Below, one piece after another: positions 1 through 64,000 of a stretch of DNA of 64,000 bases. Numbering within the stretch: the first letter of the stretch is position 1; each line of letters starts with the position of its first letter. This DNA is from Rubritalea squalenifaciens DSM 18772 (GTDB lineage: Bacteria; Verrucomicrobiota; Verrucomicrobiia; Verrucomicrobiales; Akkermansiaceae). The notes beneath the pieces are model-generated. The model was not told where the DNA came from and searched no databases. It was given only the letters and a program-made list of their open reading frames with translations. The DNA lies in NCBI RefSeq assembly GCF_900141815.1, contig NZ_FQYR01000002.1, forward strand, positions 62,001 to 126,000, read 5' to 3'. The translations under genes and the position numbers were made by a program.

Positions 1-62
1 ACATATGACCGTACTGCGAGTTGCTGCTTGGTATCATTTCTGCTACCCCTGATAACGTGTCT

Positions 63-1628
63 ATGAGTAAATCCCCAAAAGATTCTGGTAACCTTCTAAT
101 TGAAAAGGACACAGTACGTGCTCCTCGAGCCCGTATTCTCGTGGTGACGCCAGAGATCACCTATTTGCCAGCTGGAATGGGCAACCTGGCACAACGGCTC
201 AGCGCCAAGGCCGGGGGGATGGCGGATGTCTCAGCCTCTTTGGTCAATGCACTCTATCAGCAAGGTGCAGACGTCCATGTAGCCCTGCCCAACTACCGCA
301 AGATGTTCCACACCGATGTGAAGGAACTCTTCAACCGGAACATGGCCCGCGTCTCCGGCTCACTCCCTGAGCAGCGCATCCACCTCGCGGAAGACCGCAT
401 CTTCTACCACCGCAGCAAAGTCTATGACGGCGCTGAAAACATCAGCACGGCACTCGCCTTCCAGCGTGAGGTCATCAACCATATCATCCCCATGGTCCAG
501 CCGGACCTCATCCACTGCAATGACTGGATGACTGGGCTGATCCCTGCCGCAGCCAAGCGTCTGGGCATCCCTTGCCTGTTTACCGTGCACAATATCCACT
601 CGGAGAAAGTGAGCATGGCTGCCATCGAGGACAAAGGTATCGATGCCGCCGACTTCTGGCAGAACATCTACTTCTGCGACCGACCTGAGAGCTATGAGCA
701 CGCCCGTGAGCACATCCCAGTGGACCTACTCACCACGGGTATCTTCTCCTCGGACCACGTCAACTCAGTCAGCCCCACCTTCCTTTACGAAGTCGTCGAG
801 GGAAGACACAGCTTCGTCCCAGACTCCATCCGTAACGAGCTCGCCAACAAACTCTATGCCGGCTGCGCCACGGGCATCCTGAATGCCCCGGATGAAAGCT
901 TCGACCCCAAGACCGATCTTCACCTCGAGCACCACTATGGCATAGACGACTTCACCCAAGGCAAGGCGGCCAACAAGTTTGAGCTGCAGCAAGCCGTAGG
1001 CCTCGATCTCGACCCGAACGCCCCGATCCTCTTCTGGCCATCCCGTCTCGACCCGATGCAGAAAGGCTGCCAGCTGCTGGCGGACATCATGTACCAGCTC
1101 GTATCTGACTACTCCCATATGGGGCTCCAGATTGCCATTGTCGCCAGCGGTTCCTTTGCCAAGCACTTCAACGACATCGTCGAGATGCACGACCTGCAGG
1201 GCAAAGTCGCCGTAGTGGAGTTTACAGAGAAACTCTCCCGTCTGGGCTACGCTGGGTCAGACTTCATGCTCATGCCATCCCGCTTCGAGCCCTGTGGCCT
1301 GCCGCAGATGGTCTCCCCGAAATACGGCACACTCCCGATCGTCCACGATACAGGCGGCATCCATGATACCGTAGACCACCTTCACTACGATGGCAGACTG
1401 GGCAACGGTTTCCGCTTCCAGCACTACAGCGCAGAAGGCCTCCGCTGGGCCATCGACGAAGCCCTCAACTTTTACCAATGGCAACCCGAAGCCAAGGCCG
1501 AAACCATTCGACGCATCATGCGCGAATCCCGCGACCGCTTCAGCCATGAAACGACTGCCGCCACCTACATCAACCTTTATGAGAACATGCTCGGTCGCCC
1601 AGTCGTCAAAGTCCGCGGCATGGACTAA
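63..1628 (+). CDS. glgA: Glycogen/starch synthase (ADP-glucose type, GT5)
   Basis: This cytoplasmic GT-B enzyme extends alpha-1,4-glucan chains from ADP-glucose. The N-terminal half carries the family's glucosyl-donor loop as KAGGMADV, a K-x-G-G type motif. The C-terminal half has PSRLDPMQKG and then SRFEPCGLPQ with HDTGGIHDTV, the E-x7-E region and following Gly-rich loop of GT5. The 521-residue length fits glycogen synthases with a short N-terminal extension. I start at the ATG at 63 because the frame upstream opens only with a TTG and adds nothing conserved. No Shine-Dalgarno is visible. A strong terminator follows 35 bp downstream, so the gene ends its transcript; no other glycogen gene is adjacent in this window. 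Confidence 0.93.
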   Translation: MSKSPKDSGNLLIEKDTVRAPRARILVVTPEITYLPAGMGNLAQRLSAKAGGMADVSASLVNALYQQGADVHVALPNYRKMFHTDVKELFNRNMARVSGSLPEQRIHLAEDRIFYHRSKVYDGAENISTALAFQREVINHIIPMVQPDLIHCNDWMTGLIPAAAKRLGIPCLFTVHNIHSEKVSMAAIEDKGIDAADFWQNIYFCDRPESYEHAREHIPVDLLTTGIFSSDHVNSVSPTFLYEVVEGRHSFVPDSIRNELANKLYAGCATGILNAPDESFDPKTDLHLEHHYGIDDFTQGKAANKFELQQAVGLDLDPNAPILFWPSRLDPMQKGCQLLADIMYQLVSDYSHMGLQIAIVASGSFAKHFNDIVEMHDLQGKVAVVEFTEKLSRLGYAGSDFMLMPSRFEPCGLPQMVSPKYGTLPIVHDTGGIHDTVDHLHYDGRLGNGFRFQHYSAEGLRWAIDEALNFYQWQPEAKAETIRRIMRESRDRFSHETTAATYINLYENMLGRPVVKVRGMD

Positions 1629-1663
1629 GCAAGATCCCCCCCACTCCAGCTACTCACCCACTT

Positions 1664-1697
1664 AATCCAACAGGCTCCCTGTTGGATTATTTTTTGT
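1664..1697 (+). terminator. Intrinsic terminator of glgA
   Basis: A perfect 10 bp stem (AATCCAACAG at 1664-1673 with CTGTTGGATT at 1679-1688) with a 5 nt loop is followed by a T-rich tract. Confidence 0.9.
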
Positions 1698-1928
1698 ACT
1701 TGCCATGGGAAACCACAAGCTCAGGAATCTTAAATTTTAAAAAGTTTTAATTTTCGCTCAAATACAGCGACTTAGGAAACCCGTTAAATATCCAGATGTT
1801 TAAAAATTTAAGAAGATTAAAGCTAAGATGAACATTATTTAATGATTTTTTAATGGAATTTTTAAAATTTTTTCTTAAGGTGGCAAAACTCTTCTGAGGA
1901 AGAACCCTCACCACATACCCTCTCTCCC
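1698..1928 (+). promoter_or_regulatory. AT-rich leader region upstream of the 1929 gene
   Basis: This 230 bp gap holds no credible ORF. Positions about 1725-1885 are strikingly rich in A and T, with repeated TTTAAA, TTAAATTTTAAA and TTTTTAAAATTTTTTC stretches, unlike the GC-richer coding DNA on both sides. It probably carries the promoter of the 1929 gene, but I cannot pick a single -35/-10 pair. Confidence 0.4.
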
Positions 1929-2597
1929 ATGTACGCCTCCGAAATAGCGCCACAGCATCTTGCTACGGACCAGGTCCAGTACGGCACCGTGAATGCCGCT
2001 CTGGATGCCCGCTATTGCCAGTCAGTCCGCATCGGCTGCATTGAAATGGAACGTATCACCGAGGAAATCATCATTCCTCAGTTCGAGGAAATTGGAGCCA
2101 TGCTCCTCAAGAACGGCTTTGACGCTGAGCTGGTCATTTTCGATTCCGAATCTCCGATCAAATCCGAAGTCTTCCTGTGCGGTGCCGGCCTCCGCATCCA
2201 CAAAGGCGAGGCCACCCACGCAATCGTCTACACGGGAGACCCCTTCAAATTTGAGTTCAATCTGCAGACTCACAATCACCTCGGCGAGACATCCGAGTAT
2301 GATATGCAGTACCACACCCTGAACCCATCACAGCTCTACAAGAGGCTCCTCGGCTTTTTGGAAGAAAGCTTCAAGGATGTGAACTTCGCCAGCCTGCGAG
2401 ACCTGACCAACGACAGCTGGCAAACCTACGAAGGACCATTCACCGTCAAACTTGATATCGGCAATGGCAACTTCACCATCTTGGCCACTGCTGAGAGTAT
2501 CGACGAAGCTTCACGCCTGGCGTCACTCTACTGCAAGTCCAGCCCTTGTGAGGACAAAATCATCCTCTTTGACAACACTGGCCGCAAAGTCTGCTAG
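1929..2597 (+). CDS. Conserved unknown protein, paralogue of the 4598 gene
   Basis: I do not recognise the family. The 222-residue product has no signal peptide or membrane segment and is probably cytoplasmic. It aligns along most of its length with the product of the gene at 4598-5269. Shared blocks are an N-terminal GCIEMERITEEIIIPQF (GCDEMQRITDDIIVPVF in the paralogue), an ESPI strand near residue 75, and an identical style of C-terminus (ILFDNTGRKVC against IIDNKGSVLC). The conserved C-terminal V-[CL]-C-like ending and the invariant early Cys may be structural. The two paralogues bracket a methyltransferase and a divergent nucleoid-associated protein. No ribosome-binding site is seen at this ATG, which is the first in frame. 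Confidence 0.75.
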   Translation: MYASEIAPQHLATDQVQYGTVNAALDARYCQSVRIGCIEMERITEEIIIPQFEEIGAMLLKNGFDAELVIFDSESPIKSEVFLCGAGLRIHKGEATHAIVYTGDPFKFEFNLQTHNHLGETSEYDMQYHTLNPSQLYKRLLGFLEESFKDVNFASLRDLTNDSWQTYEGPFTVKLDIGNGNFTILATAESIDEASRLASLYCKSSPCEDKIILFDNTGRKVC

Positions 2598-2648
2598 GGC
2601 CTTATCGGCCACTTTACAGCACGCCCTATCTGGCGTACCCATAGCGCC

Positions 2649-3254
2649 ATGGATTGGCAGGAACGCTATGTAAACGGAGACACCCCATGGGACAAAAACG
2701 CCCCGGCTCCAGCCATCAACCAGATTTCCCTGCAAAAACCTGCTCTCCTCAGCCCCGGCCGCAAGGTCCTCGTCCCCGGCTGCGGCTATGGATACGACGC
2801 TCTTGCCTTGGCCGAATTGGGCCTGGATGTCACCGGCCTGGATATCGCCGAACTGGCGCTACAGAAGGCCAGCATCCTCACACCGGACAATCTCTCCGTG
2901 GAGTGGCTCGCCGCCGATGCCTTCCAGCTGCCAGCCAGCCGTCATCACCGCTACGACATGGTCTGGGAGCACACCTTCCTCTGCGCCATCGCTCCCGAGA
3001 TGCGGGAAGAATACGTCAAAGCCATGTGGCGCTACCTCAAACCCAACGGCTGCCTGCTCGGCGTTTTCTTCACGAATCCGGATATGGCTCCGGGCGAAGG
3101 ACCTCCCTATAAAATCCCTCGCTCGGAAATCACTGAGCTGATGGGCAGCCTGTTTGCCCTGGAATGGGAAACCGAACCCACCGAGCACTACCCTGGCCGC
3201 GAAGGCCGCGAGCACATCATGCTCTTCCGCAGGCTCTCAAGCTGCTGTGAGTAG
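2649..3254 (+). CDS. SAM-dependent methyltransferase, thiopurine S-methyltransferase (TPMT) family
   Basis: The 201-residue Rossmann methyltransferase opens with DWQERYVNGDTPWDK, the characteristic start of the bacterial TPMT-like branch. SAM motif I follows as VLVPGCGYGYDALALAELG, and the acidic ribose-binding end of strand 2 as VTGLDIAE. The motif IV region is WEHTFLCAI. The physiological substrate of bacterial members is unknown; related proteins methylate thiols, selenium or tellurium species. The gene lies 51 bp after the 1929 gene, so the two may be cotranscribed. It ends at a bidirectional terminator. Confidence 0.87.
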   Translation: MDWQERYVNGDTPWDKNAPAPAINQISLQKPALLSPGRKVLVPGCGYGYDALALAELGLDVTGLDIAELALQKASILTPDNLSVEWLAADAFQLPASRHHRYDMVWEHTFLCAIAPEMREEYVKAMWRYLKPNGCLLGVFFTNPDMAPGEGPPYKIPRSEITELMGSLFALEWETEPTEHYPGREGREHIMLFRRLSSCCE

Positions 3255-3262
3255 GCACAAAA

Positions 3263-3295
3263 AAACCGCGCCTGTCACCAAGCGCGGTTTCTAAA
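3263..3295. terminator. Bidirectional terminator between convergent genes
   Basis: A 9 bp perfect stem (AAACCGCGC at 3263-3271, GCGCGGTTT at 3282-3290) is preceded by an A-run. It therefore has a U-tract when read on the minus strand and a weaker one on the plus strand. It separates the methyltransferase from the convergent nucleoid protein gene. Confidence 0.85.
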
Positions 3296-3317
3296 TTCAT
3301 GAAGACCCGTGGAGCAA

Positions 3318-4373
3318 TTACATCTCCTCGTTGAAATACACCTTCACGTATTTCATTCCCATCTTCTCGTCGAAGCCACGCTCCATGATCTCTTCGGAAC
3401 GCTCGGCGAAGTCCGGGGTGAAGCGCATGACCACGCCAGTATCCAGCTTGAGGACTGACTTGATCTTGCTGCTCATCTTCTTGGCCACCTTTTGATTGAT
3501 CTGGAACTCCTCGGAAATCGGCTCACCGTCCTCATCCTTGTAGTTCTCTTTGAACTGCTTGAACTTTTCTTTGATCTCCGGCTCACGCAGCACTTCCTCT
3601 TGGAAGTGATCTGAGTTGAATTCCTCTTTGTCCGCAAAGTACTGCATGGCATCATTAGCCACACGGTAACGGTCCTCTTTGGGCATCTCATCCGGCAGAC
3701 CTTCATCCGCGAAGGATACACACATCTCTGCGTACTTCTTGGTCTTGAAGTCGTCATCCTTACGGGCCTTGGCTCCGAGGAAATCACGCACCCAGAAGTT
3801 GGCATCCGCACCTCCCTTATCAAAGGTGTAGACCAGATAGCCACCTTGCTTGTCATGATTGATAATCAAGCAACCTTTATCAATTTTCTCCGGATAGATG
3901 CCGTTGTGGGTCGTCAAACGCAGGTCTCCCTCCTGATCTGAGATCTCCAGGAAAGGAAGGTGGGTCTCCGACTTCACAATACTGATTGCCTGGCAAGGAG
4001 TTCCATCCACTTGAATCCCCTTCAAGTAAGCCACACAGAGATCACCAGCCTTAATATTTGGGTGCTTGGAACTCTCGTAGAGATGTCTGGCAATCTTCCG
4101 GCTATAGGTCAGGAATCGATCGTCCTGCTCAAAGATTGTTCCCGCATAGCTATGCATTTCATGCAGATCCAGTGAGGATTTGTGCTGGAAGCGGTAGCGC
4201 TCCAGGTTTCTGAAGGGCTTCAAGAATGCCAGCGTCAGCATGTCTTTATCCGCCCCATCGAATTTACATAACTCCTTGGAAGTCTTGAGAGCTTCGCCGC
4301 GCTGCTGATTACCTACCTTGGCCAGGGAGAGAGCCTCGAGAGTGGCTTTATTGAAATTTACTACGAGTGACAT
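3318..4373 (-). CDS. Nucleoid-associated protein, YejK/NdpA family
   Basis: The 351-residue protein is a homologue of the 37 kDa nucleoid-associated proteins of gamma-proteobacteria (YejK, PF04245), which bind DNA and accumulate on the chromosome. Typical features are the early SYAGTIFEQDDRFLTYS-like block, an acidic-basic middle (residues about 180-270) and a charged C-terminal third ending KMGMKYVKVYFNEEM. I place the start at 4373, giving MSLVVNFNKATLEALS. The upstream in-frame extension to 4430 is hydrophobic and non-conserved and crosses the likely promoter. The gene is transcribed divergently from the 4598 paralogue gene and convergently with the TPMT gene. Confidence 0.82.
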   Translation of the reverse strand: MSLVVNFNKATLEALSLAKVGNQQRGEALKTSKELCKFDGADKDMLTLAFLKPFRNLERYRFQHKSSLDLHEMHSYAGTIFEQDDRFLTYSRKIARHLYESSKHPNIKAGDLCVAYLKGIQVDGTPCQAISIVKSETHLPFLEISDQEGDLRLTTHNGIYPEKIDKGCLIINHDKQGGYLVYTFDKGGADANFWVRDFLGAKARKDDDFKTKKYAEMCVSFADEGLPDEMPKEDRYRVANDAMQYFADKEEFNSDHFQEEVLREPEIKEKFKQFKENYKDEDGEPISEEFQINQKVAKKMSSKIKSVLKLDTGVVMRFTPDFAERSEEIMERGFDEKMGMKYVKVYFNEEM

Positions 4374-4597
4374 TGGACTATATTTGGTTGCGGCGGATGT
4401 AATCACCGCCGCCAAGAATATCAAGCGCACTGTGTGAGAAGCGGCTCAACTTGTTGCTCAAGACAAGTTTGGACCTTAAATTAAAATTTCATGAAGAATT
4501 TTTATAAAAACCGATGGTAACTCGCCAAAATCCTGATACGATTCAGCCGAGACCTTCCCGACAAAAAAGGTTATCCGCAATTGACACCTGAACACTG

Positions 4598-5269
4598 ATG
4601 CCCCAACCGATATCCATGGATCCACCTGCCACCACCAAGGCAGCACCAGACGAAAAAATGGACGAGAATGATATCATCCTGGAACGCCAGAATCTTCAGT
4701 TGGGCTGCGATGAAATGCAGCGCATCACTGATGATATCATCGTGCCCGTGTTCGTGAGGGCAGCAAAGGCTTTGAAGCGAGTGAATCAGCATGTGGAAGT
4801 CGTTCTCATGGATTGCGAGTCCCCGATTGACGGCACCCTGTACAATGTAGGCGTTCGCTGCCGCATTGGTCAGGACAAGGAGAATGCTCACCGTATCTCC
4901 ATCATCGCGGACCCATCAGAATTTGATTTCACCTATGAGACCACTGACCCGAGCGGCGAAGTGGAAGCCAAGCACGTCTTCTCCTACCACGAGGTTATCC
5001 CTTATCAGCTGGAGACCCGCTTGGAAGAATTTCTCAAAAAGCACTTCCCGGACACAAACTACGCCGCGGAGATCGACGAGATTGACCGCATGACCGCCTC
5101 CTACGAGCCCCCTTTCCGGGTTCAGTACGATGAGGAAGGCAACGTCTCCGATGTGGCCTCCACCGCCACCATCGCAGAGGCCATTAAGATGGGCTCCACC
5201 TTCGCTCACATGTTCAAGAGCGAGAGCAAGATCAGCATCATCGACAACAAAGGCTCCGTTCTTTGCTAA
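4598..5269 (+). CDS. Conserved unknown protein, paralogue of the 1929 gene
   Basis: This 223-residue soluble protein of unknown function is clearly related to the product of 1929-2597. The core (about residues 35-220) shows LGCDEMQRITDDIIVPVF, DCESPIDG and the C-terminal SIIDNKGSVLC. The first 30 residues are Pro/Ala/Asp-rich and not conserved, so translation could equally start at the second ATG (4616). A TTGACA at about 4581 is too close to the ATG to serve as a normal -35. The upstream 224 bp is shared with the divergent nucleoid-protein gene. Confidence 0.75.
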   Translation: MPQPISMDPPATTKAAPDEKMDENDIILERQNLQLGCDEMQRITDDIIVPVFVRAAKALKRVNQHVEVVLMDCESPIDGTLYNVGVRCRIGQDKENAHRISIIADPSEFDFTYETTDPSGEVEAKHVFSYHEVIPYQLETRLEEFLKKHFPDTNYAAEIDEIDRMTASYEPPFRVQYDEEGNVSDVASTATIAEAIKMGSTFAHMFKSESKISIIDNKGSVLC

Positions 5270-5324
5270 GTGCAGACCGGCTCACTCCTAGCTCTGGATA
5301 TATTCCTCTACGCCAGCTGAACCT

Positions 5325-5795
5325 ATGTCCGAGGCTTCGCGCACACTGACCGCCTACCATGAAGCTGGCCACGCCGTGATGGCCCTTCTCATGGGCCGCT
5401 CGATCCAGAAAGTCAGCATCATTCCCTCAGAGAACCGGCTCGGCGCCGTCACGATCCAGAAAGGGCGCGCTAAGCAGGTGCAGGACAAACTGGAGGCCGA
5501 AATGCTCATTCTTCTGGCTGGCATGGCCGCTGAGGGGCGCAAGTCAGGCCAGTACAACCTGACAGGAGCCGCTCAGGACCTCAGGCAGGTGGAAAAACTC
5601 GCCATGATGCGCGCCGGTAATGCCAGACAAGCCACCAAGCTGATCCGTAAAACGCTGGATAAAACCCACCACCTGCTCTCCAACAATGCGACCTGGACCG
5701 CCGTCAAAGTCATCGCCAAAGAGCTAGAGGAACATGATTCCATCAGCGGCAGAGCAGCCCGACACCATCTGGAACTCGCCCAACAAAAGTCTTAG
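5325..5795 (+). CDS. Free-standing M41 (FtsH-type) zinc metallopeptidase domain
   Basis: The 156-residue protein consists only of the FtsH protease domain. YHEAGHAV places the HExxH zinc motif at residues 12-16. The block GAAQDLRQVEKLA (residues 81-93) matches the FtsH segment that supplies the third zinc ligand, here Asp85. ENRLGAVTI and the hydrophobic LILLAGMAAEG helix also fit M41. The AAA+ ATPase domain and the N-terminal membrane anchors of FtsH are absent, and no AAA gene is adjacent. It is probably a soluble peptidase or a regulatory protein needing a partner unfoldase. It lies 55 bp after the 4598 gene and could be cotranscribed with it. Confidence 0.82.
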   Translation: MSEASRTLTAYHEAGHAVMALLMGRSIQKVSIIPSENRLGAVTIQKGRAKQVQDKLEAEMLILLAGMAAEGRKSGQYNLTGAAQDLRQVEKLAMMRAGNARQATKLIRKTLDKTHHLLSNNATWTAVKVIAKELEEHDSISGRAARHHLELAQQKS

Positions 5796-5890
5796 AGCGA
5801 GTCACTTAAAGTGCATTTCCGAGAGAACTTAGTTGCCCATAACCCTCTCTAGCTGCTAGCATAATGGTCCGTCTCTCCTGGCGTGTCGTT

Positions 5891-7627
5891 ATGTCGTTTA
5901 AACGAGCTCTCACTATCACCTTTAGCCTACTCATCACCATCCTGCTGGGACTGGTCGTGACCATGAAATCGCTCTCCAATGCGATTGAAAATGTGGCTAC
6001 CACTGAGCACGAACGCTACGAGTCCCGGATTCTGGCCCACCGGCTGCAGCAGTCTTCCGAGAATCTCACCCGGATGGCCCGCTCCTACATCGCCACCGGG
6101 GATGCTGTCTACAAGCAGCGCTTTCATCAGATCCTCGCGATCCGCAGCGGCACCCTGCACGAACCGATGCAGTACTCCAAGGCCAGCTGGGGCTGGGAAA
6201 TGCCCGGCACCTATCACACCACCATGCCCGGCACCCCAGTCTCCATCGAAGACCGGGTCAAAAAGGCCAATTGTACCGAACAAGAGATCACCATCCTACG
6301 CGAATGCAAGCAGCTCTCCGATCTACTCGCCGAGATCGAAATCAGCGCCATGGATGCCATCGATCTCGGCATAAAAGATCCCGACTACACAGTAGACGGC
6401 AAGACACCCAAGGAATGGGCCGAACAGCAAGTCTACGGAGAAAGCTACCGCTCCTTCAAAGAGGCTATCCTGACACAAGTAGACCACTTTATCCAGAGCA
6501 TCGAATACCGTACTGCCAATGATGTCGCCAAAGCACGCTCCCAGCAGAGAGCCATCCACCTACTGACTTGGGTGCTAGCCTTCTTCGCGGTGGCGCTCTG
6601 TGTGGCGGCCTATTTCCAGATCACCCGGAGAGTGGTCAACCCCATCTCATCCATCTCCAAGCAGGCCGAACAAGTCTCCCAAGGGAACTACTCCAGCCAT
6701 CCGGAAATCCAATCCTACTCTGAAATCAAATCACTCGCCCTAAGCTTCAACCAGATGACCAGCGCTATTCAGCGAGACCTAAGACGAAGAGACAAAGATC
6801 ACAAGGAGCTGGTCGCCACTAAACATGCCGTCGAGGTAGCCTACGGCCGGATGAAAAAAGACCTCGAAGCTGCCGCCAAAGTCCAGCGCTCGCTACTCCC
6901 CGAAGTCATGCCCGAGGCTCCAGGATTTGATTTCGCCTACTCCTACCTCCCCTGCGAAGAACTCGCCGGGGACACACTCAATGTGCTGGATCTCGACGAC
7001 GACCACATTGCGCTCTATCTGGTAGATGTGAGCGGTCACGGGGTTCAGGCAGCCTTACTCGCGGCCACCCTCAGCCATGTACTCTCCCCCATCCGGCACG
7101 AGAGCAGCGTCATCTGGTCTACTGATCAATCCACAGACACCACCTACGTCACCCCTCCAGTCAGGGTCGCTGAGCAGCTCAACACCCTGTTCCCTTATGA
7201 CCCGGAACTGAACCAGTACTTCACCCTGCATTACGGTGTCTTGAACAAGAGTGACCTGACCTATCGCTTCGTCTCCTGCGGCCACCCCAAGCCGGTACTT
7301 CTGCGCCACAATCATCCACCGCAAACCATCCAAGCCAAAGGCCCAGGCATAGGCTTGCTGCCGGCCCCGGTTTTTGAGGAAAAAGAAATCCAACTCACTG
7401 CATCCGACCGCATCTTTTTCTTCTCAGACGGAGTCCTGGAAGCCCCAAATAACCAGGGCATGGAGTTTCAAGAGAACGGACTCTACTCCCACATCCAGCA
7501 GCATCTGGATGTCCCCATCAAACAACACATCCAGCAGATCTTCAAAGATGTGCTGGAATGGTCCGGCGGCCAAAAGCTCGACGACATCTCCGCCGTCGCC
7601 ATCGAAGTGAGGCCCGAGGTCAATTGA
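5891..7627 (+). CDS. Membrane-bound SpoIIE/PP2C-type serine phosphatase with HAMP domain
   Basis: This is a signal-responsive phosphatase of the RsbU/RsbP kind, which typically dephosphorylates an anti-sigma-factor antagonist. In order it has an N-terminal membrane helix (SLLITILLGLVVTM), a periplasmic sensor of about 190 residues, a second helix (WVLAFFAVALCVAAYF, about residue 225) and a HAMP linker. A coiled segment (LEAAAKVQRSLLP) and the phosphatase domain follow. Metal-binding motifs are CEELAGD, LVDVSGHGVQAALLAA and FFSDGVLEA. I prefer the ATG at 5891 over the upstream frame start at 5864 because it places the signal anchor normally. No antagonist or anti-sigma gene is adjacent, so its target is elsewhere. 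Confidence 0.88.
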   Translation: MSFKRALTITFSLLITILLGLVVTMKSLSNAIENVATTEHERYESRILAHRLQQSSENLTRMARSYIATGDAVYKQRFHQILAIRSGTLHEPMQYSKASWGWEMPGTYHTTMPGTPVSIEDRVKKANCTEQEITILRECKQLSDLLAEIEISAMDAIDLGIKDPDYTVDGKTPKEWAEQQVYGESYRSFKEAILTQVDHFIQSIEYRTANDVAKARSQQRAIHLLTWVLAFFAVALCVAAYFQITRRVVNPISSISKQAEQVSQGNYSSHPEIQSYSEIKSLALSFNQMTSAIQRDLRRRDKDHKELVATKHAVEVAYGRMKKDLEAAAKVQRSLLPEVMPEAPGFDFAYSYLPCEELAGDTLNVLDLDDDHIALYLVDVSGHGVQAALLAATLSHVLSPIRHESSVIWSTDQSTDTTYVTPPVRVAEQLNTLFPYDPELNQYFTLHYGVLNKSDLTYRFVSCGHPKPVLLRHNHPPQTIQAKGPGIGLLPAPVFEEKEIQLTASDRIFFFSDGVLEAPNNQGMEFQENGLYSHIQQHLDVPIKQHIQQIFKDVLEWSGGQKLDDISAVAIEVRPEVN

Positions 7628-7659
7628 TCCCAAAGCAGGAAAACTGCTCCCACACATAC

Positions 7660-7688
7660 TTGACTTTCAATCACATCCTCACTATCGA
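7660..7688 (+). promoter_or_regulatory. Candidate sigma-70 promoter for the 7733 operon
   Basis: TTGACT (7660-7665), a 17 bp spacer and TATCGA (7683-7688) lie 45 bp before the start codon at 7733. The fit is by eye only. Confidence 0.4.
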
Positions 7689-7732
7689 GCACCTGCTTGA
7701 CCACACCGATTCCATCCTTGAGAATTCTGATC

Positions 7733-8134
7733 ATGAAGCAGTTGCGCGTGCTTATTGTGCTGCTTCTTGCTCTCTCCTTGGGTGTCGGCACCACTATCGT
7801 CCAGGTAGTCGGCTGGGCCACCATGATTCCTACTCAACTCGCCAAGACTGGCTCGGTGGAAAAGGCAGTCGAGAATACCTTCAGCGGCAAATACCCCTGC
7901 CCCATGTGTGAGCTTGCCGCCATAAAGCGTGAGATGGAAAACAATGCACCACCATTCGCGCCCGAGCAAAGGGAAGACAAAACCAAGCTCCAGGTGCTCT
8001 TCAGTAGCCACCTACTGCCTGTACGCATCTATCCGCCCAATAGAGACACATTCCCGCGTCCCCGTTCTTTTTCAGCTCCACTGAATTTCAGTATATCTCC
8101 GGACTCTCCACCACCGGATGCTTTTGTAGCCTGA
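7733..8134 (+). CDS. Small exported or membrane-anchored CPMC-motif protein
   Basis: The 133-residue protein has an N-terminal hydrophobic helix (LRVLIVLLLALSLGVGTTIVQVVG), either a signal peptide or an anchor. The motif KYPCPMCELAAIK follows near residue 60, and the C-terminal third is Pro-rich. The CxMC pair could bind a soft metal such as copper, but I cannot assign a family. I chose the ATG at 7733 because the frame upstream (from 7697) precedes the hydrophobic segment with a non-conserved leader overlapping the candidate promoter. It is followed 141 bp later by a TonB-dependent receptor and then a PepSY protein, suggesting a metal-uptake context. Confidence 0.65.
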   Translation: MKQLRVLIVLLLALSLGVGTTIVQVVGWATMIPTQLAKTGSVEKAVENTFSGKYPCPMCELAAIKREMENNAPPFAPEQREDKTKLQVLFSSHLLPVRIYPPNRDTFPRPRSFSAPLNFSISPDSPPPDAFVA

Positions 8135-8275
8135 TACACTCAGCGGCCAGCCCACAATCCAGCTGACTGCACCTTGAATCCACCGCCTGCACACCGCATG
8201 GCGGATACCCGTGCACAGATCGCGCTTACTTTCCGCGCGTGCACACCCCTCTAGCTACACTAGTAAATTTATATC

Positions 8276-10312
8276 ATGAAATCATTTCACTATGTGCTCG
8301 CGTCAGTGAGCGCCCTCTCCCTGCTGCACGCAGAGGAAACACAGACCCTAGAAGCAAGCACCCTTACAGCCCAATCCCCGGACCTACTGGAATCGATCGC
8401 TAAATCCGAGGAACAAATCGCCTCACTACCCGGCGGCGCCACCATCACGGACTCTGCCGACTGGACTGGCAGCATCGTCAAGCCGGAGGAAATCTTCCAG
8501 TTAGACCCGGGTGTCTACGCCCGTTCCTCAGGAACCGCCAATGACACGCGACTCTCTGTGCGCGGCTCTGGCATCCAGCGCCGTTATGGCTCACGCGGCA
8601 TCTCCCTGCTGGTAGACGGCATGCCTGCCAACCACGCCGACGGCTCCTACTACTTCCGCATCTTCGATCCCCTCAGCATCAGCTACGTGGAAAGCTACCG
8701 CGGTGCAAACGGCCTTGCCTACGGCGGCTCACAACTTGGCGGCGCGATCAACGTCGTGCAAAAGAACGGCCTCAGTCATCCAGGCGGCCAGCTACTCGCA
8801 GAATATGGCTCTTATGACAGCTACCGTACCGCCTTCCAGTACGGTGGCTCCAACGAGAAATGGGACTGGTTCGCCGGATACACCTATGCTGAATCCGACG
8901 GCTACCGAGCCCACAGCAGCTGGGCTAGCCACCAGCTCAATACCAGCCTCGGCTACCATTGGTCTGAGAGTGCTCTGACACGCATCTCCCTGTTATTTAG
9001 TGACTCCGATGGCCTTCTTACAGGCTCCCTCACCGAAGACCAGTACGATGATGATCCACAACAATCGTCCAACGCTGGCACAGACCTGGACCGCGACCTC
9101 TCCACCATCCGTATCGGTCAACGCACCGCCTGGGAAACCGCAAACGGTGCCTGGCAGTTCTCCACCAACTACCAGTACCTCGACTTCGACCACCTCACGA
9201 CCACCAAGGGTCTCTTCTTCCCGAAGTTCGATAACCTGATCGACTACGATACAGACGAGCTCTCCCTCAACCTACGTGGACGTCAGAGCTATTCGGCATT
9301 GGGCCTGAAACACACCTTCCGTTCAAACTTTGATTTCATCTATGGAGTCAATGAACTCGGAGGATCTTCAGCATTTGGCGCCGCAGGCATCGTCGATAGA
9401 AAAGAGACATCTCGTAACCTGAACGTGTATCTGGAAAACACTAGCCACCTGACAGAACAGCACAACCTGATCTACGGCCTCGGCTACGTGGACTCCTACC
9501 GCAAGCGAGAAATTCGCTCCGCAGACAGCACGGGCCTTACCCGCTTTGACGATTCTCAAAACGGTTTCACCTGGCGCGCGGGCTACCTCTATGAGCTCGA
9601 CGAGAAGAACCAATACTTCGCAAACATTTCTCAATCCTTCGAATCCGCTCCATTTTCCGAACTCGGCAACATAGCCAACCCTCAGGAAGCGATCACCTAC
9701 GAGATCGGTACGCGGCTTGCACCCACAAACTGGCTCAGTGGCGAGCTAACCCTCTACTACTCCGAGGTGAACGAGGAATTCGTCTACGAAGAAACCGGAC
9801 CTGGCACCAATGTCTACAATGTAACGAATGCCGACACGACACATCAGGGAATCGAGCTCGCTGCTCACGCCAATCTAACGGAAGCATTCAAGTTGGCAGG
9901 GAACACAAGCTACAGCTTCGACCTAGCCTACCAGCTGAATGACTTCACCTTTGATGAAGGACCAGCCAAAGGTAAGGACATTCCAGTCGTATCCAAGCAC
10001 GTCATCAGCTCCCGCATCACTGCAGGCGATAGTGATGGACGCTGGAAGGCAGCCCTCTCTGTTGATTGGCTTCCTGACGGACTCGTAGCAGATAACAACA
10101 ATACCCTCAGCACACCAGGCTATGCCCTCTGGGACCTCTTCGGCGAATACCAAGTCACTGAAAACCTCAGCATCTACGCTGGCGTGGATAACCTCCTCGA
10201 CAAGAAGTACGTCTCCACTGTGACCGTCAATCCTGACACCTCAGGCACTCCAGCCTACATTAACCCCGGTGATGGACGCACCGCCTACATTGGCGCGAAG
10301 CTGGTCTTCTAA
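8276..10312 (+). CDS. TonB-dependent outer-membrane receptor
   Basis: The 678-residue protein has a signal peptide (ends near LLHAEE), an N-terminal plug domain and a 22-strand-type barrel finishing in GRTAYIGAKLVF with C-terminal Phe. Plug landmarks are the LSVRGSGIQRRYGSRG segment, LLVDGMPANHADGS and YGGSQLGGAINVV, which are closest to siderophore and metal-chelate receptors of the FecA group. Such receptors import ferric chelates, copper complexes or cobalamin using TonB energy. The substrate cannot be read from sequence. The partner PepSY membrane gene follows after a short hairpin-containing gap, and a CPMC protein gene precedes it. Confidence 0.92.
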   Translation: MKSFHYVLASVSALSLLHAEETQTLEASTLTAQSPDLLESIAKSEEQIASLPGGATITDSADWTGSIVKPEEIFQLDPGVYARSSGTANDTRLSVRGSGIQRRYGSRGISLLVDGMPANHADGSYYFRIFDPLSISYVESYRGANGLAYGGSQLGGAINVVQKNGLSHPGGQLLAEYGSYDSYRTAFQYGGSNEKWDWFAGYTYAESDGYRAHSSWASHQLNTSLGYHWSESALTRISLLFSDSDGLLTGSLTEDQYDDDPQQSSNAGTDLDRDLSTIRIGQRTAWETANGAWQFSTNYQYLDFDHLTTTKGLFFPKFDNLIDYDTDELSLNLRGRQSYSALGLKHTFRSNFDFIYGVNELGGSSAFGAAGIVDRKETSRNLNVYLENTSHLTEQHNLIYGLGYVDSYRKREIRSADSTGLTRFDDSQNGFTWRAGYLYELDEKNQYFANISQSFESAPFSELGNIANPQEAITYEIGTRLAPTNWLSGELTLYYSEVNEEFVYEETGPGTNVYNVTNADTTHQGIELAAHANLTEAFKLAGNTSYSFDLAYQLNDFTFDEGPAKGKDIPVVSKHVISSRITAGDSDGRWKAALSVDWLPDGLVADNNNTLSTPGYALWDLFGEYQVTENLSIYAGVDNLLDKKYVSTVTVNPDTSGTPAYINPGDGRTAYIGAKLVF

Positions 10313-10328
10313 CAACTAAAAACTATAC

Positions 10329-10353
10329 ACCTCCACTCATCAAGGGTGGAGGT
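10329..10353 (+). promoter_or_regulatory. Hairpin covering the ribosome-binding site of the PepSY gene
   Basis: ACCTCCAC (10329-10336) pairs perfectly with GTGGAGGT (10346-10353) across a 9 nt loop. The 3' arm contains GGAGG, the Shine-Dalgarno for the ATG at 10364. No U-tract follows, so it looks like a translation-limiting hairpin more than a terminator for the receptor gene. Confidence 0.5.
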
Positions 10354-10363
10354 ACTTTCAGCC

Positions 10364-11791
10364 ATGAAAGCCACCTTCTTCAAACTTCACCGGAAGCTCT
10401 CCATTTTCCTCGCCATCCCCGTGCTTCTCTGGACCTTGTCCGGACTGCTGCATCCCTTCATGGCGAACTGGATGCGCCCGGAGATTGCGCACACATTCCT
10501 AGTGCCCAAGCCTCTCAAGCCATCACCAGACTTGCTCAGCCCCGCTGAGGCCTACAAGGACCAGAGCACTCTGCGTCAGATAAACCTCATAGACATCAAC
10601 GGCACACCCAGCTACCGCGCGATCACTACTGAGGGCACTTTATTGTTCCGCGATGCCCGCAGCGGCCAGACCATCGAAAATGCTGAGCAGCTTTACGCTG
10701 AGCAACTGGCACGCGCCTACCTTGCCGACCAGAACTCCGCCTTGGTAACCATCGAGAAAGTCGAGGAGTTTGGCTCCACTTATTCTTACATCAACCGCTA
10801 TCTGCCGGCCTACCGCGTCGTGCTTGACCGCCCGGACGGCATGCAAGTCGTAGTGGATCTTAAGACAGGCAAGCTCGGCACATTCGATTCCCCGTCAAAG
10901 CGTGTCTTTTCCAGCCTCTTCTCATGGCTTCACACCTGGTCCTTCCTCGGCTCGCGGGACAGCATGCTACGTATCACGATCGTGCTACTAGTCAGCCTGC
11001 TGACACTTGCGGTCGGCCTAACCGGTATTGTAAACCTCATCCTCTTCAAGACCAAGCAGAAGAACGGCACACAGCGCAAGCTCACTCTCGGCAGAAAAAT
11101 GCACCGCTCGCTCGGCGCCTTCGCATCCCTCTTCTTCCTCATGTTCAGCCTCTCCGGCATCTTTCACGTCGCCGTAAAGTACAATTATGATGACTCCGAC
11201 CAATGGAGCAGCCAGCAGAGCATTCCTACCTCCCAGCTCAACTCCACCCCTGCTGAAATCATCGCCAAAAGCAAAGCTCCCGTATCTGGCATCAGTCTAG
11301 CCAGCATCGACGGAATTCCTCACTACCGCCTCGCCATTATGAACCGTGAGAAACCAGGTCAGACACTCTACCTCTCTGCCCGCGATTTATCTGACCGGAT
11401 AAACGGAGAAACCGACTACGCGATCTCCTTGGCCACGGAATTCTCCGGCTACCCTAAGGACAGCGTCAAAGACACCGAAGTCATCACCAAGTTCCGCAAG
11501 GACTACGGCTTCATCCAGAAACGCCTCCCAGTCACCCGCGTGAACTACGATGACCAACCATACTGGCACTACACAGTGGACACCGCCAACGCCCACATGG
11601 CGCAGCGCACCTCTCCCGCTGGCCTCGTGGAAGCACTCAGTTTCATCAACCTGCACAAGTGGCACTTCCTGGATCCTATCTCCAAGGAATTCCGTGACTA
11701 CGCCACCGCCTTTGGTGTTCTCAGCATTGCAGCCGTCACCCTCTTTGGCCTCAGCCTGCTATGGAAAAAGAGAAAAGCTAACACTGGGTAG
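10364..11791 (+). CDS. PepSY-associated membrane protein (putative reductase or transport partner)
   Basis: The 475-residue inner-membrane protein has the PepSY-TM layout. An N-terminal helix (LSIFLAIPVLLWTLSGLLHPF) is followed by a periplasmic PepSY region, central helices with a HTWSFLG segment and ITIVLLVSLLTLAVGLTGIV, then FASLFFLMFSLSGIFHVAV. A second PepSY region carries an HKWHFLDPI motif, and a last helix (AFGVLSIAAVTLFGLSLLWKK) closes the protein. Conserved His residues near the helices could bind haem or metal. Such proteins sit beside TonB receptors and several reduce imported ferric chelates. The start is the ATG at 10364, with GGAGG 11 nt upstream inside a hairpin; a GTG at 10346 lies within that hairpin. 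Confidence 0.82.
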   Translation: MKATFFKLHRKLSIFLAIPVLLWTLSGLLHPFMANWMRPEIAHTFLVPKPLKPSPDLLSPAEAYKDQSTLRQINLIDINGTPSYRAITTEGTLLFRDARSGQTIENAEQLYAEQLARAYLADQNSALVTIEKVEEFGSTYSYINRYLPAYRVVLDRPDGMQVVVDLKTGKLGTFDSPSKRVFSSLFSWLHTWSFLGSRDSMLRITIVLLVSLLTLAVGLTGIVNLILFKTKQKNGTQRKLTLGRKMHRSLGAFASLFFLMFSLSGIFHVAVKYNYDDSDQWSSQQSIPTSQLNSTPAEIIAKSKAPVSGISLASIDGIPHYRLAIMNREKPGQTLYLSARDLSDRINGETDYAISLATEFSGYPKDSVKDTEVITKFRKDYGFIQKRLPVTRVNYDDQPYWHYTVDTANAHMAQRTSPAGLVEALSFINLHKWHFLDPISKEFRDYATAFGVLSIAAVTLFGLSLLWKKRKANTG

Positions 11792-11867
11792 CGATCACCA
11801 CCAGGCCGACATAAAGGATCCCTACCGCGGCAAAACGTAATACTGAGGAAAAGGTGTCGGTCATCAT
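11778..11867 (-). CDS. Possible 29-residue single-helix membrane peptide
   Basis: A short minus-strand frame opens with a double ATG and encodes MMTDTFSSVLRF followed by a hydrophobic helix AAVGILYVGLVVIA and TQC. Its end overlaps the 3' end of the PepSY gene convergently by 14 bp. Composition is right for a small membrane protein, but there is no good ribosome-binding site and no independent support. Confidence 0.25.
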   Translation of the reverse strand: MMTDTFSSVLRFAAVGILYVGLVVIATQC

Positions 11868-12035
11868 GATTCTTTTTGGTTCGCATTTCACGCCTACTCA
11901 TCGGGCGCTCACCAAGTAAGACTGTGGCCACCAACATTTTATTCACCGAGAGATGGATTTTTTGTGAGCCACATCTTGACGGCGCACTCCCCAGCCATTC
12001 AGAGTGCTTATTGTCGTTATCCCGTTTAACTTTCT

Positions 12036-13370
12036 ATGAACATCACTCAAGTAACACTAGCTCTTGCTGCCTTTTCCGCACAATTCTGTGCTGGAGACAC
12101 CCTGACTCTCGAGCAAGTCGACGAAGCAGTCACCCCTCTAGTCTCCAAAACAAATCAACACGAGGGCCGGGTCCTGTACTATGAGGGAAGAAACAACTCG
12201 CAACCAGAAGACCTCTTTCTGTATCAGATCTATCAGGCAAAAGCGAACACATGGGAAATGGCGGAACTCAAGCTCCTCTCTAAACAGAAAGTTAAATACC
12301 ACATTTCACTCTTTGCCGGCAAAGCGGATAAGGAATCCAAACTTACAATCTCATTCATCAACCATCATGACAAGGTTTGGGCTGAACTAAAAGATATTGA
12401 AAGAATCAATTCCCAAGTCTTCACCGTCATTTCCACTGCTGGAGAATTGCTGGTAGATAGTAAGAACAAAGTAAAAGAGGAACCTCTCAAGACATATATT
12501 TTCGCAGGCATTCGCAATGGCAACATATCCTTTGGGTCCGGATTCTCTAACAATAGCCACTACGCATACTGGAAATTTTTGTTAGGATATAGTCGAGAAG
12601 TCAGCAAGATCCAAGACAAGAATGGCAAAACTACCTTCTCCATCAAAGCACCCCAATCCAGCTTCATCATCGACAACGACACAGGTCTCTTGGAACTCAG
12701 CACCGAAACCATAGACGAGGTCACCCGCACCTCAAAGCTCGTAAAAGCCGAGGACACCCTCCCACCACTATCTCGGCTATTACCTGACCGGGCGGACTAT
12801 AAGCAAATCCACCTGGACACAGGCTCTCCCATAATCAAGCAAATGATCGCCCAGGGCCAGACCTACATGCTTCGCGAACTTGGCAAGAGACCCGAAGTTC
12901 AGCAGCAGTTGCTGAACAAGCACGAGGATATCAAAGCCAAGTTGCGCAAAAAATACTTCGACATGCTCGACTTCAATGAAATCGATCAAGCTATCCTAGC
13001 TGATTTACCAGACATCAAACACTCCCTTCGCAAATCCCTGGCTAAATCAACACAGGGCCTGCATGGCCAGAAACTCACAGACATTCTGGAGTACTTTTCA
13101 TCAAACGATGAGAAACGCCTTGAAATTGCCGAGACCATCATTGCCGGCTCTATTCAGAACAAAGACATTCAAGATCACTGGAATACCAGCCTGTTAGGTC
13201 ATTGCCTCAACCTCGACCCCGATCACGGCGAGGGGATGTTTCTTATCTCCTCTACCATTCGTGATGCCTTTCTGAGTGCCTACTTGGAACTCGAAACCTA
13301 CAAAGCCATCGACGCCTGGGTAGCTGATGATAAAGCCAAACAAACCGCTGATCAGGAAGGTGGCGAGTAG
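12036..13370 (+). CDS. Secreted protein of unknown function
   Basis: The 444-residue product starts with a short signal peptide (ITQVTLALAAFSAQFCAG). The body has no motif I recognise. Residues about 25-200 look beta-rich. The second half is strongly alpha-helical and charged (for example QQQLLNKHEDIKAKLRKKYFD and the repeated HSLRKSLAKS region) and ends in an acidic tail, KQTADQEGGE. No lipobox or membrane anchor is seen, so it should be periplasmic or extracellular. It stands alone between a 240 bp gap and a terminator. Confidence 0.7.
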   Translation: MNITQVTLALAAFSAQFCAGDTLTLEQVDEAVTPLVSKTNQHEGRVLYYEGRNNSQPEDLFLYQIYQAKANTWEMAELKLLSKQKVKYHISLFAGKADKESKLTISFINHHDKVWAELKDIERINSQVFTVISTAGELLVDSKNKVKEEPLKTYIFAGIRNGNISFGSGFSNNSHYAYWKFLLGYSREVSKIQDKNGKTTFSIKAPQSSFIIDNDTGLLELSTETIDEVTRTSKLVKAEDTLPPLSRLLPDRADYKQIHLDTGSPIIKQMIAQGQTYMLRELGKRPEVQQQLLNKHEDIKAKLRKKYFDMLDFNEIDQAILADLPDIKHSLRKSLAKSTQGLHGQKLTDILEYFSSNDEKRLEIAETIIAGSIQNKDIQDHWNTSLLGHCLNLDPDHGEGMFLISSTIRDAFLSAYLELETYKAIDAWVADDKAKQTADQEGGE

Positions 13371-13388
13371 ACAACGATTCTAAACATA

Positions 13389-13430
13389 ACAGGGCGCGGC
13401 CCCCTACAAGCCACGCCCTGTCTCTCTCTT
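13389..13430 (+). terminator. Probable terminator after the 12036 gene
   Basis: ACAGGGCG (13389-13396) pairs with CGCCCTGT (13414-13421), followed by a pyrimidine tract TCTCTCTT. The U-tract is interrupted, so the call is moderate. Confidence 0.6.
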
Positions 13431-13470
13431 ACTGTTGCATCAACAACACAAGGTCTTCTTGCCCGGCAGT

Positions 13471-16400
13471 CTAGGCATCCAGCCTGAGGGCTGCCTTTTG
13501 GGCGGCGGATCTCGCCTTGGACTCGTCGATGTCCTTCTCTGCGGTGAGGCGCATGCCCACCGGCTTGGAGACACCGAACTCCTCCATGGTCACCCCGTAC
13601 ATCACGTCGGCGCGGCCCATGGTGCGCTTACTGTGCGTCACGATGATGAACTGTGACTTGTCGATGAAGTTATCGAGCACCTTGAGGAAGCGTCCGATAT
13701 TGGATTCATCCAGCGGTGCGTCCAGCTCATCCAGTACACAGAACGGACTTGGCTTGATCTGATAGATGGAGAAGAGAAGCGCTACCGCAGTCATGGAGCG
13801 CTCACCACCGGAGAGCAACGTGATGGACTGCAGCTTCTTGCCCGGAGGCTTGGCAATCACATCAATGCCGGACTCCAGCGGATCTTCCTCATCCACCAGC
13901 AAGAGGTTCGCTTGACCCTTCTCACCGAAGAGCACCTTGAACATCTCTTTGAAGTTCGCCTGGATCTGATTGAAGGTTTCGGTGAAGCGGATGCGGGTTT
14001 CGATATTGATCTTCTCGATCACGCCGATCAGCTCATCCTTGGCATTGACGAGGTCATCGTGCTGTCCGCGGACAAAGTTGTGGCGCTCTTCGAGCTCTTC
14101 GTATTCCTCGATGGCGTCCACATTGACCGGCCCCATGGAGTCCAGCTTGTGCTTCAGCTCGGAGACGGCACGCTCCACAAAGTCCCAATCAGGACCATCC
14201 TCACCCGGGATTTCGATGTCGTTAGAGTCATCGGCCTCGTTGGTGATTTCCTCTTCCTGCTCGTTCTCCTCCTCTTCACTGAGGCTGGACTTGCGGCGGG
14301 CATTGCGGACAAAGGCTTTCTTCTGATCGGCGATGCAGAGGAGCAGCGCATGACTGTCTGGACGGAACACCTCGAGGTCGATCTGGTGGCGCTCCATCAT
14401 GTTCTCCTGCAGACTCTCCAGGCGAAGCTCTACCTTGGTGGCAGACACTTCTTCTTTACCCTTCTGATCACTGATCTTGGAAACCTGACGGCGGACCTCA
14501 CCCAGCTCTTTCTCTGCGACGCTGATAGATTCCAGGATCGCGTTACGGCCAGAAGCGGCTTCTTCCAGTCTTTCCTCAAGGAAATTGGCAGCGGCGGTCG
14601 CTGTCTCGATCTCTTCAAGAAGCTGAGCGTTCTCACCAGTGGCGGACTCGATACGTTCACGGAAGGAGATGATTTCGCTCTCGCGGCGGGAAGTCAGGTG
14701 GCGGAGTTCCTCCAGGCGGGCAGCCATCGGCTGTTGCTGTTCCTCGGCGGACTGTAGAGCACGTCTCTCAACCGCAAGGTTGGTGCGCAGCTCGTTCAGA
14801 ACTGTCGCCGCCTCCTGCTCGCGGTTCATGGAGTCCTCCAGCTCACGGTTGAGCATCAGCTGGCTGGTCTCCAGCTCCTCGAGTCGCTGACGTGCGGTGG
14901 CCAAGTCGGCCTCCTGGGTCTCACGGTTACCGAGGGCGCTGTTTTCGCGTTCCTTCAGTTCATTACGCTCCCACTCATTGTTGGAAATCTTGCTTTCCAG
15001 TGACTCTACCTCGCGGGTAGCCAGACTTACCTGACCCTGCAGGGTGGACTCATCCACGCGGGCTTTCTGCAGGCGTTCGCGGGCCTGCTCTACGGCTTCA
15101 CGCTGCTCAGCCATCAGGCTCTCCAGAGTTTCCACCTTCTGCTTGGCTGCCTGCTCTTCTTCAACCAGTCGGGCATTGGATTCTTCCAGCTCGCGGATCT
15201 CGTTCTGCCTTTCCAGAACGGAGGAGCTGGCATCACCGCCCACACCACCGCGGATAATCCCCTCAGGGGACATCACTTCACCGGCAAGCGTGACGAAAGT
15301 CACATCCGGGAGATCCTTGCGCAGCTTGGCGGCAAGCTTAAGGTCTTTGACCACGAGCACGTTCTCCAGCAGCCTGGTGATCACCGGAGCTACGATCTTG
15401 TCTGCCTCCACCTTGTCCAAGGCCCAGGCCTCGGCACCGTCCGGCACATGCATCAGCTGGGCTTCACTCTGCACCGGGATGAAATCCTCAGGCAGGATCG
15501 CCGCCTCACCCATCTTCTTCTCGGTCAGCGTATCGATGATGGATTCCGCCAGCATATTGTCCCTGACAAGCACGGTCTGCAGGTGACTGCCGAGAGCAGC
15601 CTCGACGGCTGGTGCGAAGGAATTTTCTACCTGGATGAAGTTGGCTAGCACGCCTCGCACGCCACCTTCGTAAAGCTCTTTGTCATCCAGTCCGGAAAGC
15701 ACGCTCTGGGTTCCCTTCTGGAATCCTTCACCGCTGTCGACGAGCTGCTTGAGCACTTCCAGACGGGAAGAAACCTTGGCTAGCTGCTTGTGCGCCTCAC
15801 CTGCCGCATCTCGGCTGGCATCCAGATCACCACGGGTGTGCTGGAACTTGCGCTCACAGGACTCGAGATCTTCTACCAGACTAGCAATCTTGGTGGTACG
15901 GCTTTCCAGCTCTTCCACCTGCTTCTGCTTTTCGATCACTGCCTGCTCGTGCTCAATACGGAGCTTCTCATCCTCCTCAGCCAGCTGGCGGGCGCGCTCA
16001 CGGTTGCCTTCAAACTGGGAGAGCATGCTCTCGATCTTCGCCTGGGCGGCGGCAATGAGAGACTGGGTGCGGTTCGCCTCGGTACGGACTTCACGCAAAG
16101 AGCCTTCACGCTCCTCACGCACCGCCTTGGCCTGAAGGACACGCTCTTCATGCTCGCTGACCTGAGCCTGCTGGGACTCGATGCGCTGGGAAAGCTCGTC
16201 CAGAGTCTGGACGGCTTCCTGGAGATCCGTCTCTTGCTGCATCAGCTTCTGACGGGTTTCTTCAATGTCAGACTCGTTCTGCTGGATTCGGCCCATCAGC
16301 TCGGCCTGGCGCTCGTTGTTGAATGAAATTTTTCCTTGGGCGGCGCTGGCGGCATTGCGGCGCTCGTTGAGCTGCTGGCGGATCTCGCTCAGCTGGCTCT

Positions 16401-17238
16401 CCAGCTCCTGAGCCTTGTCACGGGCGCGGATCACTGCCTGTTCCTTCTGTGGCAGATCCTGCTCGATCTCGTGCTCACGCACCTCGAGGGAACGGATGGA
16501 GTTACGCAGCTCCTCGCTCTCGGCGCGAAGTTCTTTCCACTTCTTGTGGCCGAGATGGGTATCAAGAATGCGGACATCCTTGGCCAGTGCCTGATAGCGG
16601 CGAGCCTTGGCCACCTGACGCTTGAGGGAGTTCATGCGGCGCTCCTGCTCGGCAAGCACGTCACTCACACGGAGAAGGTTTGCCTGAGTGTAGTCCAGCT
16701 TGCGCATGGCCTCCTTCTTCTCCTTCTTGAATTTCGTAATCCCCGCAGCTTCCTCGAAGACCTGACGTCTGTCTTCCGGCTTGGAGGAAAGAAGCATGTC
16801 GATCTTACCCTGCTCCATGATGGAATAGGCGGTACGGCCGATACCCGTATCCATGAAGAGATCGTGAATATCACGCAGGCGGCAGAGCGTGCCATTGATG
16901 CGGTACTCGCTCTTGCCGTCGCGGAATACACGGCGGGTGATGGAGACCTCGTTGTACTCCACCTTGAGGGCTTCCTCACAGTCGCCCATCGTCATGGTGA
17001 CTTCCGCCATGCCGGCTGGCTTGCGCTTGTCCGTCCCGTTGAAAATAACGTCGGCCATTTCGCCACCACGCAGCGCCTTCGCGCTCGTCTCGCCGAGCAC
17101 CCAGCGGATCGCGTCCACCACGTTCGACTTACCGCAGCCATTCGGGCCGACGATGCCTGTCACCCCGGTGTGGAACTCAAACTTCGTCTTGTCCGCGAAG
17201 GACTTGAAGCCATGGATTTCGAGTGATTTTAGATACAT
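13471..17238 (-). CDS. smc: Chromosome segregation SMC ATPase
   Basis: The 1255-residue structural-maintenance-of-chromosomes protein is full length. The N-terminal ATPase half begins MYLKSLEIHGFKSFADKT with Walker A GPNGCGKSN (residues 31-39). Long coiled coils flank a hinge near residues 520-640 (ALGSHLQTVLVRDN and the Gly-rich GGVGGDASS). The C-terminal half carries the ABC signature LLSGGERSMTAVALLF and Walker B FCVLDELDAPLDE. It dimerises and loads onto DNA with ScpA and ScpB, neither of which is in this window. An unusual acidic insertion rich in Glu (SEEEENEQEEEITNEADDS) precedes the C-terminal head. Confidence 0.95.
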   Translation of the reverse strand: MYLKSLEIHGFKSFADKTKFEFHTGVTGIVGPNGCGKSNVVDAIRWVLGETSAKALRGGEMADVIFNGTDKRKPAGMAEVTMTMGDCEEALKVEYNEVSITRRVFRDGKSEYRINGTLCRLRDIHDLFMDTGIGRTAYSIMEQGKIDMLLSSKPEDRRQVFEEAAGITKFKKEKKEAMRKLDYTQANLLRVSDVLAEQERRMNSLKRQVAKARRYQALAKDVRILDTHLGHKKWKELRAESEELRNSIRSLEVREHEIEQDLPQKEQAVIRARDKAQELESQLSEIRQQLNERRNAASAAQGKISFNNERQAELMGRIQQNESDIEETRQKLMQQETDLQEAVQTLDELSQRIESQQAQVSEHEERVLQAKAVREEREGSLREVRTEANRTQSLIAAAQAKIESMLSQFEGNRERARQLAEEDEKLRIEHEQAVIEKQKQVEELESRTTKIASLVEDLESCERKFQHTRGDLDASRDAAGEAHKQLAKVSSRLEVLKQLVDSGEGFQKGTQSVLSGLDDKELYEGGVRGVLANFIQVENSFAPAVEAALGSHLQTVLVRDNMLAESIIDTLTEKKMGEAAILPEDFIPVQSEAQLMHVPDGAEAWALDKVEADKIVAPVITRLLENVLVVKDLKLAAKLRKDLPDVTFVTLAGEVMSPEGIIRGGVGGDASSSVLERQNEIRELEESNARLVEEEQAAKQKVETLESLMAEQREAVEQARERLQKARVDESTLQGQVSLATREVESLESKISNNEWERNELKERENSALGNRETQEADLATARQRLEELETSQLMLNRELEDSMNREQEAATVLNELRTNLAVERRALQSAEEQQQPMAARLEELRHLTSRRESEIISFRERIESATGENAQLLEEIETATAAANFLEERLEEAASGRNAILESISVAEKELGEVRRQVSKISDQKGKEEVSATKVELRLESLQENMMERHQIDLEVFRPDSHALLLCIADQKKAFVRNARRKSSLSEEEENEQEEEITNEADDSNDIEIPGEDGPDWDFVERAVSELKHKLDSMGPVNVDAIEEYEELEERHNFVRGQHDDLVNAKDELIGVIEKINIETRIRFTETFNQIQANFKEMFKVLFGEKGQANLLLVDEEDPLESGIDVIAKPPGKKLQSITLLSGGERSMTAVALLFSIYQIKPSPFCVLDELDAPLDESNIGRFLKVLDNFIDKSQFIIVTHSKRTMGRADVMYGVTMEEFGVSKPVGMRLTAEKDIDESKARSAAQKAALRLDA

Positions 17239-17359
17239 GTCTGTAAGAGATTATGGGGTTATTCACCAGCATCCACGTAGGGAAAGTAGGGAGGGATGCC
17301 AGTCGTCAGAATATAAATCCCCCTCAGATAATCTCCAAGACGATTCGATTAAAAATCCC

Positions 17360-17396
17360 ATATGTGGTGTATTTCCACAAATAAAACGCCACATAT
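17360..17396. promoter_or_regulatory. Inverted repeat upstream of smc
   Basis: ATATGTGG (17360-17367) and CCACATAT (17389-17396) form an 8 bp inverted repeat 21 bp apart, about 120 bp upstream of smc in an AT-rich gap of 220 bp (17239-17458). It could be an operator or part of the downstream end of the minus-strand operon. There is no U-tract. Confidence 0.3.
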
Positions 17397-17458
17397 AGTA
17401 GAATGTGTTATTTTAGGAACATAAACCTTTTCGCTAACATGGAAGCAAGCCACTACGC

Positions 17459-20400
17459 TTAAAGACCGAAATCAATCTGGCCCGCCTCGTGAAGTTCGCC
17501 ATCTCCTGGCACCTCCACCACATAGACCTGTCTGGTCTCGTTCTCACGACCCCAATGGGTGTAGACTTGGACCAGGTAAGTGGCAGGCTGAGAACTCCCG
17601 AGCTCCAAGCGATAACTCCCTGGCATCGCCTTGCGCACCATGTAGTCCGCGAGTCCATTCTGTGCTGCACACCAGCCACCGGTCTCACTCACGCGATTAG
17701 GGGTAGCCTGCACTTCTGCAGGATCAGTCACACGCAAGTAGGCTCCCTGATCAACCTGGGATGAACATACCACGATACGAATATCTGAAGGGTAAACCAG
17801 GGAATCGAAAAATGCTACCGCCCCATAAAAATCCTCCTCATTAGGGAGAAACTTCAACCTAGTCATTTCCATGGCCTGTACATTTCTCCACAACCTCCAA
17901 TGCTCGAAGAACTTCACATGGCAGCTCAACCAATTCACCACCCACTGCTCGGCGCAGAGCTTACTCGTCCTCCCCATAGCCAGCCAGCGGTCGTAAAAAA
18001 CAAGCTCGTCCTCTGGATCCGCAACCTGAATGAGAGCAAGCAGCTCATCTGCTCCTTTGCCGTCTCCCATAGCAATCATGTGATAAGCCGCAGCGCGCAT
18101 GTCCTGCACGCTTATGCCCGACTTCAGCCCATAGATGCTTGAGAGCACACGGCGGGCCTTGTGACCATCCTTTTGCTCATAGAGTTTCTTGGCCACCTTC
18201 AGCTTAACGTCGCGGCTCGCCGTCCCCTTGAGATTCAGATAGGCCTGCCAGACATCGCCCGACTCTAACACATCGCTCACATTACCCGCTGGAGACTTCG
18301 CCTCGATCACAGGCTGAACCTTGCCTGACAACTCGACTCCATTGAGACGACGCACTGGCAACTTACCTCCCGCCTTCCCAGAATCGCCGCCACCAGCCCG
18401 CCAGTCGACACCCAGTGGCAAGGTCGACTGCTCGACTGCGGCGCGCTTGCTCGCCCTGGCTGTACTGTCTTTAGTCACTTCAAGACCTCCATCAGAAAAG
18501 GGATCGGCGGAAAAGCCATCACTGAGGAGAAGGTCTCCGTCCAGCATGGGAGGCATGACCACCACCATATCTCCGGGAAAGAGTTGCTGAGGCTTATAAT
18601 CCTTGCTCACAGTATTGTAGATGGCGCGGTCTGCATTCCGGTAAATCGCCACACGGTCACCGATCTCATCATCGTAAATTCCGCCCGCCTTCTCAATCGC
18701 CTGCTTCAGGGTAGCCCCCTTATCCAGCGTGATGGTTTTCCCATCATTCACGAGACCCCTAACAGAAACAGCAAACTCATGTTCCGGCACCTTGATCGGC
18801 GTCCCAGTGAGCTGAGCTCCTGACTCCTTCACCTCCTCCAGCCGCTGCATCCATTGCTTAAGGTCCTCCTTGCTCTTCACCTTGTCCTTGCCATGAACCA
18901 GCGCCTTCACCTCGTCCATCCACTTGAGGAAAACTTGATGATTGGTGTCAGCAAGCTGCTCCTTGGTAAAGACGGAGGCCTGGGCATGAGTCCATTGCTC
19001 GACCCTGATATAACGTGGGTAAAGCTGGTACTCCATCCATGGGTAGGATTTCTGGTACCAATTATAGCGCCTACCGTGATCAAGTTGAGCCCCATGCACG
19101 GTTCCTTGAAATCGCTCACTCCATCTTGATCTGGCATAGGAACCCACCTCTTGCTCATACTTCTCCAGTAAGTCAGGCTCCGGCGGCGGAATCTGATAGC
19201 GCAAGTGATCCTCGAAACGCTCCAGCACAATCATGGCAGTGCTATCACTCACCAGGTGATACTGCTGGCAATGCTTCAGGATCGCCTGCGTGGGACCCTG
19301 GGTAGTAAAATCCTCACGCTCCATTTCCGCCAGCTTACGCTGGGCCCAGAGCTTGCGCAGCACCTCGCCATTAGTCTGGGCGAATGCGGCATCACTTAGA
19401 GTCTCCACCAGCATAACCTCCTGCCCGTAGCCAAATTTCAGCACAATCCCATCCGTTCTATCAGTCTTACACTTGCCGATGATCCGGAGCTTTTCTCCCT
19501 CAGCCTGTACATAAGTGCTGTCGAAATAGCCTTTCACCTCAATCAGACGCGGGCGCAGCTTGATAATCTCCTCTGCCATCGCGGCGACCTTCTCCGCTCT
19601 CACATCCATCACTCTCCCTCCAGTCGCTTCTGCCAAACCAAGTAAAGGAAGGTCAGGATCTGCAAGTGCACTCGAATCCAGAATATGCACCACCCCTCGT
19701 GGACTCAGCTTCTGCAACGGAAGGTGCAGCGCACCTTCACCCACAAACAAAATACGGTCTGCATTTCGGTCTTTAAAATCGACGGCTCCCCAGTTCGCCA
19801 CCCCGGCGTAGTCGATCTGATTGATCTGCTGCTTCAGCTGACTCCAGTCCCCGCCACGCACCTCGTACTTCCCCTGGTAGTCGGCATGTAAATCGACCAC
19901 CGTCAGCTTCACATCCACATTCCCCAGTTTCTTGAACAAAGCATCCAGCACCTGCATTTCCTTCTTCAAGTCCCTTCGATAACCACTGACAGAGGCATCC
20001 CAGAAAAGGCTAACCGTATTCGGCTTGCTGGCCTCAGCCCGCAACACCCGGTCAGGAATGGCCGTCACCAGATCGATATAAACCTCCTCACCCACCTGAC
20101 CTCGAATCGATTTCTCAGGCGCCAGCTTACTGACAATCTCTAACTTTCCATCTAACACAACTCGCTTACTCTCGACAAATTTCACCCTCTCGTCCTCCTG
20201 CATCCGCCCCATTTTCGAGGGGAAGGAAACCTTTTCCACATCGCCACTGACCCGAATAGTGACATTCTCTACCATCTTCTTCAGCGCAAAGGGAAAGGCG
20301 TAAACCAACTTCCCATCCACCTCTTCCAGTTCATGCACGAAGCCGATGCGTACCGCCTTGGCGCGCTTCGGCAAGACCGGGAAAATCTTGGTCCGATAGA

Positions 20401-20779
20401 TATTCCCCTTCTCGCGTGTCACAATGCCGGGATCAATGTTTTGACGTTTGATACTCTCATAGGCGTTCACCGCCCGTTCCTTCTCCACCACGCTGGCCTC
20501 ACGCATCTTACCGTTCACCTCCAGCGCGTAGTTACTCACCGTAGCACCCTCCGGTAACGGCAGAGTAAACTCACCTTCTTGATTCCTCTTCGTATCATTG
20601 AAGAACGCCACCGTCATCACCGTCTCAGCATAGCGCCCCTGGATATCCACACTCAGTTCCAGACTCTGCAGCTCCAGATCATGCCTTCTCCCACTGTCCA
20701 CCACAGACATACTCGGCAACTGCGCCTGCACCATGGAGACTCCCAACAAAAACAACACGAATACACACTTCATTCTCAT
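17459..20779 (-). CDS. Large secreted VIT/VWA-like protein with SLBB and DUF2135-like domains
   Basis: The 1106-residue exported protein has a signal peptide (MKCVFVLFLLGVSMVQAQ). A VIT-type beta domain follows (GRYAETVMTVAFFNDT, FTLPLPEGATVSNYAL). The VWA-like domain has a degenerate but complete D-x-S-x-S metal site, DASVS. In the middle an SLBB-type ubiquitin-like fold reads ITLDKGATLKQAIEKAGG ... PQQLFPGDMVVVMPP. After a helical stretch, the C-terminal beta domain resembles DUF2135 (VSETGGWCAAQ, MPGSYRLELGSS). VIT/VWA proteins bind protein partners through the metal site; SLBB domains occur in polysaccharide export channels. I chose the ATG at 20779 because GAGGAG lies 7 nt upstream, inside the end of the preceding gene, indicating translational coupling. 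Confidence 0.75.
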   Translation of the reverse strand: MRMKCVFVLFLLGVSMVQAQLPSMSVVDSGRRHDLELQSLELSVDIQGRYAETVMTVAFFNDTKRNQEGEFTLPLPEGATVSNYALEVNGKMREASVVEKERAVNAYESIKRQNIDPGIVTREKGNIYRTKIFPVLPKRAKAVRIGFVHELEEVDGKLVYAFPFALKKMVENVTIRVSGDVEKVSFPSKMGRMQEDERVKFVESKRVVLDGKLEIVSKLAPEKSIRGQVGEEVYIDLVTAIPDRVLRAEASKPNTVSLFWDASVSGYRRDLKKEMQVLDALFKKLGNVDVKLTVVDLHADYQGKYEVRGGDWSQLKQQINQIDYAGVANWGAVDFKDRNADRILFVGEGALHLPLQKLSPRGVVHILDSSALADPDLPLLGLAEATGGRVMDVRAEKVAAMAEEIIKLRPRLIEVKGYFDSTYVQAEGEKLRIIGKCKTDRTDGIVLKFGYGQEVMLVETLSDAAFAQTNGEVLRKLWAQRKLAEMEREDFTTQGPTQAILKHCQQYHLVSDSTAMIVLERFEDHLRYQIPPPEPDLLEKYEQEVGSYARSRWSERFQGTVHGAQLDHGRRYNWYQKSYPWMEYQLYPRYIRVEQWTHAQASVFTKEQLADTNHQVFLKWMDEVKALVHGKDKVKSKEDLKQWMQRLEEVKESGAQLTGTPIKVPEHEFAVSVRGLVNDGKTITLDKGATLKQAIEKAGGIYDDEIGDRVAIYRNADRAIYNTVSKDYKPQQLFPGDMVVVMPPMLDGDLLLSDGFSADPFSDGGLEVTKDSTARASKRAAVEQSTLPLGVDWRAGGGDSGKAGGKLPVRRLNGVELSGKVQPVIEAKSPAGNVSDVLESGDVWQAYLNLKGTASRDVKLKVAKKLYEQKDGHKARRVLSSIYGLKSGISVQDMRAAAYHMIAMGDGKGADELLALIQVADPEDELVFYDRWLAMGRTSKLCAEQWVVNWLSCHVKFFEHWRLWRNVQAMEMTRLKFLPNEEDFYGAVAFFDSLVYPSDIRIVVCSSQVDQGAYLRVTDPAEVQATPNRVSETGGWCAAQNGLADYMVRKAMPGSYRLELGSSQPATYLVQVYTHWGRENETRQVYVVEVPGDGELHEAGQIDFGL

Positions 20780-20783
20780 AGGA

Positions 20784-21476
20784 TTACTCCTCATGTTTGA
20801 TAGCCATGATATCCGCACGCACGAACATCAGGATTTTTTGATTACGATCCAACTCACCCGCTGCGGTCCTTCCGGTGAAGGTAGTCAACAGGGCAAATTT
20901 TTGATTTTTCACCTTACACGACAGATTCGCACTCTTGGTCAGAAACAGCGGCATCTTCATATCCGCCTGTCCGAATTCATCCCTATACTTCAGCCACAAG
21001 CTGTAGCCGACAGGATCCACCAACTCGACAATCACTCGCAGGGATAGCGTAGAACCATCTTCTAATACGGTAGGCTCGACCTCTAAGGTCGTCCCCAGAT
21101 TACGGGTTTCAAAGGCAGTAGGCAGCTCCGTGCGAAGCTTTGGAACAAATGGCTCCTCAATGCCGTCAGGTTGACTGGGTAATTGCGGCGGCTCATACTC
21201 CGTAGGATAGATAAACTCCCGTATACTCTCCAAGCTAGCCTTCACCCCGCTATACGTGGTTACACAGTTCACGTCCAGCACACTGGCCTTGCCAGCCTTC
21301 ACCTGCTGCATGGCTACCGCGTAGTGACCATCCTCTTTATCCATTCTCGTGTAGGCCACATACTCTCTCTGCGGCATACTAATGAGCACGCTATGAACAC
21401 GGATGCTTTTGGGATCAGTGTGCGCGTGCGCCAGCAAGGCGGTAAGCAAGAAAAGTAGACTCAATCGTATCATCAT
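20784..21476 (-). CDS. Secretin-core-only exported protein, paralogue D
   Basis: The 230-residue product has a signal peptide (LSLLFLLTALLAHAH) followed by a truncated secretin homology region. Signature blocks are SGVKASLESIREFIYPTEYE, AFETRNLGTTLEVEPT and a late strand pair before ILMFVRADIM. In Verrucomicrobia secretins (PF00263) these blocks form the start and middle of the outer-membrane barrel domain; the N0/N1 ring-forming domains are missing here. It is most like paralogue B (22243): both share a TTFTG segment and VLDV before the core. It is the fourth gene of the array, and its stop region carries the ribosome-binding site of the VIT/SLBB gene. Confidence 0.7.
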   Translation of the reverse strand: MMIRLSLLFLLTALLAHAHTDPKSIRVHSVLISMPQREYVAYTRMDKEDGHYAVAMQQVKAGKASVLDVNCVTTYSGVKASLESIREFIYPTEYEPPQLPSQPDGIEEPFVPKLRTELPTAFETRNLGTTLEVEPTVLEDGSTLSLRVIVELVDPVGYSLWLKYRDEFGQADMKMPLFLTKSANLSCKVKNQKFALLTTFTGRTAAGELDRNQKILMFVRADIMAIKHEE

Positions 21477-21491
21477 CTCAAAGTCTTTTAG

Positions 21492-22241
21492 TTACTTCCC
21501 TACGGGCACGAGTTCTGTCTTCACAAGAATCATCACTTTGCGGCTAGGGTCCGGAAAGCCCTTCTCATCCCTCGGAGTCAAGGTACAGGCATGGTGATAC
21601 TGGCCTACTGGTACGATAAGACCCGTATTTACCCGCATGGTGTAGAAGACGGGCATCTGGACATCCACCTCGCTAAACTTATCCTTCCAGCTGGCCCATA
21701 CCACATTTTCCACATGCCAGACAATTTGTGGGCCGATGCGCAAATCAAGATAACGCTTGTTCTCAGCGAGCACAGGTTCCGCCTCTAGCGTGATACCGAG
21801 ATTGCGCGTCTCAAAGGACAAAGGCTCCGGCCCCAGCGCCTGTGGCTCATCCGTATCCTCTAGCATCTTTTTTGGATCCGTGAGATTAAGCATCCAAGCC
21901 GGATCATACTCCGTCGGGAAGATCATTTCCTTGATCGATTGTGTAATCAACCGCGCACCACTCAAGCCCACCAGCATCTGCGTCTCTAACATCGTGGCCT
22001 CACCTGCATCCAGCATCACCTGGAGCTTATCCCGCAGCTCATTATCATTGCTGCTGGTCTTGGCACCATAGGTCAACTCGGTCAATTTCTCCTGACTGAG
22101 CTCGATGTACTCGAACTGCAGGTGAATCGTTGGATCCCTCTGGATCTGCTCCGCATCCTGAGCACTAAGACTCATGGCACCCAGAGCCTCAAACAAAGCC
22201 ATATTCCACACAAACTTTCTCATGCCTAACATCACAAACAT
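21492..22241 (-). CDS. Secretin-core-only exported protein, paralogue C
   Basis: The 249-residue product has an N-terminal hydrophobic segment (WNMALFEALGAMSLSAQ). The conserved core is LQFEYIELSQEKLTELTYG, AGEATMLETQMLVGLSGARL, IFPTEYDPAW, SFETRNLGITLEAEP and the strand MRVNTGLIVPVGQYHHA. It closely resembles paralogue A (22980), sharing YIE-[LV]-[SP]-QE and GFPDP[ST]RKVM. Several start codons (22241, 22232, 22223) are possible. The last gives MRKFVWNMALF, a neat signal peptide, but none has a good ribosome-binding site. It begins 1 bp after the stop of paralogue B. Confidence 0.7.
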   Translation of the reverse strand: MFVMLGMRKFVWNMALFEALGAMSLSAQDAEQIQRDPTIHLQFEYIELSQEKLTELTYGAKTSSNDNELRDKLQVMLDAGEATMLETQMLVGLSGARLITQSIKEMIFPTEYDPAWMLNLTDPKKMLEDTDEPQALGPEPLSFETRNLGITLEAEPVLAENKRYLDLRIGPQIVWHVENVVWASWKDKFSEVDVQMPVFYTMRVNTGLIVPVGQYHHACTLTPRDEKGFPDPSRKVMILVKTELVPVGK

Positions 22242-22242
22242 T

Positions 22243-22962
22243 CTACATCGGGTCCGGCAACTTGATCACCTCAGGCATCACAAAGAGCAGGATCTTACGT
22301 GATGGATCGAGATCACCGTTCCCCTTTTTGCCCGTAAAGGTGGTCACCAAAGAAAATCGCCCATTGACCAAAGTACTCCCGGTATTCACCCGATGAGTGA
22401 GGAAGGTCGGGAATTTGCGATCAGCTTGCCCCCACTCATCCTTGAATTTCACCCATTCACTAAAACCTACTTGATCCACAAGCTCAGGAGCGATGCGTAA
22501 GTCGACAAGACCTGTTTCCCCATAAGTAGGCTCCATTTCCAGCGTCACCCCAAGATTTCGGGTTTCGAAGATATTATTAACCATCGGGCGGATCGGAACA
22601 ACCTTATGAACTTCTTCTAACTTCTTCTCATAGGGGCCTTCATCATCAGGCAAGGACCCTGGAGGTGCATAATCCGAGGGATAGATCATTTCCCGTATAC
22701 ACTCCAGTGTCACCCTTTCACCAGTGCGACAAGTTGCACAATGAACATCCAGTACAGTTGCCTTCCCGGCATCCACCCATTGGCGGATCGACTGATAGGT
22801 AATGCCTTGCGTCTGCTTGGCCTGGATCCCCACAAAGTTCTCTTGCTGCATCCCCACTGTCATCACATGCAGACGTATGAGCTTGGGGCGATCCTGCATG
22901 CCCAAGGCTATGCTGGGAAGCAAAGCCACAGAGAGAATTCGAGCTATGAATCGGGCGGTCAC
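22243..22962 (-). CDS. Secretin-core-only exported protein, paralogue B
   Basis: The 239-residue product has a signal peptide (ARILSVALLPSIALGMQ). The core includes VLDVHCATCRTGERVTLECI, REMIYPSDYAPP, FETRNLGVTLEMEPTYGE and HRVNTGSTLVNGRFSLVTTF, then ILLFVMPEVIKL. The LGVTLEMEP block is the closest in the array to the canonical VGVTLEVEP of secretins. Translation appears to start at a GTG (22962), as no suitable ATG precedes the signal peptide. It lies 17 bp after paralogue A and belongs to the two-member subtype with paralogue D. Confidence 0.7.
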   Translation of the reverse strand: MTARFIARILSVALLPSIALGMQDRPKLIRLHVMTVGMQQENFVGIQAKQTQGITYQSIRQWVDAGKATVLDVHCATCRTGERVTLECIREMIYPSDYAPPGSLPDDEGPYEKKLEEVHKVVPIRPMVNNIFETRNLGVTLEMEPTYGETGLVDLRIAPELVDQVGFSEWVKFKDEWGQADRKFPTFLTHRVNTGSTLVNGRFSLVTTFTGKKGNGDLDPSRKILLFVMPEVIKLPDPM

Positions 22963-22979
22963 CTTAGAGAGTCCCGGGT

Positions 22980-23729
22980 TTAGTTTCTGGAAGTCACCTT
23001 CAAGACATCCGCCTTGACGAACATCATCACTTTGCGAGTCGGGTCAGGAAACCCGTCTTTATCCTTGGGGCTGAGACAGCAGGCCAGATGATAGCGACCG
23101 GCAACCATGGTCAGACCTGTGTTTACCCGAAGGGTGTACATGATAGGCATCTTCACATCCGCATTGCCACGGTCATCTCGCCATTCGGCCCAGACTTCGT
23201 TCTTCACATGCCAGACAAGCTCCGGTGCAAACCACAGATCGATGATCTTGGCGGATTCACTGAGGGTGGGTTCCACCTCCAGCGTAGATCCCAGATTTCG
23301 GGTTTCAAAGGCTGTCGGGGTGGGGCCAGTCGCCATCTTGCGAACACCCTCACCAGTCTTCTCACCACTGGCGTCCACCTTGTTAGGAACTTCTGCAGGC
23401 TCATACTCGGTAGGATAAATGTACTCGCGGATCGACTCCGCCGAGGCTCTTTCACCACTACGACTCACCACCATCTGGCTCTCCATCATCGTCGCCTTGC
23501 CTTCCTTGAGCAGCTTTTGGAGCTCATCCCTCAGTTTGGAGTCATTGGCAGACTTCTTCTCACCGTACAGTAGCTCAAGCACCGTTTCCTGCGGCACCTC
23601 AATATACTCCACCTGTACCTGGATCACCTTTGGCATGTATCTCTCCGCCTCCTCACCGGTGGGATCAAATCCATCCTGAGCAGATACTGCAGAACCTAAC
23701 AGACACAAACTAGCAAAAAGATATTTCAT
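22980..23729 (-). CDS. Secretin-core-only exported protein, paralogue A (first of array)
   Basis: The 249-residue product has a signal peptide (residues 1-17, ending VSAQ). VQVEYIEVPQET (residues 37-48) matches the pre-core strand of secretins. MMESQMVVSRSGERAS and REYIYPTEYEPAEVP (81-115) correspond to the LLSAPKVTTRSGQRA ... YPTEY element. FETRNLGSTLEVEPT (141-155) matches the VGVTLEVEP strand, and RVNTGLTMVAGRYHLAC (201-217) the T-x-x-DG-x-T strand. It lacks the N-domains and the second half of a full secretin barrel. It is the promoter-proximal gene of a five-gene minus-strand operon that diverges from lipB with a 113 bp gap. Confidence 0.72.
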   Translation of the reverse strand: MKYLFASLCLLGSAVSAQDGFDPTGEEAERYMPKVIQVQVEYIEVPQETVLELLYGEKKSANDSKLRDELQKLLKEGKATMMESQMVVSRSGERASAESIREYIYPTEYEPAEVPNKVDASGEKTGEGVRKMATGPTPTAFETRNLGSTLEVEPTLSESAKIIDLWFAPELVWHVKNEVWAEWRDDRGNADVKMPIMYTLRVNTGLTMVAGRYHLACCLSPKDKDGFPDPTRKVMMFVKADVLKVTSRN

Positions 23730-23842
23730 ACCTACACTCTATGGGAAATCTTTCATCAGGTTACAATTCAGGCGCAACTTTTTTCCTTTTGGGTGGTTTC
23801 AGAGTACTTGCATCTCTCCCATAACCGCCTAAGACTCCCCGC

Positions 23843-24484
23843 ATGCAGCTGGAGGAACAATGGCTAGGATCGGATGTCTCTTATGATGAGGGGCTGGAGA
23901 TTCAGGAGAAAAAACTGGCAGAGGTGCTGGAGGGCACTTCCGCGAATACCTTCTTCCAGCTGGAGCACGCTCCCGTCTACACCATCGGCCGTACCCGGGA
24001 TAAGTCCTCGCTGCAGAACCCGGCCATGCTGCCTCACCCGGTGATCGAGATCAACCGCGGCGGCCAGGCCACCTACCACGGCCCGGGCCAACTCGTCGGC
24101 TACCCAATCGTGGACCTCCGCCCATTGGGCAAGGACCTGCATGAGTACATCCGCGCCGTCGAGCAGGCACTCATCCTCGCCTGCCAGGATTTCGGCGTCC
24201 CTGCCACGCGCCGTGAGGGACTTACTGGAGTCTGGGTGGGCACGCGAAAGCTCGCTTCCATCGGGGTAGGCGTACGCAAATGGATCTCCATGCATGGCTT
24301 TGCCCTGAACGTGACCAAGGAATCCCTGCGCGGCTTCCTTTCCATTACTCCCTGCGGCTTGCAGGGCGTCTCCATGACCTGCCTGGAGCATGAGGCCGGC
24401 AGAGAAATCAGCGTGCAGGAGTTCGCCAAGGCCGTCACTCCCCACATGCGCGATTGTTTAGCCGCTCTGCAGAGTGAGGAATAA
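23843..24484 (+). CDS. lipB: Octanoyl-[acyl-carrier-protein]:protein N-octanoyltransferase
   Basis: LipB moves octanoate from acyl-carrier protein to lipoyl domains, the first step of lipoate synthesis. The 213-residue protein shows VYTIGR, the family signature INRGGQATYHGPGQLVGYP (residues 70-88), catalytic Lys136 in TRKLASIGV and nucleophile Cys171 in ITPCGLQGVSMTC. Length is normal. No lipA lies in the window. A minus-strand hypothetical gene converges on it after 27 bp. Confidence 0.96.
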   Translation: MQLEEQWLGSDVSYDEGLEIQEKKLAEVLEGTSANTFFQLEHAPVYTIGRTRDKSSLQNPAMLPHPVIEINRGGQATYHGPGQLVGYPIVDLRPLGKDLHEYIRAVEQALILACQDFGVPATRREGLTGVWVGTRKLASIGVGVRKWISMHGFALNVTKESLRGFLSITPCGLQGVSMTCLEHEAGREISVQEFAKAVTPHMRDCLAALQSEE

Positions 24485-24511
24485 GAGGCTGGGTCTGGAG
24501 AACTCGGCGCC

Positions 24512-24808
24512 TTAACGGCAGAACTTGAGGTTTTCCTCACTCATCCGCTCAGCATCCGAGTATTCGCTGAGCACCAGGGCCGTGTCCATGTCACGGCCCT
24601 CATCTTTGCGCGTCAGCCGGAAGCCGCACTCCAGATGTTCATCAGCCACTCCCTGGTACTTCCAGCCGTCGGAGTCAATAAAGAGATATTCCCCCGTCTT
24701 CACATCTGACCAGTCCAGCCGATCTCTAAGCTCCTCCAAACGGTCGCAGGCATAGATCCAGCCCTTGCTGTCCAGGGCGAAGTAACGGGTATCGCTTATC
24801 TCCATCAT
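24512..24808 (-). CDS. Small acidic protein of unknown function
   Basis: The 98-residue soluble protein is acidic and aromatic-rich (RYFALDSKGWIYACDRL, YLFIDSDGWKYQG, LVLSEYSDAERM). The repeated D-[ST]-[KD]-GW-x-Y pattern suggests a two-repeat beta fold. The minus-strand reading has protein-like composition, whereas the plus strand gives only Ser/Arg-rich translation. A GTG lies 9 nt upstream (24817), but I prefer the ATG at 24808. No family was recognised. Confidence 0.6.
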   Translation of the reverse strand: MMEISDTRYFALDSKGWIYACDRLEELRDRLDWSDVKTGEYLFIDSDGWKYQGVADEHLECGFRLTRKDEGRDMDTALVLSEYSDAERMSEENLKFCR

Positions 24809-24937
24809 GATGCGCACCAGTCTACCAAGACCTCACAGGCATTCAACTTCTCAATGACACACAGAATGGCAATTTTTTTTGCACTTTGCTGAGAATGAAT
24901 GATAGATAGACGTGCAAAAAACTGTACACCTCTTTCA

Positions 24938-27451
24938 ATGATTGCCCGACTCACCATCGTTTCCCTAGGAATCACAGCTGTCCTGTGCCAGACCTCCTGT
25001 GACCAAGAAGCCGCAGCATCAGAAAAGGCTTCATCCTCAGAAAGCCCGAGCACAGGCGCAATCAGCCAGAATTCCTTACCCGAGGAGATCGACTTCAACA
25101 TCCACGTCCGCCCTATTCTCAGTGACACCTGCTTCCACTGCCACGGCCCAGATTCTAAAAACCAGAAGGGTGACTTCGCCCTCCACACCTTTGCAGACGC
25201 CACCAAGGAGCTAGTCAATGCCAAGGGTAAATACGGCATCGTCCCGGGCAAGCCTGAGGAAAGCGAGATCATTGCCCGCGTCTTCAGCGAGGACGAGGAG
25301 GAGATCATGCCGCCAGCCGACTCCATTCACAAGCTCACCTCGGAACAGAAGGACATCCTGAAACGCTGGGTGGAGCAAGGCGCCAAGTACAAGAAGCACT
25401 GGGCCTTCATTCCTCCAAAAAAACAAGTTCCTGAAAAGAAATCCGACTGGGCCAAGGACGAGCTGGACCTCTTCATCGCCGCCAAGCACCAGGAGCTAGG
25501 ACTTAAGCATTCTCCAGAGGCCAGCCCTGAAGTCTGGCTGCGCCGCACCACACTTTCCCTGACAGGCCTGCAGCCAACGCCGGAGGAGCTGGAAGCCTTC
25601 ATCCAAGACAAGTCACCTGAAGCCAAAGAGAAAGTCGTCGATCGCCTGCTGGACTCTCCACGCTACGGCGAGCACATGGCCGTGGCCTGGATGGAGGCTG
25701 CCCGCTATGCGGACACTGATGGCTACCAGAACGACCACGAACGCCAAAACTGGCCTTGGCGTGATTACGTGATCAAAGCGTTCAACGAGAACAAAGGCTT
25801 TGATCAATTCACCATCGAGCAACTCGCCGGCGATATGCTGCCCAATGCTACGCACGAGCAGGTCATCGCCACCGCCTTCAACCGCAACCACCGTCAGAAC
25901 GCTGAGGGTGGTGCGCTCGCGGAAGAGTTCATCATCGAGAACATCCTCGACCGCGTGGACACCGTGGGCACCATCTACTTCGGCCTTACGATGAGCTGTG
26001 CACGCTGCCATGACCATAAGTACGACCCGCTTTCCCAGAAGGAGGTTTTCCAGTTCTCCTCCTACTTTAACAACATCAATGAGGCCGCTACAGCACGAGG
26101 CACCAGCGCCAGACCGACGACGACCTCGCTATCCCTTTACGCCTCAGAGGAAAGCCAGCAAATCTACAAGAAGGTCCAGACTCTAAATGCTGAACTGAAC
26201 AAAGTCCGCGGCCAACAACGAGGTCTCCTCGCCAAACAAGAGCCAAAACTAAAAGGCAAAGCACTCAACGACAAAGCCGAGAGCACCCAGCCGGTCAAAG
26301 AGCTCAAGCAGCAGATCAACCAGCTCAACAATAAGATCAAAGCCAATGGTGACGCCCACTATGCCAGCGTCATGATCATGCGCGAGGCTCAGGGGATCAC
26401 ACCGACCTATCTACTCGAGCGTGGACAGTATACAGACCCCGATAAATCCGAGGAACTCACCCGCACCGTTCCGGCAGCTCTGCTGGGAGACGAGCCAGCG
26501 CCCAAAGATCGACTGGAGCTCGCCAAGTGGATCGTATCCGACAAGAACCCGATCACTGCCCGGGTGATCGTCAACCGCATCTGGATGCACCACTTCGGCA
26601 CGGGTATCGTGAGTACTCCGGAGGACTTCGGCTCCCAAGCCCCCTTCCCGACTCACCCGAAACTACTGGATTACCTGGCCGTGGAATTCCGCCAGAGCGG
26701 CTGGGACATGAAAGCACTGCACAAGCGCATCGTCCTCAGCGCCACCTATGGACAATCCTCCAAGCTCACCGCCGAGCTACTCGAAAAGGACTCAACTAAT
26801 AAATGGCTGGCACGCGGCCCACGCTTCCGACTTTCCGGTTACGCCCTGCGTGACCAGGCTCTCCATGCGGCAGGCCTACTTACTGAAAAACTGGGCGGAC
26901 CATCTGTGAAGCCCTACCAGCCAGACGGCCTGTGGAACAGCATGAGCCATAGTCCGAATATCCGCTATCGCCCGTCCACGGGTGATGCTCTCTACCGCCG
27001 AAGCCTCTACACTTACTGGAAACGTGCGGTGAACCCACCGAGACAAAGCATCTTCGATGGATCTGGCCGTGAGATCTGCTCCGTCACCCAAAACCGCACG
27101 AACACTCCACTGCAAGCTCTCGTGCTGATGAATGATGTTACCTTCCTGGAAGCTGCCAAGAAAGTGGCTGAGCGGGCTCTGTTAGACACGGCCACCAACC
27201 ACCAGCAAAAGCTCAAGTCCATCTACACACACATCACTGGTTACGATGCAGACCAAGAGGAACTCAACATTCTCTCAGATACCTTCGACTACTTCAACGA
27301 ACTCTACACAGCTGATCCTGAAGCCGCGAAAAGCATCCTCACACAGGGAGCCTCTCAAATCAGCGAGTCTGCAGACAAGGCCAAGCTAGCAGCCTACACG
27401 GCCGTCGCCCACGTGGTCCTCAACACAGACGAATCAATCAACATCGAATAA
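24938..27451 (+). CDS. Planctomycete-type cytochrome c / DUF1549 / DUF1553 protein
   Basis: The 837-residue exported protein has three domains typical of Planctomycetes and Verrucomicrobia: PSCyt1 with haem motif CFHCH (near residue 65), PSCyt2/DUF1549 (residues about 170-380, SCARCHDHKYDPL) and PSD1/DUF1553 (residues about 520-800). A coiled linker (about residues 400-480) separates the last two. The N-terminus MIARLTIVSLGITAVLCQTSC could be a lipoprotein signal with Cys21, though position -3 is unusual. The gene is paired with the DUF1501 gene 18 bp downstream, an arrangement found in large numbers in these phyla and often tied to polysaccharide breakdown. The enzymatic role is not established. 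Confidence 0.92.
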   Translation: MIARLTIVSLGITAVLCQTSCDQEAAASEKASSSESPSTGAISQNSLPEEIDFNIHVRPILSDTCFHCHGPDSKNQKGDFALHTFADATKELVNAKGKYGIVPGKPEESEIIARVFSEDEEEIMPPADSIHKLTSEQKDILKRWVEQGAKYKKHWAFIPPKKQVPEKKSDWAKDELDLFIAAKHQELGLKHSPEASPEVWLRRTTLSLTGLQPTPEELEAFIQDKSPEAKEKVVDRLLDSPRYGEHMAVAWMEAARYADTDGYQNDHERQNWPWRDYVIKAFNENKGFDQFTIEQLAGDMLPNATHEQVIATAFNRNHRQNAEGGALAEEFIIENILDRVDTVGTIYFGLTMSCARCHDHKYDPLSQKEVFQFSSYFNNINEAATARGTSARPTTTSLSLYASEESQQIYKKVQTLNAELNKVRGQQRGLLAKQEPKLKGKALNDKAESTQPVKELKQQINQLNNKIKANGDAHYASVMIMREAQGITPTYLLERGQYTDPDKSEELTRTVPAALLGDEPAPKDRLELAKWIVSDKNPITARVIVNRIWMHHFGTGIVSTPEDFGSQAPFPTHPKLLDYLAVEFRQSGWDMKALHKRIVLSATYGQSSKLTAELLEKDSTNKWLARGPRFRLSGYALRDQALHAAGLLTEKLGGPSVKPYQPDGLWNSMSHSPNIRYRPSTGDALYRRSLYTYWKRAVNPPRQSIFDGSGREICSVTQNRTNTPLQALVLMNDVTFLEAAKKVAERALLDTATNHQQKLKSIYTHITGYDADQEELNILSDTFDYFNELYTADPEAAKSILTQGASQISESADKAKLAAYTAVAHVVLNTDESINIE

Positions 27452-27469
27452 CCTTTACCTGACCAAGCC

Positions 27470-28969
27470 ATGATTTCTAACAATCCAATCGATGACAACC
27501 GCATGCTGCAGACCCGCCGCCATTTCTTTGGCAAGATGGCTCAAGGCATCGGTGCTCTCGCACTCGGCAGCTTGCTCAAAGACGATCTCTTTGCCGGCAG
27601 CCCGGTCTTTGCCAATGGCCTGACTCAGTTCGCCCCTAAGGCCAAGCGAGTGATCTACCTCTTCCAAAGCGGCGGCCCGTCACCCCAGGACCTCTTCGAC
27701 CACAAGCCGATGCTACAGAAGCTGAATGGCGAGGACATGCGCGAGCATCTCAAAATGACCCAGCGAGTCACTGGCATGACCAAAAACCAGGCCAGCTTCC
27801 CCTTCGCCGGCACGCATTACAAGTTTGAGAAACATGGCAAGAGCGGCGCAGAGATCAGTGAACTGCTTCCCCATATCGCCAGCATTTCAGACGAAATCTG
27901 CATTCTGAAAAACATGTACACGGAAGCGATCAACCACGATCCAGCCGTGACCTTCTTCCAGACAGGCGCCCAGATCGCCGGCCGCCCGAGCTTCGGCTCC
28001 TGGCTTTCCTATGGACTTGGCACCATGAACAAGGACCTGCCCAGCTTCGTAGCCATGGTTTCCCGCGGCACTGGCCGCCCGAACTGCCAGCCACTCTATG
28101 ACCGTCTCTGGGGCAGCGGATTCCTCCCCACCGAACACGCCGGCGTGAAGTTCATGTCCATCGGTGACCCCGTTCTCTATCTACAGAACCCGAAAGGGAT
28201 GAGTGGTCAGGCACGCCGCAAGATGCTCGACCAAGTGGCCAAGCTCAATGAGAAGAAGCTCGAGGACTTTGGCGACCCAGAGATCTATGCCCGTATCCAG
28301 CAGTACGAGCTGGCCTACCGCATGCAGACCTCTGTACCAGAGCTCACTGATTTCTCCGACGAGCCCAAGCACATTCTCGACATGTATGGCCCTGATGTCC
28401 ACAAGCGCGGCTCCTACGCCTACAACTGCCTCATGGCGCGTCGACTGGCCGAACGTGGCGTGCAGTTCACCCAGCTGTTCCACATGGGCTGGGACCAGCA
28501 CTTTACACTTCCCAAACAGCTTCCAGGACAGTGCAAGGATACCGACCAGGCATCTGCAGCACTTATCAAAGATCTCAAGCAGCGAGGCATGTTAGATGAT
28601 ACCCTCGTAGTATGGGGAGGCGAGTTCGGGCGCACCTCCTACAGTCAGGGTAAGTTGACCAAGGACACCTATGGCCGCGACCACCACCCACGCTGCTTCC
28701 CGATCTGGATGGCTGGCGGCGGCGTCAAGCCCGGCATCACCCACGGCCAGACCGACCAGTTCGGCTACAACATTGTGGACAAGGACGGCAACCCCGTTCA
28801 CCCGGACAAGCACCATTACAACCCGAATGCAGTCCATGTGCACGACCTGCACGCCACCATGATGCACCTCTTGGGCATTGATCACACCAAACTCACCTAC
28901 AAATACCAGGGCAGAAACTTCCGCCTAACAGACGTCCACGGCCAAGTCGTCAAAGACATCCTGAGCTAA
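27470..28969 (+). CDS. DUF1501 protein (sulfatase-fold, Tat-exported)
   Basis: The 499-residue protein starts with a twin-arginine signal (TRRHFFGKMAQGIGALALGS). The body is a DUF1501 domain related to the alkaline phosphatase/sulfatase fold, with YLFQSGGPSPQDLFDHKP, GWDQHF and WGGEFGRTSYSQG ... GRDHHPRCFPIWMAGGG. The His/Asp/Glu residues of the last two blocks correspond to metal positions of that fold. It is translated 18 bp downstream of the PSCyt/DUF1553 gene and certainly shares its transcript. The substrate is unknown. Confidence 0.92.
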   Translation: MISNNPIDDNRMLQTRRHFFGKMAQGIGALALGSLLKDDLFAGSPVFANGLTQFAPKAKRVIYLFQSGGPSPQDLFDHKPMLQKLNGEDMREHLKMTQRVTGMTKNQASFPFAGTHYKFEKHGKSGAEISELLPHIASISDEICILKNMYTEAINHDPAVTFFQTGAQIAGRPSFGSWLSYGLGTMNKDLPSFVAMVSRGTGRPNCQPLYDRLWGSGFLPTEHAGVKFMSIGDPVLYLQNPKGMSGQARRKMLDQVAKLNEKKLEDFGDPEIYARIQQYELAYRMQTSVPELTDFSDEPKHILDMYGPDVHKRGSYAYNCLMARRLAERGVQFTQLFHMGWDQHFTLPKQLPGQCKDTDQASAALIKDLKQRGMLDDTLVVWGGEFGRTSYSQGKLTKDTYGRDHHPRCFPIWMAGGGVKPGITHGQTDQFGYNIVDKDGNPVHPDKHHYNPNAVHVHDLHATMMHLLGIDHTKLTYKYQGRNFRLTDVHGQVVKDILS

Positions 28970-29003
28970 CCATCTTTTTTCTTCAGGTTTTCGTGAATAC
29001 TTA

Positions 29004-29169
29004 GGAGTCGGGTGCGTCTAATGACGCGTTAGATAGACTCCCCAGTGTGTGTGTCAAAGTCCAGGAGCCTCCCAGTCGAGTTCCTGGACCGTGAAAATCT
29101 GGTAGCTCTGTGTGATACAAAAAGTGATTCTAGAATCCGCCATGAAGCCCTGCTTCATGGCGCTTTTTG
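29004..29169 (+). ncRNA. Candidate structured RNA with intrinsic terminator
   Basis: The 330 bp gap 28970-29299 has no convincing gene but shows three consecutive hairpins. The first pairs GGAGTC (29004-29009) with GACTCC (29036-29041) around an inner GCGTC-TAAT-GACGC. The second pairs GTCCAGGA (29059-29066) with TCCTGGAC (29082-29089), with an inner CTC/GAG. The third is a terminator of 10 bp (CGCCATGAAG at 29138-29147, CTTCATGGCG at 29153-29162) followed by CTTTTTG. This could be a small RNA, a structured 3' UTR of the DUF1501 transcript, or an attenuator for the gene at 29300. It does not match SRP, 6S, tmRNA or RNase P features known to me. Confidence 0.45.
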
Positions 29170-29299
29170 TTCTGGCTTGAGCAAGCAAGATCAACACTGG
29201 ATCCCGGCCTTTAAATCTATTCCCAAATAATCAACAAATCCTTGGAATTTAGTGAGATCCGTGCGATAAGTGATATCCACCTAAAGTGTTTGTGTCATC

Positions 29300-29938
29300 A
29301 TGAAAGCGCTCCCCATAGCCCTGCTACTTGCGCTGCCTGCCTGTGTTTATGGACAGACAGTCCCCGCCTCTACATCTCCGCCTAAAGCAGAGATCGTGCA
29401 ACTGCCCGCCTCAGAGCAATACCTGAGCGAGCATCTTCTCGACCGGTTCAATGAACCTCGACTTGATAATGGATCCCCCGATGGGAAGCCCGTGATCAGA
29501 ATCACCGTTTTGCGCGGGAATCAATCACCGGTAATGATGATCTGGCATCCGGAAAGACGGGACGGCACCTCTACCTTGCACGTCAAAGTGCTCAAGGTGG
29601 ACACCATTCAGGCTACCACCTCCTATACCACCATCACTCTGGATAGGCTCATTACGCTGACTCAGGCACAGACCAAGGCTCTGAAGTCCATCTACACCCT
29701 GGCCCCCCTGCAATCACTGCCCAAAGAGCCTTGGCAAAGTGAAACTCTCGATGGCTCTGCCTGGGTTTACGAAGCTGCAGCAGGAAAGCGCTCAGTCATG
29801 GTATGCCGGAGAAACCCTATCAGCCCGGACCTTTCCACCAACGAGATTCCCAAAGCGCGTCTTGTCAAAGAGCTGCAGCTCACCTCATTCGGTCTCACAC
29901 TCTGGACCATGGCAAACATCGACGAGTTGCCTAAATAA
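29300..29938 (+). CDS. Secreted protein of unknown function
   Basis: The 212-residue product has a signal peptide (ALPIALLLALPACVYGQ). LPACVYG is not a clean lipobox, because the residue after Cys and the cleavage after YGQ favour ordinary signal peptidase. The mature part looks beta-rich: VIRITVLRGNQSPVMMIWHP, LHVKVLKVDTIQ, SVMVCRR. No motif is recognised. It follows the structured-RNA candidate and ends before a GC-rich terminator. Confidence 0.65.
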   Translation: MKALPIALLLALPACVYGQTVPASTSPPKAEIVQLPASEQYLSEHLLDRFNEPRLDNGSPDGKPVIRITVLRGNQSPVMMIWHPERRDGTSTLHVKVLKVDTIQATTSYTTITLDRLITLTQAQTKALKSIYTLAPLQSLPKEPWQSETLDGSAWVYEAAAGKRSVMVCRRNPISPDLSTNEIPKARLVKELQLTSFGLTLWTMANIDELPK

Positions 29939-29973
29939 AAGCTCTCCCCGTCTTCATGGAAGTCCACACTCCA

Positions 29974-29996
29974 GCCCCCTATATGGGGGCTTTTGT
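29974..29996 (+). terminator. Intrinsic terminator after the 29300 gene
   Basis: GCCCCC (29974-29979) and GGGGGC (29985-29990) form a stem around TATAT, followed by TTTTG. Confidence 0.75.
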
Positions 29997-30074
29997 CTGG
30001 CGAGATTGTAATATCTCTCCACTCGTATCCGTATTTAAAGTTGTCTTTGATCAGTACGTCCCCCCCCCGGTATC

Positions 30075-30197
30075 ATGAAGAACGAACAAAGCAGCACAGA
30101 CCGTGCTATGTATATCTTGCTCACCTTGGGCATCATGGCAGGCCTCGTCATGCTCATCTTGATTTTCCAGAGCCTTCCCCAGCCTCAGCTCTACTGA
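30075..30197 (+). CDS. Small single-helix membrane protein (40 aa)
   Basis: A short frame encodes a polar N-terminus (KNEQSSTDRA), one membrane helix (YILLTLGIMAGLVMLILIF) and a Pro-rich tail (QSLPQPQLY). The helix and Met-rich composition look real. A run of nine C residues (30060-30068) sits 6 bp before the ATG in place of a ribosome-binding site. No family was recognised. Confidence 0.5.
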   Translation: MKNEQSSTDRAMYILLTLGIMAGLVMLILIFQSLPQPQLY

Positions 30198-30549
30198 GCA
30201 CACTCTAACCATCTTCCTGATTCACCTATTGGCTGAATACTGCTGGCTTATTCACCGCCGGAGAGGCGATTCGACCCCCTGCTGCTATCTACCCTGTAAC
30301 CAACTCAGCAGTCGCTAAACCCATAAAAAGGACTACCAAGCCATATTCGATAACAAGGTCCGATGCAGCAGAAGGTCTACCTCACACAAGTACGCCTGCT
30401 CAAGCGTACCAGTATTCCTGAGACCGAAACACACAGCCTCAGGCAAAACTTCACTGATCTTTGGTCGGGCAGTATCCTGTCCGACCTGCGCCAACTATGC
30501 ACCTCATCCACCTGTTTGCATCCACTTTCTCATGACAAATCTGGCACAA
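30198..30549. other. Gap without a convincing gene; one hairpin
   Basis: The 350 bp between the small membrane protein and the minus-strand gene shows no protein-like frame. A hairpin at 30463-30486 (GGTCGG / CCGACC with inner CAG/CTG) lies about 65 bp past the stop of the minus-strand gene and may end its transcript, although no U-run follows. Confidence 0.4.
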
Positions 30550-31044
30550 CTATTTGGCAGACCAAGTCCGGCAGCTCTGGAGCACCGCGGACGGCAATGG
30601 AAGCGCTTCCGCCAAACTCCTGAGCGCCACGACTTTAGCCAGATTCTCCCAGTCTCCATCTGGATTTCCACCATGCTTCGCATCCATATCTATCTCCACT
30701 TCATGGCGAGCAAGTATGACACACCTTGTAGCCCCACCCTTGATGTGGGCCTTCGCATACACGGCATACACCTGCCCCCTCTGTTCGCCCGGCACATAGC
30801 CATGTCTGCGTATGACACCTGGTCGATAGACAAAAGTATCACCAGCTCTAACAACATCAGCATGCACACCCTCAAGTCCCCCATGCTTTTCCAGATAGAC
30901 CTTCAGTCGGTCATAAGACGTATTATCAAACAGCTCTTCTGCACCGGCTTTATATTGATCTTCATAGAACTCTTCACACTTTACCTCCGCAACATCCGCA
31001 TAGCACAATGGGGCACTCGTCTTCATCACAGTCATTTTCTTCAT
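30550..31044 (-). CDS. Unknown protein divergent from the LexA-like regulator
   Basis: The 164-residue soluble protein has normal charged composition on the minus strand (AEVKCEEFYEDQYKAGAEEL, YDRLKVYLEKHGGLEGVHAD, GDTFVYRPGVIRRHGYVPGE), while the overlapping plus-strand frame is Ser/His-rich and not credible. ATGs at 31044, 31035 and 31026 are all possible, and an upstream extension to 31137 is unlikely. No family was recognised. Its promoter region is shared with the divergent XRE/S24 gene, so it may be a target of that regulator. Confidence 0.6.
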   Translation of the reverse strand: MKKMTVMKTSAPLCYADVAEVKCEEFYEDQYKAGAEELFDNTSYDRLKVYLEKHGGLEGVHADVVRAGDTFVYRPGVIRRHGYVPGEQRGQVYAVYAKAHIKGGATRCVILARHEVEIDMDAKHGGNPDGDWENLAKVVALRSLAEALPLPSAVLQSCRTWSAK

Positions 31045-31192
31045 GTTAGATAATTCGGCGTGATTGTCTGCTCTGAGATTGAAAATATCCTGCCACGTAC
31101 ACTGATATTTAGCTCCAAGCTTCGTACAAACACACACTGTTCAGCTCCCTGCCTTAAATCGACATAGGACACACATCACACCCCTTTTATAT

Positions 31193-31236
31193 ACATTGGA
31201 TACCATTGGTCAAGGATATTAGTCGACATTGGATAC
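31193..31236. promoter_or_regulatory. Direct-repeat operator candidate between divergent genes
   Basis: An exact 11 bp repeat, ACATTGGATAC, occurs at 31193-31203 and 31226-31236, 33 bp apart (about three helical turns). A partial CCATTGG lies between them at 31203-31209. The position, 22-65 bp before the XRE/S24 repressor start, suits an autoregulatory operator. Confidence 0.5.
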
Positions 31237-31257
31237 TTTTTCCTTAGACTACTCACC

Positions 31258-32079
31258 ATGAATCCAGACGAGATCAAGGCGTTCCGGAAACACAGGAAGA
31301 TGAGTCAGGAGCAACTCGGACAACTCTGTGGGGTGACCAAAGCCACCGTCAGCAAGTGGGAGAAGGGACAAAGAAACCCCTCAGGCTCCGCCTTGATCCA
31401 GCTGGACCGCCTGTTCAACGATGAGATCTCTCACCTGCCACTTGGCGATCTGGAGCACAAACTACTGGATGAATGTGTGCGTTTGGGGGGCTTCGACTCC
31501 CGCGAGGACTTTCTCACGGAGTCTCTCAAGCACTTCATCCACTATGGCGGCCTGCTGGAGCCCGATACCAGAGAGGCTAGTTTACATCTGGATGAGGTCC
31601 GTCAGTGCGAGCTCCCAGACATTGCAAACAACAAAGTCACCCACCTTCATCTGGTGGATCCGCCCAGTGACGAAGAAGATGAACAGGATGAGAGCTATAG
31701 CTTGCCGCTCTTGGGAGCCGTAGCTGCCGGTAGCGCTATATCAGGAGATCCCCTGGATGAGGTTGCCGTCTCCAAAGCTTATCCTGCCGATTGCTACGCC
31801 CTCAGAGTCATGGGCGACTCTATGGATGATGGTAGCTCTGCTGCCATCCCGGATGGATCGCTGGCCATCATCAAGGCCATGCCAGAGGGGCAACCCTACG
31901 CTGCTAAGAACCACATCTACGCCTGGAACCTGGATGACGGACAGGTGCTCAAAAAATTCGTTCGCCGCAAAGTCGATGGCAAAACCCGGGGCTTTTTGGA
32001 ATCCCTCAATCCAGCCTACCCTCCCGTCCCCTATACCAGTGACATGACTCCCCAGGGTGAGTTCATCTGTGTCGATTGA
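31258..32079 (+). CDS. XRE-family repressor with LexA-like S24 autopeptidase domain
   Basis: The 273-residue regulator has an N-terminal helix-turn-helix (MSQEQLGQLCGVTKATVSKWEKG, residues 15-37) and a middle linker with a helical segment (residues 80-105). The C-terminal S24 domain (residues 148-273) has the self-cleavage site AVAAGSA with Ala157-Gly158, catalytic Ser188 in GDSMDDGS and the partner Lys in VLKKF (232 or 233). This is the phage CI/LexA layout, cleaved upon RecA activation. No phage genes follow. It may be a prophage remnant or a host stress regulator controlling itself and the divergent 31044 gene. Confidence 0.88.
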   Translation: MNPDEIKAFRKHRKMSQEQLGQLCGVTKATVSKWEKGQRNPSGSALIQLDRLFNDEISHLPLGDLEHKLLDECVRLGGFDSREDFLTESLKHFIHYGGLLEPDTREASLHLDEVRQCELPDIANNKVTHLHLVDPPSDEEDEQDESYSLPLLGAVAAGSAISGDPLDEVAVSKAYPADCYALRVMGDSMDDGSSAAIPDGSLAIIKAMPEGQPYAAKNHIYAWNLDDGQVLKKFVRRKVDGKTRGFLESLNPAYPPVPYTSDMTPQGEFICVD

Positions 32080-32122
32080 GTCATCCACACCACTGCAGAC
32101 TCTCGATCAAACTTTGAGTCAA

Positions 32123-32163
32123 CCCTAACAATGATCACAATGTTCATTGTTAGGGGTTTATTA
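32123..32163 (+). terminator. Intrinsic terminator after the XRE/S24 gene
   Basis: A perfect 12 bp stem (CCCTAACAATGA at 32123-32134, TCATTGTTAGGG at 32144-32155) is followed by GTTTATT. Confidence 0.8.
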
Positions 32164-32266
32164 CTAAGTGATTTACTTAGAATTAGATTTGCCGCAATCC
32201 AGCCGACTCTTGAGGATAGGTACTCCCCCCATAACTAACTAACCTCAAACAAATCCCATAGTACAC

Positions 32267-33034
32267 ATGCTGAAAACAATTACTCTGATGTCAGCTCTGG
32301 CACTGGTTCCATGCGCCAACGCTGCCCTCATTGCACACTATACCTTCGACTCCGACGGCACAGACTCCGGCACCTCTGGTGGCGAGGCTATCCTGGGAGA
32401 TTCCGGCTCAATCAACAACTCCGGCGCAGCCGTAGGCGGAGGTTATCTCGACCTCGCAGGCTCCCCTCTTACGGATACCGCTGGCGGTGACGGCGCGGTG
32501 TCCACCAACACCTTCGACTGGAGCTCCTCCGATGTTCGCACCCTGAGCTTCTGGGTGATGGCCGCCGAAGGAGATACAGGTGACACCAACGCTACCCTGA
32601 TCTCTCTCGGATCAGGAGCTGGTGGAGGCACTCGTTTTGATGTTCGCCTGGATGGTGAGAACCTGAGACTGGAAGTCCAGAGTGGTGGATCCACCACCGC
32701 CTCCGACATCGTCGATGGCTCCTGGCACCATGTTGCCATCGTGGTGAACAACTCCACTTCCACTGTCAATGATGTGGACTACTACATCGACGGCAGCTTT
32801 GTAGGTTCCTTCGCAAACGCCCAGAGCATCAATACTGGTACTGGTCCACTCCGCATGGGTGACAGTTATCAGGATACCGGCCGTGACTTCAAGGGCGGCC
32901 TCGATGATGTGCGCCTTTATGACGAAGCTCTGACCTCAGGACAAATTGCTGCTCTCGCTGCCGTTCCTGAACCATCAAGCACCGCTTTGATCGGTCTAAC
33001 AGGACTCGGTTTCCTGCTGCGCCGCAGACGCTAA
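32267..33034 (+). CDS. LamG-like PEP-CTERM surface protein
   Basis: The 255-residue protein has a signal peptide (LALVPCANAA), a concanavalin-like LamG domain (IAHYTFDSDGTD, SWHHVAIVVN, YYIDGSFVGSF, GGLDDVRLYDEAL) and a C-terminal sorting tag, VPEPSSTALIGLTGLGFLLR plus arginines. PEP-CTERM tags are removed by an exosortase (not in this window) and mark proteins for the cell surface or matrix. LamG domains usually bind carbohydrate or protein. A strong terminator follows. Confidence 0.88.
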   Translation: MLKTITLMSALALVPCANAALIAHYTFDSDGTDSGTSGGEAILGDSGSINNSGAAVGGGYLDLAGSPLTDTAGGDGAVSTNTFDWSSSDVRTLSFWVMAAEGDTGDTNATLISLGSGAGGGTRFDVRLDGENLRLEVQSGGSTTASDIVDGSWHHVAIVVNNSTSTVNDVDYYIDGSFVGSFANAQSINTGTGPLRMGDSYQDTGRDFKGGLDDVRLYDEALTSGQIAALAAVPEPSSTALIGLTGLGFLLRRRR

Positions 33035-33069
33035 TCAACAAACACTTTCTGTGTGTTATCAAGAGTGTT

Positions 33070-33099
33070 AGGGCATCCTCTCGGGGATGCCCTTTTTTT
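33070..33099 (+). terminator. Intrinsic terminator after the 32267 PEP-CTERM gene
   Basis: AGGGCATCC (33070-33078) pairs with GGATGCCCT (33085-33093), followed by T7. Confidence 0.9.
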
Positions 33100-33110
33100 A
33101 CCCCCTAAAC

Positions 33111-33452
33111 TCAAGGCACATGGGTCTCATTCTCTAACATAAATTCAAAATTTCCCTGCACTGGTACACGGCACAACCATGTATAATAGACCCTCTCCTG
33201 CTCGGTCCATAACACCCCGCGGACAAAGAATGCCTCCCCTCCTCTATCGAGGCCCTCTTTTGCAATTTCTTCCTCAAACACGACCTTCAACACCATCTCA
33301 TCACTTAGATCCGCTCCATCTTCAAGCTTATCAGAGAAGCTGTGAGCGATGGGCAGCTCACCCCAAGTCTTAAGTCCACTGTTCTTGGTTCGCTCACAGG
33401 AGATCAAGATGACACTGAATAAAGCAATGACGACGTACATGAAGCTTTTCAT
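33111..33452 (-). CDS. Small lipoprotein of unknown function
   Basis: The 113-residue product has a lipoprotein signal, MKSFMYVVIALFSVILISC, with lipobox LISC. The mature part is acidic and aromatic (VLKVVFEEEIAKEGLDRGGE, VYYTWLCRVPVQGNFEF). I start at 33452; the in-frame extension to 33533 is basic and not signal-like. It is probably anchored in the inner leaflet of the outer membrane. It converges with the 32267 gene. Confidence 0.6.
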   Translation of the reverse strand: MKSFMYVVIALFSVILISCERTKNSGLKTWGELPIAHSFSDKLEDGADLSDEMVLKVVFEEEIAKEGLDRGGEAFFVRGVLWTEQERVYYTWLCRVPVQGNFEFMLENETHVP

Positions 33453-33730
33453 ACTGCGCAGCCTAAGCCGATGAATCAGCTTGCAAAGATTTATCTTCAT
33501 CAGTTCCGGGTGCCTGCACGCCCCCTTATCCATTCACACAAAAAAAGGATGGCCGTATCATAATCTGAAAAGAGTTTCAATCTCCGAAACAGCTTAATAA
33601 GCACACTATGCAACTTTATAAGTCTTTCGTCATCAATCTGCTAAACAGGATGTTTTGTGTTGATTATTAGAGATTTCGGAGAAATATTATGCGACACAAC
33701 CCAAACAAGCCTCTCCAGGCAACCCCTCCC

Positions 33731-33988
33731 ATGATCAAAAGAATCAAGCAAAGTGTGGTTCTTCAAATCGGGATCATCGCATTACTGACCTGCTCTCTTG
33801 CCATCTGGCATATGAATTCCCGCAACAGCAAACGGGACTTCATGGAAAAGTACCGTAATCTGGAAACCGAACCAAGCGTCTCCCCCTTTCAACAAACAAA
33901 GGAAGCAACTCCTCCCGAGGAACCTAGAGACCTCACCACACTCCACAAATCTGGTAAAAAGCAGAACGCCAGAGTACTCCGCTGGTAA
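33731..33988 (+). CDS. Small single-helix membrane protein
   Basis: The 85-residue product has one N-terminal helix (VVLQIGIIALLTCSLAIWHM) followed by a charged, Pro-rich soluble part (EKYRNLETEPSVSPFQQTK, EATPPEEPRDL). The upstream frame from 33689 (MRHNPNKPLQATPP) adds a short segment resembling translated dispersed repeat DNA, so I start at 33731. No function was recognised. Confidence 0.45.
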   Translation: MIKRIKQSVVLQIGIIALLTCSLAIWHMNSRNSKRDFMEKYRNLETEPSVSPFQQTKEATPPEEPRDLTTLHKSGKKQNARVLRW

Positions 33989-34168
33989 GCACCGACGCAC
34001 TCAGCGTACATCTCCCGAATAGGCATCATCTTTCGGGGTTCCACGCTGGCTTTCATGGCCAGTTCTTCATTTTTCTTGTCAGCTTGAGCTCCGAGAAGGC
34101 ATATTACTATATAGTAAAAATTTGACGAGATCCATTGCCGGGCTCTTCTTACTCTTGTCTGCCTCCCG

Positions 34169-36583
34169 ATGCTTAAGAGACTGCTCATCTTGATACCATT
34201 AACCAGTCCGGCTCATGCTGGATTGGTCTCTTCGTTTTCATTCGATGAGGCATCAGACCCGGGCCATGACTCCGGCTCGGCAGCCCAGCATGGAACACTC
34301 ACGGGAGACGCCCATATTTCAAACGACGCAGCACAGGGAAGCGGCTCTCTTGCACTGGATGGTACTGGTGATTACCTGTCACTGCCAGCCACATCCGGTC
34401 AGGCCTACACCAGCGGGCTGACTAGTGATGGTGATGGATTCACCGTCTGCCACTGGATCAGGCTGGACAGCTCGGCCAGCGGCCTGCAGAGAGTCATCTC
34501 GGCAGACATGAGTTCCGGCTTCTCGGCTACGGGTTGGGGTACCGGCATCCAGTCCACCTCCTCGCTGCGGGCAACGACCTACGGCATCAAGGATTACGAC
34601 ACGAGCACGAACTCGACCATCAGCGCAAACACCTGGCACCACCTCGCCTATGTTTACAAAGGCAATCCCATCAATCAGGTGGCGATGTACGTGGACGGTC
34701 AGCTCATCTCCCAAGTCAACTCGTCTGCGGCTGGACTCAATGCCAGCTCAGGACGCTTTATCATCGGAGGGCTGGCGCTCCCGTCCAATCCACAGTTCTT
34801 CCATGGAAAGATCGATGAGTTACGGATCTATGATCATGAGATGAGCACTCAGGAGATTGAGGAAGTCTACAGTCCCTCCGCTCCGCTCACCTATGAGCAA
34901 TGGATCGAGAACTACGAGCTCGATCTCCAGACCGATGGAGCAGCCAATGCTGACGCCGATGCGGACGGATTGCTGAACTCTGAGGAATTCCAGCGAGGCA
35001 CCAATCCTACTCTGAAAGACAGCGATCAAGACGGCCTGGAGGACGGCGAGGAAATCAGCGCGGGCACTGACCCTCTGGATGAAGATTCGGATAACGACGG
35101 ATTCTCTGATGGTGAGGAAGTCAATCAACTGCAGAGCGATCCTCTGGACCCTACAGATCCCAACACGGATGCCGATGGAGACGGTTTGCCAAACACCTGG
35201 GAAACCACTCACGGACTGGACGCCACGGACAACGGATCTACCGATGCGAACAGTGGCGCAGAGGGAGATCCAGACCAAGACGGTCTGCCAAACCGCGAGG
35301 AGTATTTCCTCGGTAGCAACCCTCAAGTCAATGAGGACGGCCGTGCCTGGTTGGCTCGACCTGACAAGGTGCGGCTCATGGTCTTCTCCTGCCACCCAGA
35401 CGATGAAGGCATCTTCTTCGGCGGTGTGATTCCCTACTACAGCCAGACTCTCAAAGTACCTACCCTCTGTGTGTCCGTCACCAGCGGTGACCATAATCGC
35501 GCCCCCGAAGTCAGGGAGAAAGAATTCCGCGATGCCGTCTGGGCCTACGGCAGCAGACTCCAGCCGATCTTCCCCAGGTTCAAGGACGCCCCTGTGAGCA
35601 TAGACGATACCTGGGACTGGTGGGCGGATGGATCCCTGGATGGTCAGGGAGCCGACACCGGACGCCAGATCGCTGCCACCAGACTCGCATCCTACATCCG
35701 CCGCTACCGGCCAGATGTCGTGGCTGGTCACGACTTCAATGGCGAATACGGCCACAACAACCACAAGGCAGCCGCGCTAGCCACTGCAGATGCCGTACTC
35801 TATGCGGCGGATGAATCGATGGAAATCGATGGTTTGCCCGCCTGGCAGGTTAAAAAGTTCTATGTCCACCGTAGCAGTACCCGTCCCTTTTTCCACGATG
35901 GTTTCAAGCAGACCTCGATAGACACCACTGGTGATGGCACCCCGGATAGCACACCACTGCAGGTTGCCAACCTGGGACTGGACATGCACCTGAGCCAGGG
36001 AGGCGGTAGCAGCGGCTTCAACGTCGCTTCCGTCTACGCCCCTGCCGGCTCGGTCAAATCCAGCTGGGCTCCCCATGTGTGCGAGGAATGGGGCCTCTAC
36101 CAGACCACCGTCGGCGATGACCCCACCGTGAGTACTTCCTTCACAGAGGGAACTGGCAGCTACACCACCAGCTGGGCACGCGGCCATTTTTTCCAGAATA
36201 TCCCCTACTTCACCGACAGCGATGCCGACCAGATTGCCGACGAATGGGAAATCTACCACTTTGGCTCTCTGGAGCAGAATGCTGACAATGACGACGATGG
36301 GGACGGCTACACCTTGGTTCAGGAATTCCAGAAAGGACTCATTCCTACTCAGCAAGACCGCATTCCTCTCCAGCTAAATGGAAACAGTATCACCTTCACC
36401 GTCCCGTCTGCGGCCAACAGCGGCCTGACAACGACATCGCGCAGGTATCGCCTCCTGCAATCTAGTGACCTCATTACCTGGACTGAGATCTCCAGCGGCA
36501 TCGCCACCGGCCAACCTGTGACTCTTCCAGTCACCCCTTCATCAGGAAAGGCCTTCTATCGGATTGAAACCACTGTCGATTAA
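34169..36583 (+). CDS. Secreted LamG - calcium-repeat - PIG-L deacetylase protein
   Basis: The 804-residue exported protein has a signal peptide (LLILIPLTSPAHAG), then a LamG domain (residues about 20-235, HHLAYVYKGN, HGKIDELRIYD). Next is a run of aspartate-rich thrombospondin-3-like calcium repeats (about 255-390, DADADGLLNSEEF, DSDQDGLEDGEE, DSDNDGFSDGEE). A PIG-L/LmbE deacetylase domain follows, with its zinc motif HPDDE at residues 409-413 and the late metal motif GHDFNGEYGHNNHKAA near 521. Another calcium-type repeat (DSDADQIADEW) and a beta domain close the protein. PIG-L enzymes remove N-acetyl groups from GlcNAc-containing substrates. Here it probably deacetylates an extracellular amino-sugar polymer, with LamG aiding binding. 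Confidence 0.87.
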   Translation: MLKRLLILIPLTSPAHAGLVSSFSFDEASDPGHDSGSAAQHGTLTGDAHISNDAAQGSGSLALDGTGDYLSLPATSGQAYTSGLTSDGDGFTVCHWIRLDSSASGLQRVISADMSSGFSATGWGTGIQSTSSLRATTYGIKDYDTSTNSTISANTWHHLAYVYKGNPINQVAMYVDGQLISQVNSSAAGLNASSGRFIIGGLALPSNPQFFHGKIDELRIYDHEMSTQEIEEVYSPSAPLTYEQWIENYELDLQTDGAANADADADGLLNSEEFQRGTNPTLKDSDQDGLEDGEEISAGTDPLDEDSDNDGFSDGEEVNQLQSDPLDPTDPNTDADGDGLPNTWETTHGLDATDNGSTDANSGAEGDPDQDGLPNREEYFLGSNPQVNEDGRAWLARPDKVRLMVFSCHPDDEGIFFGGVIPYYSQTLKVPTLCVSVTSGDHNRAPEVREKEFRDAVWAYGSRLQPIFPRFKDAPVSIDDTWDWWADGSLDGQGADTGRQIAATRLASYIRRYRPDVVAGHDFNGEYGHNNHKAAALATADAVLYAADESMEIDGLPAWQVKKFYVHRSSTRPFFHDGFKQTSIDTTGDGTPDSTPLQVANLGLDMHLSQGGGSSGFNVASVYAPAGSVKSSWAPHVCEEWGLYQTTVGDDPTVSTSFTEGTGSYTTSWARGHFFQNIPYFTDSDADQIADEWEIYHFGSLEQNADNDDDGDGYTLVQEFQKGLIPTQQDRIPLQLNGNSITFTVPSAANSGLTTTSRRYRLLQSSDLITWTEISSGIATGQPVTLPVTPSSGKAFYRIETTVD

Positions 36584-36595
36584 AATCTTAGGATG

Positions 36596-36625
36596 TTGAC
36601 GCTGACTACCTTCGTGTAGTAGCAT
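36596..36625 (+). promoter_or_regulatory. Candidate promoter of the 36640 gene
   Basis: TTGACG (36596-36601), an 18 bp spacer and TAGCAT (36620-36625) lie just before the ATG. The spacer holds a hairpin (ACTAC-CTTCGT-GTAGT), so it may alternatively belong to the 3' end of the preceding gene. Confidence 0.3.
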
Positions 36626-36639
36626 GACAGTTAGTCGTT

Positions 36640-37329
36640 ATGAAAAAATGCCCACTAGTCCTTTGCTCACTATTAGCCGCCGGAGGCGCGCAGGCTGCTA
36701 TCGTCGTGCCCACCTATGTGGCCGGAAGCTCCACGCCGAATACGTTTAGCACCTCATCTCCACAACAAATGGTGAACGGTGCAGGCCTTCTCAGTCCGGT
36801 GGAAAACGGGGACAGCCTGGCCACGGCCTTATCAGCCAACCACGTCTATGACGGGGGCTTCGACACATCCTGGGTCACCAACGCTTCTGGCTCGGACTAC
36901 TTTATCGCAGGAACCATACCCGTCCTAGTATTCGATCTCGGTGCAGACATCGCCATTGCTGACCTGGTTTTCTGGCAATACGAGAACAATGGAGGTGGCA
37001 CTCCGGGCAACCATGCAAAGACTCTGGAAATAAGATTCAGCACGGAAGCAAACGGCTTAAGTTTCGGAGGTGCCAGTGATCTGGACATCAACATGCAGAG
37101 CGTCCCTGACCTAGGCGGCACAAATTCAGCCCAAGACTTCTCCGCAGGAGGTGTGACGGCTCGCTATATCCAAGTCACCGTGACAGACAATTACGCTGGC
37201 GACTTCGCTGGTGGTGGCGACCGAGTCGGTCTCGGCGAGTTCCGAGTCAACGAAGTTCCAGAACCATCCAGCAGCACCTTGTTAGGTCTCGGAGTCTTCG
37301 GCCTACTACTCAGGCGCAAACGCGACTAG
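36640..37329 (+). CDS. Discoidin-like PEP-CTERM surface protein
   Basis: The 229-residue product has a signal peptide (VLCSLLAAGGAQAA) and a galactose-binding-like beta-sandwich. LVFDLGADIAIADLVFWQYE, ARYIQVTVTDNY and GDRVGLGEFRV are the typical F5/8-type C-style strands. The C-terminal tag is VPEPSSSTLLGLGVFGLLLR plus RKRD. Such domains bind glycans. It stands 57 bp after the PIG-L gene and ends in a strong terminator. Confidence 0.82.
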   Translation: MKKCPLVLCSLLAAGGAQAAIVVPTYVAGSSTPNTFSTSSPQQMVNGAGLLSPVENGDSLATALSANHVYDGGFDTSWVTNASGSDYFIAGTIPVLVFDLGADIAIADLVFWQYENNGGGTPGNHAKTLEIRFSTEANGLSFGGASDLDINMQSVPDLGGTNSAQDFSAGGVTARYIQVTVTDNYAGDFAGGGDRVGLGEFRVNEVPEPSSSTLLGLGVFGLLLRRKRD

Positions 37330-37356
37330 CCATTTAGGAACATCATTCCATCTGCC

Positions 37357-37383
37357 AGCTCCGCCCTCTCGCGGAGCTTTTTC
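37357..37383 (+). terminator. Intrinsic terminator after the 36640 gene
   Basis: AGCTCCGC (37357-37364) pairs with GCGGAGCT (37371-37378), followed by TTTTT. Confidence 0.88.
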
Positions 37384-37475
37384 ATTTCCATCAAAAAACG
37401 GAACCCAGCTGCAGCCAAGTTCCGTCCTTGTTACACGTGTGATGATTCTAACGTGCCTCTATGCTGAAAGAGGGA

Positions 37476-38966
37476 CTACTCGTAGCTCCACTTGAGCCTC
37501 CATGGATCCCTGGTCTCACGCTGGACCTTTTTGAGCTTCTCCTTGTACTCTTCGAGCACCTTGGCGAAGGCCGGATCAGAGGCCAGGTTGTTGGCTTCCG
37601 CTGGATCTTTCTGGATGTCAAACAGCTCGAACTCCGGGCGGTTGATGTAGGAGTCCACGGTACGGTTGCCGTATTTGGCATCCTTGCCCTGCTGGTACTG
37701 GGCCTGCCAGCTGGAAGCAATCCAGAGGTCCGAGGCAAAGGGGTAAGGTAGACCGTGGGCGATGTTCCAGATGAGCTTGTACTTGCGGTCGCGATATACA
37801 CGCATCGGATAGTACATCTGGATCTCGTGGAAAGTGTGAGATGCCATGATGTGATCCCACCCATCGGACTCCTCTGTACCAAGCAGCCCATACCAGGAGC
37901 GGCCCTGGTACTTTTTGGCAGGATGCCCCTGGTTTTCAAATTTCTCAGTCGGCTTGTACTTCAAAAGTGTCTTCGGTGCCTGCTTCGCCACGTCATAGCC
38001 ACCAGCCATATCGAGGATAGTCGGGGTAATGTCCACATGGGAGATCAGCGCGTTGTTCACCACGCCTTTGTTCTTCTGCTTTGGATCACGGACGACGAAT
38101 GGCACACGCAGGCCTGCCTCGTAGACGGTAGTCTTCGCCCCAGGGAAGGCCATGCCGTGGTCAGCGGAGAAAATGATAATGGTGTTATCCCACTTACCGT
38201 GCTTCTTGAGAATTTCAATGAGACGGCCTAAGCCTTGGTCCACTCGAGAGCATGACTGATAGTACTGGGCGATTTCCTCTCGACACTCCGGTGTATCGGG
38301 CAAGAACTCAGGAACAACGACCTCATTTGGGTCATAGAAGACTTCATTCACCCCCTTGTGATGTTTTTTATCAGCCAAGTTTCCGAACAGGTTAGCCTTA
38401 AGCGTGAGCGGGGATGTCTTGTCCACTCCCCCACTGCGGTGCGGATCATGTGTTGCAAAGTACAGAAAGAATGGCTTGTCGCTCTCTTCACTGATGAATG
38501 ACTCGCAGCCGTTTGCCATTCCCACTGCCTTGTGGAATGAGCTACGGAGGTAGTTTTCAAAATGGTAAACCGACTCTGGTGCTACGTGGTACTTGCCAAT
38601 AGTAGCTGTACGGTAGCCATGGTGTGCCAGCTGAAGCGGCAGGCTCAACGCCGCCATGGTCTTGTAGGTAGTGAAGTGATGGTAATCGTGGGTGTGACCA
38701 AACTGACCATTGGCATGATTCTGTATACCTGTGAGGATCACCGAACGACTCGCTGAACAGCTGGCGGTTGTCGCAAAGGCTTCGGTAAAAGTGGTACCCT
38801 CAGCTGCAAGGGCATCCAGATTTGGTGTTTTGATGACTTTATTTCCGTAGCATCCGGCTATCGGTGATTGGTCATCGGTGATAAAAAGAATGATATTCGG
38901 CTTCTCCGCGGCCTGCGTCAGGCACGCCGCAAAAAGGCTCAGTAGATAGAGAACAGTAAATTTCAT
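37476..38966 (-). CDS. Secreted type I sulfatase (heparan N-sulfatase-like, S1 family)
   Basis: The 496-residue formylglycine-dependent sulfatase removes sulfate esters or N-sulfate from glycans. It has a signal peptide (LLSLFAACLTQAA). The metal-binding start is PNIILFITDDQ. The maturation motif CSASR has Cys70 as the formylglycine precursor in the C-x-A-S-R variant. FSADHGMAFPGAKTTVYEAG supplies the second metal and substrate block and is typical of the N-sulfoglucosamine sulfohydrolase group. The start at 38966 precedes the signal peptide; the frame upstream to 39140 is not conserved. It diverges from the lyase gene at 39175, so the pair probably acts on the same sulfated glycosaminoglycan. 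Confidence 0.9.
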   Translation of the reverse strand: MKFTVLYLLSLFAACLTQAAEKPNIILFITDDQSPIAGCYGNKVIKTPNLDALAAEGTTFTEAFATTASCSASRSVILTGIQNHANGQFGHTHDYHHFTTYKTMAALSLPLQLAHHGYRTATIGKYHVAPESVYHFENYLRSSFHKAVGMANGCESFISEESDKPFFLYFATHDPHRSGGVDKTSPLTLKANLFGNLADKKHHKGVNEVFYDPNEVVVPEFLPDTPECREEIAQYYQSCSRVDQGLGRLIEILKKHGKWDNTIIIFSADHGMAFPGAKTTVYEAGLRVPFVVRDPKQKNKGVVNNALISHVDITPTILDMAGGYDVAKQAPKTLLKYKPTEKFENQGHPAKKYQGRSWYGLLGTEESDGWDHIMASHTFHEIQMYYPMRVYRDRKYKLIWNIAHGLPYPFASDLWIASSWQAQYQQGKDAKYGNRTVDSYINRPEFELFDIQKDPAEANNLASDPAFAKVLEEYKEKLKKVQRETRDPWRLKWSYE

Positions 38967-39174
38967 TGGGCTGTAGATAGAAGGTTCGGTGTTTGCGTTG
39001 CCCACCCCTGAGGTGAACTTGATCTTAATTATATGTACCTTTGGGCTCAATTCTTGCAAAATATGCCAAAGTCTTACTGGTCCTCTTTTAGGCTCAGATC
39101 GATCTAGCCGGGAAATGACGCAAGAATAACATGTCATCATTGAAAGTCTGGCCCCCTCTACCTGTATTACAAGA

Positions 39175-42156
39175 ATGTTTCACTCCGCTCTAAAAATCCT
39201 ACCATTTCTGATCCCGCTGAGCCTCAGTGCTCAAAGCTTGGATGAGCCCGTCTCCTTTGAGAAGGACCAGATCCCCCCCAACTACTTTACCAAGGGAGGG
39301 TCGCTCTCACTGACCAAGGATCATATCCAGGACGGCAGCCAAGCGCTACGCTGGGACTTTACAGAGGGAGCCACGTTGACACTCAACACCGGAGCTCTGG
39401 GAAACATCAATGTCTACACAGGCTACGGAAACTACTCACGCTCCGCACTCACACTCCCCGTCTATTTGCCCGAGACCGGCCAAGGCAAGCTGCTGGTAGA
39501 GATCCGCGCCGGAGAGGAGACAGCAGGGCTCATTGAGGTCCCATTCTCTCATACTGGCTGGCAAAAGCTCGTCTACCACTACAGCTGGCACTCCAAGATC
39601 GAATGGACCAAACCCAAGCTGCGCGACAAGCTGGACAACATCCGCATCACTGCCAAGGACGTGGAAAAGCCAGGCTATGCGATCTTTGACAAGATCATCT
39701 ACAACAAGCCGCTGGACTTCAGGGCGGGCCGCAACGCGATCACCGAGATCTGGCTACCAGAGAAGCACGACTTCTCCGGCGCAGCCCAACCTAGCGCCGA
39801 GGATCTGCTCAAGCTCGACCAGCTTTCCAAGGAGCTCCTTCCGAGCCCCAACCCAAAAGTCAGCAGGCAGCAATGGGAGCAGATCATCGCGCGCTACCAG
39901 AAAACGATCCAGGACAAGAAGTGGCAAATGGGCAACCCCATCGACCAGGGACTGGCCAACTACTTTGGCTTCCTCAACAGCATTGCCAATGACTGGTGCC
40001 GCTGTGCCGACCCGGAAATGAAAGCCAAGCTGGCAAAGACCTTCCACACCACGCACGACTGGCTGCAGGAGCAAGGCTTGGTCGTCAATGGTGCCTGCGG
40101 CAAGGCCAACAACTACGTGGGCCGCCTCTATGTGGATGCCGCCACCAAAATGAGAGATGCCCTCAAGGAACATGGCAATGTAGACATCACCCTCAACTAC
40201 CTCAAGTGGGCCTACCACTACGACGATCAGGTCTTCGGTGAGAATCACCACGAGTCGATGGACTACTTCCATAACGAGGCCCTACGCCTCCTGCGCATCG
40301 CCAACATGCATGCCGACCCCGTGGAGCGCTACCACCACGTAGAGACCTTCCGAGATGTGCTGGGCAAGCAACTCCAGACATCCATCAAGCCGGACGGCTC
40401 CATCTTCCACCATGGTTTCCATTACTTCGCTTATGGCAGCATGGGCATGAACTCAGTCTCCGGCACGCTCGCACTCATGAGCCAAGCCGGTTTTGCCGTG
40501 GCGGAAGAAGGGCTGGATATGGCCAAACTTGCCGTCATGAAAATGCGCTGGTACTCAGGCCGCACGACACTTTGGTCGCTCTCCGGCAGAAACCCAGCCG
40601 GCACCCAGAAGGTTCCCGTAGGCGCCTTCTTGAACCTCGCCAAAGCCTATGCCCCCTACCGGGAGGGCAAATGGGATAGCGAGCTGACAGCGGCCTATCT
40701 TCGCTTCCAACCGGATCAGGCAGAAAAGCCCGAATTCCAAGGCTACCAAGCGGAAACCTCACCCAATGGCTTTGACACTATGCCCTATGCAGCTCTCGGC
40801 ATGCACCGCCGCCAGGACTGGCTGGCCGGTGTCAAAGGCTACTCCAAGTATGCAGCCTCTGGGGAAAGCTACGCCAATGCCAACCGCCACGGCTACTACC
40901 TCTCCATGGGCCAGCTTGAGCTACTCACGCACCCTGCAAAGCTACCCACCGTCCTAGGCTCCGGCACCAGACCCAACGAAGGCTATGACTGGTGCGCCAT
41001 TGAAGGAGCCACGACCTTTCATTCGCCGCTCGACAAGATCGCCAACGGCAATGGCACCCGCATGCCCCGCAGCCAGGAAACATTCGTTGGCGGCCTCTCT
41101 CACGACCAGCGCAATGGAGTCTTCGTACTCACGCAAAACAGCGCCGCCTCAGACCTCGTCATGCGTGACCGGGCTAAAGACTCTCCCAAACCAGAACCCT
41201 TCAAAGCCCTCAAGTCCTGGTTCTTCTTTGACAATCGAATCATCTGCTTGGGATCTAACATTTCCACAAAACATGTTAGCTACCCGGCACGCACCAACCT
41301 CTTCCAAAAATTTCTAACGGATGAGTTTAACACGACCATCGTGAACGGAGAAAATTTCAGCTTGGCCGACTCTGTCATTGCCAAAGATTATACAGGGGAG
41401 ATCACCGCCCTAACAGACCCCTACGGAAACAGCTACATCACTTCCAAACAGGACCAGGTCCATCTGCGCATCGGCGAGCAGAGCTCACGTGATGGTTCAG
41501 ACAAGAAGGACACCAAAGGAAACTACGCCACCGCCTGGATCGAGCATGGCATCGACCCACAGGATGCAGGCTATCAATACGCGGTATTAGTCCAACCGGA
41601 GGAAGGTGAGACCGAGGCCTTCGCCAAGTCACTTCCCTACCGGGTCCTCAAAAAGGACGCGGAGGCTCATATTGTCTTGGATAAGACCAGCAAGAGCATC
41701 GGCCACGTGATCTTCAATGCCAATGCTGATCTCACGCAGATCAAGACGCCACTGATATCCACCTCCATCCCGGCTCTGGTCATGACGGAGAACACGGAGA
41801 AAGAACTCATCGTCAGCTTCACCAACCCGGATGCTCGCACGGACGCTAGCGAGCCTCTTCCAACGACTATTACCCTCAAAGGCGAACACCTCTGCGATCA
41901 ACTGCCAGAAGGAGTCAGCACCGAACTGAAGGATGGCAACACCTTGATCACCGCTTCTTTCCTCCACTCGGAGCCTGTCACGATTCATTTCACCAAGCCA
42001 CTTCCTTTGGTCGAGGCGACAGAGATAGAAGAGAGCCATACAACCAGCACGGTTAACTACTTCATCATCCCCGGTGAATACGTGGCCATGGTGGGAGGTG
42101 GCATCGCCCTCCTCCTGATTGGCATCATGGCTGTGGGCAAACGCAGCAAACGCTAG
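39175..42156 (+). CDS. Polysaccharide lyase, chondroitin ABC lyase-like (PL8 type), with C-terminal anchor
   Basis: The 993-residue exported enzyme resembles chondroitin sulfate ABC lyases. It has a signal peptide (FLIPLSLSAQ), an N-terminal beta-sandwich lyase_N domain (to about residue 190) and an alpha-toroid with the active-site region FHHGFHYFAYGSMGMN (His residues around 412-417, Tyr after). A super-sandwich domain begins at GYDWCAIEGATTFHSPLD and includes RMPRSQETFVGG. Unusually, it ends in FIIPGEYVAMVGGGIALLLI ... KRSKR, a hydrophobic helix plus basic tail of the kind used for surface sorting, without a PEP or LPXTG motif. It is divergent from the sulfatase gene, and a strong terminator follows. 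Confidence 0.85.
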   Translation: MFHSALKILPFLIPLSLSAQSLDEPVSFEKDQIPPNYFTKGGSLSLTKDHIQDGSQALRWDFTEGATLTLNTGALGNINVYTGYGNYSRSALTLPVYLPETGQGKLLVEIRAGEETAGLIEVPFSHTGWQKLVYHYSWHSKIEWTKPKLRDKLDNIRITAKDVEKPGYAIFDKIIYNKPLDFRAGRNAITEIWLPEKHDFSGAAQPSAEDLLKLDQLSKELLPSPNPKVSRQQWEQIIARYQKTIQDKKWQMGNPIDQGLANYFGFLNSIANDWCRCADPEMKAKLAKTFHTTHDWLQEQGLVVNGACGKANNYVGRLYVDAATKMRDALKEHGNVDITLNYLKWAYHYDDQVFGENHHESMDYFHNEALRLLRIANMHADPVERYHHVETFRDVLGKQLQTSIKPDGSIFHHGFHYFAYGSMGMNSVSGTLALMSQAGFAVAEEGLDMAKLAVMKMRWYSGRTTLWSLSGRNPAGTQKVPVGAFLNLAKAYAPYREGKWDSELTAAYLRFQPDQAEKPEFQGYQAETSPNGFDTMPYAALGMHRRQDWLAGVKGYSKYAASGESYANANRHGYYLSMGQLELLTHPAKLPTVLGSGTRPNEGYDWCAIEGATTFHSPLDKIANGNGTRMPRSQETFVGGLSHDQRNGVFVLTQNSAASDLVMRDRAKDSPKPEPFKALKSWFFFDNRIICLGSNISTKHVSYPARTNLFQKFLTDEFNTTIVNGENFSLADSVIAKDYTGEITALTDPYGNSYITSKQDQVHLRIGEQSSRDGSDKKDTKGNYATAWIEHGIDPQDAGYQYAVLVQPEEGETEAFAKSLPYRVLKKDAEAHIVLDKTSKSIGHVIFNANADLTQIKTPLISTSIPALVMTENTEKELIVSFTNPDARTDASEPLPTTITLKGEHLCDQLPEGVSTELKDGNTLITASFLHSEPVTIHFTKPLPLVEATEIEESHTTSTVNYFIIPGEYVAMVGGGIALLLIGIMAVGKRSKR

Positions 42157-42189
42157 CCATTTAGACCATTCATTCCCCCTTCATCATGG

Positions 42190-42226
42190 CGAGCTCTCTG
42201 ATCTATCTCAGCAGAGCTCGTTTTTT
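42190..42226 (+). terminator. Intrinsic terminator after the lyase gene
   Basis: CGAGCTCT (42190-42197) pairs with AGAGCTCG (42213-42220), with CTGA/TCAG extending the stem, followed by T6. The rest of the gap to 42503 shows nothing clear. Confidence 0.92.
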
Positions 42227-42503
42227 GTATCCATGAATCAGCCTCATTGACACATCTTGACGCCCTAAAAAGCACTGCGGAATGAAATCGATTAATGTCT
42301 CCTGTACCTCCATTTTCATAACTCCCGCAATCACACAAATAGTTTCAAAAAATCCCGTCACCAGCTGCCGCTGGCACACTACATGCTCAAGCGAGGTCAG
42401 CTATCATGCGTAGCGGAAAAGCGAGCTCGTTACTCCTTTCCGCCAAGCCCAATGCGCGTAGGCACTCATAACGATATTAAACCAACACCCTACACATTAA
42501 GTA

Positions 42504-43313
42504 ATGGAAACACCTAAATCAAACCGCGTGGGCTTTCTCTTGGACATGGATGGAGTCATCTACAAAGGCAAATCCGCCATCGAAGGCTCTGCAGCTTTCC
42601 TCGAGAAGCTTCGTGAAAACGATATCCCCTATCTCTTCCTGACCAACAACAGTCAGCGTACCCGCCGAGACATGGCGATGAAACTCCAGCGCATGGGCAT
42701 CCCTGCCGAGCGCGAACAAATCTTCACCTGCGCCATGGCCACCGCCCGCTTCCTCTCCGAGAAGAAGCCGGATGGCACCGCCTACGTCATCGGTGAGAAC
42801 GGTCTCGCAGCAGCTCTCCACCAGAACGACTACACCGTGGTGGATGATGATCCTGATTTCGTCGTGGTCGGCGAAGGCCGCACCATCAGCTTCGAGAACA
42901 TCGAGAAGGCCGTGCGTCTCGTTTCCAACGGCGCTGCCCTCATCGCCACCAACCTGGACACCACCTGCCCGACCGACGCAGGCATCCGCCCCGGCTGTGG
43001 TGCCATCGTGGCCATGATCGAGAGCGCTACTGGCAAGAAAGCCTTCTCCCTCGGCAAGCCAAGCCCGATCATGATGCGTATGGCCCGTAAAACACTCGGC
43101 CTCCGTACCGATGAGACCATCATGGTGGGTGACACCATGTACACCGACGTACTCGGCGCCGTTCAGATGGGCTACCGTTCCGTCCTCGTCCTCAGTGGCC
43201 ACACGACTGAAGAAGACATCAAGAGCTATGCCTATACCCCAGACCTCGTGGCCCCATGCCTGAACGCCATTCCGGATGAGTTCTTCATGCCAGCGGCTCT
43301 CGCCACCGTCTAG
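42504..43313 (+). CDS. HAD-superfamily hydrolase, class IIA (NagD-like phosphatase)
   Basis: The 269-residue phosphatase has the HAD motifs in order: motif I FLLDMDGVIYKGK (nucleophile Asp and acid Asp), motif II FLTNNSQRTRRDMA, the C2 cap ending GKPSPIMMRMA (motif III Lys), and motif IV MVGDTMYTDVLGAVQMG. Class IIA members dephosphorylate nucleotides or sugar phosphates; NagD itself prefers UMP. The last 90 bp, the stop codon and the terminator of this gene are repeated at 45602-45768, on the far side of an AT-rich island. The present 3' end may therefore be either original or element-borne. Confidence 0.9.
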   Translation: METPKSNRVGFLLDMDGVIYKGKSAIEGSAAFLEKLRENDIPYLFLTNNSQRTRRDMAMKLQRMGIPAEREQIFTCAMATARFLSEKKPDGTAYVIGENGLAAALHQNDYTVVDDDPDFVVVGEGRTISFENIEKAVRLVSNGAALIATNLDTTCPTDAGIRPGCGAIVAMIESATGKKAFSLGKPSPIMMRMARKTLGLRTDETIMVGDTMYTDVLGAVQMGYRSVLVLSGHTTEEDIKSYAYTPDLVAPCLNAIPDEFFMPAALATV

Positions 43314-43391
43314 GTAGCCCTCTAGCAAATCCTTTTCATCTACATCATATCAGGAGCAGGCCACTCGTTGTCGAGTGGCCTGTTTTTTCTA
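43224..43391 (+). repeat. 3' end of HAD gene plus terminator, copy 1 (left boundary of island)
   Basis: The segment from AGCTATGCC (43224) to the T-run of the terminator recurs at 45602-45768 with about ten differences and one 1 bp indel. In the coding part the four differences (CCA/CCT, ATT/ATC, CCG/CCC, CCA/CCT) are all third-position and synonymous. The terminator arms remain paired in both copies. Confidence 0.9.
43357..43388 (+). terminator. Intrinsic terminator of the HAD gene
   Basis: CAGGCCACTCG (43357-43367) pairs with CGAGTGGCCTG (43372-43382), followed by T6. Confidence 0.93.
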
Positions 43392-43650
43392 TGAATCGTG
43401 AGAGTGACGCATCCTTCATCATGCCTCAAATCCAAACTGCGCCGTTACTCCCCAACACAGCTCTTTGCAAAAACCAACCGAATTAACCCGAGGACCTTTC
43501 GACCAGAAACAATGAGCAAATTTGGACTACGCACAGATACAGAAGTGTGATGTCCCCTTCTCTTCTAGCACTCTCATGCAGCGTGCTTCCCAAAGAGTTC
43601 CAGGTGATGCTTCTCCGAATGGCCCTCAACACCCGCACACAAGTCCAGTA

Positions 43651-43692
43651 GTGTCGTCTGTTTATTATTAATTAATAATAAACAGACGACAC
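43651..43692. repeat. Perfect 42 bp palindrome
   Basis: Two 21 nt arms, beginning GTGTCGTCTG and meeting at TTAA|TTAA, are exact inverse complements with no spacer. The arm supplies the last codons (VSSVYY) and stop of the minus-strand gene at 43672. It could act as a terminator or be a pair of abutted mobile-element ends. Confidence 0.9.
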
Positions 43693-44202
43693 GAGCTGCC
43701 TATCAAGCGCATAGTAACTATCTGACAGTCCGTACACTAGTTCATAGATACTCCTTTCAACAGGACGCCGTTTAACAGTTTTATCATCTGGACTATAATA
43801 TTTCATCACATCACAGACGACAATCTCTTTCGACAAAGCTATCAGTTCTTTACTAACCTCCCGGTTGAGAACAAAGTTTTTTTGTTCACCCACAAGAACC
43901 AATTCCATCCCGCATACTTCCTCACTGGACCGCTGAATAAAATCGTAATCTGGCTCTAGAACCTCAATGATTCTTATCAGATTTTTGACTGACTTGTTAG
44001 TTGCGCCACTCGCATTCTGTATTAATTCATCATGCCAGAATGCCCAGCGATATAGAGGAGCTGATGCTATCATTCCAGCGCCCCCATCACCTTGTATTTT
44101 GAACAAAGCCTCAGCCCAGTCCACATCTCCGATGACATCTTTACCACCCAACTCTTGAATACGTGAACCGCGAATCCAATAGATAGACCTATCAGCTCCC
44201 AT
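43672..44202 (-). CDS. Island protein of unknown function (second gene of cassette 1)
   Basis: The 176-residue soluble protein (GADRSIYWIRGSRIQELGG, DWAEALFKIQGDGGAGMIAS, YRWAFWHDELIQNASG, ERSIYELVYGLSDSYYALD) has no recognised family. The start lies 2 bp after the stop of the preceding gene (44205), so the two are cotranscribed. The C-terminus runs into the 42 bp palindrome, which suggests that the natural end was replaced. Size and setting would fit an immunity or accessory protein, but that is only a guess from context. Confidence 0.6.
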   Translation of the reverse strand: MGADRSIYWIRGSRIQELGGKDVIGDVDWAEALFKIQGDGGAGMIASAPLYRWAFWHDELIQNASGATNKSVKNLIRIIEVLEPDYDFIQRSSEEVCGMELVLVGEQKNFVLNREVSKELIALSKEIVVCDVMKYYSPDDKTVKRRPVERSIYELVYGLSDSYYALDRQLVSSVYY

Positions 44203-44204
44203 AC

Positions 44205-44474
44205 TTAGAATGATTGAATAATGATATCATCTGCAGAGAAAACGAGATTCGACTGCTGCTGTTGAAGGGCTTGATTTAACTTCGCCACACATGCCGTCAT
44301 GTCATAGGCACTATCATCAGCAATAACAAATTTGTATCCAATATTATTGTTTTGAGCTTTAATCATAGCAGCTGCGATTAGGTCGGCACCATCCATTATC
44401 TTGTTTGACACTGTTTCACTAAAAACAATAACAAGACAATATTTGAGAGAAAGGCAATCGGATTCATCTCTCAT
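44205..44474 (-). CDS. Island protein of unknown function (first gene of cassette 1)
   Basis: The 89-residue product begins within the 173 bp repeat: MRDESDCLSLKYCL is encoded by repeat DNA and is also present, in a different frame outcome, at the second copy. After the repeat the frame continues as a soluble helical protein (GADLIAAAMIKAQNNN, GYKFVIADDSAYDMTACVAK, LNQALQQQQ). The native start may be the ATG at 44396 (MDGADL), with the repeat-derived part an in-frame leader fusion. A GTG at 44480 is another option. No family was recognised. Confidence 0.55.
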   Translation of the reverse strand: MRDESDCLSLKYCLVIVFSETVSNKIMDGADLIAAAMIKAQNNNIGYKFVIADDSAYDMTACVAKLNQALQQQQSNLVFSADDIIIQSF

Positions 44475-44606
44475 GGTCACTACACTCAGTGTGACGTGTT
44501 AGTTTTCAGTTAGCACGACTTTCGGTAGATCCAGACCAGGTAATATTCAGGCATATTCCCCCTGGCCCCGTTTGTTCACTCCGTCCATACAGGATCCTTC
44601 TAGCTA
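44434..44606 (-). repeat. 173 bp direct repeat R, copy 1
   Basis: This segment is nearly identical to 45434-45606 (three mismatches), at an offset of exactly 1,000 bp. On the minus strand it holds, in order, AGGGGG before a 14-codon ORF (MPEYYLVWIYRKSC, 44510-44554) and the start of a second ORF, MRDESDCLSLKYCL (from 44474). It also has hairpins TGAGAGA/TCTCTCA and GTCAC/GTGAC. It looks like an expression leader placed in front of each cassette. Confidence 0.9.
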
Positions 44607-44938
44607 AGCCAAATAAATTGTCTGTCCTTTTATTAATCAAACAATTGGCCGGATGACCACAGAACATCAACCTAACAAATCCATGAATTCGTGTTGCAGC
44701 TTGAATGTTAATCCGCACCAAGCATTCTCTTCTCTTAAATTGTCTGTCTCTTTATTATGCTCCTTTATTATGAGAGCGACCAAAGGGCTATATCCTTCTA
44801 GGTGGTACGCCATGTCGGATATTATTCGGAACTATTTGAGGATGAGAAATTTTCTGGTGATCCTTACCGTAAGTTAACCTCCTCACAGGCAACTCAAGAC
44901 CTTAATGTTTTGGCAAGCAATTTGGTGTCGAGTAACAT
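44607..44938. other. Gap inside island with GTCTGT motif copies
   Basis: No protein-like frame is seen in these 330 bp. Two related motifs, AAATTGTCTGTCCTTTTATT (from 44615) and AAATTGTCTGTCTCTTTATT (from 44738), occur here. An ATCCTTCTAG at 44792-44801 repeats the right boundary sequence of both R copies, suggesting an old recombination junction. Confidence 0.45.
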
Positions 44939-45418
44939 CTAATAGTCTTGCATGTATTTCTTTTTTTCCTCGTAAGAAAGAATTTTTTTACCATGATAAT
45001 CTTTCAGATAAATGGCTTGTGTTTGAGGAAGTTTTGAAAAATCACAATCGGTAAAAACTACCGAGTCCAGCTTGGAAGAAGAATCGAAAAAATCTGAAAT
45101 ATCAGAAACGGAGGAGTTACTAACATAAAGCTCATCAACTTTGCGAAAATCGCGAAGAGTCAAATCATCTGTGTGACAGCTCACATGAACGGCTAAATAA
45201 TGATCAGGATCAGTCATCGGAACACCAAAAAACCTAGCTAAAGATGACCAAAAGTAGAAATCAGGGCTGTTGACTGAATGAATTTTTCGATCTGCATTCG
45301 GATACTTCATCCCAATAACCCAAGCTGGATTATCTAGCGTTATTTTAAATGTTCCAAATAGCAGTATTGAAACCATGGTAAAAACCACCCACTTTCTCCA
45401 TGTCATTCTGATTTTCAT
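44939..45418 (-). CDS. Island membrane-anchored protein of unknown function
   Basis: The 159-residue product has one N-terminal helix (WVVFTMVSILLFGTFKI) and an external, Asp/Ser-rich domain (CHTDDLTLRDFRKVDELYVS, SDISDFFDSSSKLDSVVFTD). The regular x-L-x-x-L pattern hints at a short leucine-rich-repeat-like fold. Its ATG at 45418 overlaps the stop of an 18-codon leader ORF from repeat copy 2 (TAATG), and there is no separate ribosome-binding site. Translation is therefore probably by reinitiation. Confidence 0.6.
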   Translation of the reverse strand: MKIRMTWRKWVVFTMVSILLFGTFKITLDNPAWVIGMKYPNADRKIHSVNSPDFYFWSSLARFFGVPMTDPDHYLAVHVSCHTDDLTLRDFRKVDELYVSNSSVSDISDFFDSSSKLDSVVFTDCDFSKLPQTQAIYLKDYHGKKILSYEEKKKYMQDY

Positions 45419-45474
45419 TAACAATAAAAAGACAGACAATATTTGAGAGAAAGGCAATCGGATTCATCTCTCAT
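45418..45474 (-). CDS. 18-residue leader ORF coupled to the 45418 gene
   Basis: The ORF begins in repeat copy 2 (MRDESDCLSLKYCL), continues 4 codons past it (SFYC) and stops at TAA overlapping the next ATG by one base. The same 14 codons open the first gene behind repeat copy 1. Confidence 0.45.
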   Translation of the reverse strand: MRDESDCLSLKYCLSFYC

Positions 45475-45606
45475 GGTCACTACACTCAGTGTGACGTGTT
45501 AGTTTTCAGTTAGCACGACTTTCGGTAGATCCAGACCAGGTAATATTCAGGCATAGTCCCCCTAGCCCCGTTTGTTCACTCCGTCCATACAGAATCCTTC
45601 TAGCTA
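45434..45606 (-). repeat. 173 bp direct repeat R, copy 2
   Basis: This is the partner of 44434-44606. Its right end (CCTTCTAGCTA) joins the duplicated HAD 3' end at 45602, with AGCTA shared by the repeat, the duplicate and the original gene. The internal ORF MPEYYLVWIYRKSC is at 45510-45554, again with GGGGG a few bases before its ATG. Confidence 0.9.
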
Positions 45607-45768
45607 TGCCTATACCCCTGACCTCGTGGCCCCATGCCTGAACGCCATCCCCGATGAGTTCTTCATGCCTGCGGCTCTCGCCACCGTCTAGGTAGCCCTT
45701 CAGCAAACCTTTTCATCTACATCATATCAGGAGCAGGTCACTCGTTTTTGAGTGGCCTGTTTTTTCTA
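45602..45768 (+). pseudogene. Duplicated 3' fragment of the HAD hydrolase gene with its terminator
   Basis: Positions 45602-45691 encode the last 29 residues of the HAD hydrolase (SYAYTPDLVAPCLNAIPDEF ...) with only synonymous changes against 43224-43313, then the stop codon and terminator (stem 45734-45743 with 45750-45759, then T6). There is no start codon or upstream part of the gene. Confidence 0.88.
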
Positions 45769-45770
45769 CC

Positions 45771-46120
45771 TGACTGGGCTTTCCATGAGGGACAATTCAC
45801 GTATTTGTCGTATTTCGTGAAGAATTTTGCGCATTTTGTAATAAGTATTTACAGAGTACTCTCAAACTCGCAAAACCATCCTAATCCAAGCAAAATCAAC
45901 GATTCCGACACAAGACTTACTGATAAAGATACCACTTGGTATTATCTATACAGTCTCGAATCCATAAAAGGTTACATAAAAATTAATTTTGGAGAACTCA
46001 ATTTAACCCCCCTCAATGAACTGTGTTTTTGTGCATCATAGAGAGTGCACGTGCACATCAGAGTCATCTGGTGTGTTATGCGCACAATACACTCAATATA
46101 AACACTGAACAAACAACACT
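45771..46120 (+). promoter_or_regulatory. Conserved upstream region of PEP-CTERM gene, copy 1
   Basis: This 350 bp non-coding region shares ordered blocks with 46968-47285. They include AATCAACGATTCCGACACAA (45894-45913), CATAAAAGGTTACATAAAAA (45963-45982), ATAGAGAGTGCAC (46038-46050) and ATGTGTTAT-like CGCACA just before the gene. GTGCACGTGCAC at 46045-46056 is palindromic. A GG-N10-GC arrangement at about 46071-46084 weakly resembles a sigma-54 promoter. Confidence 0.6.
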
Positions 46121-46840
46121 ATGAAACTCCAATACTCACTCTTGGCGTCTTTAGTAGCGATGAGCAGCGTTGCTTCTGCAGCCTCTATCGCTATTAACTT
46201 TGCCGAGAACACGAACCAGCAATTTGCCGGAGGAGCAGCAATCGGGCCAACAGGCATTGATAGCTCCAATTGGAACTCCACCATTGACCGCGACTCAGGC
46301 ACTCTCGCAACCGGCACGATGGGCAGCCTCATCGATGATACGGGCGCCACGACTACCTCATCCGTGACCTGGAGCTCGAACAATGTCTTCTATAATGCCG
46401 ATGGAACTGGAACTGATGAAGCCAGACTAGCCGTAGGTTATCTGGACGACAGCACAGGCGTAACCGTGACTGTCTCCAATATCACCTACAGCACATACAC
46501 TGCATACGTACTATTCACTTCTGACCAAAACGGTGACTACCAGCATGGTGAAATCACCGTAGAAGGAACCGCTCTTTTTGGCGGTGGCGACTTCAATGCA
46601 CACGGACGCGTGACTGACGGCACAGGCTGGGTAGAAGCCGACGGTACCGTGTTTGGTAACTATGCAACAATCACAGGCCTCACTGACTCCACCCTTGATA
46701 TCACATCCATCAGAAATGGTGCCGCCAGAGGCCCTATTACTGGTGTGATCATCGTGGATACGACAGCCGTTCCAGAGCCAACTTCTACGGCTCTTCTCGG
46801 CCTTGGAGGCCTCGCTCTCATCATGCGTCGTCGCAAGTAA
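46121..46840 (+). CDS. PEP-CTERM surface protein, tandem paralogue 1
   Basis: The 239-residue product has a signal peptide (SLLASLVAMSSVASAA) and a beta-rich middle similar to the next PEP-CTERM protein: ASIAINFAEN, NWNSTIDRDSGTL, TTTSSVTWSSNNVF, VTVSNITYSTYTAYVLFTSD, ITGVIIVDTTA. The tag is VPEPTSTALLGLGGLALIMR plus RRK. The function of the domain is unknown; it is likely a surface or matrix component sorted by exosortase. Its whole unit, including upstream DNA, is duplicated. Confidence 0.82.
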   Translation: MKLQYSLLASLVAMSSVASAASIAINFAENTNQQFAGGAAIGPTGIDSSNWNSTIDRDSGTLATGTMGSLIDDTGATTTSSVTWSSNNVFYNADGTGTDEARLAVGYLDDSTGVTVTVSNITYSTYTAYVLFTSDQNGDYQHGEITVEGTALFGGGDFNAHGRVTDGTGWVEADGTVFGNYATITGLTDSTLDITSIRNGAARGPITGVIIVDTTAVPEPTSTALLGLGGLALIMRRRK

Positions 46841-46866
46841 GGACCTTTGAAACGAGTTAAAGATTC

Positions 46867-46902
46867 ACCCGTAGCAGGATCTTCCTGCTGCGGGTTTTTT
46901 TG
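46867..46902 (+). terminator. Intrinsic terminator after PEP-CTERM paralogue 1
   Basis: ACCCG-T-AGCAGGA (46867-46879) pairs with TCCTGCT-G-CGGGT (46883-46895), followed by T7. Confidence 0.9.
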
Positions 46903-46967
46903 TGGCGTGCTCATGATACAGCAGGTCAAGTCACACTCTCTCAATCGGCCGTATTCCCTACTTACTC

Positions 46968-47285
46968 AGACTCCCTATGAGGGGCAATTTTCGTATTTAT
47001 TCGTGATCTTCGAAAATAGAGTCACATTTTTTTGAGATACTACTGGATACCCGCAAACTAGCCCAACCGTCCTAATCCAATAAAAATCAACGATTCCGAC
47101 ACAAAGCAAACTGCGAAACCATAACTCAGTAACAAGTATACAGCGCCAAAGTCATAAAAGGTTACATAAAAATCACTTTTAAAAAAACTCAATTTAGCAC
47201 CCTTAAATTACTGTGTTTCTATGCATTATAGAGAGTGCACTCGCACATTGGAATCAACCGATGTGTTATTCGCACACTATACTCA
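46968..47285 (+). promoter_or_regulatory. Conserved upstream region of PEP-CTERM gene, copy 2
   Basis: The blocks found upstream of the 46121 gene recur here about 1,190 bp downstream: AATCAACGATTCCGACACAA (47085-47104), CATAAAAGGTTACATAAAAA (47153-47172), ATAGAGAGTGCAC (47228-47240) and ATGTGTTATTCGCACA. Spacing between blocks is almost unchanged, while the sequence between them differs. Confidence 0.6.
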
Positions 47286-48002
47286 ATGAAAACACTGAAC
47301 AAATACTCCTCAGCCTTACTCGGGGCTGCAGCAAGCATTGGGATGGTTCAGGCAGCTTCAATCAGCGTCAACTTTATTGGCGGTGATGGAGGCAATGGAA
47401 CCATCGACTCTGCGGCTAGTACTGGCCGTAGCGGATTCGAAGCCACCAATTGGAACAACGTTGGTAGCGAGTTAGGTACACAAAACGACCTGACAGACAG
47501 TGCTGGCCTGACCACTACTGCCGACGTTACCTGGAACTCAACCAACGTTTGGGGTGACGGAACCGCAAATACCGATGCAGCCGGAGGTGACCCAGCCGCT
47601 CAGCTGATTCGTGGTTACCTGGATGATGGCGATACAGGTGGAGGTACTGGTGTCACTTTTGACGTGACCAATATCACCTATGCCCAGTACTCCGTCGTTC
47701 TCTACTTCAGTACAGATACTGAAGGGGGTAGCTACCGCACAGCGACTGTGAACGGTAACACCTATGACACTACTGGAACCAAGAGCGTCTGGTCAAACAA
47801 CCCGACCTTTGACGATACCAATACTATGGTCATTACCAACCTCAGTGGAGACCTCGATGTTGATTTGCTGACCCGTAACGGAGGCGACCGTGCCTCCATC
47901 TCTGGTTTCCAGATCATAGACACCACAGCCATTCCAGAACCGTCCTCTACGGCGCTTCTCGGACTCGGTGCCGTGGCCTTCATCCTGCGCCGCAGGAAGT
48001 AA
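47286..48002 (+). CDS. PEP-CTERM surface protein, tandem paralogue 2
   Basis: The 238-residue product has a signal peptide (ALLGAAASIGMVQAA), a beta-rich middle related to paralogue 1 (ASISVNFIGGDG, FEATNWNNVGSELGTQNDL, LTTTADVTWNSTNVW, FDVTNITYAQYSVVLYFSTD, ISGFQIIDTTA) and a tag, IPEPSSTALLGLGAVAFILR plus RRK. The ATG at 47286 aligns with untranslated leader of the 46121 gene, so the start site has moved between the copies. The upstream extension to 47235 lies in the conserved regulatory region and is rejected. Confidence 0.82.
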   Translation: MKTLNKYSSALLGAAASIGMVQAASISVNFIGGDGGNGTIDSAASTGRSGFEATNWNNVGSELGTQNDLTDSAGLTTTADVTWNSTNVWGDGTANTDAAGGDPAAQLIRGYLDDGDTGGGTGVTFDVTNITYAQYSVVLYFSTDTEGGSYRTATVNGNTYDTTGTKSVWSNNPTFDDTNTMVITNLSGDLDVDLLTRNGGDRASISGFQIIDTTAIPEPSSTALLGLGAVAFILRRRK

Positions 48003-48056
48003 CCTCCCCATGCTATCAGGAGACATCTCTTGAGGCACGTTCATCCGCTTCAAGCA

Positions 48057-48088
48057 AAGCCGCATTCGTAAAGAATGCGGCTTTTTTA
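48057..48088 (+). terminator. Intrinsic terminator after PEP-CTERM paralogue 2
   Basis: AAGCCGCATTC (48057-48067) pairs with GAATGCGGCTT (48073-48083), followed by a T-run. Confidence 0.92.
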
Positions 48089-48126
48089 CGCCCACTTACA
48101 GTAAAACTCCCTGCGCATGATAATGG

Positions 48127-49644
48127 TCAGCGGGATAGGCTACGCAGCTGCTTCCAGTAGCCAGCATCCATGAGCTGCTCGCGCACCTCTTCCATAGACA
48201 TCCCCTTGCTGGCCACCTGATCAACCTGGCTCAAGTAAGCTGACCAAACATCCTGCTCGGCCTTACCAGCCTTGTAGGGTCTGGCATGTGGTACACGCAT
48301 GCCTACCAAATGAGCATAATAACCCTGGACTCCAAATGGTGACTGCTCAGGGACCAAAGCTCTCCCCAAACTGGAAGGCCCGTTCTCTTGGAAAAAGGCT
48401 ACCAGCTTTTCTATCGGGCCCAGTGAAATTTCTTCCTGGCAACGCTTCCAGAACGGAGTCTCTAACTTGTCGTTGAAACGATAGTGCATCGCGAGGAAGT
48501 CCCTGATCTCATCCCAAACACTGGCTACTCGCTCATTGTAAAGGTCACGCATCGTTGGAGTAGGCTCGCTCATTGAGTCCATTAATCCATCAGCCAGCCA
48601 GCGGGCCTGAAGGCAGGCACACATGATCGCGGTGGCCTCCAGCGGCTCTACGAATCCTGCCGCATTACCGATAGCAATGACATTATTCACCCAGACCTTC
48701 TCTCGGCGGCCTGAGCTGAACTTGACTTCGCGCACCTGCTTGATCTTCGGATTCTTTTCTAACATCTCTTTCTCCGCATCCTCCAAAGAAATGTGATCTG
48801 AGCTAAAGACATATCCACGGTTAATCCTCTCTGGATGGTCAATCCTCCAGCACCAGCCTGAGTCCATGGTCTGAGACACGGTATATGGGAGAATCTTTTC
48901 TCCTTCCTCTCTATCCCAGCCGCCTACTAGTGCCCGGTCACAAAACAGCGCATCCGCATAGGACTTGAAGGGAACCTCCATCGCCTTGCCGATAATCTCC
49001 CCGGCAAAGCCACTCGAATCGATGAACAAGTCAGCTTTCAGCACGGCCCCATTGGAAATCTTCAGGCCCTTCACATCTCCTGAATCCTCAAACACGACTT
49101 CCTCCACCTCATCATCCACCATATCGATGCCCTGTTGCTTGCAGGCTGTTTCCAGCCAGGCCACAAAGCGATGGTTCTCCAGATGCCAAGCCACTGAATT
49201 TCCGGGAGGTGGAACGTCAGCCTTCTTGTGTCCACGTGTAGGCAGGGCATTACCCTTATCCATCAGCGCACTCGGCAGATCAAAGCCCTCACATCGTTCA
49301 CCGATGTAGTAGCCGGAAACTTTCTTTAGTCCAGGTATTGCCTGGACATGTAGGCTTTCTGTAAAAGGGTAGTCATAGCACTCACGCTTACCCCAGTCGA
49401 ATCGTACGCCCAGCTTGTAGACAGGATCAAGGGCGCGGTAGACTTCTGCCTCATCCATTCCAAGGTAACGGTGCACGAAATCCACCACATAAGGCACCGT
49501 CCCCTCGCCTACTCCGATCACCCCTTTCTTGCTACTAGCCACGACTCGGACCTGGACCGAAGGACAGCGTTTACGAATCGCCAAGGCCGCGAGCAGGCCC
49601 GCGCTTCCACCACCCAATACCAATACCTTTTTAACCCTTTTCAT
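48127..49644 (-). CDS. Flavin-dependent tryptophan-halogenase family protein
   Basis: The 505-residue FAD protein has the dinucleotide motif VLVLGGGSAGLLAALAI at the N-terminus and GVGEGTVPYVVDF, the family's second motif. YKLGVRFDWGKR contains a Lys at the position of the catalytic Lys of PrnA-type halogenases. The canonical W-x-W-x-I-P motif appears as GWCWRIDHPERINRGYVFSS, with Pro replaced by Asp. That raises doubt whether it halogenates; some relatives are oxidoreductases. GNAAGFVEPLEATAI is the usual FAD-binding segment. It stands alone, divergent from the beta-barrel gene at 49789. Confidence 0.83.
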   Translation of the reverse strand: MKRVKKVLVLGGGSAGLLAALAIRKRCPSVQVRVVASSKKGVIGVGEGTVPYVVDFVHRYLGMDEAEVYRALDPVYKLGVRFDWGKRECYDYPFTESLHVQAIPGLKKVSGYYIGERCEGFDLPSALMDKGNALPTRGHKKADVPPPGNSVAWHLENHRFVAWLETACKQQGIDMVDDEVEEVVFEDSGDVKGLKISNGAVLKADLFIDSSGFAGEIIGKAMEVPFKSYADALFCDRALVGGWDREEGEKILPYTVSQTMDSGWCWRIDHPERINRGYVFSSDHISLEDAEKEMLEKNPKIKQVREVKFSSGRREKVWVNNVIAIGNAAGFVEPLEATAIMCACLQARWLADGLMDSMSEPTPTMRDLYNERVASVWDEIRDFLAMHYRFNDKLETPFWKRCQEEISLGPIEKLVAFFQENGPSSLGRALVPEQSPFGVQGYYAHLVGMRVPHARPYKAGKAEQDVWSAYLSQVDQVASKGMSMEEVREQLMDAGYWKQLRSLSR

Positions 49645-49788
49645 GCTCTACTATTCCTAGCAATACACACCTCTGACTCAAGTACTGTTTTGCCTCTCAG
49701 GATGTCCATTTTCATGACCACCTAGCCCCTACCTTCAGCAGTTTACCGTTGATCTCCTGGAATAAATCTGACTAACATCCCTACTGTT

Positions 49789-50436
49789 ATGAAAAAACAT
49801 GCATTCGTTTTGCCATTAGTCCTCGGCCTCACCGCCTCCGCATACGCTGGTGACAGCTATTCTGCTAAATCCTCCAAGGAAGTCATCCCACCACCTCCAT
49901 CATGCCACCTGCAGTGGTTCCTCGGAGCATCCGGTGGTTACCTGACAGACGCTGAAGAGGAAATGTACCACCTCCAGTTCGGCGTTGAGAAAGTGTGTCC
50001 AGATAGAAGCTGCACACATGCTCTCTATCTCGAACTCGGCTACACAGAACTCGATGAGAGCTATGCCTTCGATTTTACCGACAGCATCATCGATATCGAT
50101 ATGGATACGGAGATTATCCCGCTCACTCTCAACTACAAGTATGAGTGCAACCTGACAGGAAACCTCAACTGGTACATCGGCGCTGGCGCTGGTATCGCTT
50201 TCGTAGACACAGATCTCTCCGCTGAGGGACAGAGTGAAGGCTTCGATGACGAAGTCTTCTACGCCCAGGGTTTTGCGGGCCTCGTCTACAACTTCAGTGA
50301 GTCCTTCGAAATTTTCGGTGGCGCACGCTACATCTACATGGATGATCCGGACCTCACCGGTTTGTCTGAATTTGATGATGATGCCTCCATCGACGGAGAC
50401 GTACTTGTCGAGCTCGGCGTTCGCTTCAACTTCTAG
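49789..50436 (+). CDS. Outer-membrane beta-barrel protein, tandem paralogue 1
   Basis: The 215-residue protein has a signal peptide (FVLPLVLGLTASAYAG) and a short N-terminal Pro-rich stretch. The beta-barrel of the OmpW/porin-like small type has alternating strands (LQWFLGASGGYLT, HALYLELGYTEL, EIIPLTLNYKYEC, WYIGAGAGIAFVD, FEIFGGARYIYMDDP) and the terminal strand VLVELGVRFNF with final Phe, the barrel-assembly signal. Acidic loops between strands suggest cation contact. It is the first of three tandem paralogues, each with its own terminator. Confidence 0.83.
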   Translation: MKKHAFVLPLVLGLTASAYAGDSYSAKSSKEVIPPPPSCHLQWFLGASGGYLTDAEEEMYHLQFGVEKVCPDRSCTHALYLELGYTELDESYAFDFTDSIIDIDMDTEIIPLTLNYKYECNLTGNLNWYIGAGAGIAFVDTDLSAEGQSEGFDDEVFYAQGFAGLVYNFSESFEIFGGARYIYMDDPDLTGLSEFDDDASIDGDVLVELGVRFNF

Positions 50437-50465
50437 GGAATTCCCTCCCTCAGAGTGATTTTTTC

Positions 50466-50497
50466 AAGGCCCGCAACTTGCGGGCCTTTCTTTTTTT
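50466..50497 (+). terminator. Intrinsic terminator after barrel paralogue 1
   Basis: AAGGCCCGCA (50466-50475) pairs with TGCGGGCCTT (50479-50488), followed by TCTTTTTTT. Confidence 0.9.
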
Positions 50498-50561
50498 ATG
50501 GAACTATCAAACAAATACTTATTGATCTTCCTAACACATTCTGCTTAATGATATGCTTGTT

Positions 50562-51206
50562 ATGAATAAGACAACCCTCGCATTATCATTTATCGCATTA
50601 ACAGCAGCAGCTCAGGCCGGTGATTACTATCCGATGCCCGTTCAAAAGCAGGTAGTCCCAGCCCCTGAATGTTCACTCCAATGGTTCCTGGGCGCATCTG
50701 GAGGTTATCTCACCGACTTTGATGAGCCAATGTACCACCTTCAGTTTGGTGCAGAGAAGGTCTGTAAATCAGCATGCTGCACGCATGGCTTCTATCTCGA
50801 GCTTGGCTATACAGAAACAGACGAGGATTATGGCAGCATTGTACTCAGCGATACCAGTTTTGACATCGGGTCTGACTCTGAAATCATTCCACTTACGCTG
50901 AACTACAAGTACGAGTGCTACCTGATGGATAAGTTCAACTGGTACATTGGCGCCGGCGCTGGTGTGGCCTTCACGGATCTCGAAGTCTCTGCCGGCCCGC
51001 TTGATGAGTCCGATGACGAAACCGTCTTCTATGCCCAGATTTTCACAGGTTTGAGCTATAATTTCACCGAACATTTCGAAATCTTTGGTGGCGCTAGATA
51101 CATCTACATGGATGACCCGGATCTCACAGGGTTCAGCGATTTCGATGACACGGCATCCATCGATGGAGACGTCTTGCTGGAACTCGGCCTACGCTGGAAC
51201 TTCTAA
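50562..51206 (+). CDS. Outer-membrane beta-barrel protein, tandem paralogue 2
   Basis: The 214-residue protein aligns throughout with the 49789 product (LQWFLGASGGYLTD, GFYLELGYTETDEDYG, EIIPLTLNYKYECYLMD, WYIGAGAGVAFTD, FEIFGGARYIYMDDPDLTGF) and ends VLLELGLRWNF. The signal peptide ends AAQAG. Four Cys residues (in PECSL, VCKSACC and YEC) may form disulfides and are shared in part with paralogue 1. I start at 50562; the ATG at 50553 adds only MLV. Confidence 0.82.
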   Translation: MNKTTLALSFIALTAAAQAGDYYPMPVQKQVVPAPECSLQWFLGASGGYLTDFDEPMYHLQFGAEKVCKSACCTHGFYLELGYTETDEDYGSIVLSDTSFDIGSDSEIIPLTLNYKYECYLMDKFNWYIGAGAGVAFTDLEVSAGPLDESDDETVFYAQIFTGLSYNFTEHFEIFGGARYIYMDDPDLTGFSDFDDTASIDGDVLLELGLRWNF

Positions 51207-51234
51207 CATTTCCTAGTTTTTATCACTAACACAC

Positions 51235-51267
51235 AAAAGCCCATCCTTTGCCGGATGGGCTTTTTAG
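51235..51267 (+). terminator. Intrinsic terminator after barrel paralogue 2
   Basis: AAAAGCCCATCC (51235-51246) pairs with GGATGGGCTTTT (51253-51264), followed by further T. Confidence 0.92.
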
Positions 51268-51363
51268 CTGATAGATTAGACACATAAACCATTATTCATC
51301 AAATGCTTAATGTAAGTTTAGTGGTTGCATTTTTTGTCACATTATGCTCTAAGTGACAGTGCT

Positions 51364-52011
51364 ATGAAAAAAACAATACTTGCCTTACCTTTGGCACTTG
51401 GACTAACAGCCGCCACGCAAGCTGGTGAAGTAATGACTGCGAAGGAAGTGATTCCTCCACCGGATCCATGCCGCTTACAGTGGTTCCTGGGAGCCTCTGG
51501 CGGATACTTAACAGATGCTGAAGAGGAGATGTACCACCTTCAGTTTGGTGCGGAGAAATGGTGCCCAACACACTCACACGCACTCTACTTGGAAGTTGGC
51601 TATACTGAGTTTGATGAAGACTACGACTTTCTCGACACATCCCAGAGTACAGCCGTCATTCCAGGCGAATACGATCTGGATGTGGAAATCATCCCAGTCA
51701 CCCTCAACTACAAGTATGAGCGTTCATTCTCCAACAACCTTGGTTGGTACATAGGCGCAGGTGCTGGTATCGCATTCGTTGACCTGGATGTTTCAGGCTC
51801 TGGCTTCAGTGAAGGCTTTGATGATGAAGTATTCTACGGCCAGATTTTTACCGGTCTGACCTACAACTTCTCCGAGTCCTTTGAAATCTTCGGTGGTGTC
51901 CGATACATTCTCATGGATGATCCGGACCTGACCGATTTTGATGACATCGACGAGCGCGCTTCCATCGACGAAGATTTCCTTGTTGAACTCGGTCTTCGCT
52001 GGAACTTCTAA
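51364..52011 (+). CDS. Outer-membrane beta-barrel protein, tandem paralogue 3
   Basis: The 215-residue protein has a signal peptide (ILALPLALGLTAATQAG). The same barrel strands as its two upstream neighbours are present (LQWFLGASGGYLTDAEEEMY, HALYLEVGYTEFDEDYD, EIIPVTLNYKYERSF, WYIGAGAGIAFVDLDVSG) with final LVELGLRWNF. It lacks most of the Cys residues of paralogue 2. The start at 51364 gives a standard MKK signal; the frame upstream to 51325 is rejected. Confidence 0.82.
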   Translation: MKKTILALPLALGLTAATQAGEVMTAKEVIPPPDPCRLQWFLGASGGYLTDAEEEMYHLQFGAEKWCPTHSHALYLEVGYTEFDEDYDFLDTSQSTAVIPGEYDLDVEIIPVTLNYKYERSFSNNLGWYIGAGAGIAFVDLDVSGSGFSEGFDDEVFYGQIFTGLTYNFSESFEIFGGVRYILMDDPDLTDFDDIDERASIDEDFLVELGLRWNF

Positions 52012-52047
52012 GTTCCCCGCGACTATTTTCTATTCATACTAAAATCG

Positions 52048-52082
52048 ATCTACCCGCACCAACTGGTGCGGGTAGATTGTTT
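52048..52082 (+). terminator. Intrinsic terminator after barrel paralogue 3
   Basis: ATCTACCCGCACC (52048-52060) pairs with GGTGCGGGTAGAT (52065-52077) around AACT, followed by TGTTTC. Confidence 0.88.
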
Positions 52083-52248
52083 CATGCCCCCACTGCAAAA
52101 TATGGATATGCGATTCAATTTCTAGAGACTAGAAAAGCGATTTCCCGCAGGCGGCAGATCTCCACGATCTGGCGCCTGTTCTTTTTGCCCCCAAGTACCG
52201 CTGTTGGATTGCATCTTGTCCGGGTCTCCTGCACAGTGTCCCAGCACC

Positions 52249-55200
52249 ATGGGTAATTCATTCGTTCATCTCCACGTCCACACCGAGTACTCGATCAAGG
52301 ACTCCATTGTCCGCATCAAGGCACTGGCGGCCAAGGCCGCAGAAATGGAGATGCCTGCGGTAGCCATGACAGATCACGGCAACCTCTTCGGAGCAGTCGA
52401 GTTCTACCAGAACACCACCGGTGCAGGTGTCAAACCCATCCTGGGCTGCGAGATCTACCTCGCCCCCTCTACACTTGACCACAAGAAGGACATTCCGGGC
52501 CGCAAGCGCTCCACCCACCTCACCCTGCTGGCCAAGGACACCACCGGCTGGAATAATCTCACCAAGCTCGTCTCGGTAGGCCACCTAGAGGGGGACTACT
52601 TCGGCGAACCACGTGTCGACCGTGAGCAACTGCGCAAATTTTCCGAGGGGCTCATCTGCCTCTCCGGCGATGACAACGGCCCGATCCATGAGTGGCTTGA
52701 GAAGGGCGATATGGAAAAAGCCCGCGAACAGGTCGCTGAGCTCGTCGATATCTTCGGCAAGGAAGACTTCTACATCGAGCTAATGGACCACGCCGTGGAA
52801 GAGCAGTCGGAGACCATCCCTGCCCTCCGTGGACTGGCCGAGGAATTCGGCCTCAAGGTAGTGGCCACCAATGACGTCCACTTCCTAAACAGGGATGAGC
52901 ACGAAGCTCACGATGTTCTCATCTGTATCGGTGAAAGCTGTCTTCTTCTGGACGAGGACCGCAAGAGCTACCCTGACCAGGTCTACTTCAAGACCCCGGA
53001 AGAGATGCGAGAGCTCTTCAAGGACATCCCCGGCGCGTGTGACAACACTCTGGAGATCGCCGAAAAATGTAACGTAGAGCTCGTGCTCGATCCCACCAGC
53101 TCGGAGAAATACCCTCAGTTCGAGGCTCCGGACGGCTCCCCGCGTGAAGAATATTTCCGCAAGGTCTGTTACGAAGGCCTTAAGATGCGCTACCCGGAAG
53201 ACAAGGTCGACGAACTCTGCAGCATCCTCGATACCGACGTGGACGGTGTCTGGAAAATTCTCGACGAGCGCCTCAACTACGAGATCAACATTATTAACGA
53301 CCTCGGCTTCGCCTCCTACTTCTTGATCACAGCGGACTTCATCATCTGGGGCAAGGAACAGGATATCCCGGTAGGACCCGGCCGTGGTTCGGCCGCTGGC
53401 TCGCTGGTGGCTTACGTGATGCAGATCACCGACATCTGCCCGATGCGCTTCGGTCTGCTCTTCGAACGATTCCTGAACCCGGAACGTGTGAGCCCTCCCG
53501 ACGTGGATATCGACTTCTGCCAGACTCGACGCCCGGAAGTGATCGACTACGTGCGCAAGAAATACGGCGAACGCTGCGTCTGCCACATTATCACCTATGG
53601 TACCCTCGGCGCGAAGAGTGTGCTGCGAGACGTGGCCCGCGTAATGGGGGTCGGCTATGGTGACGCAGATAAACTTGCCAAGCTCATTGAGGCAGCGCCC
53701 GGCGTAAAACTACAGGGCGAGTACGACAGCAAGGAAGAGCTGCGAGACATGATCGAGTCTTCCTCTACCTACAAAGAACTTTGGAACTACGCGATCAAGC
53801 TGGAAGGCCTCACCCGTAACACCGGTGTCCACGCTGCGGGTGTGGTGATCGGTGACGGCGATCTCGACCGTCACGTGCCACTCGCCCGAGCCAAGGAAGG
53901 TGAAGTTGTGAGCCAGGCGGACATGGGTGCGATCACCGAGATCGGCCTGTTGAAGATGGACTTCCTCGGCCTGAAGAACCTCACTATCATTCAGGAAGCA
54001 GTCGACTTCATCAAGGAGTACGAGCCTGATTTCGACATCACCCAAGTCCCGCTGGATGACAAGCCAGCCCTCGCCCTCCTCAACCGTGGTGAAACCATGG
54101 GTGTGTTCCAGCTGGAATCCGGCGGCATGGTCGAAACCTGTAAGAAATACGGGATCGACAAAATCGAGGACGTGATTGACTTGTTGGCCGTTTATCGTCC
54201 GGGCGCCATGCAATACATCGACGAGATGATCGCGGTGAAAAAGGGCGTCAATAAGGTAAACTACGAGCACCCGCTGCTAGAACAAATCTGTGGTGATACC
54301 TACGGCGTGATGATCTATCAGGAGCAGGTGCAGAACGCTGCGAAGGTCCTTGCGGGATACACACTCGGTGGCGCGGACGTTCTCCGCCGAGCGATGGGTA
54401 AGAAGAAGCCTTCTGAGATGGCCAAGCAGCGCGAGATTTTCATCAAGGGCGCCAAGGAAACCAACGACATCCCGCCAGACATGGCGAACAAGATCTTCGA
54501 CAAGATCGCAGGCTTCGCGGGTTACGGTTTCAACAAATCCCACTCCGCCTGCTACGGCCACATTTCCTACTGGACCGCTTATCTCAAGGCAAACTACCCG
54601 GTCGAGTTCATGTCCGGCCTGATTTCCAACGTGGCGGACACAGACAAGATCGGCGTCTTCATTGCCGAGTGTCACCGCATGCGCATCGAGGTACTGCCAC
54701 CGGATCTGAACCGCTCCCAGCTGGCTTTCTCACCAGAGAAAATGCCCTCCGGCAAGATGGCCATCCGCTACGGTCTGGCATCTATCAAGAACGTGGGTGA
54801 AGGCGCTATGGCGCTTGCCATCGAAGAGCGCAACAAGAACGGCGAGTTTGAGTCCATGGACGATCTGTGCCAGCGCCTCGACACCAAGGTGGTCAACAAA
54901 CGCATCCTGGAGAACCTGGTCAAAGCCGGCGCCATGGACTGGACCGGCGAGACACGTGCCGGTATGTTCGAGCGCATTGAGAACGTCATTGCCTCTGCCT
55001 CCTCTGCCCACCGTGACCGCGCGGCTGGCCAGGTGGCCCTCTTCGACAGCATCGACTTCGGCGCTGCACCGGAACCTGATGACACTCTCTCCGATATCGA
55101 GGAATGGTCCAAGGACCAGCGCCTTGAGGAAGAGAAGATGCTCTTGGGTTTCTATGTGTCCGGCCATCCACTGGATGCCTACCGCGGAATCATCGATGCC

Positions 55201-55749
55201 GAACTCTACACCCAGATCGGCTCCATCCCGGACCTCGAACTTGGCGACAAGAAGAAGCGCCACCGCCTCGCAGGCATGATCAAACACGTGGAACACAAGA
55301 CCACCAAAGCGGGCAAGCCATTCGGTGTGATCTATCTGGAAGACTTCACCGGCACCACGGAAATCCTCAGCTGGAGTGAAAGCTACACTCCCGCACGCGA
55401 AGAAGGTTTGTTAGAGTCTGGCAAAGTCGTCCGCCTCATGGCGAACATCCAGGAAGACGACCGCTCAGACGGCCGCCGCGTCACAGGCTCCAAGATCGAA
55501 GATCTAACCAAAAAACGGACTCCGAAGAAGAACAGTAAGGGAATCAACCTGACCATCTGGACTACCCGCACCAGTGAGAAGGATCTGGATGAAATCCACT
55601 CCATCATTCGCAACAATCCGGGCAAGACCCCTGTGACTCTTCATTTCCAGAATACGCTCGGTAACCGGATTTCGCTCAATATCAGCGAGCACCTCAGCGT
55701 CCGCAAGTCAGCCCAACTGGAGAAGGACCTCGCCAAGTGGCTTGATTGA
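52249..55749 (+). CDS. dnaE: DNA polymerase III alpha subunit (DnaE1 type)
   Basis: This is the replicative C-family polymerase, 1166 residues. The N-terminal PHP domain (HLHVHTEYSIKDS, MTDHGNLFGAVEFY) is followed by the polymerase core with GPGRGSAAGSLVAYVM and the catalytic aspartates in PPDVDIDFCQTRRPEVIDYV. Next come fingers (GVMIYQEQVQNAAKVLAGYT), the tandem HhH region near VVNKRILENLVKAGAMD and a C-terminal OB-fold (FGVIYLEDFTGTTEILSWSE). I start at 52249, immediately before the conserved HLHVH; the frame upstream is not conserved. The Hsp15 gene follows after 6 bp and must share the transcript. Confidence 0.97.
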   Translation: MGNSFVHLHVHTEYSIKDSIVRIKALAAKAAEMEMPAVAMTDHGNLFGAVEFYQNTTGAGVKPILGCEIYLAPSTLDHKKDIPGRKRSTHLTLLAKDTTGWNNLTKLVSVGHLEGDYFGEPRVDREQLRKFSEGLICLSGDDNGPIHEWLEKGDMEKAREQVAELVDIFGKEDFYIELMDHAVEEQSETIPALRGLAEEFGLKVVATNDVHFLNRDEHEAHDVLICIGESCLLLDEDRKSYPDQVYFKTPEEMRELFKDIPGACDNTLEIAEKCNVELVLDPTSSEKYPQFEAPDGSPREEYFRKVCYEGLKMRYPEDKVDELCSILDTDVDGVWKILDERLNYEINIINDLGFASYFLITADFIIWGKEQDIPVGPGRGSAAGSLVAYVMQITDICPMRFGLLFERFLNPERVSPPDVDIDFCQTRRPEVIDYVRKKYGERCVCHIITYGTLGAKSVLRDVARVMGVGYGDADKLAKLIEAAPGVKLQGEYDSKEELRDMIESSSTYKELWNYAIKLEGLTRNTGVHAAGVVIGDGDLDRHVPLARAKEGEVVSQADMGAITEIGLLKMDFLGLKNLTIIQEAVDFIKEYEPDFDITQVPLDDKPALALLNRGETMGVFQLESGGMVETCKKYGIDKIEDVIDLLAVYRPGAMQYIDEMIAVKKGVNKVNYEHPLLEQICGDTYGVMIYQEQVQNAAKVLAGYTLGGADVLRRAMGKKKPSEMAKQREIFIKGAKETNDIPPDMANKIFDKIAGFAGYGFNKSHSACYGHISYWTAYLKANYPVEFMSGLISNVADTDKIGVFIAECHRMRIEVLPPDLNRSQLAFSPEKMPSGKMAIRYGLASIKNVGEGAMALAIEERNKNGEFESMDDLCQRLDTKVVNKRILENLVKAGAMDWTGETRAGMFERIENVIASASSAHRDRAAGQVALFDSIDFGAAPEPDDTLSDIEEWSKDQRLEEEKMLLGFYVSGHPLDAYRGIIDAELYTQIGSIPDLELGDKKKRHRLAGMIKHVEHKTTKAGKPFGVIYLEDFTGTTEILSWSESYTPAREEGLLESGKVVRLMANIQEDDRSDGRRVTGSKIEDLTKKRTPKKNSKGINLTIWTTRTSEKDLDEIHSIIRNNPGKTPVTLHFQNTLGNRISLNISEHLSVRKSAQLEKDLAKWLD

Positions 55750-55755
55750 TCATCC

Positions 55756-56181
55756 ATGGAACCCACACCGTCCATCCGCATCGACAAATGGCTCTGGGCT
55801 GTGCGTCTCTACAAGACCCGCAGCCAGGCAGCCCAGGCCTGTAATGCCGGGAAGGTGAAGCGGGCCAACAAGAGCATCAAGGCCTCCACCCCAGTCAAAG
55901 TGGGTGATCACCTCGACGTTCCATCGAACGATGGAACCCACAAGCGACACGTCGAAGTACTCGAGATCCACGAAAAACGCGTCGGCGCCCCGATAGCCCG
56001 CGAGGCTTATACCGACCACACACCTAAGGAGACCTTGGAGCGAGCCAAGGAAGTGCGCGCCGAGAAACGCCTCAGCCGCATCCAGCGCAAGGAAGGCGAT
56101 CAAGGGCGAATGACCAAAAAGCAGAGACGTGATTGGAAGAAGGGCCTCTTCTCACACAAGCGGGATCAAGACGCTCTATAG
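55756..56181 (+). CDS. hslR: S4-domain RNA-binding protein, Hsp15 family
   Basis: The 141-residue protein starts with an S4 domain (IRIDKWLWAVRLYKTRSQAAQACNAGKV shown in part by RIDKWLWAVRLYKTRS), the signature of Hsp15, which binds stalled 50S subunits carrying nascent chains. A basic C-terminal tail (KKQRRDWKKGLFSHKR) gives extra RNA affinity. It lies 6 bp after dnaE. Its stop codon overlaps the convergent AlbA_2 gene by 6 bp. Confidence 0.88.
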   Translation: MEPTPSIRIDKWLWAVRLYKTRSQAAQACNAGKVKRANKSIKASTPVKVGDHLDVPSNDGTHKRHVEVLEIHEKRVGAPIAREAYTDHTPKETLERAKEVRAEKRLSRIQRKEGDQGRMTKKQRRDWKKGLFSHKRDQDAL

Positions 56182-56646
56182 CGCATCCAGCATTTCCTGT
56201 ACCTCTTCACGGCTGCACCGTACATCGCTACTGCGGATGCGTTTGTAGGTTCCACTGTAAGGATCGCCATGAATGTAGACCGGCTGAATGTCTGCCGAAG
56301 CCCCGGGCACACGGATGATCAGCATGGGATTCCCCGTCTTGGTCATCACTTGTACCAGATCCTTGTCACAGATGAGACGATGACTCACTACATTGCGGTC
56401 TCCGAGGCAATTCCAGAACTGCCCCATCACTTTCTCGATGTCCGGGATACCCACCGCGACATAGTGGGATTCACTGAGTTCCTTCACCCCCAGATAAATG
56501 GAACCGCCGCCACTATTGGCGAATGCGGAATAAGTTTCCCAGATGGAATCCGGTAGATCCCCACGGCCGTCCCTCCCCTGTGCCAGTTTCGCTTCGATTC
56601 TTCTGTTCTCTATAAAATCTGGTGGCAGCAGAGGATCCAATGTCAT
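56176..56646 (-). CDS. AlbA_2 (Schlafen-type) domain protein
   Basis: The 156-residue protein is a single AlbA_2 domain (PF04326). It has RRIEAKLAQG, the core SIWETYSAFANSGGGSIYLG (Ser-Ala-Phe-Ala-Asn then Gly-rich turn) and a late beta-hairpin (PVYIHGDPYSGTYKRI). The domain is found in transcription regulators and Schlafen-like nucleases. No winged helix or ATPase follows, so it is a minimal form. It converges with the Hsp15 gene with a 6 bp overlap. The role is unknown. Confidence 0.78.
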   Translation of the reverse strand: MTLDPLLPPDFIENRRIEAKLAQGRDGRGDLPDSIWETYSAFANSGGGSIYLGVKELSESHYVAVGIPDIEKVMGQFWNCLGDRNVVSHRLICDKDLVQVMTKTGNPMLIIRVPGASADIQPVYIHGDPYSGTYKRIRSSDVRCSREEVQEMLDAL

Positions 56647-56693
56647 GCCTATCTACTAACCACTAAACCAGCTCTTGCAAATCGTCTTTAAAC

Positions 56694-56721
56694 AGAAAAA
56701 CGGGAGTCAATAGACTCCCGT
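56694..56721 (-). terminator. Intrinsic terminator of the 56749 gene
   Basis: Read on the minus strand, ACGGGAGTC and GACTCCCGT (56713-56721 and 56700-56708) form a 9 bp stem followed by TTTTT. Confidence 0.85.
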
Positions 56722-56748
56722 AACTTCTCAGGCTATATCAGCAGGCCA

Positions 56749-57138
56749 CTATCTGCGGTGACTATGTCTCCGGCTATCACGATGGTGACTATGATGTCGG
56801 TGATGCCTGTAGCCACCATGTTGGTAATGTGACCTGTGGCCACGGTAGTAATAGTACGGATAGTAGTTCCGGTAATAACCGTAATTACCGTATTGTACCC
56901 TGATCGCCGCGCCCTGACCGCAACGGTGGACAATGGGCTGGCTGTAGTAGGTGTATACTGGCCGACCATAGCGGTCGTACCGCGCAAACACCCGCTTGGT
57001 ATACAATGGACAACCACAGGAAGCGTAGCCGCTCACATAGGTGTAGATGCTGGTGTCATATCGTCCAGCTTGAGCCTCACTTGGCTGGTAAACCAATACC
57101 ATGGCCAGCAAAGCCAGAAGGGTGGAAATGGTTTTCAT
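56749..57138 (-). CDS. Secreted His/Tyr/Arg-rich protein, paralogue 1
   Basis: The 129-residue product has a signal peptide (LLALLAMVLVYQPSEAQA). A conserved block shared with the 57365 product follows: TYVSGYASCGCPLYTKRVFA, then RPVYTYY and VHRCG. The tail is extremely rich in His, Tyr, Arg and Ser (RHHRHHSHHRDSRRHSHRR). The SCGC pair, a later Cys and the His tail could bind copper, nickel or zinc, or the basic aromatic tail could bind envelope polymers. The family is not recognised. Confidence 0.68.
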   Translation of the reverse strand: MKTISTLLALLAMVLVYQPSEAQAGRYDTSIYTYVSGYASCGCPLYTKRVFARYDRYGRPVYTYYSQPIVHRCGQGAAIRVQYGNYGYYRNYYPYYYYRGHRSHYQHGGYRHHRHHSHHRDSRRHSHRR

Positions 57139-57308
57139 TGGTCTCAGGGGTTTGAGTCATCTGGTGAGACGTGATTGGGGAAGCATTTATTCATGGAAGG
57201 CTGAGTGCCCTCCTTGGAACATAGGATAACTTAGCACATTTCGCTCTAAAATCCAACGGGAGGAACCCTCTGGCAGCTCGCCAACTACCACTCCCGTAAA
57301 CCGCTTCA

Positions 57309-57332
57309 GGTGGAGGCCCGGAGGCCCCCACC
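57309..57332. other. GC-rich hairpin between the two His-rich protein genes
   Basis: GGTGG-A-GGCC (57309-57318) pairs with GGCC-C-CCACC (57323-57332). It lies about 30 bp past the stop of the 57365 gene on the minus strand, without a U-run, so it may be a weak terminator or a 3' stabiliser. Confidence 0.4.
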
Positions 57333-57364
57333 CATTATTGCGAAACGACTTTATAAATCTTTGA

Positions 57365-57739
57365 TTAGCGGCAGAGAGTCACTCTCCCATAGCGATTGCT
57401 GTAGCTTACTCGGCTGTGACCACGGCGATGACTGCTGTAGTAACGGTCACGATGGTATGATCTGTGCCCATGTACACGGTGATGGTGATGACTTCTGTGT
57501 CTGTAGCTGCTGCAGCGGTGCTTCACAGGTACACGGTAGTAAGCGTAGACTGGGTGACCGTGGCAATCATAGTGGCGGAAAACACGCTTGGTGTAGATGG
57601 CGCATCCGCATGAGCTGTGACCACTGAGATAGGTATAAGTGCGGTGACTATGGCAATGACGGTCGCGAGCTTGCGCGTTTGTGGGAGTCAGCATCAGAGT
57701 AGCTGCTACCAGGGCGAGAAATGTGATGAATTTTTTCAT
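57365..57739 (-). CDS. Secreted His-rich protein, paralogue 2
   Basis: The 124-residue product has a signal peptide (LALVAATLMLTPTNAQA) and the same block as its neighbour: TYLSGHSSCGCAIYTKRVFR, HPVYAYYRVPVKHRC. A His/Arg/Tyr-rich tail follows (YRHRSHHHHRVHGHRSYHRD). The pattern [YS]-SCGC-x-x-YTKRVF-x-x-YD-x-x-G-x-PVY-x-YY is invariant between the two proteins. It is transcribed in the same direction as the 56749 gene, with a 225 bp gap containing a hairpin. Confidence 0.68.
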   Translation of the reverse strand: MKKFITFLALVAATLMLTPTNAQARDRHCHSHRTYTYLSGHSSCGCAIYTKRVFRHYDCHGHPVYAYYRVPVKHRCSSYRHRSHHHHRVHGHRSYHRDRYYSSHRRGHSRVSYSNRYGRVTLCR

Positions 57740-57903
57740 AGTTCCTTATCTTGGGTTCGCATACTTCGACGGCAGCTTTCCGGAACTTATTCACCATGAA
57801 TGAAAAAAATTTTTAAAATGACATCCGCACGGCCCAGCCAGGTCCCCAAACCAGACCAGTTCGTAGCTTTTGCAGCACAATCATTTCATGCTAAAGCTAT
57901 GGA

Positions 57904-60021
57904 ATGTGCAGGTTTCTTACTCGGCTCCTGATCTTACTGGTATGTCTCCCCTCCCAGCTGCAGGCGGAGCTTAGCTTGGCGTCTGTCTTCAGCGATAAGA
58001 TGCTTTTCCAGAGGGAACAAGCTGTCCCCATCTGGGGCACTGCGACTCCCGGCGCGGCTATCCAAGTCGAGTTCGCAGGTCAACAGCTCACCACCACAGC
58101 ATCTGCAGAGGGCAAATGGTCGCTGAGCTTGAAAGCCATGCCAGCATCAAGCCGCGATCAGCAACTGACTGTCACCTCAGGCACGAAGCAACTCGTGATC
58201 AAGGATGTACTCATCGGCGATCTCTGGATCGCGACCGGTCAATCGAACATGGACTGGCAACTCAACCAGACCACCACCGGCAAGAGCTCGATCGCCGATT
58301 CCGAGGACAGGCAACTTCGCCTCCTCAATCTGGAAGGCACGCTTCACCCGAACAACAAGCACTACGAACTCAAGTTCCTCAAGCAACTCAACAAGGACAA
58401 CTACTACCGCAACAAGGGCTGGCAGCAGTCCGGTCCACAAAGTTCCGCAAATTTCTCCGCCGTCGCCTATCACTTTGCAAAGTCGCTACGCAGCGAGGTC
58501 AAAGTCCCCGTCGGAGTCATCAACTTGGCAGTGGGAGGCTCCCCCATAGAAGCTCACCTGTCCCCGGAGGTCATGCAGAAAAGCCCTGAGCTCTCCAGAC
58601 TTTTGCCGCAATGGTGGAAAAATGAAGACTATCCCCAGTGGTGCAGACAGCGCGCGGCGCTGAACTTGAGCCAGTGGACCGCTTCTGCCGATCTTCGTGA
58701 CCAGGCCCCACCTCACCCCTTTGCACCCCACTTCCTCTGGGAGGCAGGCATCGCCAAAATCCTCCCCTTACCCGTAAAAGGTATTCTCTGGTACCAAGGT
58801 GAATCCAATGCCACTCAGGATGGTGCAGGCGGGCCACCTGTCGACCCGGCACTGAACAAGATGAAGTTCAAGAGCCTGATCAAATCCTGGCGTCAGGCTT
58901 GGAAGGACGACTCCCTTCCCGTCTATTTTGTCCAACTACCAGGGCTGAACCGTCCCTGGGCCCTATTCCGGGAAATGCAGTTGGAAGCTAGCCAGGAAAT
59001 CCCACACGCCCATATGGCCGTGAGTATCGACCTAGGACACTCTACAGATGTTCACCCCAGAAACAAACAGCCAGTGGGAGAACGCCTGGCCCGCCTCGCC
59101 CTGAAGCACAGCTATGGCAAGGACATCATCACCAATGGCCCCATCTACAAGCGCAGCACTTTCAAGCAGGACAAGGTCTACGTCGACTTCGAAAACTCCA
59201 AGGGACTGAGTGCATCTGGTGGAGGCGCCATCAAAGGCTTTGAGCTGGCAGGCAATGACCGCGTCTTCCACCCCGCCGAGGCCACTCCATCCAAGGGCTA
59301 CCTTCTCGTTCGTTCGGTCAAGGTCAAGGAGCCTGCATTCATTCGTTATGCCTGGGCCAATGATCCGAAATGCAATCTTGTCAATGCCACCGGCCTACCC
59401 GCCAGCCCCTTCCGCGCCAGATCGGACACTGCAACCGTCCGGATCGCCTGCATTGGCGACAGCATCACCTTTGGTTCAGGAACTACAGACAGACTACAAA
59501 ATAGCTATCCACTTCAACTTCAGGATCTGTTAGGTAAGAATTATGAAGTCAAAAACTTCGGCAACCCCGGCAGAGGGGTCGTCAAAAAGTCGATGCGCGG
59601 CAAAGAGAAGCGAGCCTACTTCTTCATGAAGGAACACCAGCAGGCTCTCGCCTTCCAGCCAGACATCGTGATTTGCAACCTCGGCATCAATGATCTCATG
59701 GATTGGAACAAGTTTGGCAAAGATCACTTTGTTTCCGACTACCGCTCCTTGCTCCAGAGCTATAAAGCGCTGGATACGCGACCGCGCATCATCATCTGGC
59801 AACCACTGGCTCCTCTATTCAAAGGCCAGACCTACTATGGCAACCCAGCCGTAGACGCTATCAACCAGGCCATCCAGAAAGTCGCTGAGTCAGAGAATCT
59901 AGAGACTCTGGACATGGCTTCCCCTTTCAAGGGAAAGGGCCATCTCTTCCCTGACAAGCTGCACCCTAACGCCGAGGGAGCCAGAGCTATCGCTGAAATA
60001 ACCGCCAAATATCTCAACTAG
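57904..60021 (+). CDS. Secreted double esterase: sialate O-acetylesterase (SASA) fused to GDSL/SGNH hydrolase
   Basis: The 705-residue exported enzyme joins two SGNH-type domains. Residues about 20-490 form a sialate 9-O-acetylesterase-like domain with nucleophile motif GQSNMDW (Ser114), WYQGESNA and the catalytic His region DLGHSTDVHPRNK. Residues about 510-705 form a GDSL hydrolase with GDSITFGSG (near 518), GINDL and the Asp-x-x-His motif DKLHPNAEGA. Both domains have full catalytic sets, so it should remove acetyl groups from two positions or two glycans. The signal peptide is LILLVCLPSQLQA. The DUF218 gene starts 7 bp downstream, with AGGA overlapping this stop. Confidence 0.9.
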   Translation: MCRFLTRLLILLVCLPSQLQAELSLASVFSDKMLFQREQAVPIWGTATPGAAIQVEFAGQQLTTTASAEGKWSLSLKAMPASSRDQQLTVTSGTKQLVIKDVLIGDLWIATGQSNMDWQLNQTTTGKSSIADSEDRQLRLLNLEGTLHPNNKHYELKFLKQLNKDNYYRNKGWQQSGPQSSANFSAVAYHFAKSLRSEVKVPVGVINLAVGGSPIEAHLSPEVMQKSPELSRLLPQWWKNEDYPQWCRQRAALNLSQWTASADLRDQAPPHPFAPHFLWEAGIAKILPLPVKGILWYQGESNATQDGAGGPPVDPALNKMKFKSLIKSWRQAWKDDSLPVYFVQLPGLNRPWALFREMQLEASQEIPHAHMAVSIDLGHSTDVHPRNKQPVGERLARLALKHSYGKDIITNGPIYKRSTFKQDKVYVDFENSKGLSASGGGAIKGFELAGNDRVFHPAEATPSKGYLLVRSVKVKEPAFIRYAWANDPKCNLVNATGLPASPFRARSDTATVRIACIGDSITFGSGTTDRLQNSYPLQLQDLLGKNYEVKNFGNPGRGVVKKSMRGKEKRAYFFMKEHQQALAFQPDIVICNLGINDLMDWNKFGKDHFVSDYRSLLQSYKALDTRPRIIIWQPLAPLFKGQTYYGNPAVDAINQAIQKVAESENLETLDMASPFKGKGHLFPDKLHPNAEGARAIAEITAKYLN

Positions 60022-60028
60022 GAAATCC

Positions 60029-60685
60029 ATGAGCTTCAATGTATTCGCAGACGCCCAGACCATCTGGGACTACCACCAGATGCATCACGACATTCAGCCA
60101 GCAGACATGATCTGGGCACTCGGCAGTCACGACCTCAGAGTGGCTGACAGAGCTGCCGAGCTATGGCATCAGGGCATGGCTCCCATCGTTGTCATGTCGG
60201 GAGGTTTGGGCAACTTCACGCGAGGACATTTTAAAAAGCCGGAGGCCGAACTCTTTGCCGAACGCGCTCTTGATTTAGGAGTCCCCTGGGACTCCATCCT
60301 CATCGAGAACCAGTCCACGAACTCTGGCGAAAATGTTTCCCTGAGCAGGCAACTGTTAGATAGCAAGATGATCTCGGTAAAAAGCGCCATTGCGGTTCAC
60401 AAGCCTTACATGGAGCGCCGGGCTTACGCTACGATTCGCGCCCAATGGCCAGAACTCGAAGTCCAGGCCAGCTCACCTCAGCTCAACCTCTTCGAGTACT
60501 GCACCGAGGACATCTGCGCAGACACCGTCATTAACATCATGATCGGCGACCTGCAGCGCATCATGGAATACCCCAAGCAAGGCTTCATGATCCAACAGCC
60601 AGTTCCTGATCACGTGCAACAAGCCATGGATAGACTGATCGAGGCAGGCTACACCAACCATTTGCTGCACACAAAATCACCTTAA
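60029..60685 (+). CDS. DUF218/YdcF-like protein
   Basis: The 218-residue protein has the DUF218 core: ADMIWALGSHDLRVADRAAE, APIVVMSGGLGN, EAELFAERALDLGV, ILIENQSTNSGENVSLSR and VHKPYMERRAYATIR. The fold is Rossmann-like, and YdcF binds S-adenosylmethionine; no activity is assigned. No signal peptide is present, so it is cytoplasmic. It is translationally coupled to the SASA-GDSL gene (7 bp gap, ribosome-binding site AGGAAA over the stop). Confidence 0.85.
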   Translation: MSFNVFADAQTIWDYHQMHHDIQPADMIWALGSHDLRVADRAAELWHQGMAPIVVMSGGLGNFTRGHFKKPEAELFAERALDLGVPWDSILIENQSTNSGENVSLSRQLLDSKMISVKSAIAVHKPYMERRAYATIRAQWPELEVQASSPQLNLFEYCTEDICADTVINIMIGDLQRIMEYPKQGFMIQQPVPDHVQQAMDRLIEAGYTNHLLHTKSP

Positions 60686-60755
60686 ACCACTCAAACACAA
60701 TCCTGACACAGACAAGAATTTGACAACAATCATTCCTAGTAACAGAATGATTGTT

Positions 60756-61091
60756 ATGGCTACAGGATACTATGTATTAAGAAAAATCACGAAGCACAGC
60801 TTTGTTCTCAAAGCTGCTAACCACGAAATCATTCTCACCAGCCAGAGCTACGAGTCCAAGGCTGCTGCTGAGAACGGAATTGCTTCCGTGCAAGAAAACG
60901 GCTCACAGGAGGCACGCTTTGAGCGTAAATCCTCCAGCGCTGGAGATCCCTACTTCGTCCTCAAAGCAGGTAATGGCCAAATCATTGGCACCAGTGAAAT
61001 GTATAGCTCTGAACAAGCCCGCGATAACGGTATCGAATCCGTCAAAAAGAATTCTACCAGCTCCGTCATCAAGGACGAGACAGAAGGATAA
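60756..61091 (+). CDS. DUF1508 (UPF0339/YegP-type) two-repeat protein
   Basis: The 111-residue protein has two DUF1508 repeats. The first is YYVLRKITKHSFVLKAANHE ... SQSYESKAAAENGIASVQEN and the second DPYFVLKAGNGQIIGTSEMY ... SEQARDNGIESVKKN. The F-x-x-KA-x-N-x-[EQ]-I-I-x-[TS]-S-x-x-Y pattern is the domain's hallmark. It is a small cytoplasmic protein of unknown function, common in bacteria and often stress-linked. I start at the ATG at 60756; the upstream frame from 60720 is not conserved. Confidence 0.9.
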   Translation: MATGYYVLRKITKHSFVLKAANHEIILTSQSYESKAAAENGIASVQENGSQEARFERKSSSAGDPYFVLKAGNGQIIGTSEMYSSEQARDNGIESVKKNSTSSVIKDETEG

Positions 61092-61114
61092 ACACACTCA
61101 CACCCTTTAATGAG

Positions 61115-61154
61115 AAAAAGCCCCATCAAGGAATCTTCCTCGATGGGGCTTTTT
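61115..61154. terminator. Bidirectional terminator between DUF1508 and hydrolase genes
   Basis: AAAAAGCCCCATC (61115-61127) pairs with GATGGGGCTTTTT (61142-61154). An A-run on one side and a T-run on the other serve both convergent genes. Confidence 0.93.
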
Positions 61155-61173
61155 GCTAGAACGTTTCAGGCAC

Positions 61174-61890
61174 TTAGCCGAGATGCTCACCCAGCCAGTC
61201 GTCGATCTCCTCAATCAGTAGATCGTAGTCATTGGCAAACATGTGGTCGGCACCTTCCACTCTAACGAGCTTCTTCTTACCCTTGAGCTTCAGGTAGAGG
61301 TCATCGCTATCCTTAGGAAGAACCACATCGTCCTCCGTGCCATGGATAAGCAACCACGGAGTACGGACATCCCGTGCAGCCGCGAAGGTATCCCCGATAG
61401 CGTGCATGTCATCCACATAGGCTTGAGAGAGAGGTTTGGTATCATCCTCCCACATATAGCCGGAATCTGGGGTTTCCTCGCCAAACTCTGTGTCGCAAAA
61501 ATCCTTGGTACGCACCATGCCCGCCAGAGAAACGAGCACATTGATGCGGTCATCCTTGGCAGCAGCGAGCGCGCCCACGGCACCTCCCATGCTGTGACCA
61601 ATGTAGGCAATCTTCTTGGAACCTTTCACCTGATCCAGCACCGCGTGCAAATCATCCACTTCCTTACTGACCGTGGAATCCCGGAAATCGCCCTCGGAGT
61701 GGCCGTTTCCTGAGAAGGACATGCGCATCGCAGGCCAGCCTTTTGCGGCCAGACCATTCGCGAGAGTCATCAGCATTTCACGGTCCTTGTCTCCAGTCAC
61801 CCCGTGCGCCAGCACGACGAGGACATCGTCTCGATCTGCCTCGTGAAAGGCATGATCGATCTTCTCACCATGTCGGTTACGTATATCCAT
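61174..61890 (-). CDS. Alpha/beta-hydrolase (serine esterase/peptidase-like)
   Basis: The 238-residue protein has the alpha/beta-hydrolase pattern: oxyanion region LVVLAHGVTGDKD, nucleophile elbow IGHSMGGAVGALAA, acid region LLIHGTEDDVV and His in EGADHMF. It is cytoplasmic, and the substrate is unknown. The start at 61890 comes 4 bp after the stop of the upstream dehydrogenase, so the two form an operon; the longer frame to 61956 would overlap that gene and is unlikely. Confidence 0.87.
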   Translation of the reverse strand: MDIRNRHGEKIDHAFHEADRDDVLVVLAHGVTGDKDREMLMTLANGLAAKGWPAMRMSFSGNGHSEGDFRDSTVSKEVDDLHAVLDQVKGSKKIAYIGHSMGGAVGALAAAKDDRINVLVSLAGMVRTKDFCDTEFGEETPDSGYMWEDDTKPLSQAYVDDMHAIGDTFAAARDVRTPWLLIHGTEDDVVLPKDSDDLYLKLKGKKKLVRVEGADHMFANDYDLLIEEIDDWLGEHLG

Positions 61891-61894
61891 CAGT

Positions 61895-62782
61895 CTACTC
61901 TTTGGCTCTGCCTTTGAAGGTAAGTTCCGCCACGCCGGACTTGTCCAGCTCGCCAAGACCGAGATCGATCATCTCACGGTATTGCTTCTCGGTTGCTTCA
62001 GAAAGCGGCACGGCAATTCCAACCTCCTTAGCCAGGTCATTGGCAATGCCACTGTCCTTCGCCGCATGGGAGGCAGAGAAATAGCACTCGTGATCACGGA
62101 TCACCATGTCTTCAGCATCGGTCTCCAGCACACGGGAGTTCGCGCCTGTCTGGGAGAAGACATCACGCAGCATCGCCAGGTCCAGCCCAAGTGCCTCACC
62201 TAGTCCTAGGCCTTCAGCCAGACCTGCGGTGTTGATGTTCATCACCATGTTGACCAAGGCTTTCACCTTCGCTGCGGTACCCGTTGGGCCCACGTAGCGT
62301 AGTGCAGTGGAGAGAGTCTCCAGCAGCTCCTTGTTCTGTTCGAAAATTTCCTCCTTACCGCCGATCATCAGGTAGAGCGTTCCTTGGCGGGCCTGGGTGA
62401 TGCTGGATGCCATGCAGGCCTCCAGGCTGTGTGCTCCCACGGCATTGGCTGCGGCTTCCACTTCTTCATGCACACCCGGGCTGAGGGTCGCGCAGTTGAT
62501 GAAGGTCACCCCTTCGGCTCCATTGAGGAGTGTATCGCCCTGCTGGTTGAAGATGTCTCGCATGGCGTCATCATCGGTAACGACGGTAAGCACCACGTCG
62601 GAATGCGCAGTCACATTCGCCAGGTTCTGGGCATGCTCCGCCCCAAGCTCTTCAGCCAGAGACTGGGCAGCTTCCTGATTCACATCAAAGACCGCAGAGA
62701 CCACGTAGCCTGAGTCCTTCAGGTGGCGAGCCATGTTTGCTCCCATACGTCCTACACCGACAAATCCAACTTTAGGTTTCAT
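61895..62782 (-). CDS. NAD(P)-dependent beta-hydroxyacid dehydrogenase (3-hydroxyisobutyrate dehydrogenase family)
   Basis: The 295-residue protein has the N-terminal Rossmann motif VGFVGVGRMGANMARHL and the VVLTVVTDDDAMRDI strand. The C-terminal helical domain holds the catalytic Lys in GTAAKVKALVNMVMNIN. The substrate loop that is usually D-A-P-V-S-G-G is here EACMASSITQARQGT, so the substrate probably differs from hydroxyisobutyrate. It may reduce a semialdehyde such as succinic or glyoxylate-type. It is the first gene of a two-gene operon with the hydrolase. Confidence 0.87.
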   Translation of the reverse strand: MKPKVGFVGVGRMGANMARHLKDSGYVVSAVFDVNQEAAQSLAEELGAEHAQNLANVTAHSDVVLTVVTDDDAMRDIFNQQGDTLLNGAEGVTFINCATLSPGVHEEVEAAANAVGAHSLEACMASSITQARQGTLYLMIGGKEEIFEQNKELLETLSTALRYVGPTGTAAKVKALVNMVMNINTAGLAEGLGLGEALGLDLAMLRDVFSQTGANSRVLETDAEDMVIRDHECYFSASHAAKDSGIANDLAKEVGIAVPLSEATEKQYREMIDLGLGELDKSGVAELTFKGRAKE

Positions 62783-62871
62783 ATGAGCCTAGCTCTAACG
62801 CAGATCTGAGGAATGTAAAGTAACGACCTCAACTCTTGCCCTGAGCTACATCTCCAGCCATCATCCTTAGC

Positions 62872-63435
62872 ATGAAACGCTGTGCCTGGGTCTCAGACGA
62901 TCCACTCTATATCCAGTATCACGATGAGGAATGGGGAGTACCCCAGCACGATGATCGTCACCTTTTCGAAATGCTTATCCTGGAGGGAGCTCAGGCCGGC
63001 CTTTCGTGGATCACCGTGCTCAAGAAAAGGGAAAACTACCGCAAGGCCTTCCATCAGTTCGACGTCCGTAAAGTCGCCGCCATGAGTGATGCCGATCTGG
63101 AGGAACGACTGCTCGACCCGGGTATCATCCGCAACCGCCTCAAGGTCTTCTCGGCTCGCCGCAATGCACGCGCAGCCCTCAAACTCATAGAAGAATTCGG
63201 CTCGTTGGATCGCTACTTCTGGTCCTGGGTGGACGACCAACCGATCCAAAACAACTTTCAAAACCTACAGGATGTCCCTGTAAATACCCCTCTCTCCGAC
63301 CAAATCAGCAAGGACCTCAAGAAGCGCGACTTCAACTTTGTTGGCACCACGATCATCTACTCCTTTATGCAAGCCATCGGAATGACTAACGATCACACCA
63401 CGGACTGCACTTTTTACTCTGTTAGAAATGCTTAG
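62872..63435 (+). CDS. tag: DNA-3-methyladenine glycosylase I
   Basis: This is a base-excision repair enzyme that removes 3-methyladenine from alkylated DNA. The 187-residue protein begins MKRCAWVSDDPLYIQYHDEE, the N-terminal zinc-binding and substrate region of Tag. It continues with LFEMLILEGAQAGLSW, the helix-hairpin region IIRNRLKVFSARRNA and the C-terminal NDHTTDC, with His and Cys zinc ligands. It is transcribed alone, divergent from the dehydrogenase operon. Confidence 0.94.
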   Translation: MKRCAWVSDDPLYIQYHDEEWGVPQHDDRHLFEMLILEGAQAGLSWITVLKKRENYRKAFHQFDVRKVAAMSDADLEERLLDPGIIRNRLKVFSARRNARAALKLIEEFGSLDRYFWSWVDDQPIQNNFQNLQDVPVNTPLSDQISKDLKKRDFNFVGTTIIYSFMQAIGMTNDHTTDCTFYSVRNA

Positions 63436-63461
63436 CTTTGTTCGCTTCCACAACCTCTAGA

Positions 63462-63626
63462 GTGATTTCAAATCACTTTTATGGTAAACGTATGTTTTAC
63501 GATTTGCGTTTGCATTGGGGAATTTCCGATGCAAATGACCGCTCACATAAGTGTAACACATCATTTGATGGTTTCATTTATACTTCGGGTCCGTCAGGTA
63601 GGGGTAGCTGGCGGGCCCGTTTTTTT
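63462..63626 (+). ncRNA. Candidate structured RNA/repeat element with terminator, copy 1
   Basis: This begins with a perfect hairpin GTGATTT-C-AAATCAC (63462-63476). A TTTGCAT/ATGCAAA stem and CATCA-TT-TGATG (63560-63569 region) follow. The element ends in a terminator: CGGGTCCGTCAG (63586-63597) pairs with CTGGCGGGCCCG (63608-63619) through two G-U pairs, around loop GTAGGGGTAG, followed by T7. The whole element recurs 347 bp downstream. No ORF is credible. Confidence 0.5.
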
Positions 63627-63810
63627 GCTTCGCCCCCCTTCACCCCGCGTTCATTGATGACCTATTGAGTCACACACCTTCAAGGACATAGATATAAAAG
63701 TCTCTGATCCCCCCTGCTTGGATCATGCTCCTGAACTATTCTCAAAAAATTTCCCTATTTTTTCACTGCCAGAGAACTCAAGCGATCCACGAAATCATCC
63801 ACTCAAGAAC

Positions 63811-63974
63811 GATTTCAAATCACTTTTTCAGTGAACGTTCGTTTAGCGATAGACGTTTTCAAAGCGGAATATCTGGTGCAAATACCCACTCACACAAGTG
63901 ATGCACATCATTTGATGTATTCATCAATACTTAGGGTCCGTCAGATAGGGGTAGCTGGCGGGCCCGCTTTTTTT
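63811..63974 (+). ncRNA. Candidate structured RNA/repeat element with terminator, copy 2
   Basis: Both ends sit at an offset of 347 bp from copy 1, so there is no net indel. GATTT-C-AAATC, CATCA-TT-TGATG and the terminator stem (GGGTCCGTCAG at 63934-63944, CTGGCGGGCCC at 63955-63965, loop ATAGGGGTAG) are kept. The middle part has diverged. The region 63627-63810 between the copies shows no gene. Confidence 0.5.
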
Positions 63975-64000
63975 AATGCTATTCCTCGATGAGGTTGATC

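Follow-up and report, generated by a model that had tools for sequence, protein, structure and literature searches.

The 3' end of a HAD-IIA family hydrolase gene occurs twice in the window, the whole 64-kb stretch of DNA that was analysed, and the two copies, which lie on either side of an island, appear to be two alleles of one gene end that met at this locus. Among the explanations that we considered, we tentatively favour, at a little under an even chance, homology-anchored capture of DNA from a sister lineage, with homologous exchange on one side of the island and an illegitimate joint on the other. The gene and its two ends are as follows.

42504..43313, + strand: HAD-IIA family hydrolase gene, intact (Pfam PF13344/PF13242 and NCBIfam TIGR01460, over cut-off)
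43224..43391, + strand: gene end A, contiguous with the HAD gene and made up of its final 90 coding bases with the stop and the terminator
45602..45768, + strand: gene end B, the other copy of the HAD gene end with its terminator, putatively displaced

BLAST joined A and B in one 168-bp alignment with 94.05% identity, made up of a direct repeat (43224-43335 / 45602-45713, 93%) and its continuation (43328-43391 / 45705-45768, 94%). The start-to-start spacing is 2378 bp and then 2377 bp, one indel being responsible. The homology stops sharply at either end, and the initial 17 bp of the two copies are identical. The initial annotation, which had the last 90 coding bases and the terminator of the HAD gene recurring downstream, was thus borne out. 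The final 29 codons and the stop give the same translation in A and B, and the four coding differences (CCA/CCT, ATT/ATC, CCG/CCC and CCA/CCT) are all synonymous, again as annotated. Under random substitution, 24-29% of changes in this gene end would be synonymous, and four out of four would have a probability of 0.0034-0.0068 if one copy had drifted freely. The terminator hairpin has the same fold in A (-27.0 kcal/mol, z -8.3) and in B (-22.7 kcal/mol, z -6.7). The stem of the second copy is indeed kept, but by two G-U pairs, as read from the letters, and not by the single pair first described. Given the synonymous-only differences and the two intact hairpins, A and B are thus two alleles whose divergence took place while each served as a gene end, which agrees with the earlier view that the second copy diverged under selection. 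Such divergence supports the reading that two alleles met at the HAD locus and that one gene end was displaced.

The DNA between the two gene ends, judged by its matches within the genome, is largely debris of RAYT-type transposons plus three putative orphan ORFs. Its features, and the gene that adjoins B, are listed here.

43555..43635, - strand: RAYT gene relic, matching one part of the RAYT gene over 47 bp (81%, E 1e-6) and, next to this, a different part more weakly over 36 bp (78%, E 0.03)
43651..43692, no strand: perfect palindrome of 42 bp, its hairpin at z -11.9 when folded as DNA
43672..44202, - strand: orphan ORF of 176 aa, with one homologue on contig C4 (31-32%) and no family
44205..44480, - strand: orphan ORF of 91 aa, starting inside copy 1 of the 198-bp repeat, no family
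44414..44610, + strand: 198-bp repeat copy 1, of the RAYT-element right-end type
44615..44635, + strand: RAYT-type terminal repeat, exact
44629..44718, - strand: relic of the 3' end of a rve-like transposase gene and the DNA behind it, 94% to C2:448785-448874, where the rve-like assignment comes from a Pfam match under its cut-off
44718..44759, - strand: RAYT-element left-end piece, with the terminal repeat at 44737-44757
44939..45457, - strand: orphan ORF of 172 aa as listed, its true start perhaps further in, no family
45413..45610, + strand: 198-bp repeat copy 2, with a terminal repeat inside it at 45422-45442 (- strand)
46121..46840, + strand: PEP-CTERM protein gene adjoining B; the DNA upstream of it, starting at 45850, is found again ahead of a paralogue at 47235

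The 91-aa ORF may be no gene, because its start falls in repeat copy 1. A recombinase had been expected in the island; the three ORFs matched neither a recombinase nor any other family at E < 0.1 in Pfam, NCBIfam, PHROGs and PADLOC. The predicted structures of the 172- and 176-aa ORFs were poor (mean pLDDT 46 and 57, respectively), and neither ORF had a match in viral contigs; the 176-aa ORF was present, among 387 genomes, only in its own. The island DNA found no match among plasmids or phages. No tRNA that could have served as a target lies within the window, nor does any RNA family at gathering scores. The description of the island as AT-rich held for 43651-45601 (G+C 0.39-0.42) against the HAD gene body (0.585), but less so for 43392-43650 (0.49); moreover, the intergenic stretch to the right of copy B is at 0.375, so that the contrast is not special to the island.

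The two direct copies of the 198-bp repeat (44414-44610 / 45413-45610) are 95% identical, and 98% over 177 bp; the initial annotation mentions neither this repeat nor the palindrome and the transposon relics. A third copy, at C10:4400, stops at the same AGCT and has no HAD sequence after it. Within the phylum, the repeat was found in one of 387 genomes, its own, in a search of limited sensitivity, with few candidates scored in each genome and the third own copy overlooked. Matches to the terminal repeat, one or two per genome, occurred in 5 of 38 other genomes; as many (5 of 38) matched the reversed control, so that the own genome alone stands out. The island holds fragments only, and no intact Y1_Tnp gene between inverted repeats; at C2:458 and 655 kb, by contrast, there are Y1_Tnp genes with flanking terminal repeats. 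Of the genome's nine Y1_Tnp matches, six lie away from terminal-repeat clusters, and the stretches around three of these six (C2:238, 245 and 322 kb) contain no terminal repeat, so that the repeat is tied to one kind of Y1_Tnp gene only. The one Y1_Tnp gene scanned against NF047646 scored 61.7 bits, under the cut-off of 80. The terminal repeat was rejected as a hairpin, DNA folding of four sites having given z values between -0.93 and 0.59. The 1000-bp unit enclosed by the 198-bp repeats was likewise rejected as an integron cassette: the RNA fold of repeat copy 2 is ordinary (z 0.9), and the genome has no TIGR02249 match over cut-off, the best reaching 85.5 of 265 bits.

Gene end B starts where repeat copy 2 stops, and the final 9 bases of that copy, AGCTATGCC, double as the start of B. 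The microhomology at this joint is AGCTA(A/T)GCC, 5 bp exact (8 of 9). With repeat copy 1 as a proxy for the repeat before the joint, AGCTA is common to the repeat and the HAD gene, and a run of at least 5 at a random joint has P 0.0047. Such a joint between the displaced end and a transposon-end repeat is of the kind seen in illegitimate recombination.

Under homology-anchored capture, sister-lineage DNA would have entered the cell with its own HAD gene end and transposon-littered DNA behind it. On the left side, homologous recombination within the HAD gene would have left the gene ending in the incoming A. On the right side, the end of a RAYT-element fragment would have been joined illegitimately to the resident HAD gene, through the microhomology AGCTA(A/T)GCC, at a point 90 bp short of the coding end. 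The resident gene end and terminator, B, would then have been left 2.4 kb downstream, still attached to the old neighbour. The fragment may have acted directly in linear form, or it may first have circularised and then entered through one crossover; the product would be the same. Here we infer the donor, the foreign copy and the order of events, whereas the sequence itself shows the two gene ends with their synonymous-only divergence and preserved terminators, the debris, the microhomology and the lack of a recognisable recombinase.

Several aspects of the locus fit this arrangement, among them the synonymous-only differences, the microhomology at the joint and the lack of a recombinase or known family among the island ORFs. 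One side lies in shared homology: the HAD gene passes without a break into A, which is homologous to B. After 81 bp, B continues into DNA that recurs upstream of the neighbouring PEP-CTERM paralogue, which places B on the resident side. Codon usage at the four differing sites gives a weak hint that A is the newcomer, the outcome depending on the reference used: the HAD gene body fits B over A with a likelihood ratio of 48, and three neighbouring genes with one of 1.2. In the same genome a GNAT gene end is likewise duplicated across an RHS island (213 bp, one difference), so the process is not bound to one target gene.

Comparable events have been reported from the laboratory. In E. coli conjugation, 56 of 60 Lac- recombinants gave the PCR product expected of a partly duplicated homologous locus; 14 sequenced recombinants had duplications of 109-950 bp, explained by a fragment that was partly degraded, recircularised and integrated through one crossover (PMC3240628). 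Where homology-facilitated illegitimate joints arise in naturally competent species, most have 3-10 bp of microhomology (PMC3240628). Against capture, linear events of this kind are described in the same source as usually deleting resident DNA and not duplicating it, and three of the four such clones of E. coli lacked any homology at their joint (PMC3240628). The repeat's ending at the same AGCT at C10:4400, away from HAD, also speaks against capture, since it makes an intrinsic element end beside B likelier than a chance break.

A second HAD gene or gene end was found at none of 80 homologous loci of other genomes (flanks of up to 5 kb), in a test with unmerged protein hits that recovered copy B of the window as its positive control (E 3e-15). 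Among the 37 of these loci taken to be from Verrucomicrobia or near relatives, 11 had a short second match of 15-56 bp, none of them a duplicated gene end; the longest (L072, 56 bp, 82%) lies upstream of the gene, and five of the 37 (L071, L081, L083, L087 and L093) span less than 2.4 kb downstream of it. The best relative has 76% DNA identity. No close homologue of any of the five neighbouring genes adjoins HAD at the 80 loci, the sole matches being three to sulfatases at 24-26% identity. Direct repeats of at least 80 bp and 85% identity, 300-15000 bp apart, were absent from 17 of 20 control stretches (400 kb). Of the other three, one (L155) had a single pair, by eye a 5'-end repeat of paralogues; the 17 and 16 pairs of the remaining two (L156 and L157) fell inside an array of small genes.

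The initial annotation had proposed an integrative element that uses the HAD 3' end as its attachment site. This proposal is only partly supported: the two gene ends that diverged under selection stand, but the island ORFs matched no recombinase, and 0 of 80 homologous loci has a second gene end. In such site-specific integration of the e14/icd type, a circular element with its own HAD end beside a crossover core at 43224-43240 would have integrated there, so that A made the gene whole again and B was pushed aside; the integrase would since have been lost or would act from elsewhere. Architecture and size are as for e14 at icd, where the displaced end is 163 bp (PMC6379469), the 17 identical initial bp would suffice for a core, and four tyrosine recombinase genes over the Pfam cut-off lie elsewhere in the genome. 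The island ORFs with no recombinase match, the lack of island relatives among plasmids or phages, the single gene end at 80 of 80 loci and the transposon debris that fills the island speak against it, and we regard it as unlikely. A narrow literature query for gene-restoring attachment sites in protein genes returned no match, which carries little weight.

Equally doubtful is a truncated second HAD copy, in which a RAYT-type element would have hit a downstream allele or paralogue of the whole HAD gene at AGCT and deletions between element copies would have removed its 5' part. That B begins right where the 198-bp repeat stops, with the same AGCT end in three copies, agrees with this, as do other tandem paralogues within the window; the two direct copies of the repeat would make deletions between them easy. 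However, none of the 80 homologous loci has a second HAD-like gene, a second copy with 94% identity would have to have escaped homogenisation, and the codon fit to the HAD gene body prefers, weakly, B over A.

RAYT-type elements of this lineage might bring in adjoining DNA along with 170-210 bp from the end of a target gene and keep that gene whole, which would explain both the HAD and the GNAT islands with no need of an integrase; we think this very improbable. Least credible of all is a long target duplication, in which an inserting element would have copied some 170-210 bp of its target, with drift of the outer copy afterwards. The duplicated HAD and GNAT ends, of 168 bp and 213 bp, do resemble long direct duplications flanking an island, but four of four synonymous changes are improbable for a drifting copy (P 0.003-0.007), and we know of no bacterial transposon with target duplications this long.

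If capture is the right reading, the locus would be a readable fossil of DNA gained beside a working gene, with the gene unharmed, by chance recombination and not through a dedicated enzyme. In other genomes, displaced ends that differ at synonymous sites only could flag such captures, and a duplicated gene end need not always be an integrase attachment site. As one case in a single genome, its weight is modest.

The locus shares traits with several known systems. In Escherichia coli, the e14 prophage at icd supplies the 3' end of a protein gene and has the original end on its far side (PMC6379469). Here too an island lies between two gene-end copies and the HAD gene is restored, but the island is only 2.2 kb, consists of transposon debris with no recognised integrase or phage gene and has a boundary that coincides with a transposon-end repeat, and no second gene end occurs at the 80 homologous loci. 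Like RAYT/REP elements, the genome has Y1_Tnp genes flanked by a terminal repeat and repeats clustered near these genes (PMC2817692); unlike classical palindromic REPs, the terminal repeat forms no stable hairpin, and the HAD island has relics only. In Vibrio cholerae T6SS clusters, where effector genes are displaced one after another, an incoming module anchored in conserved sequence pushes the old 3' gene end downstream (PMC5361080), whereas the anchor here would be a HAD hydrolase gene and the island ORFs are orphans and not recognised immunity genes. The HAD case comes from one sequence, in contrast to the experimentally recovered clones of homology-facilitated illegitimate recombination and recircularised single crossover, yet these systems, like the island, combine one homologous with one illegitimate joint and yield a partial duplication of the homologous locus, of 109-950 bp in sequenced clones (PMC3240628).

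The end of the HAD-IIA hydrolase gene (42504..43313, + strand) is present twice, once joined to the gene (A, 43224-43391) and once as a displaced copy (B, 45602-45768), with the island between them. A and B are 94% identical across 168 bp, lie 2378 bp apart and lose their homology abruptly at either side, so that the gene-end repeat claimed in the initial annotation is real. Their 90 coding bases differ at four positions, all four synonymous (P 0.0034-0.0068 for this pattern if one copy drifted freely), folding gave stable terminator hairpins for both, and profile matches showed the HAD gene to be intact. Taken together, these data indicate that the island is flanked by two alleles of one functional gene end, and the earlier claims of selection on both ends and of a retained terminator proved sound. 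The A/B distance (four changes per 90 coding bases) suggests a divergence about that between sister lineages. At 37476-42156 a sulfatase gene and a polysaccharide lyase family 8 gene are divergently oriented, a pair that is probably a locus for sulfated-glycan use.

At the left joint, the terminator of A passes into the island at 43391/43392. At the right joint, the second copy of a 198-bp repeat (44414-44610 and 45413-45610) passes into B at AGCTATGCC (45602-45610). The first copy reads AGCTAAGCC at the equivalent position; therefore AGCTA is common, exactly, to the repeat and the HAD gene, which share 8/9 bases at the joint (P 0.0047 for a run of at least five at a random joint). Because DNA from 45850, 81 bp past B, is repeated upstream of a neighbouring PEP-CTERM paralogue, B is most likely on the resident side. 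PEP-CTERM paralogues with related upstream regions stand in tandem at 46121-48002.

The island carries pieces of a REP-associated tyrosine transposase (RAYT) type element.

Features of the island
43555-43635: RAYT gene relic, 47 bp at 81%, E 1e-6
Within 43555-43635: weaker match to a different part of the gene, 36 bp, E 0.03
Island: three terminal repeats of the AAATTGTCTGTCCTTTTAWTA type (motif search)
Island: RAYT left-end piece (sequence comparison)
Island: perfect palindrome, 42 bp (repeat search, folding)
Island: transposase relic, 90 bp, matching the end of an rve-like transposase gene at 94% identity; Pfam match below cut-off

With up to three mismatches, AAATTGTCTGTCCTTTTAWTA was found at 29 sites in this genome (4.32 Mb, 17 contigs) vs. 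none for the reversed control, and in 38 other genomes it was no more frequent than the control. On C2, of which the window covers 62001-126000, the sites form clusters at 0.6-2.1 kb, within the island (106.6-107.4 kb), at 447-479 kb and at 652-666 kb; a further cluster lies at C10:2-5 kb. Two Y1_Tnp loci, at C2:458 and 655 kb, have the motif on either side of the gene; these genes match PF01797 above cut-off, and the one gene scanned with NF047646 (REP-associated tyrosine transposase) scored 61.7 bits, below the cut-off of 80. We interpret AAATTGTCTGTCCTTTTAWTA as a RAYT-like terminal repeat. The 198-bp repeat looks like the right end of a RAYT element, because a third copy (C10:4400-4581, 75-76% identity) follows a RAYT C-terminal fragment at a distance of 63 bp. 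In C2:444000-463900, five tightly spaced terminal repeats (14280-14469 of that stretch) lie just upstream of a Y1_Tnp gene; the stretch also encodes an RHS protein of 1911 aa and, at its left end, ORFs that are phage-like by eye.

Profile searches with the island ORFs of 176, 91 and 172 aa gave no family match below E 0.1. A single homologue of the 176-aa ORF was found, on C4; 386 other genomes yielded none. The C4 homologue (545345-545873; 31% identity) is a lone small ORF amid ordinary genes, and both begin with MGADR.IYW. Our guess is that the island ORFs are candidate orphan immunity genes, comparable to small ORFs that accompany this genome's RHS genes.

Two further arrays were seen on C2. 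At 463901-482000, many small same-strand ORFs are spaced by related repeats resembling integron attC (AACAAGGCGCGGCACC ... GACGTTA), only one of which fits a strict pattern; no integron integrase reached cut-off in this genome, and the region is possibly an integrase-less cassette array. In C2:266001-326000, ORFs that by their motifs look Cas1-like (18719-19672 of the first of three stretches) and Cas9-like (1624-4989 of the second) adjoin arrayed small ORFs on the minus strand, where repeats of 80-340 bp are numerous.

A second duplicated gene end was found at C2:658.7-667.6 kb, where the final 120 coding bases of a presumed GNAT gene, together with about 93 bp of the DNA that follows, occur on both sides of an island of roughly 8.5 kb, called RHS from a database match (9726-9938 and 18402-18614 of C2:649000-668900, by sequence comparison; 213 bp, one difference). 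This case is less clean than the HAD locus, since the truncated copy is bordered on its outer side by a transposase-like relic, presumably IS66, that is present at C10 too. No comparable pair was recognised in 400 kb of control stretches, where the 33 repeat pairs in the second and third stretches of C2:266001-326000 were not inspected singly.

The origin that we favour for the HAD locus is DNA capture, in which one homologous joint would be combined with one illegitimate joint. Capture would account for the allelic divergence, the microhomology, the lack of a recognised recombinase and the intact HAD gene. Against it, all three copies of the repeat terminate at AGCT, which favours an element end beside B over a chance break. 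Also against capture, an E. coli conjugation study reports that in most linear events of this sort resident DNA is deleted, and that the joint lacked homology in three of four such clones (PMC3240628). Integration of the type of e14 at icd, whose displaced end is given as 163 bp (PMC6379469), would yield the same picture; no integrase is recognised in the island, and this reading is not the likeliest. Of the earlier integrative-element claim, the two selected alleles stand, whereas the attachment-site part is unproven. Possibly B is the remnant of a truncated second HAD copy. None of 80 homologous loci contains another HAD gene or another copy of the gene end, by a test that detects B in the window. 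HAD gene DNA matched in 6 of 30 genomes of the relatives set, our own and five others (best other 76%); of the named genomes, Rubritalea profundi has a similar locus (80% protein identity in the best segment), as do several Akkermansiaceae records.

The HAD locus is a good fossil of an event of an already known kind. In the E. coli conjugation study, 56 of 60 Lac- recombinants gave a PCR product for partial duplication of the homologous locus, and the duplications, 109-950 bp in the 14 sequenced recombinants, were explained by DNA that was partly degraded, closed into a circle and inserted through a single crossover (PMC3240628). In Vibrio effector clusters, a displaced 3' gene end has likewise been proposed to come from an anchored illegitimate event (PMC5361080).
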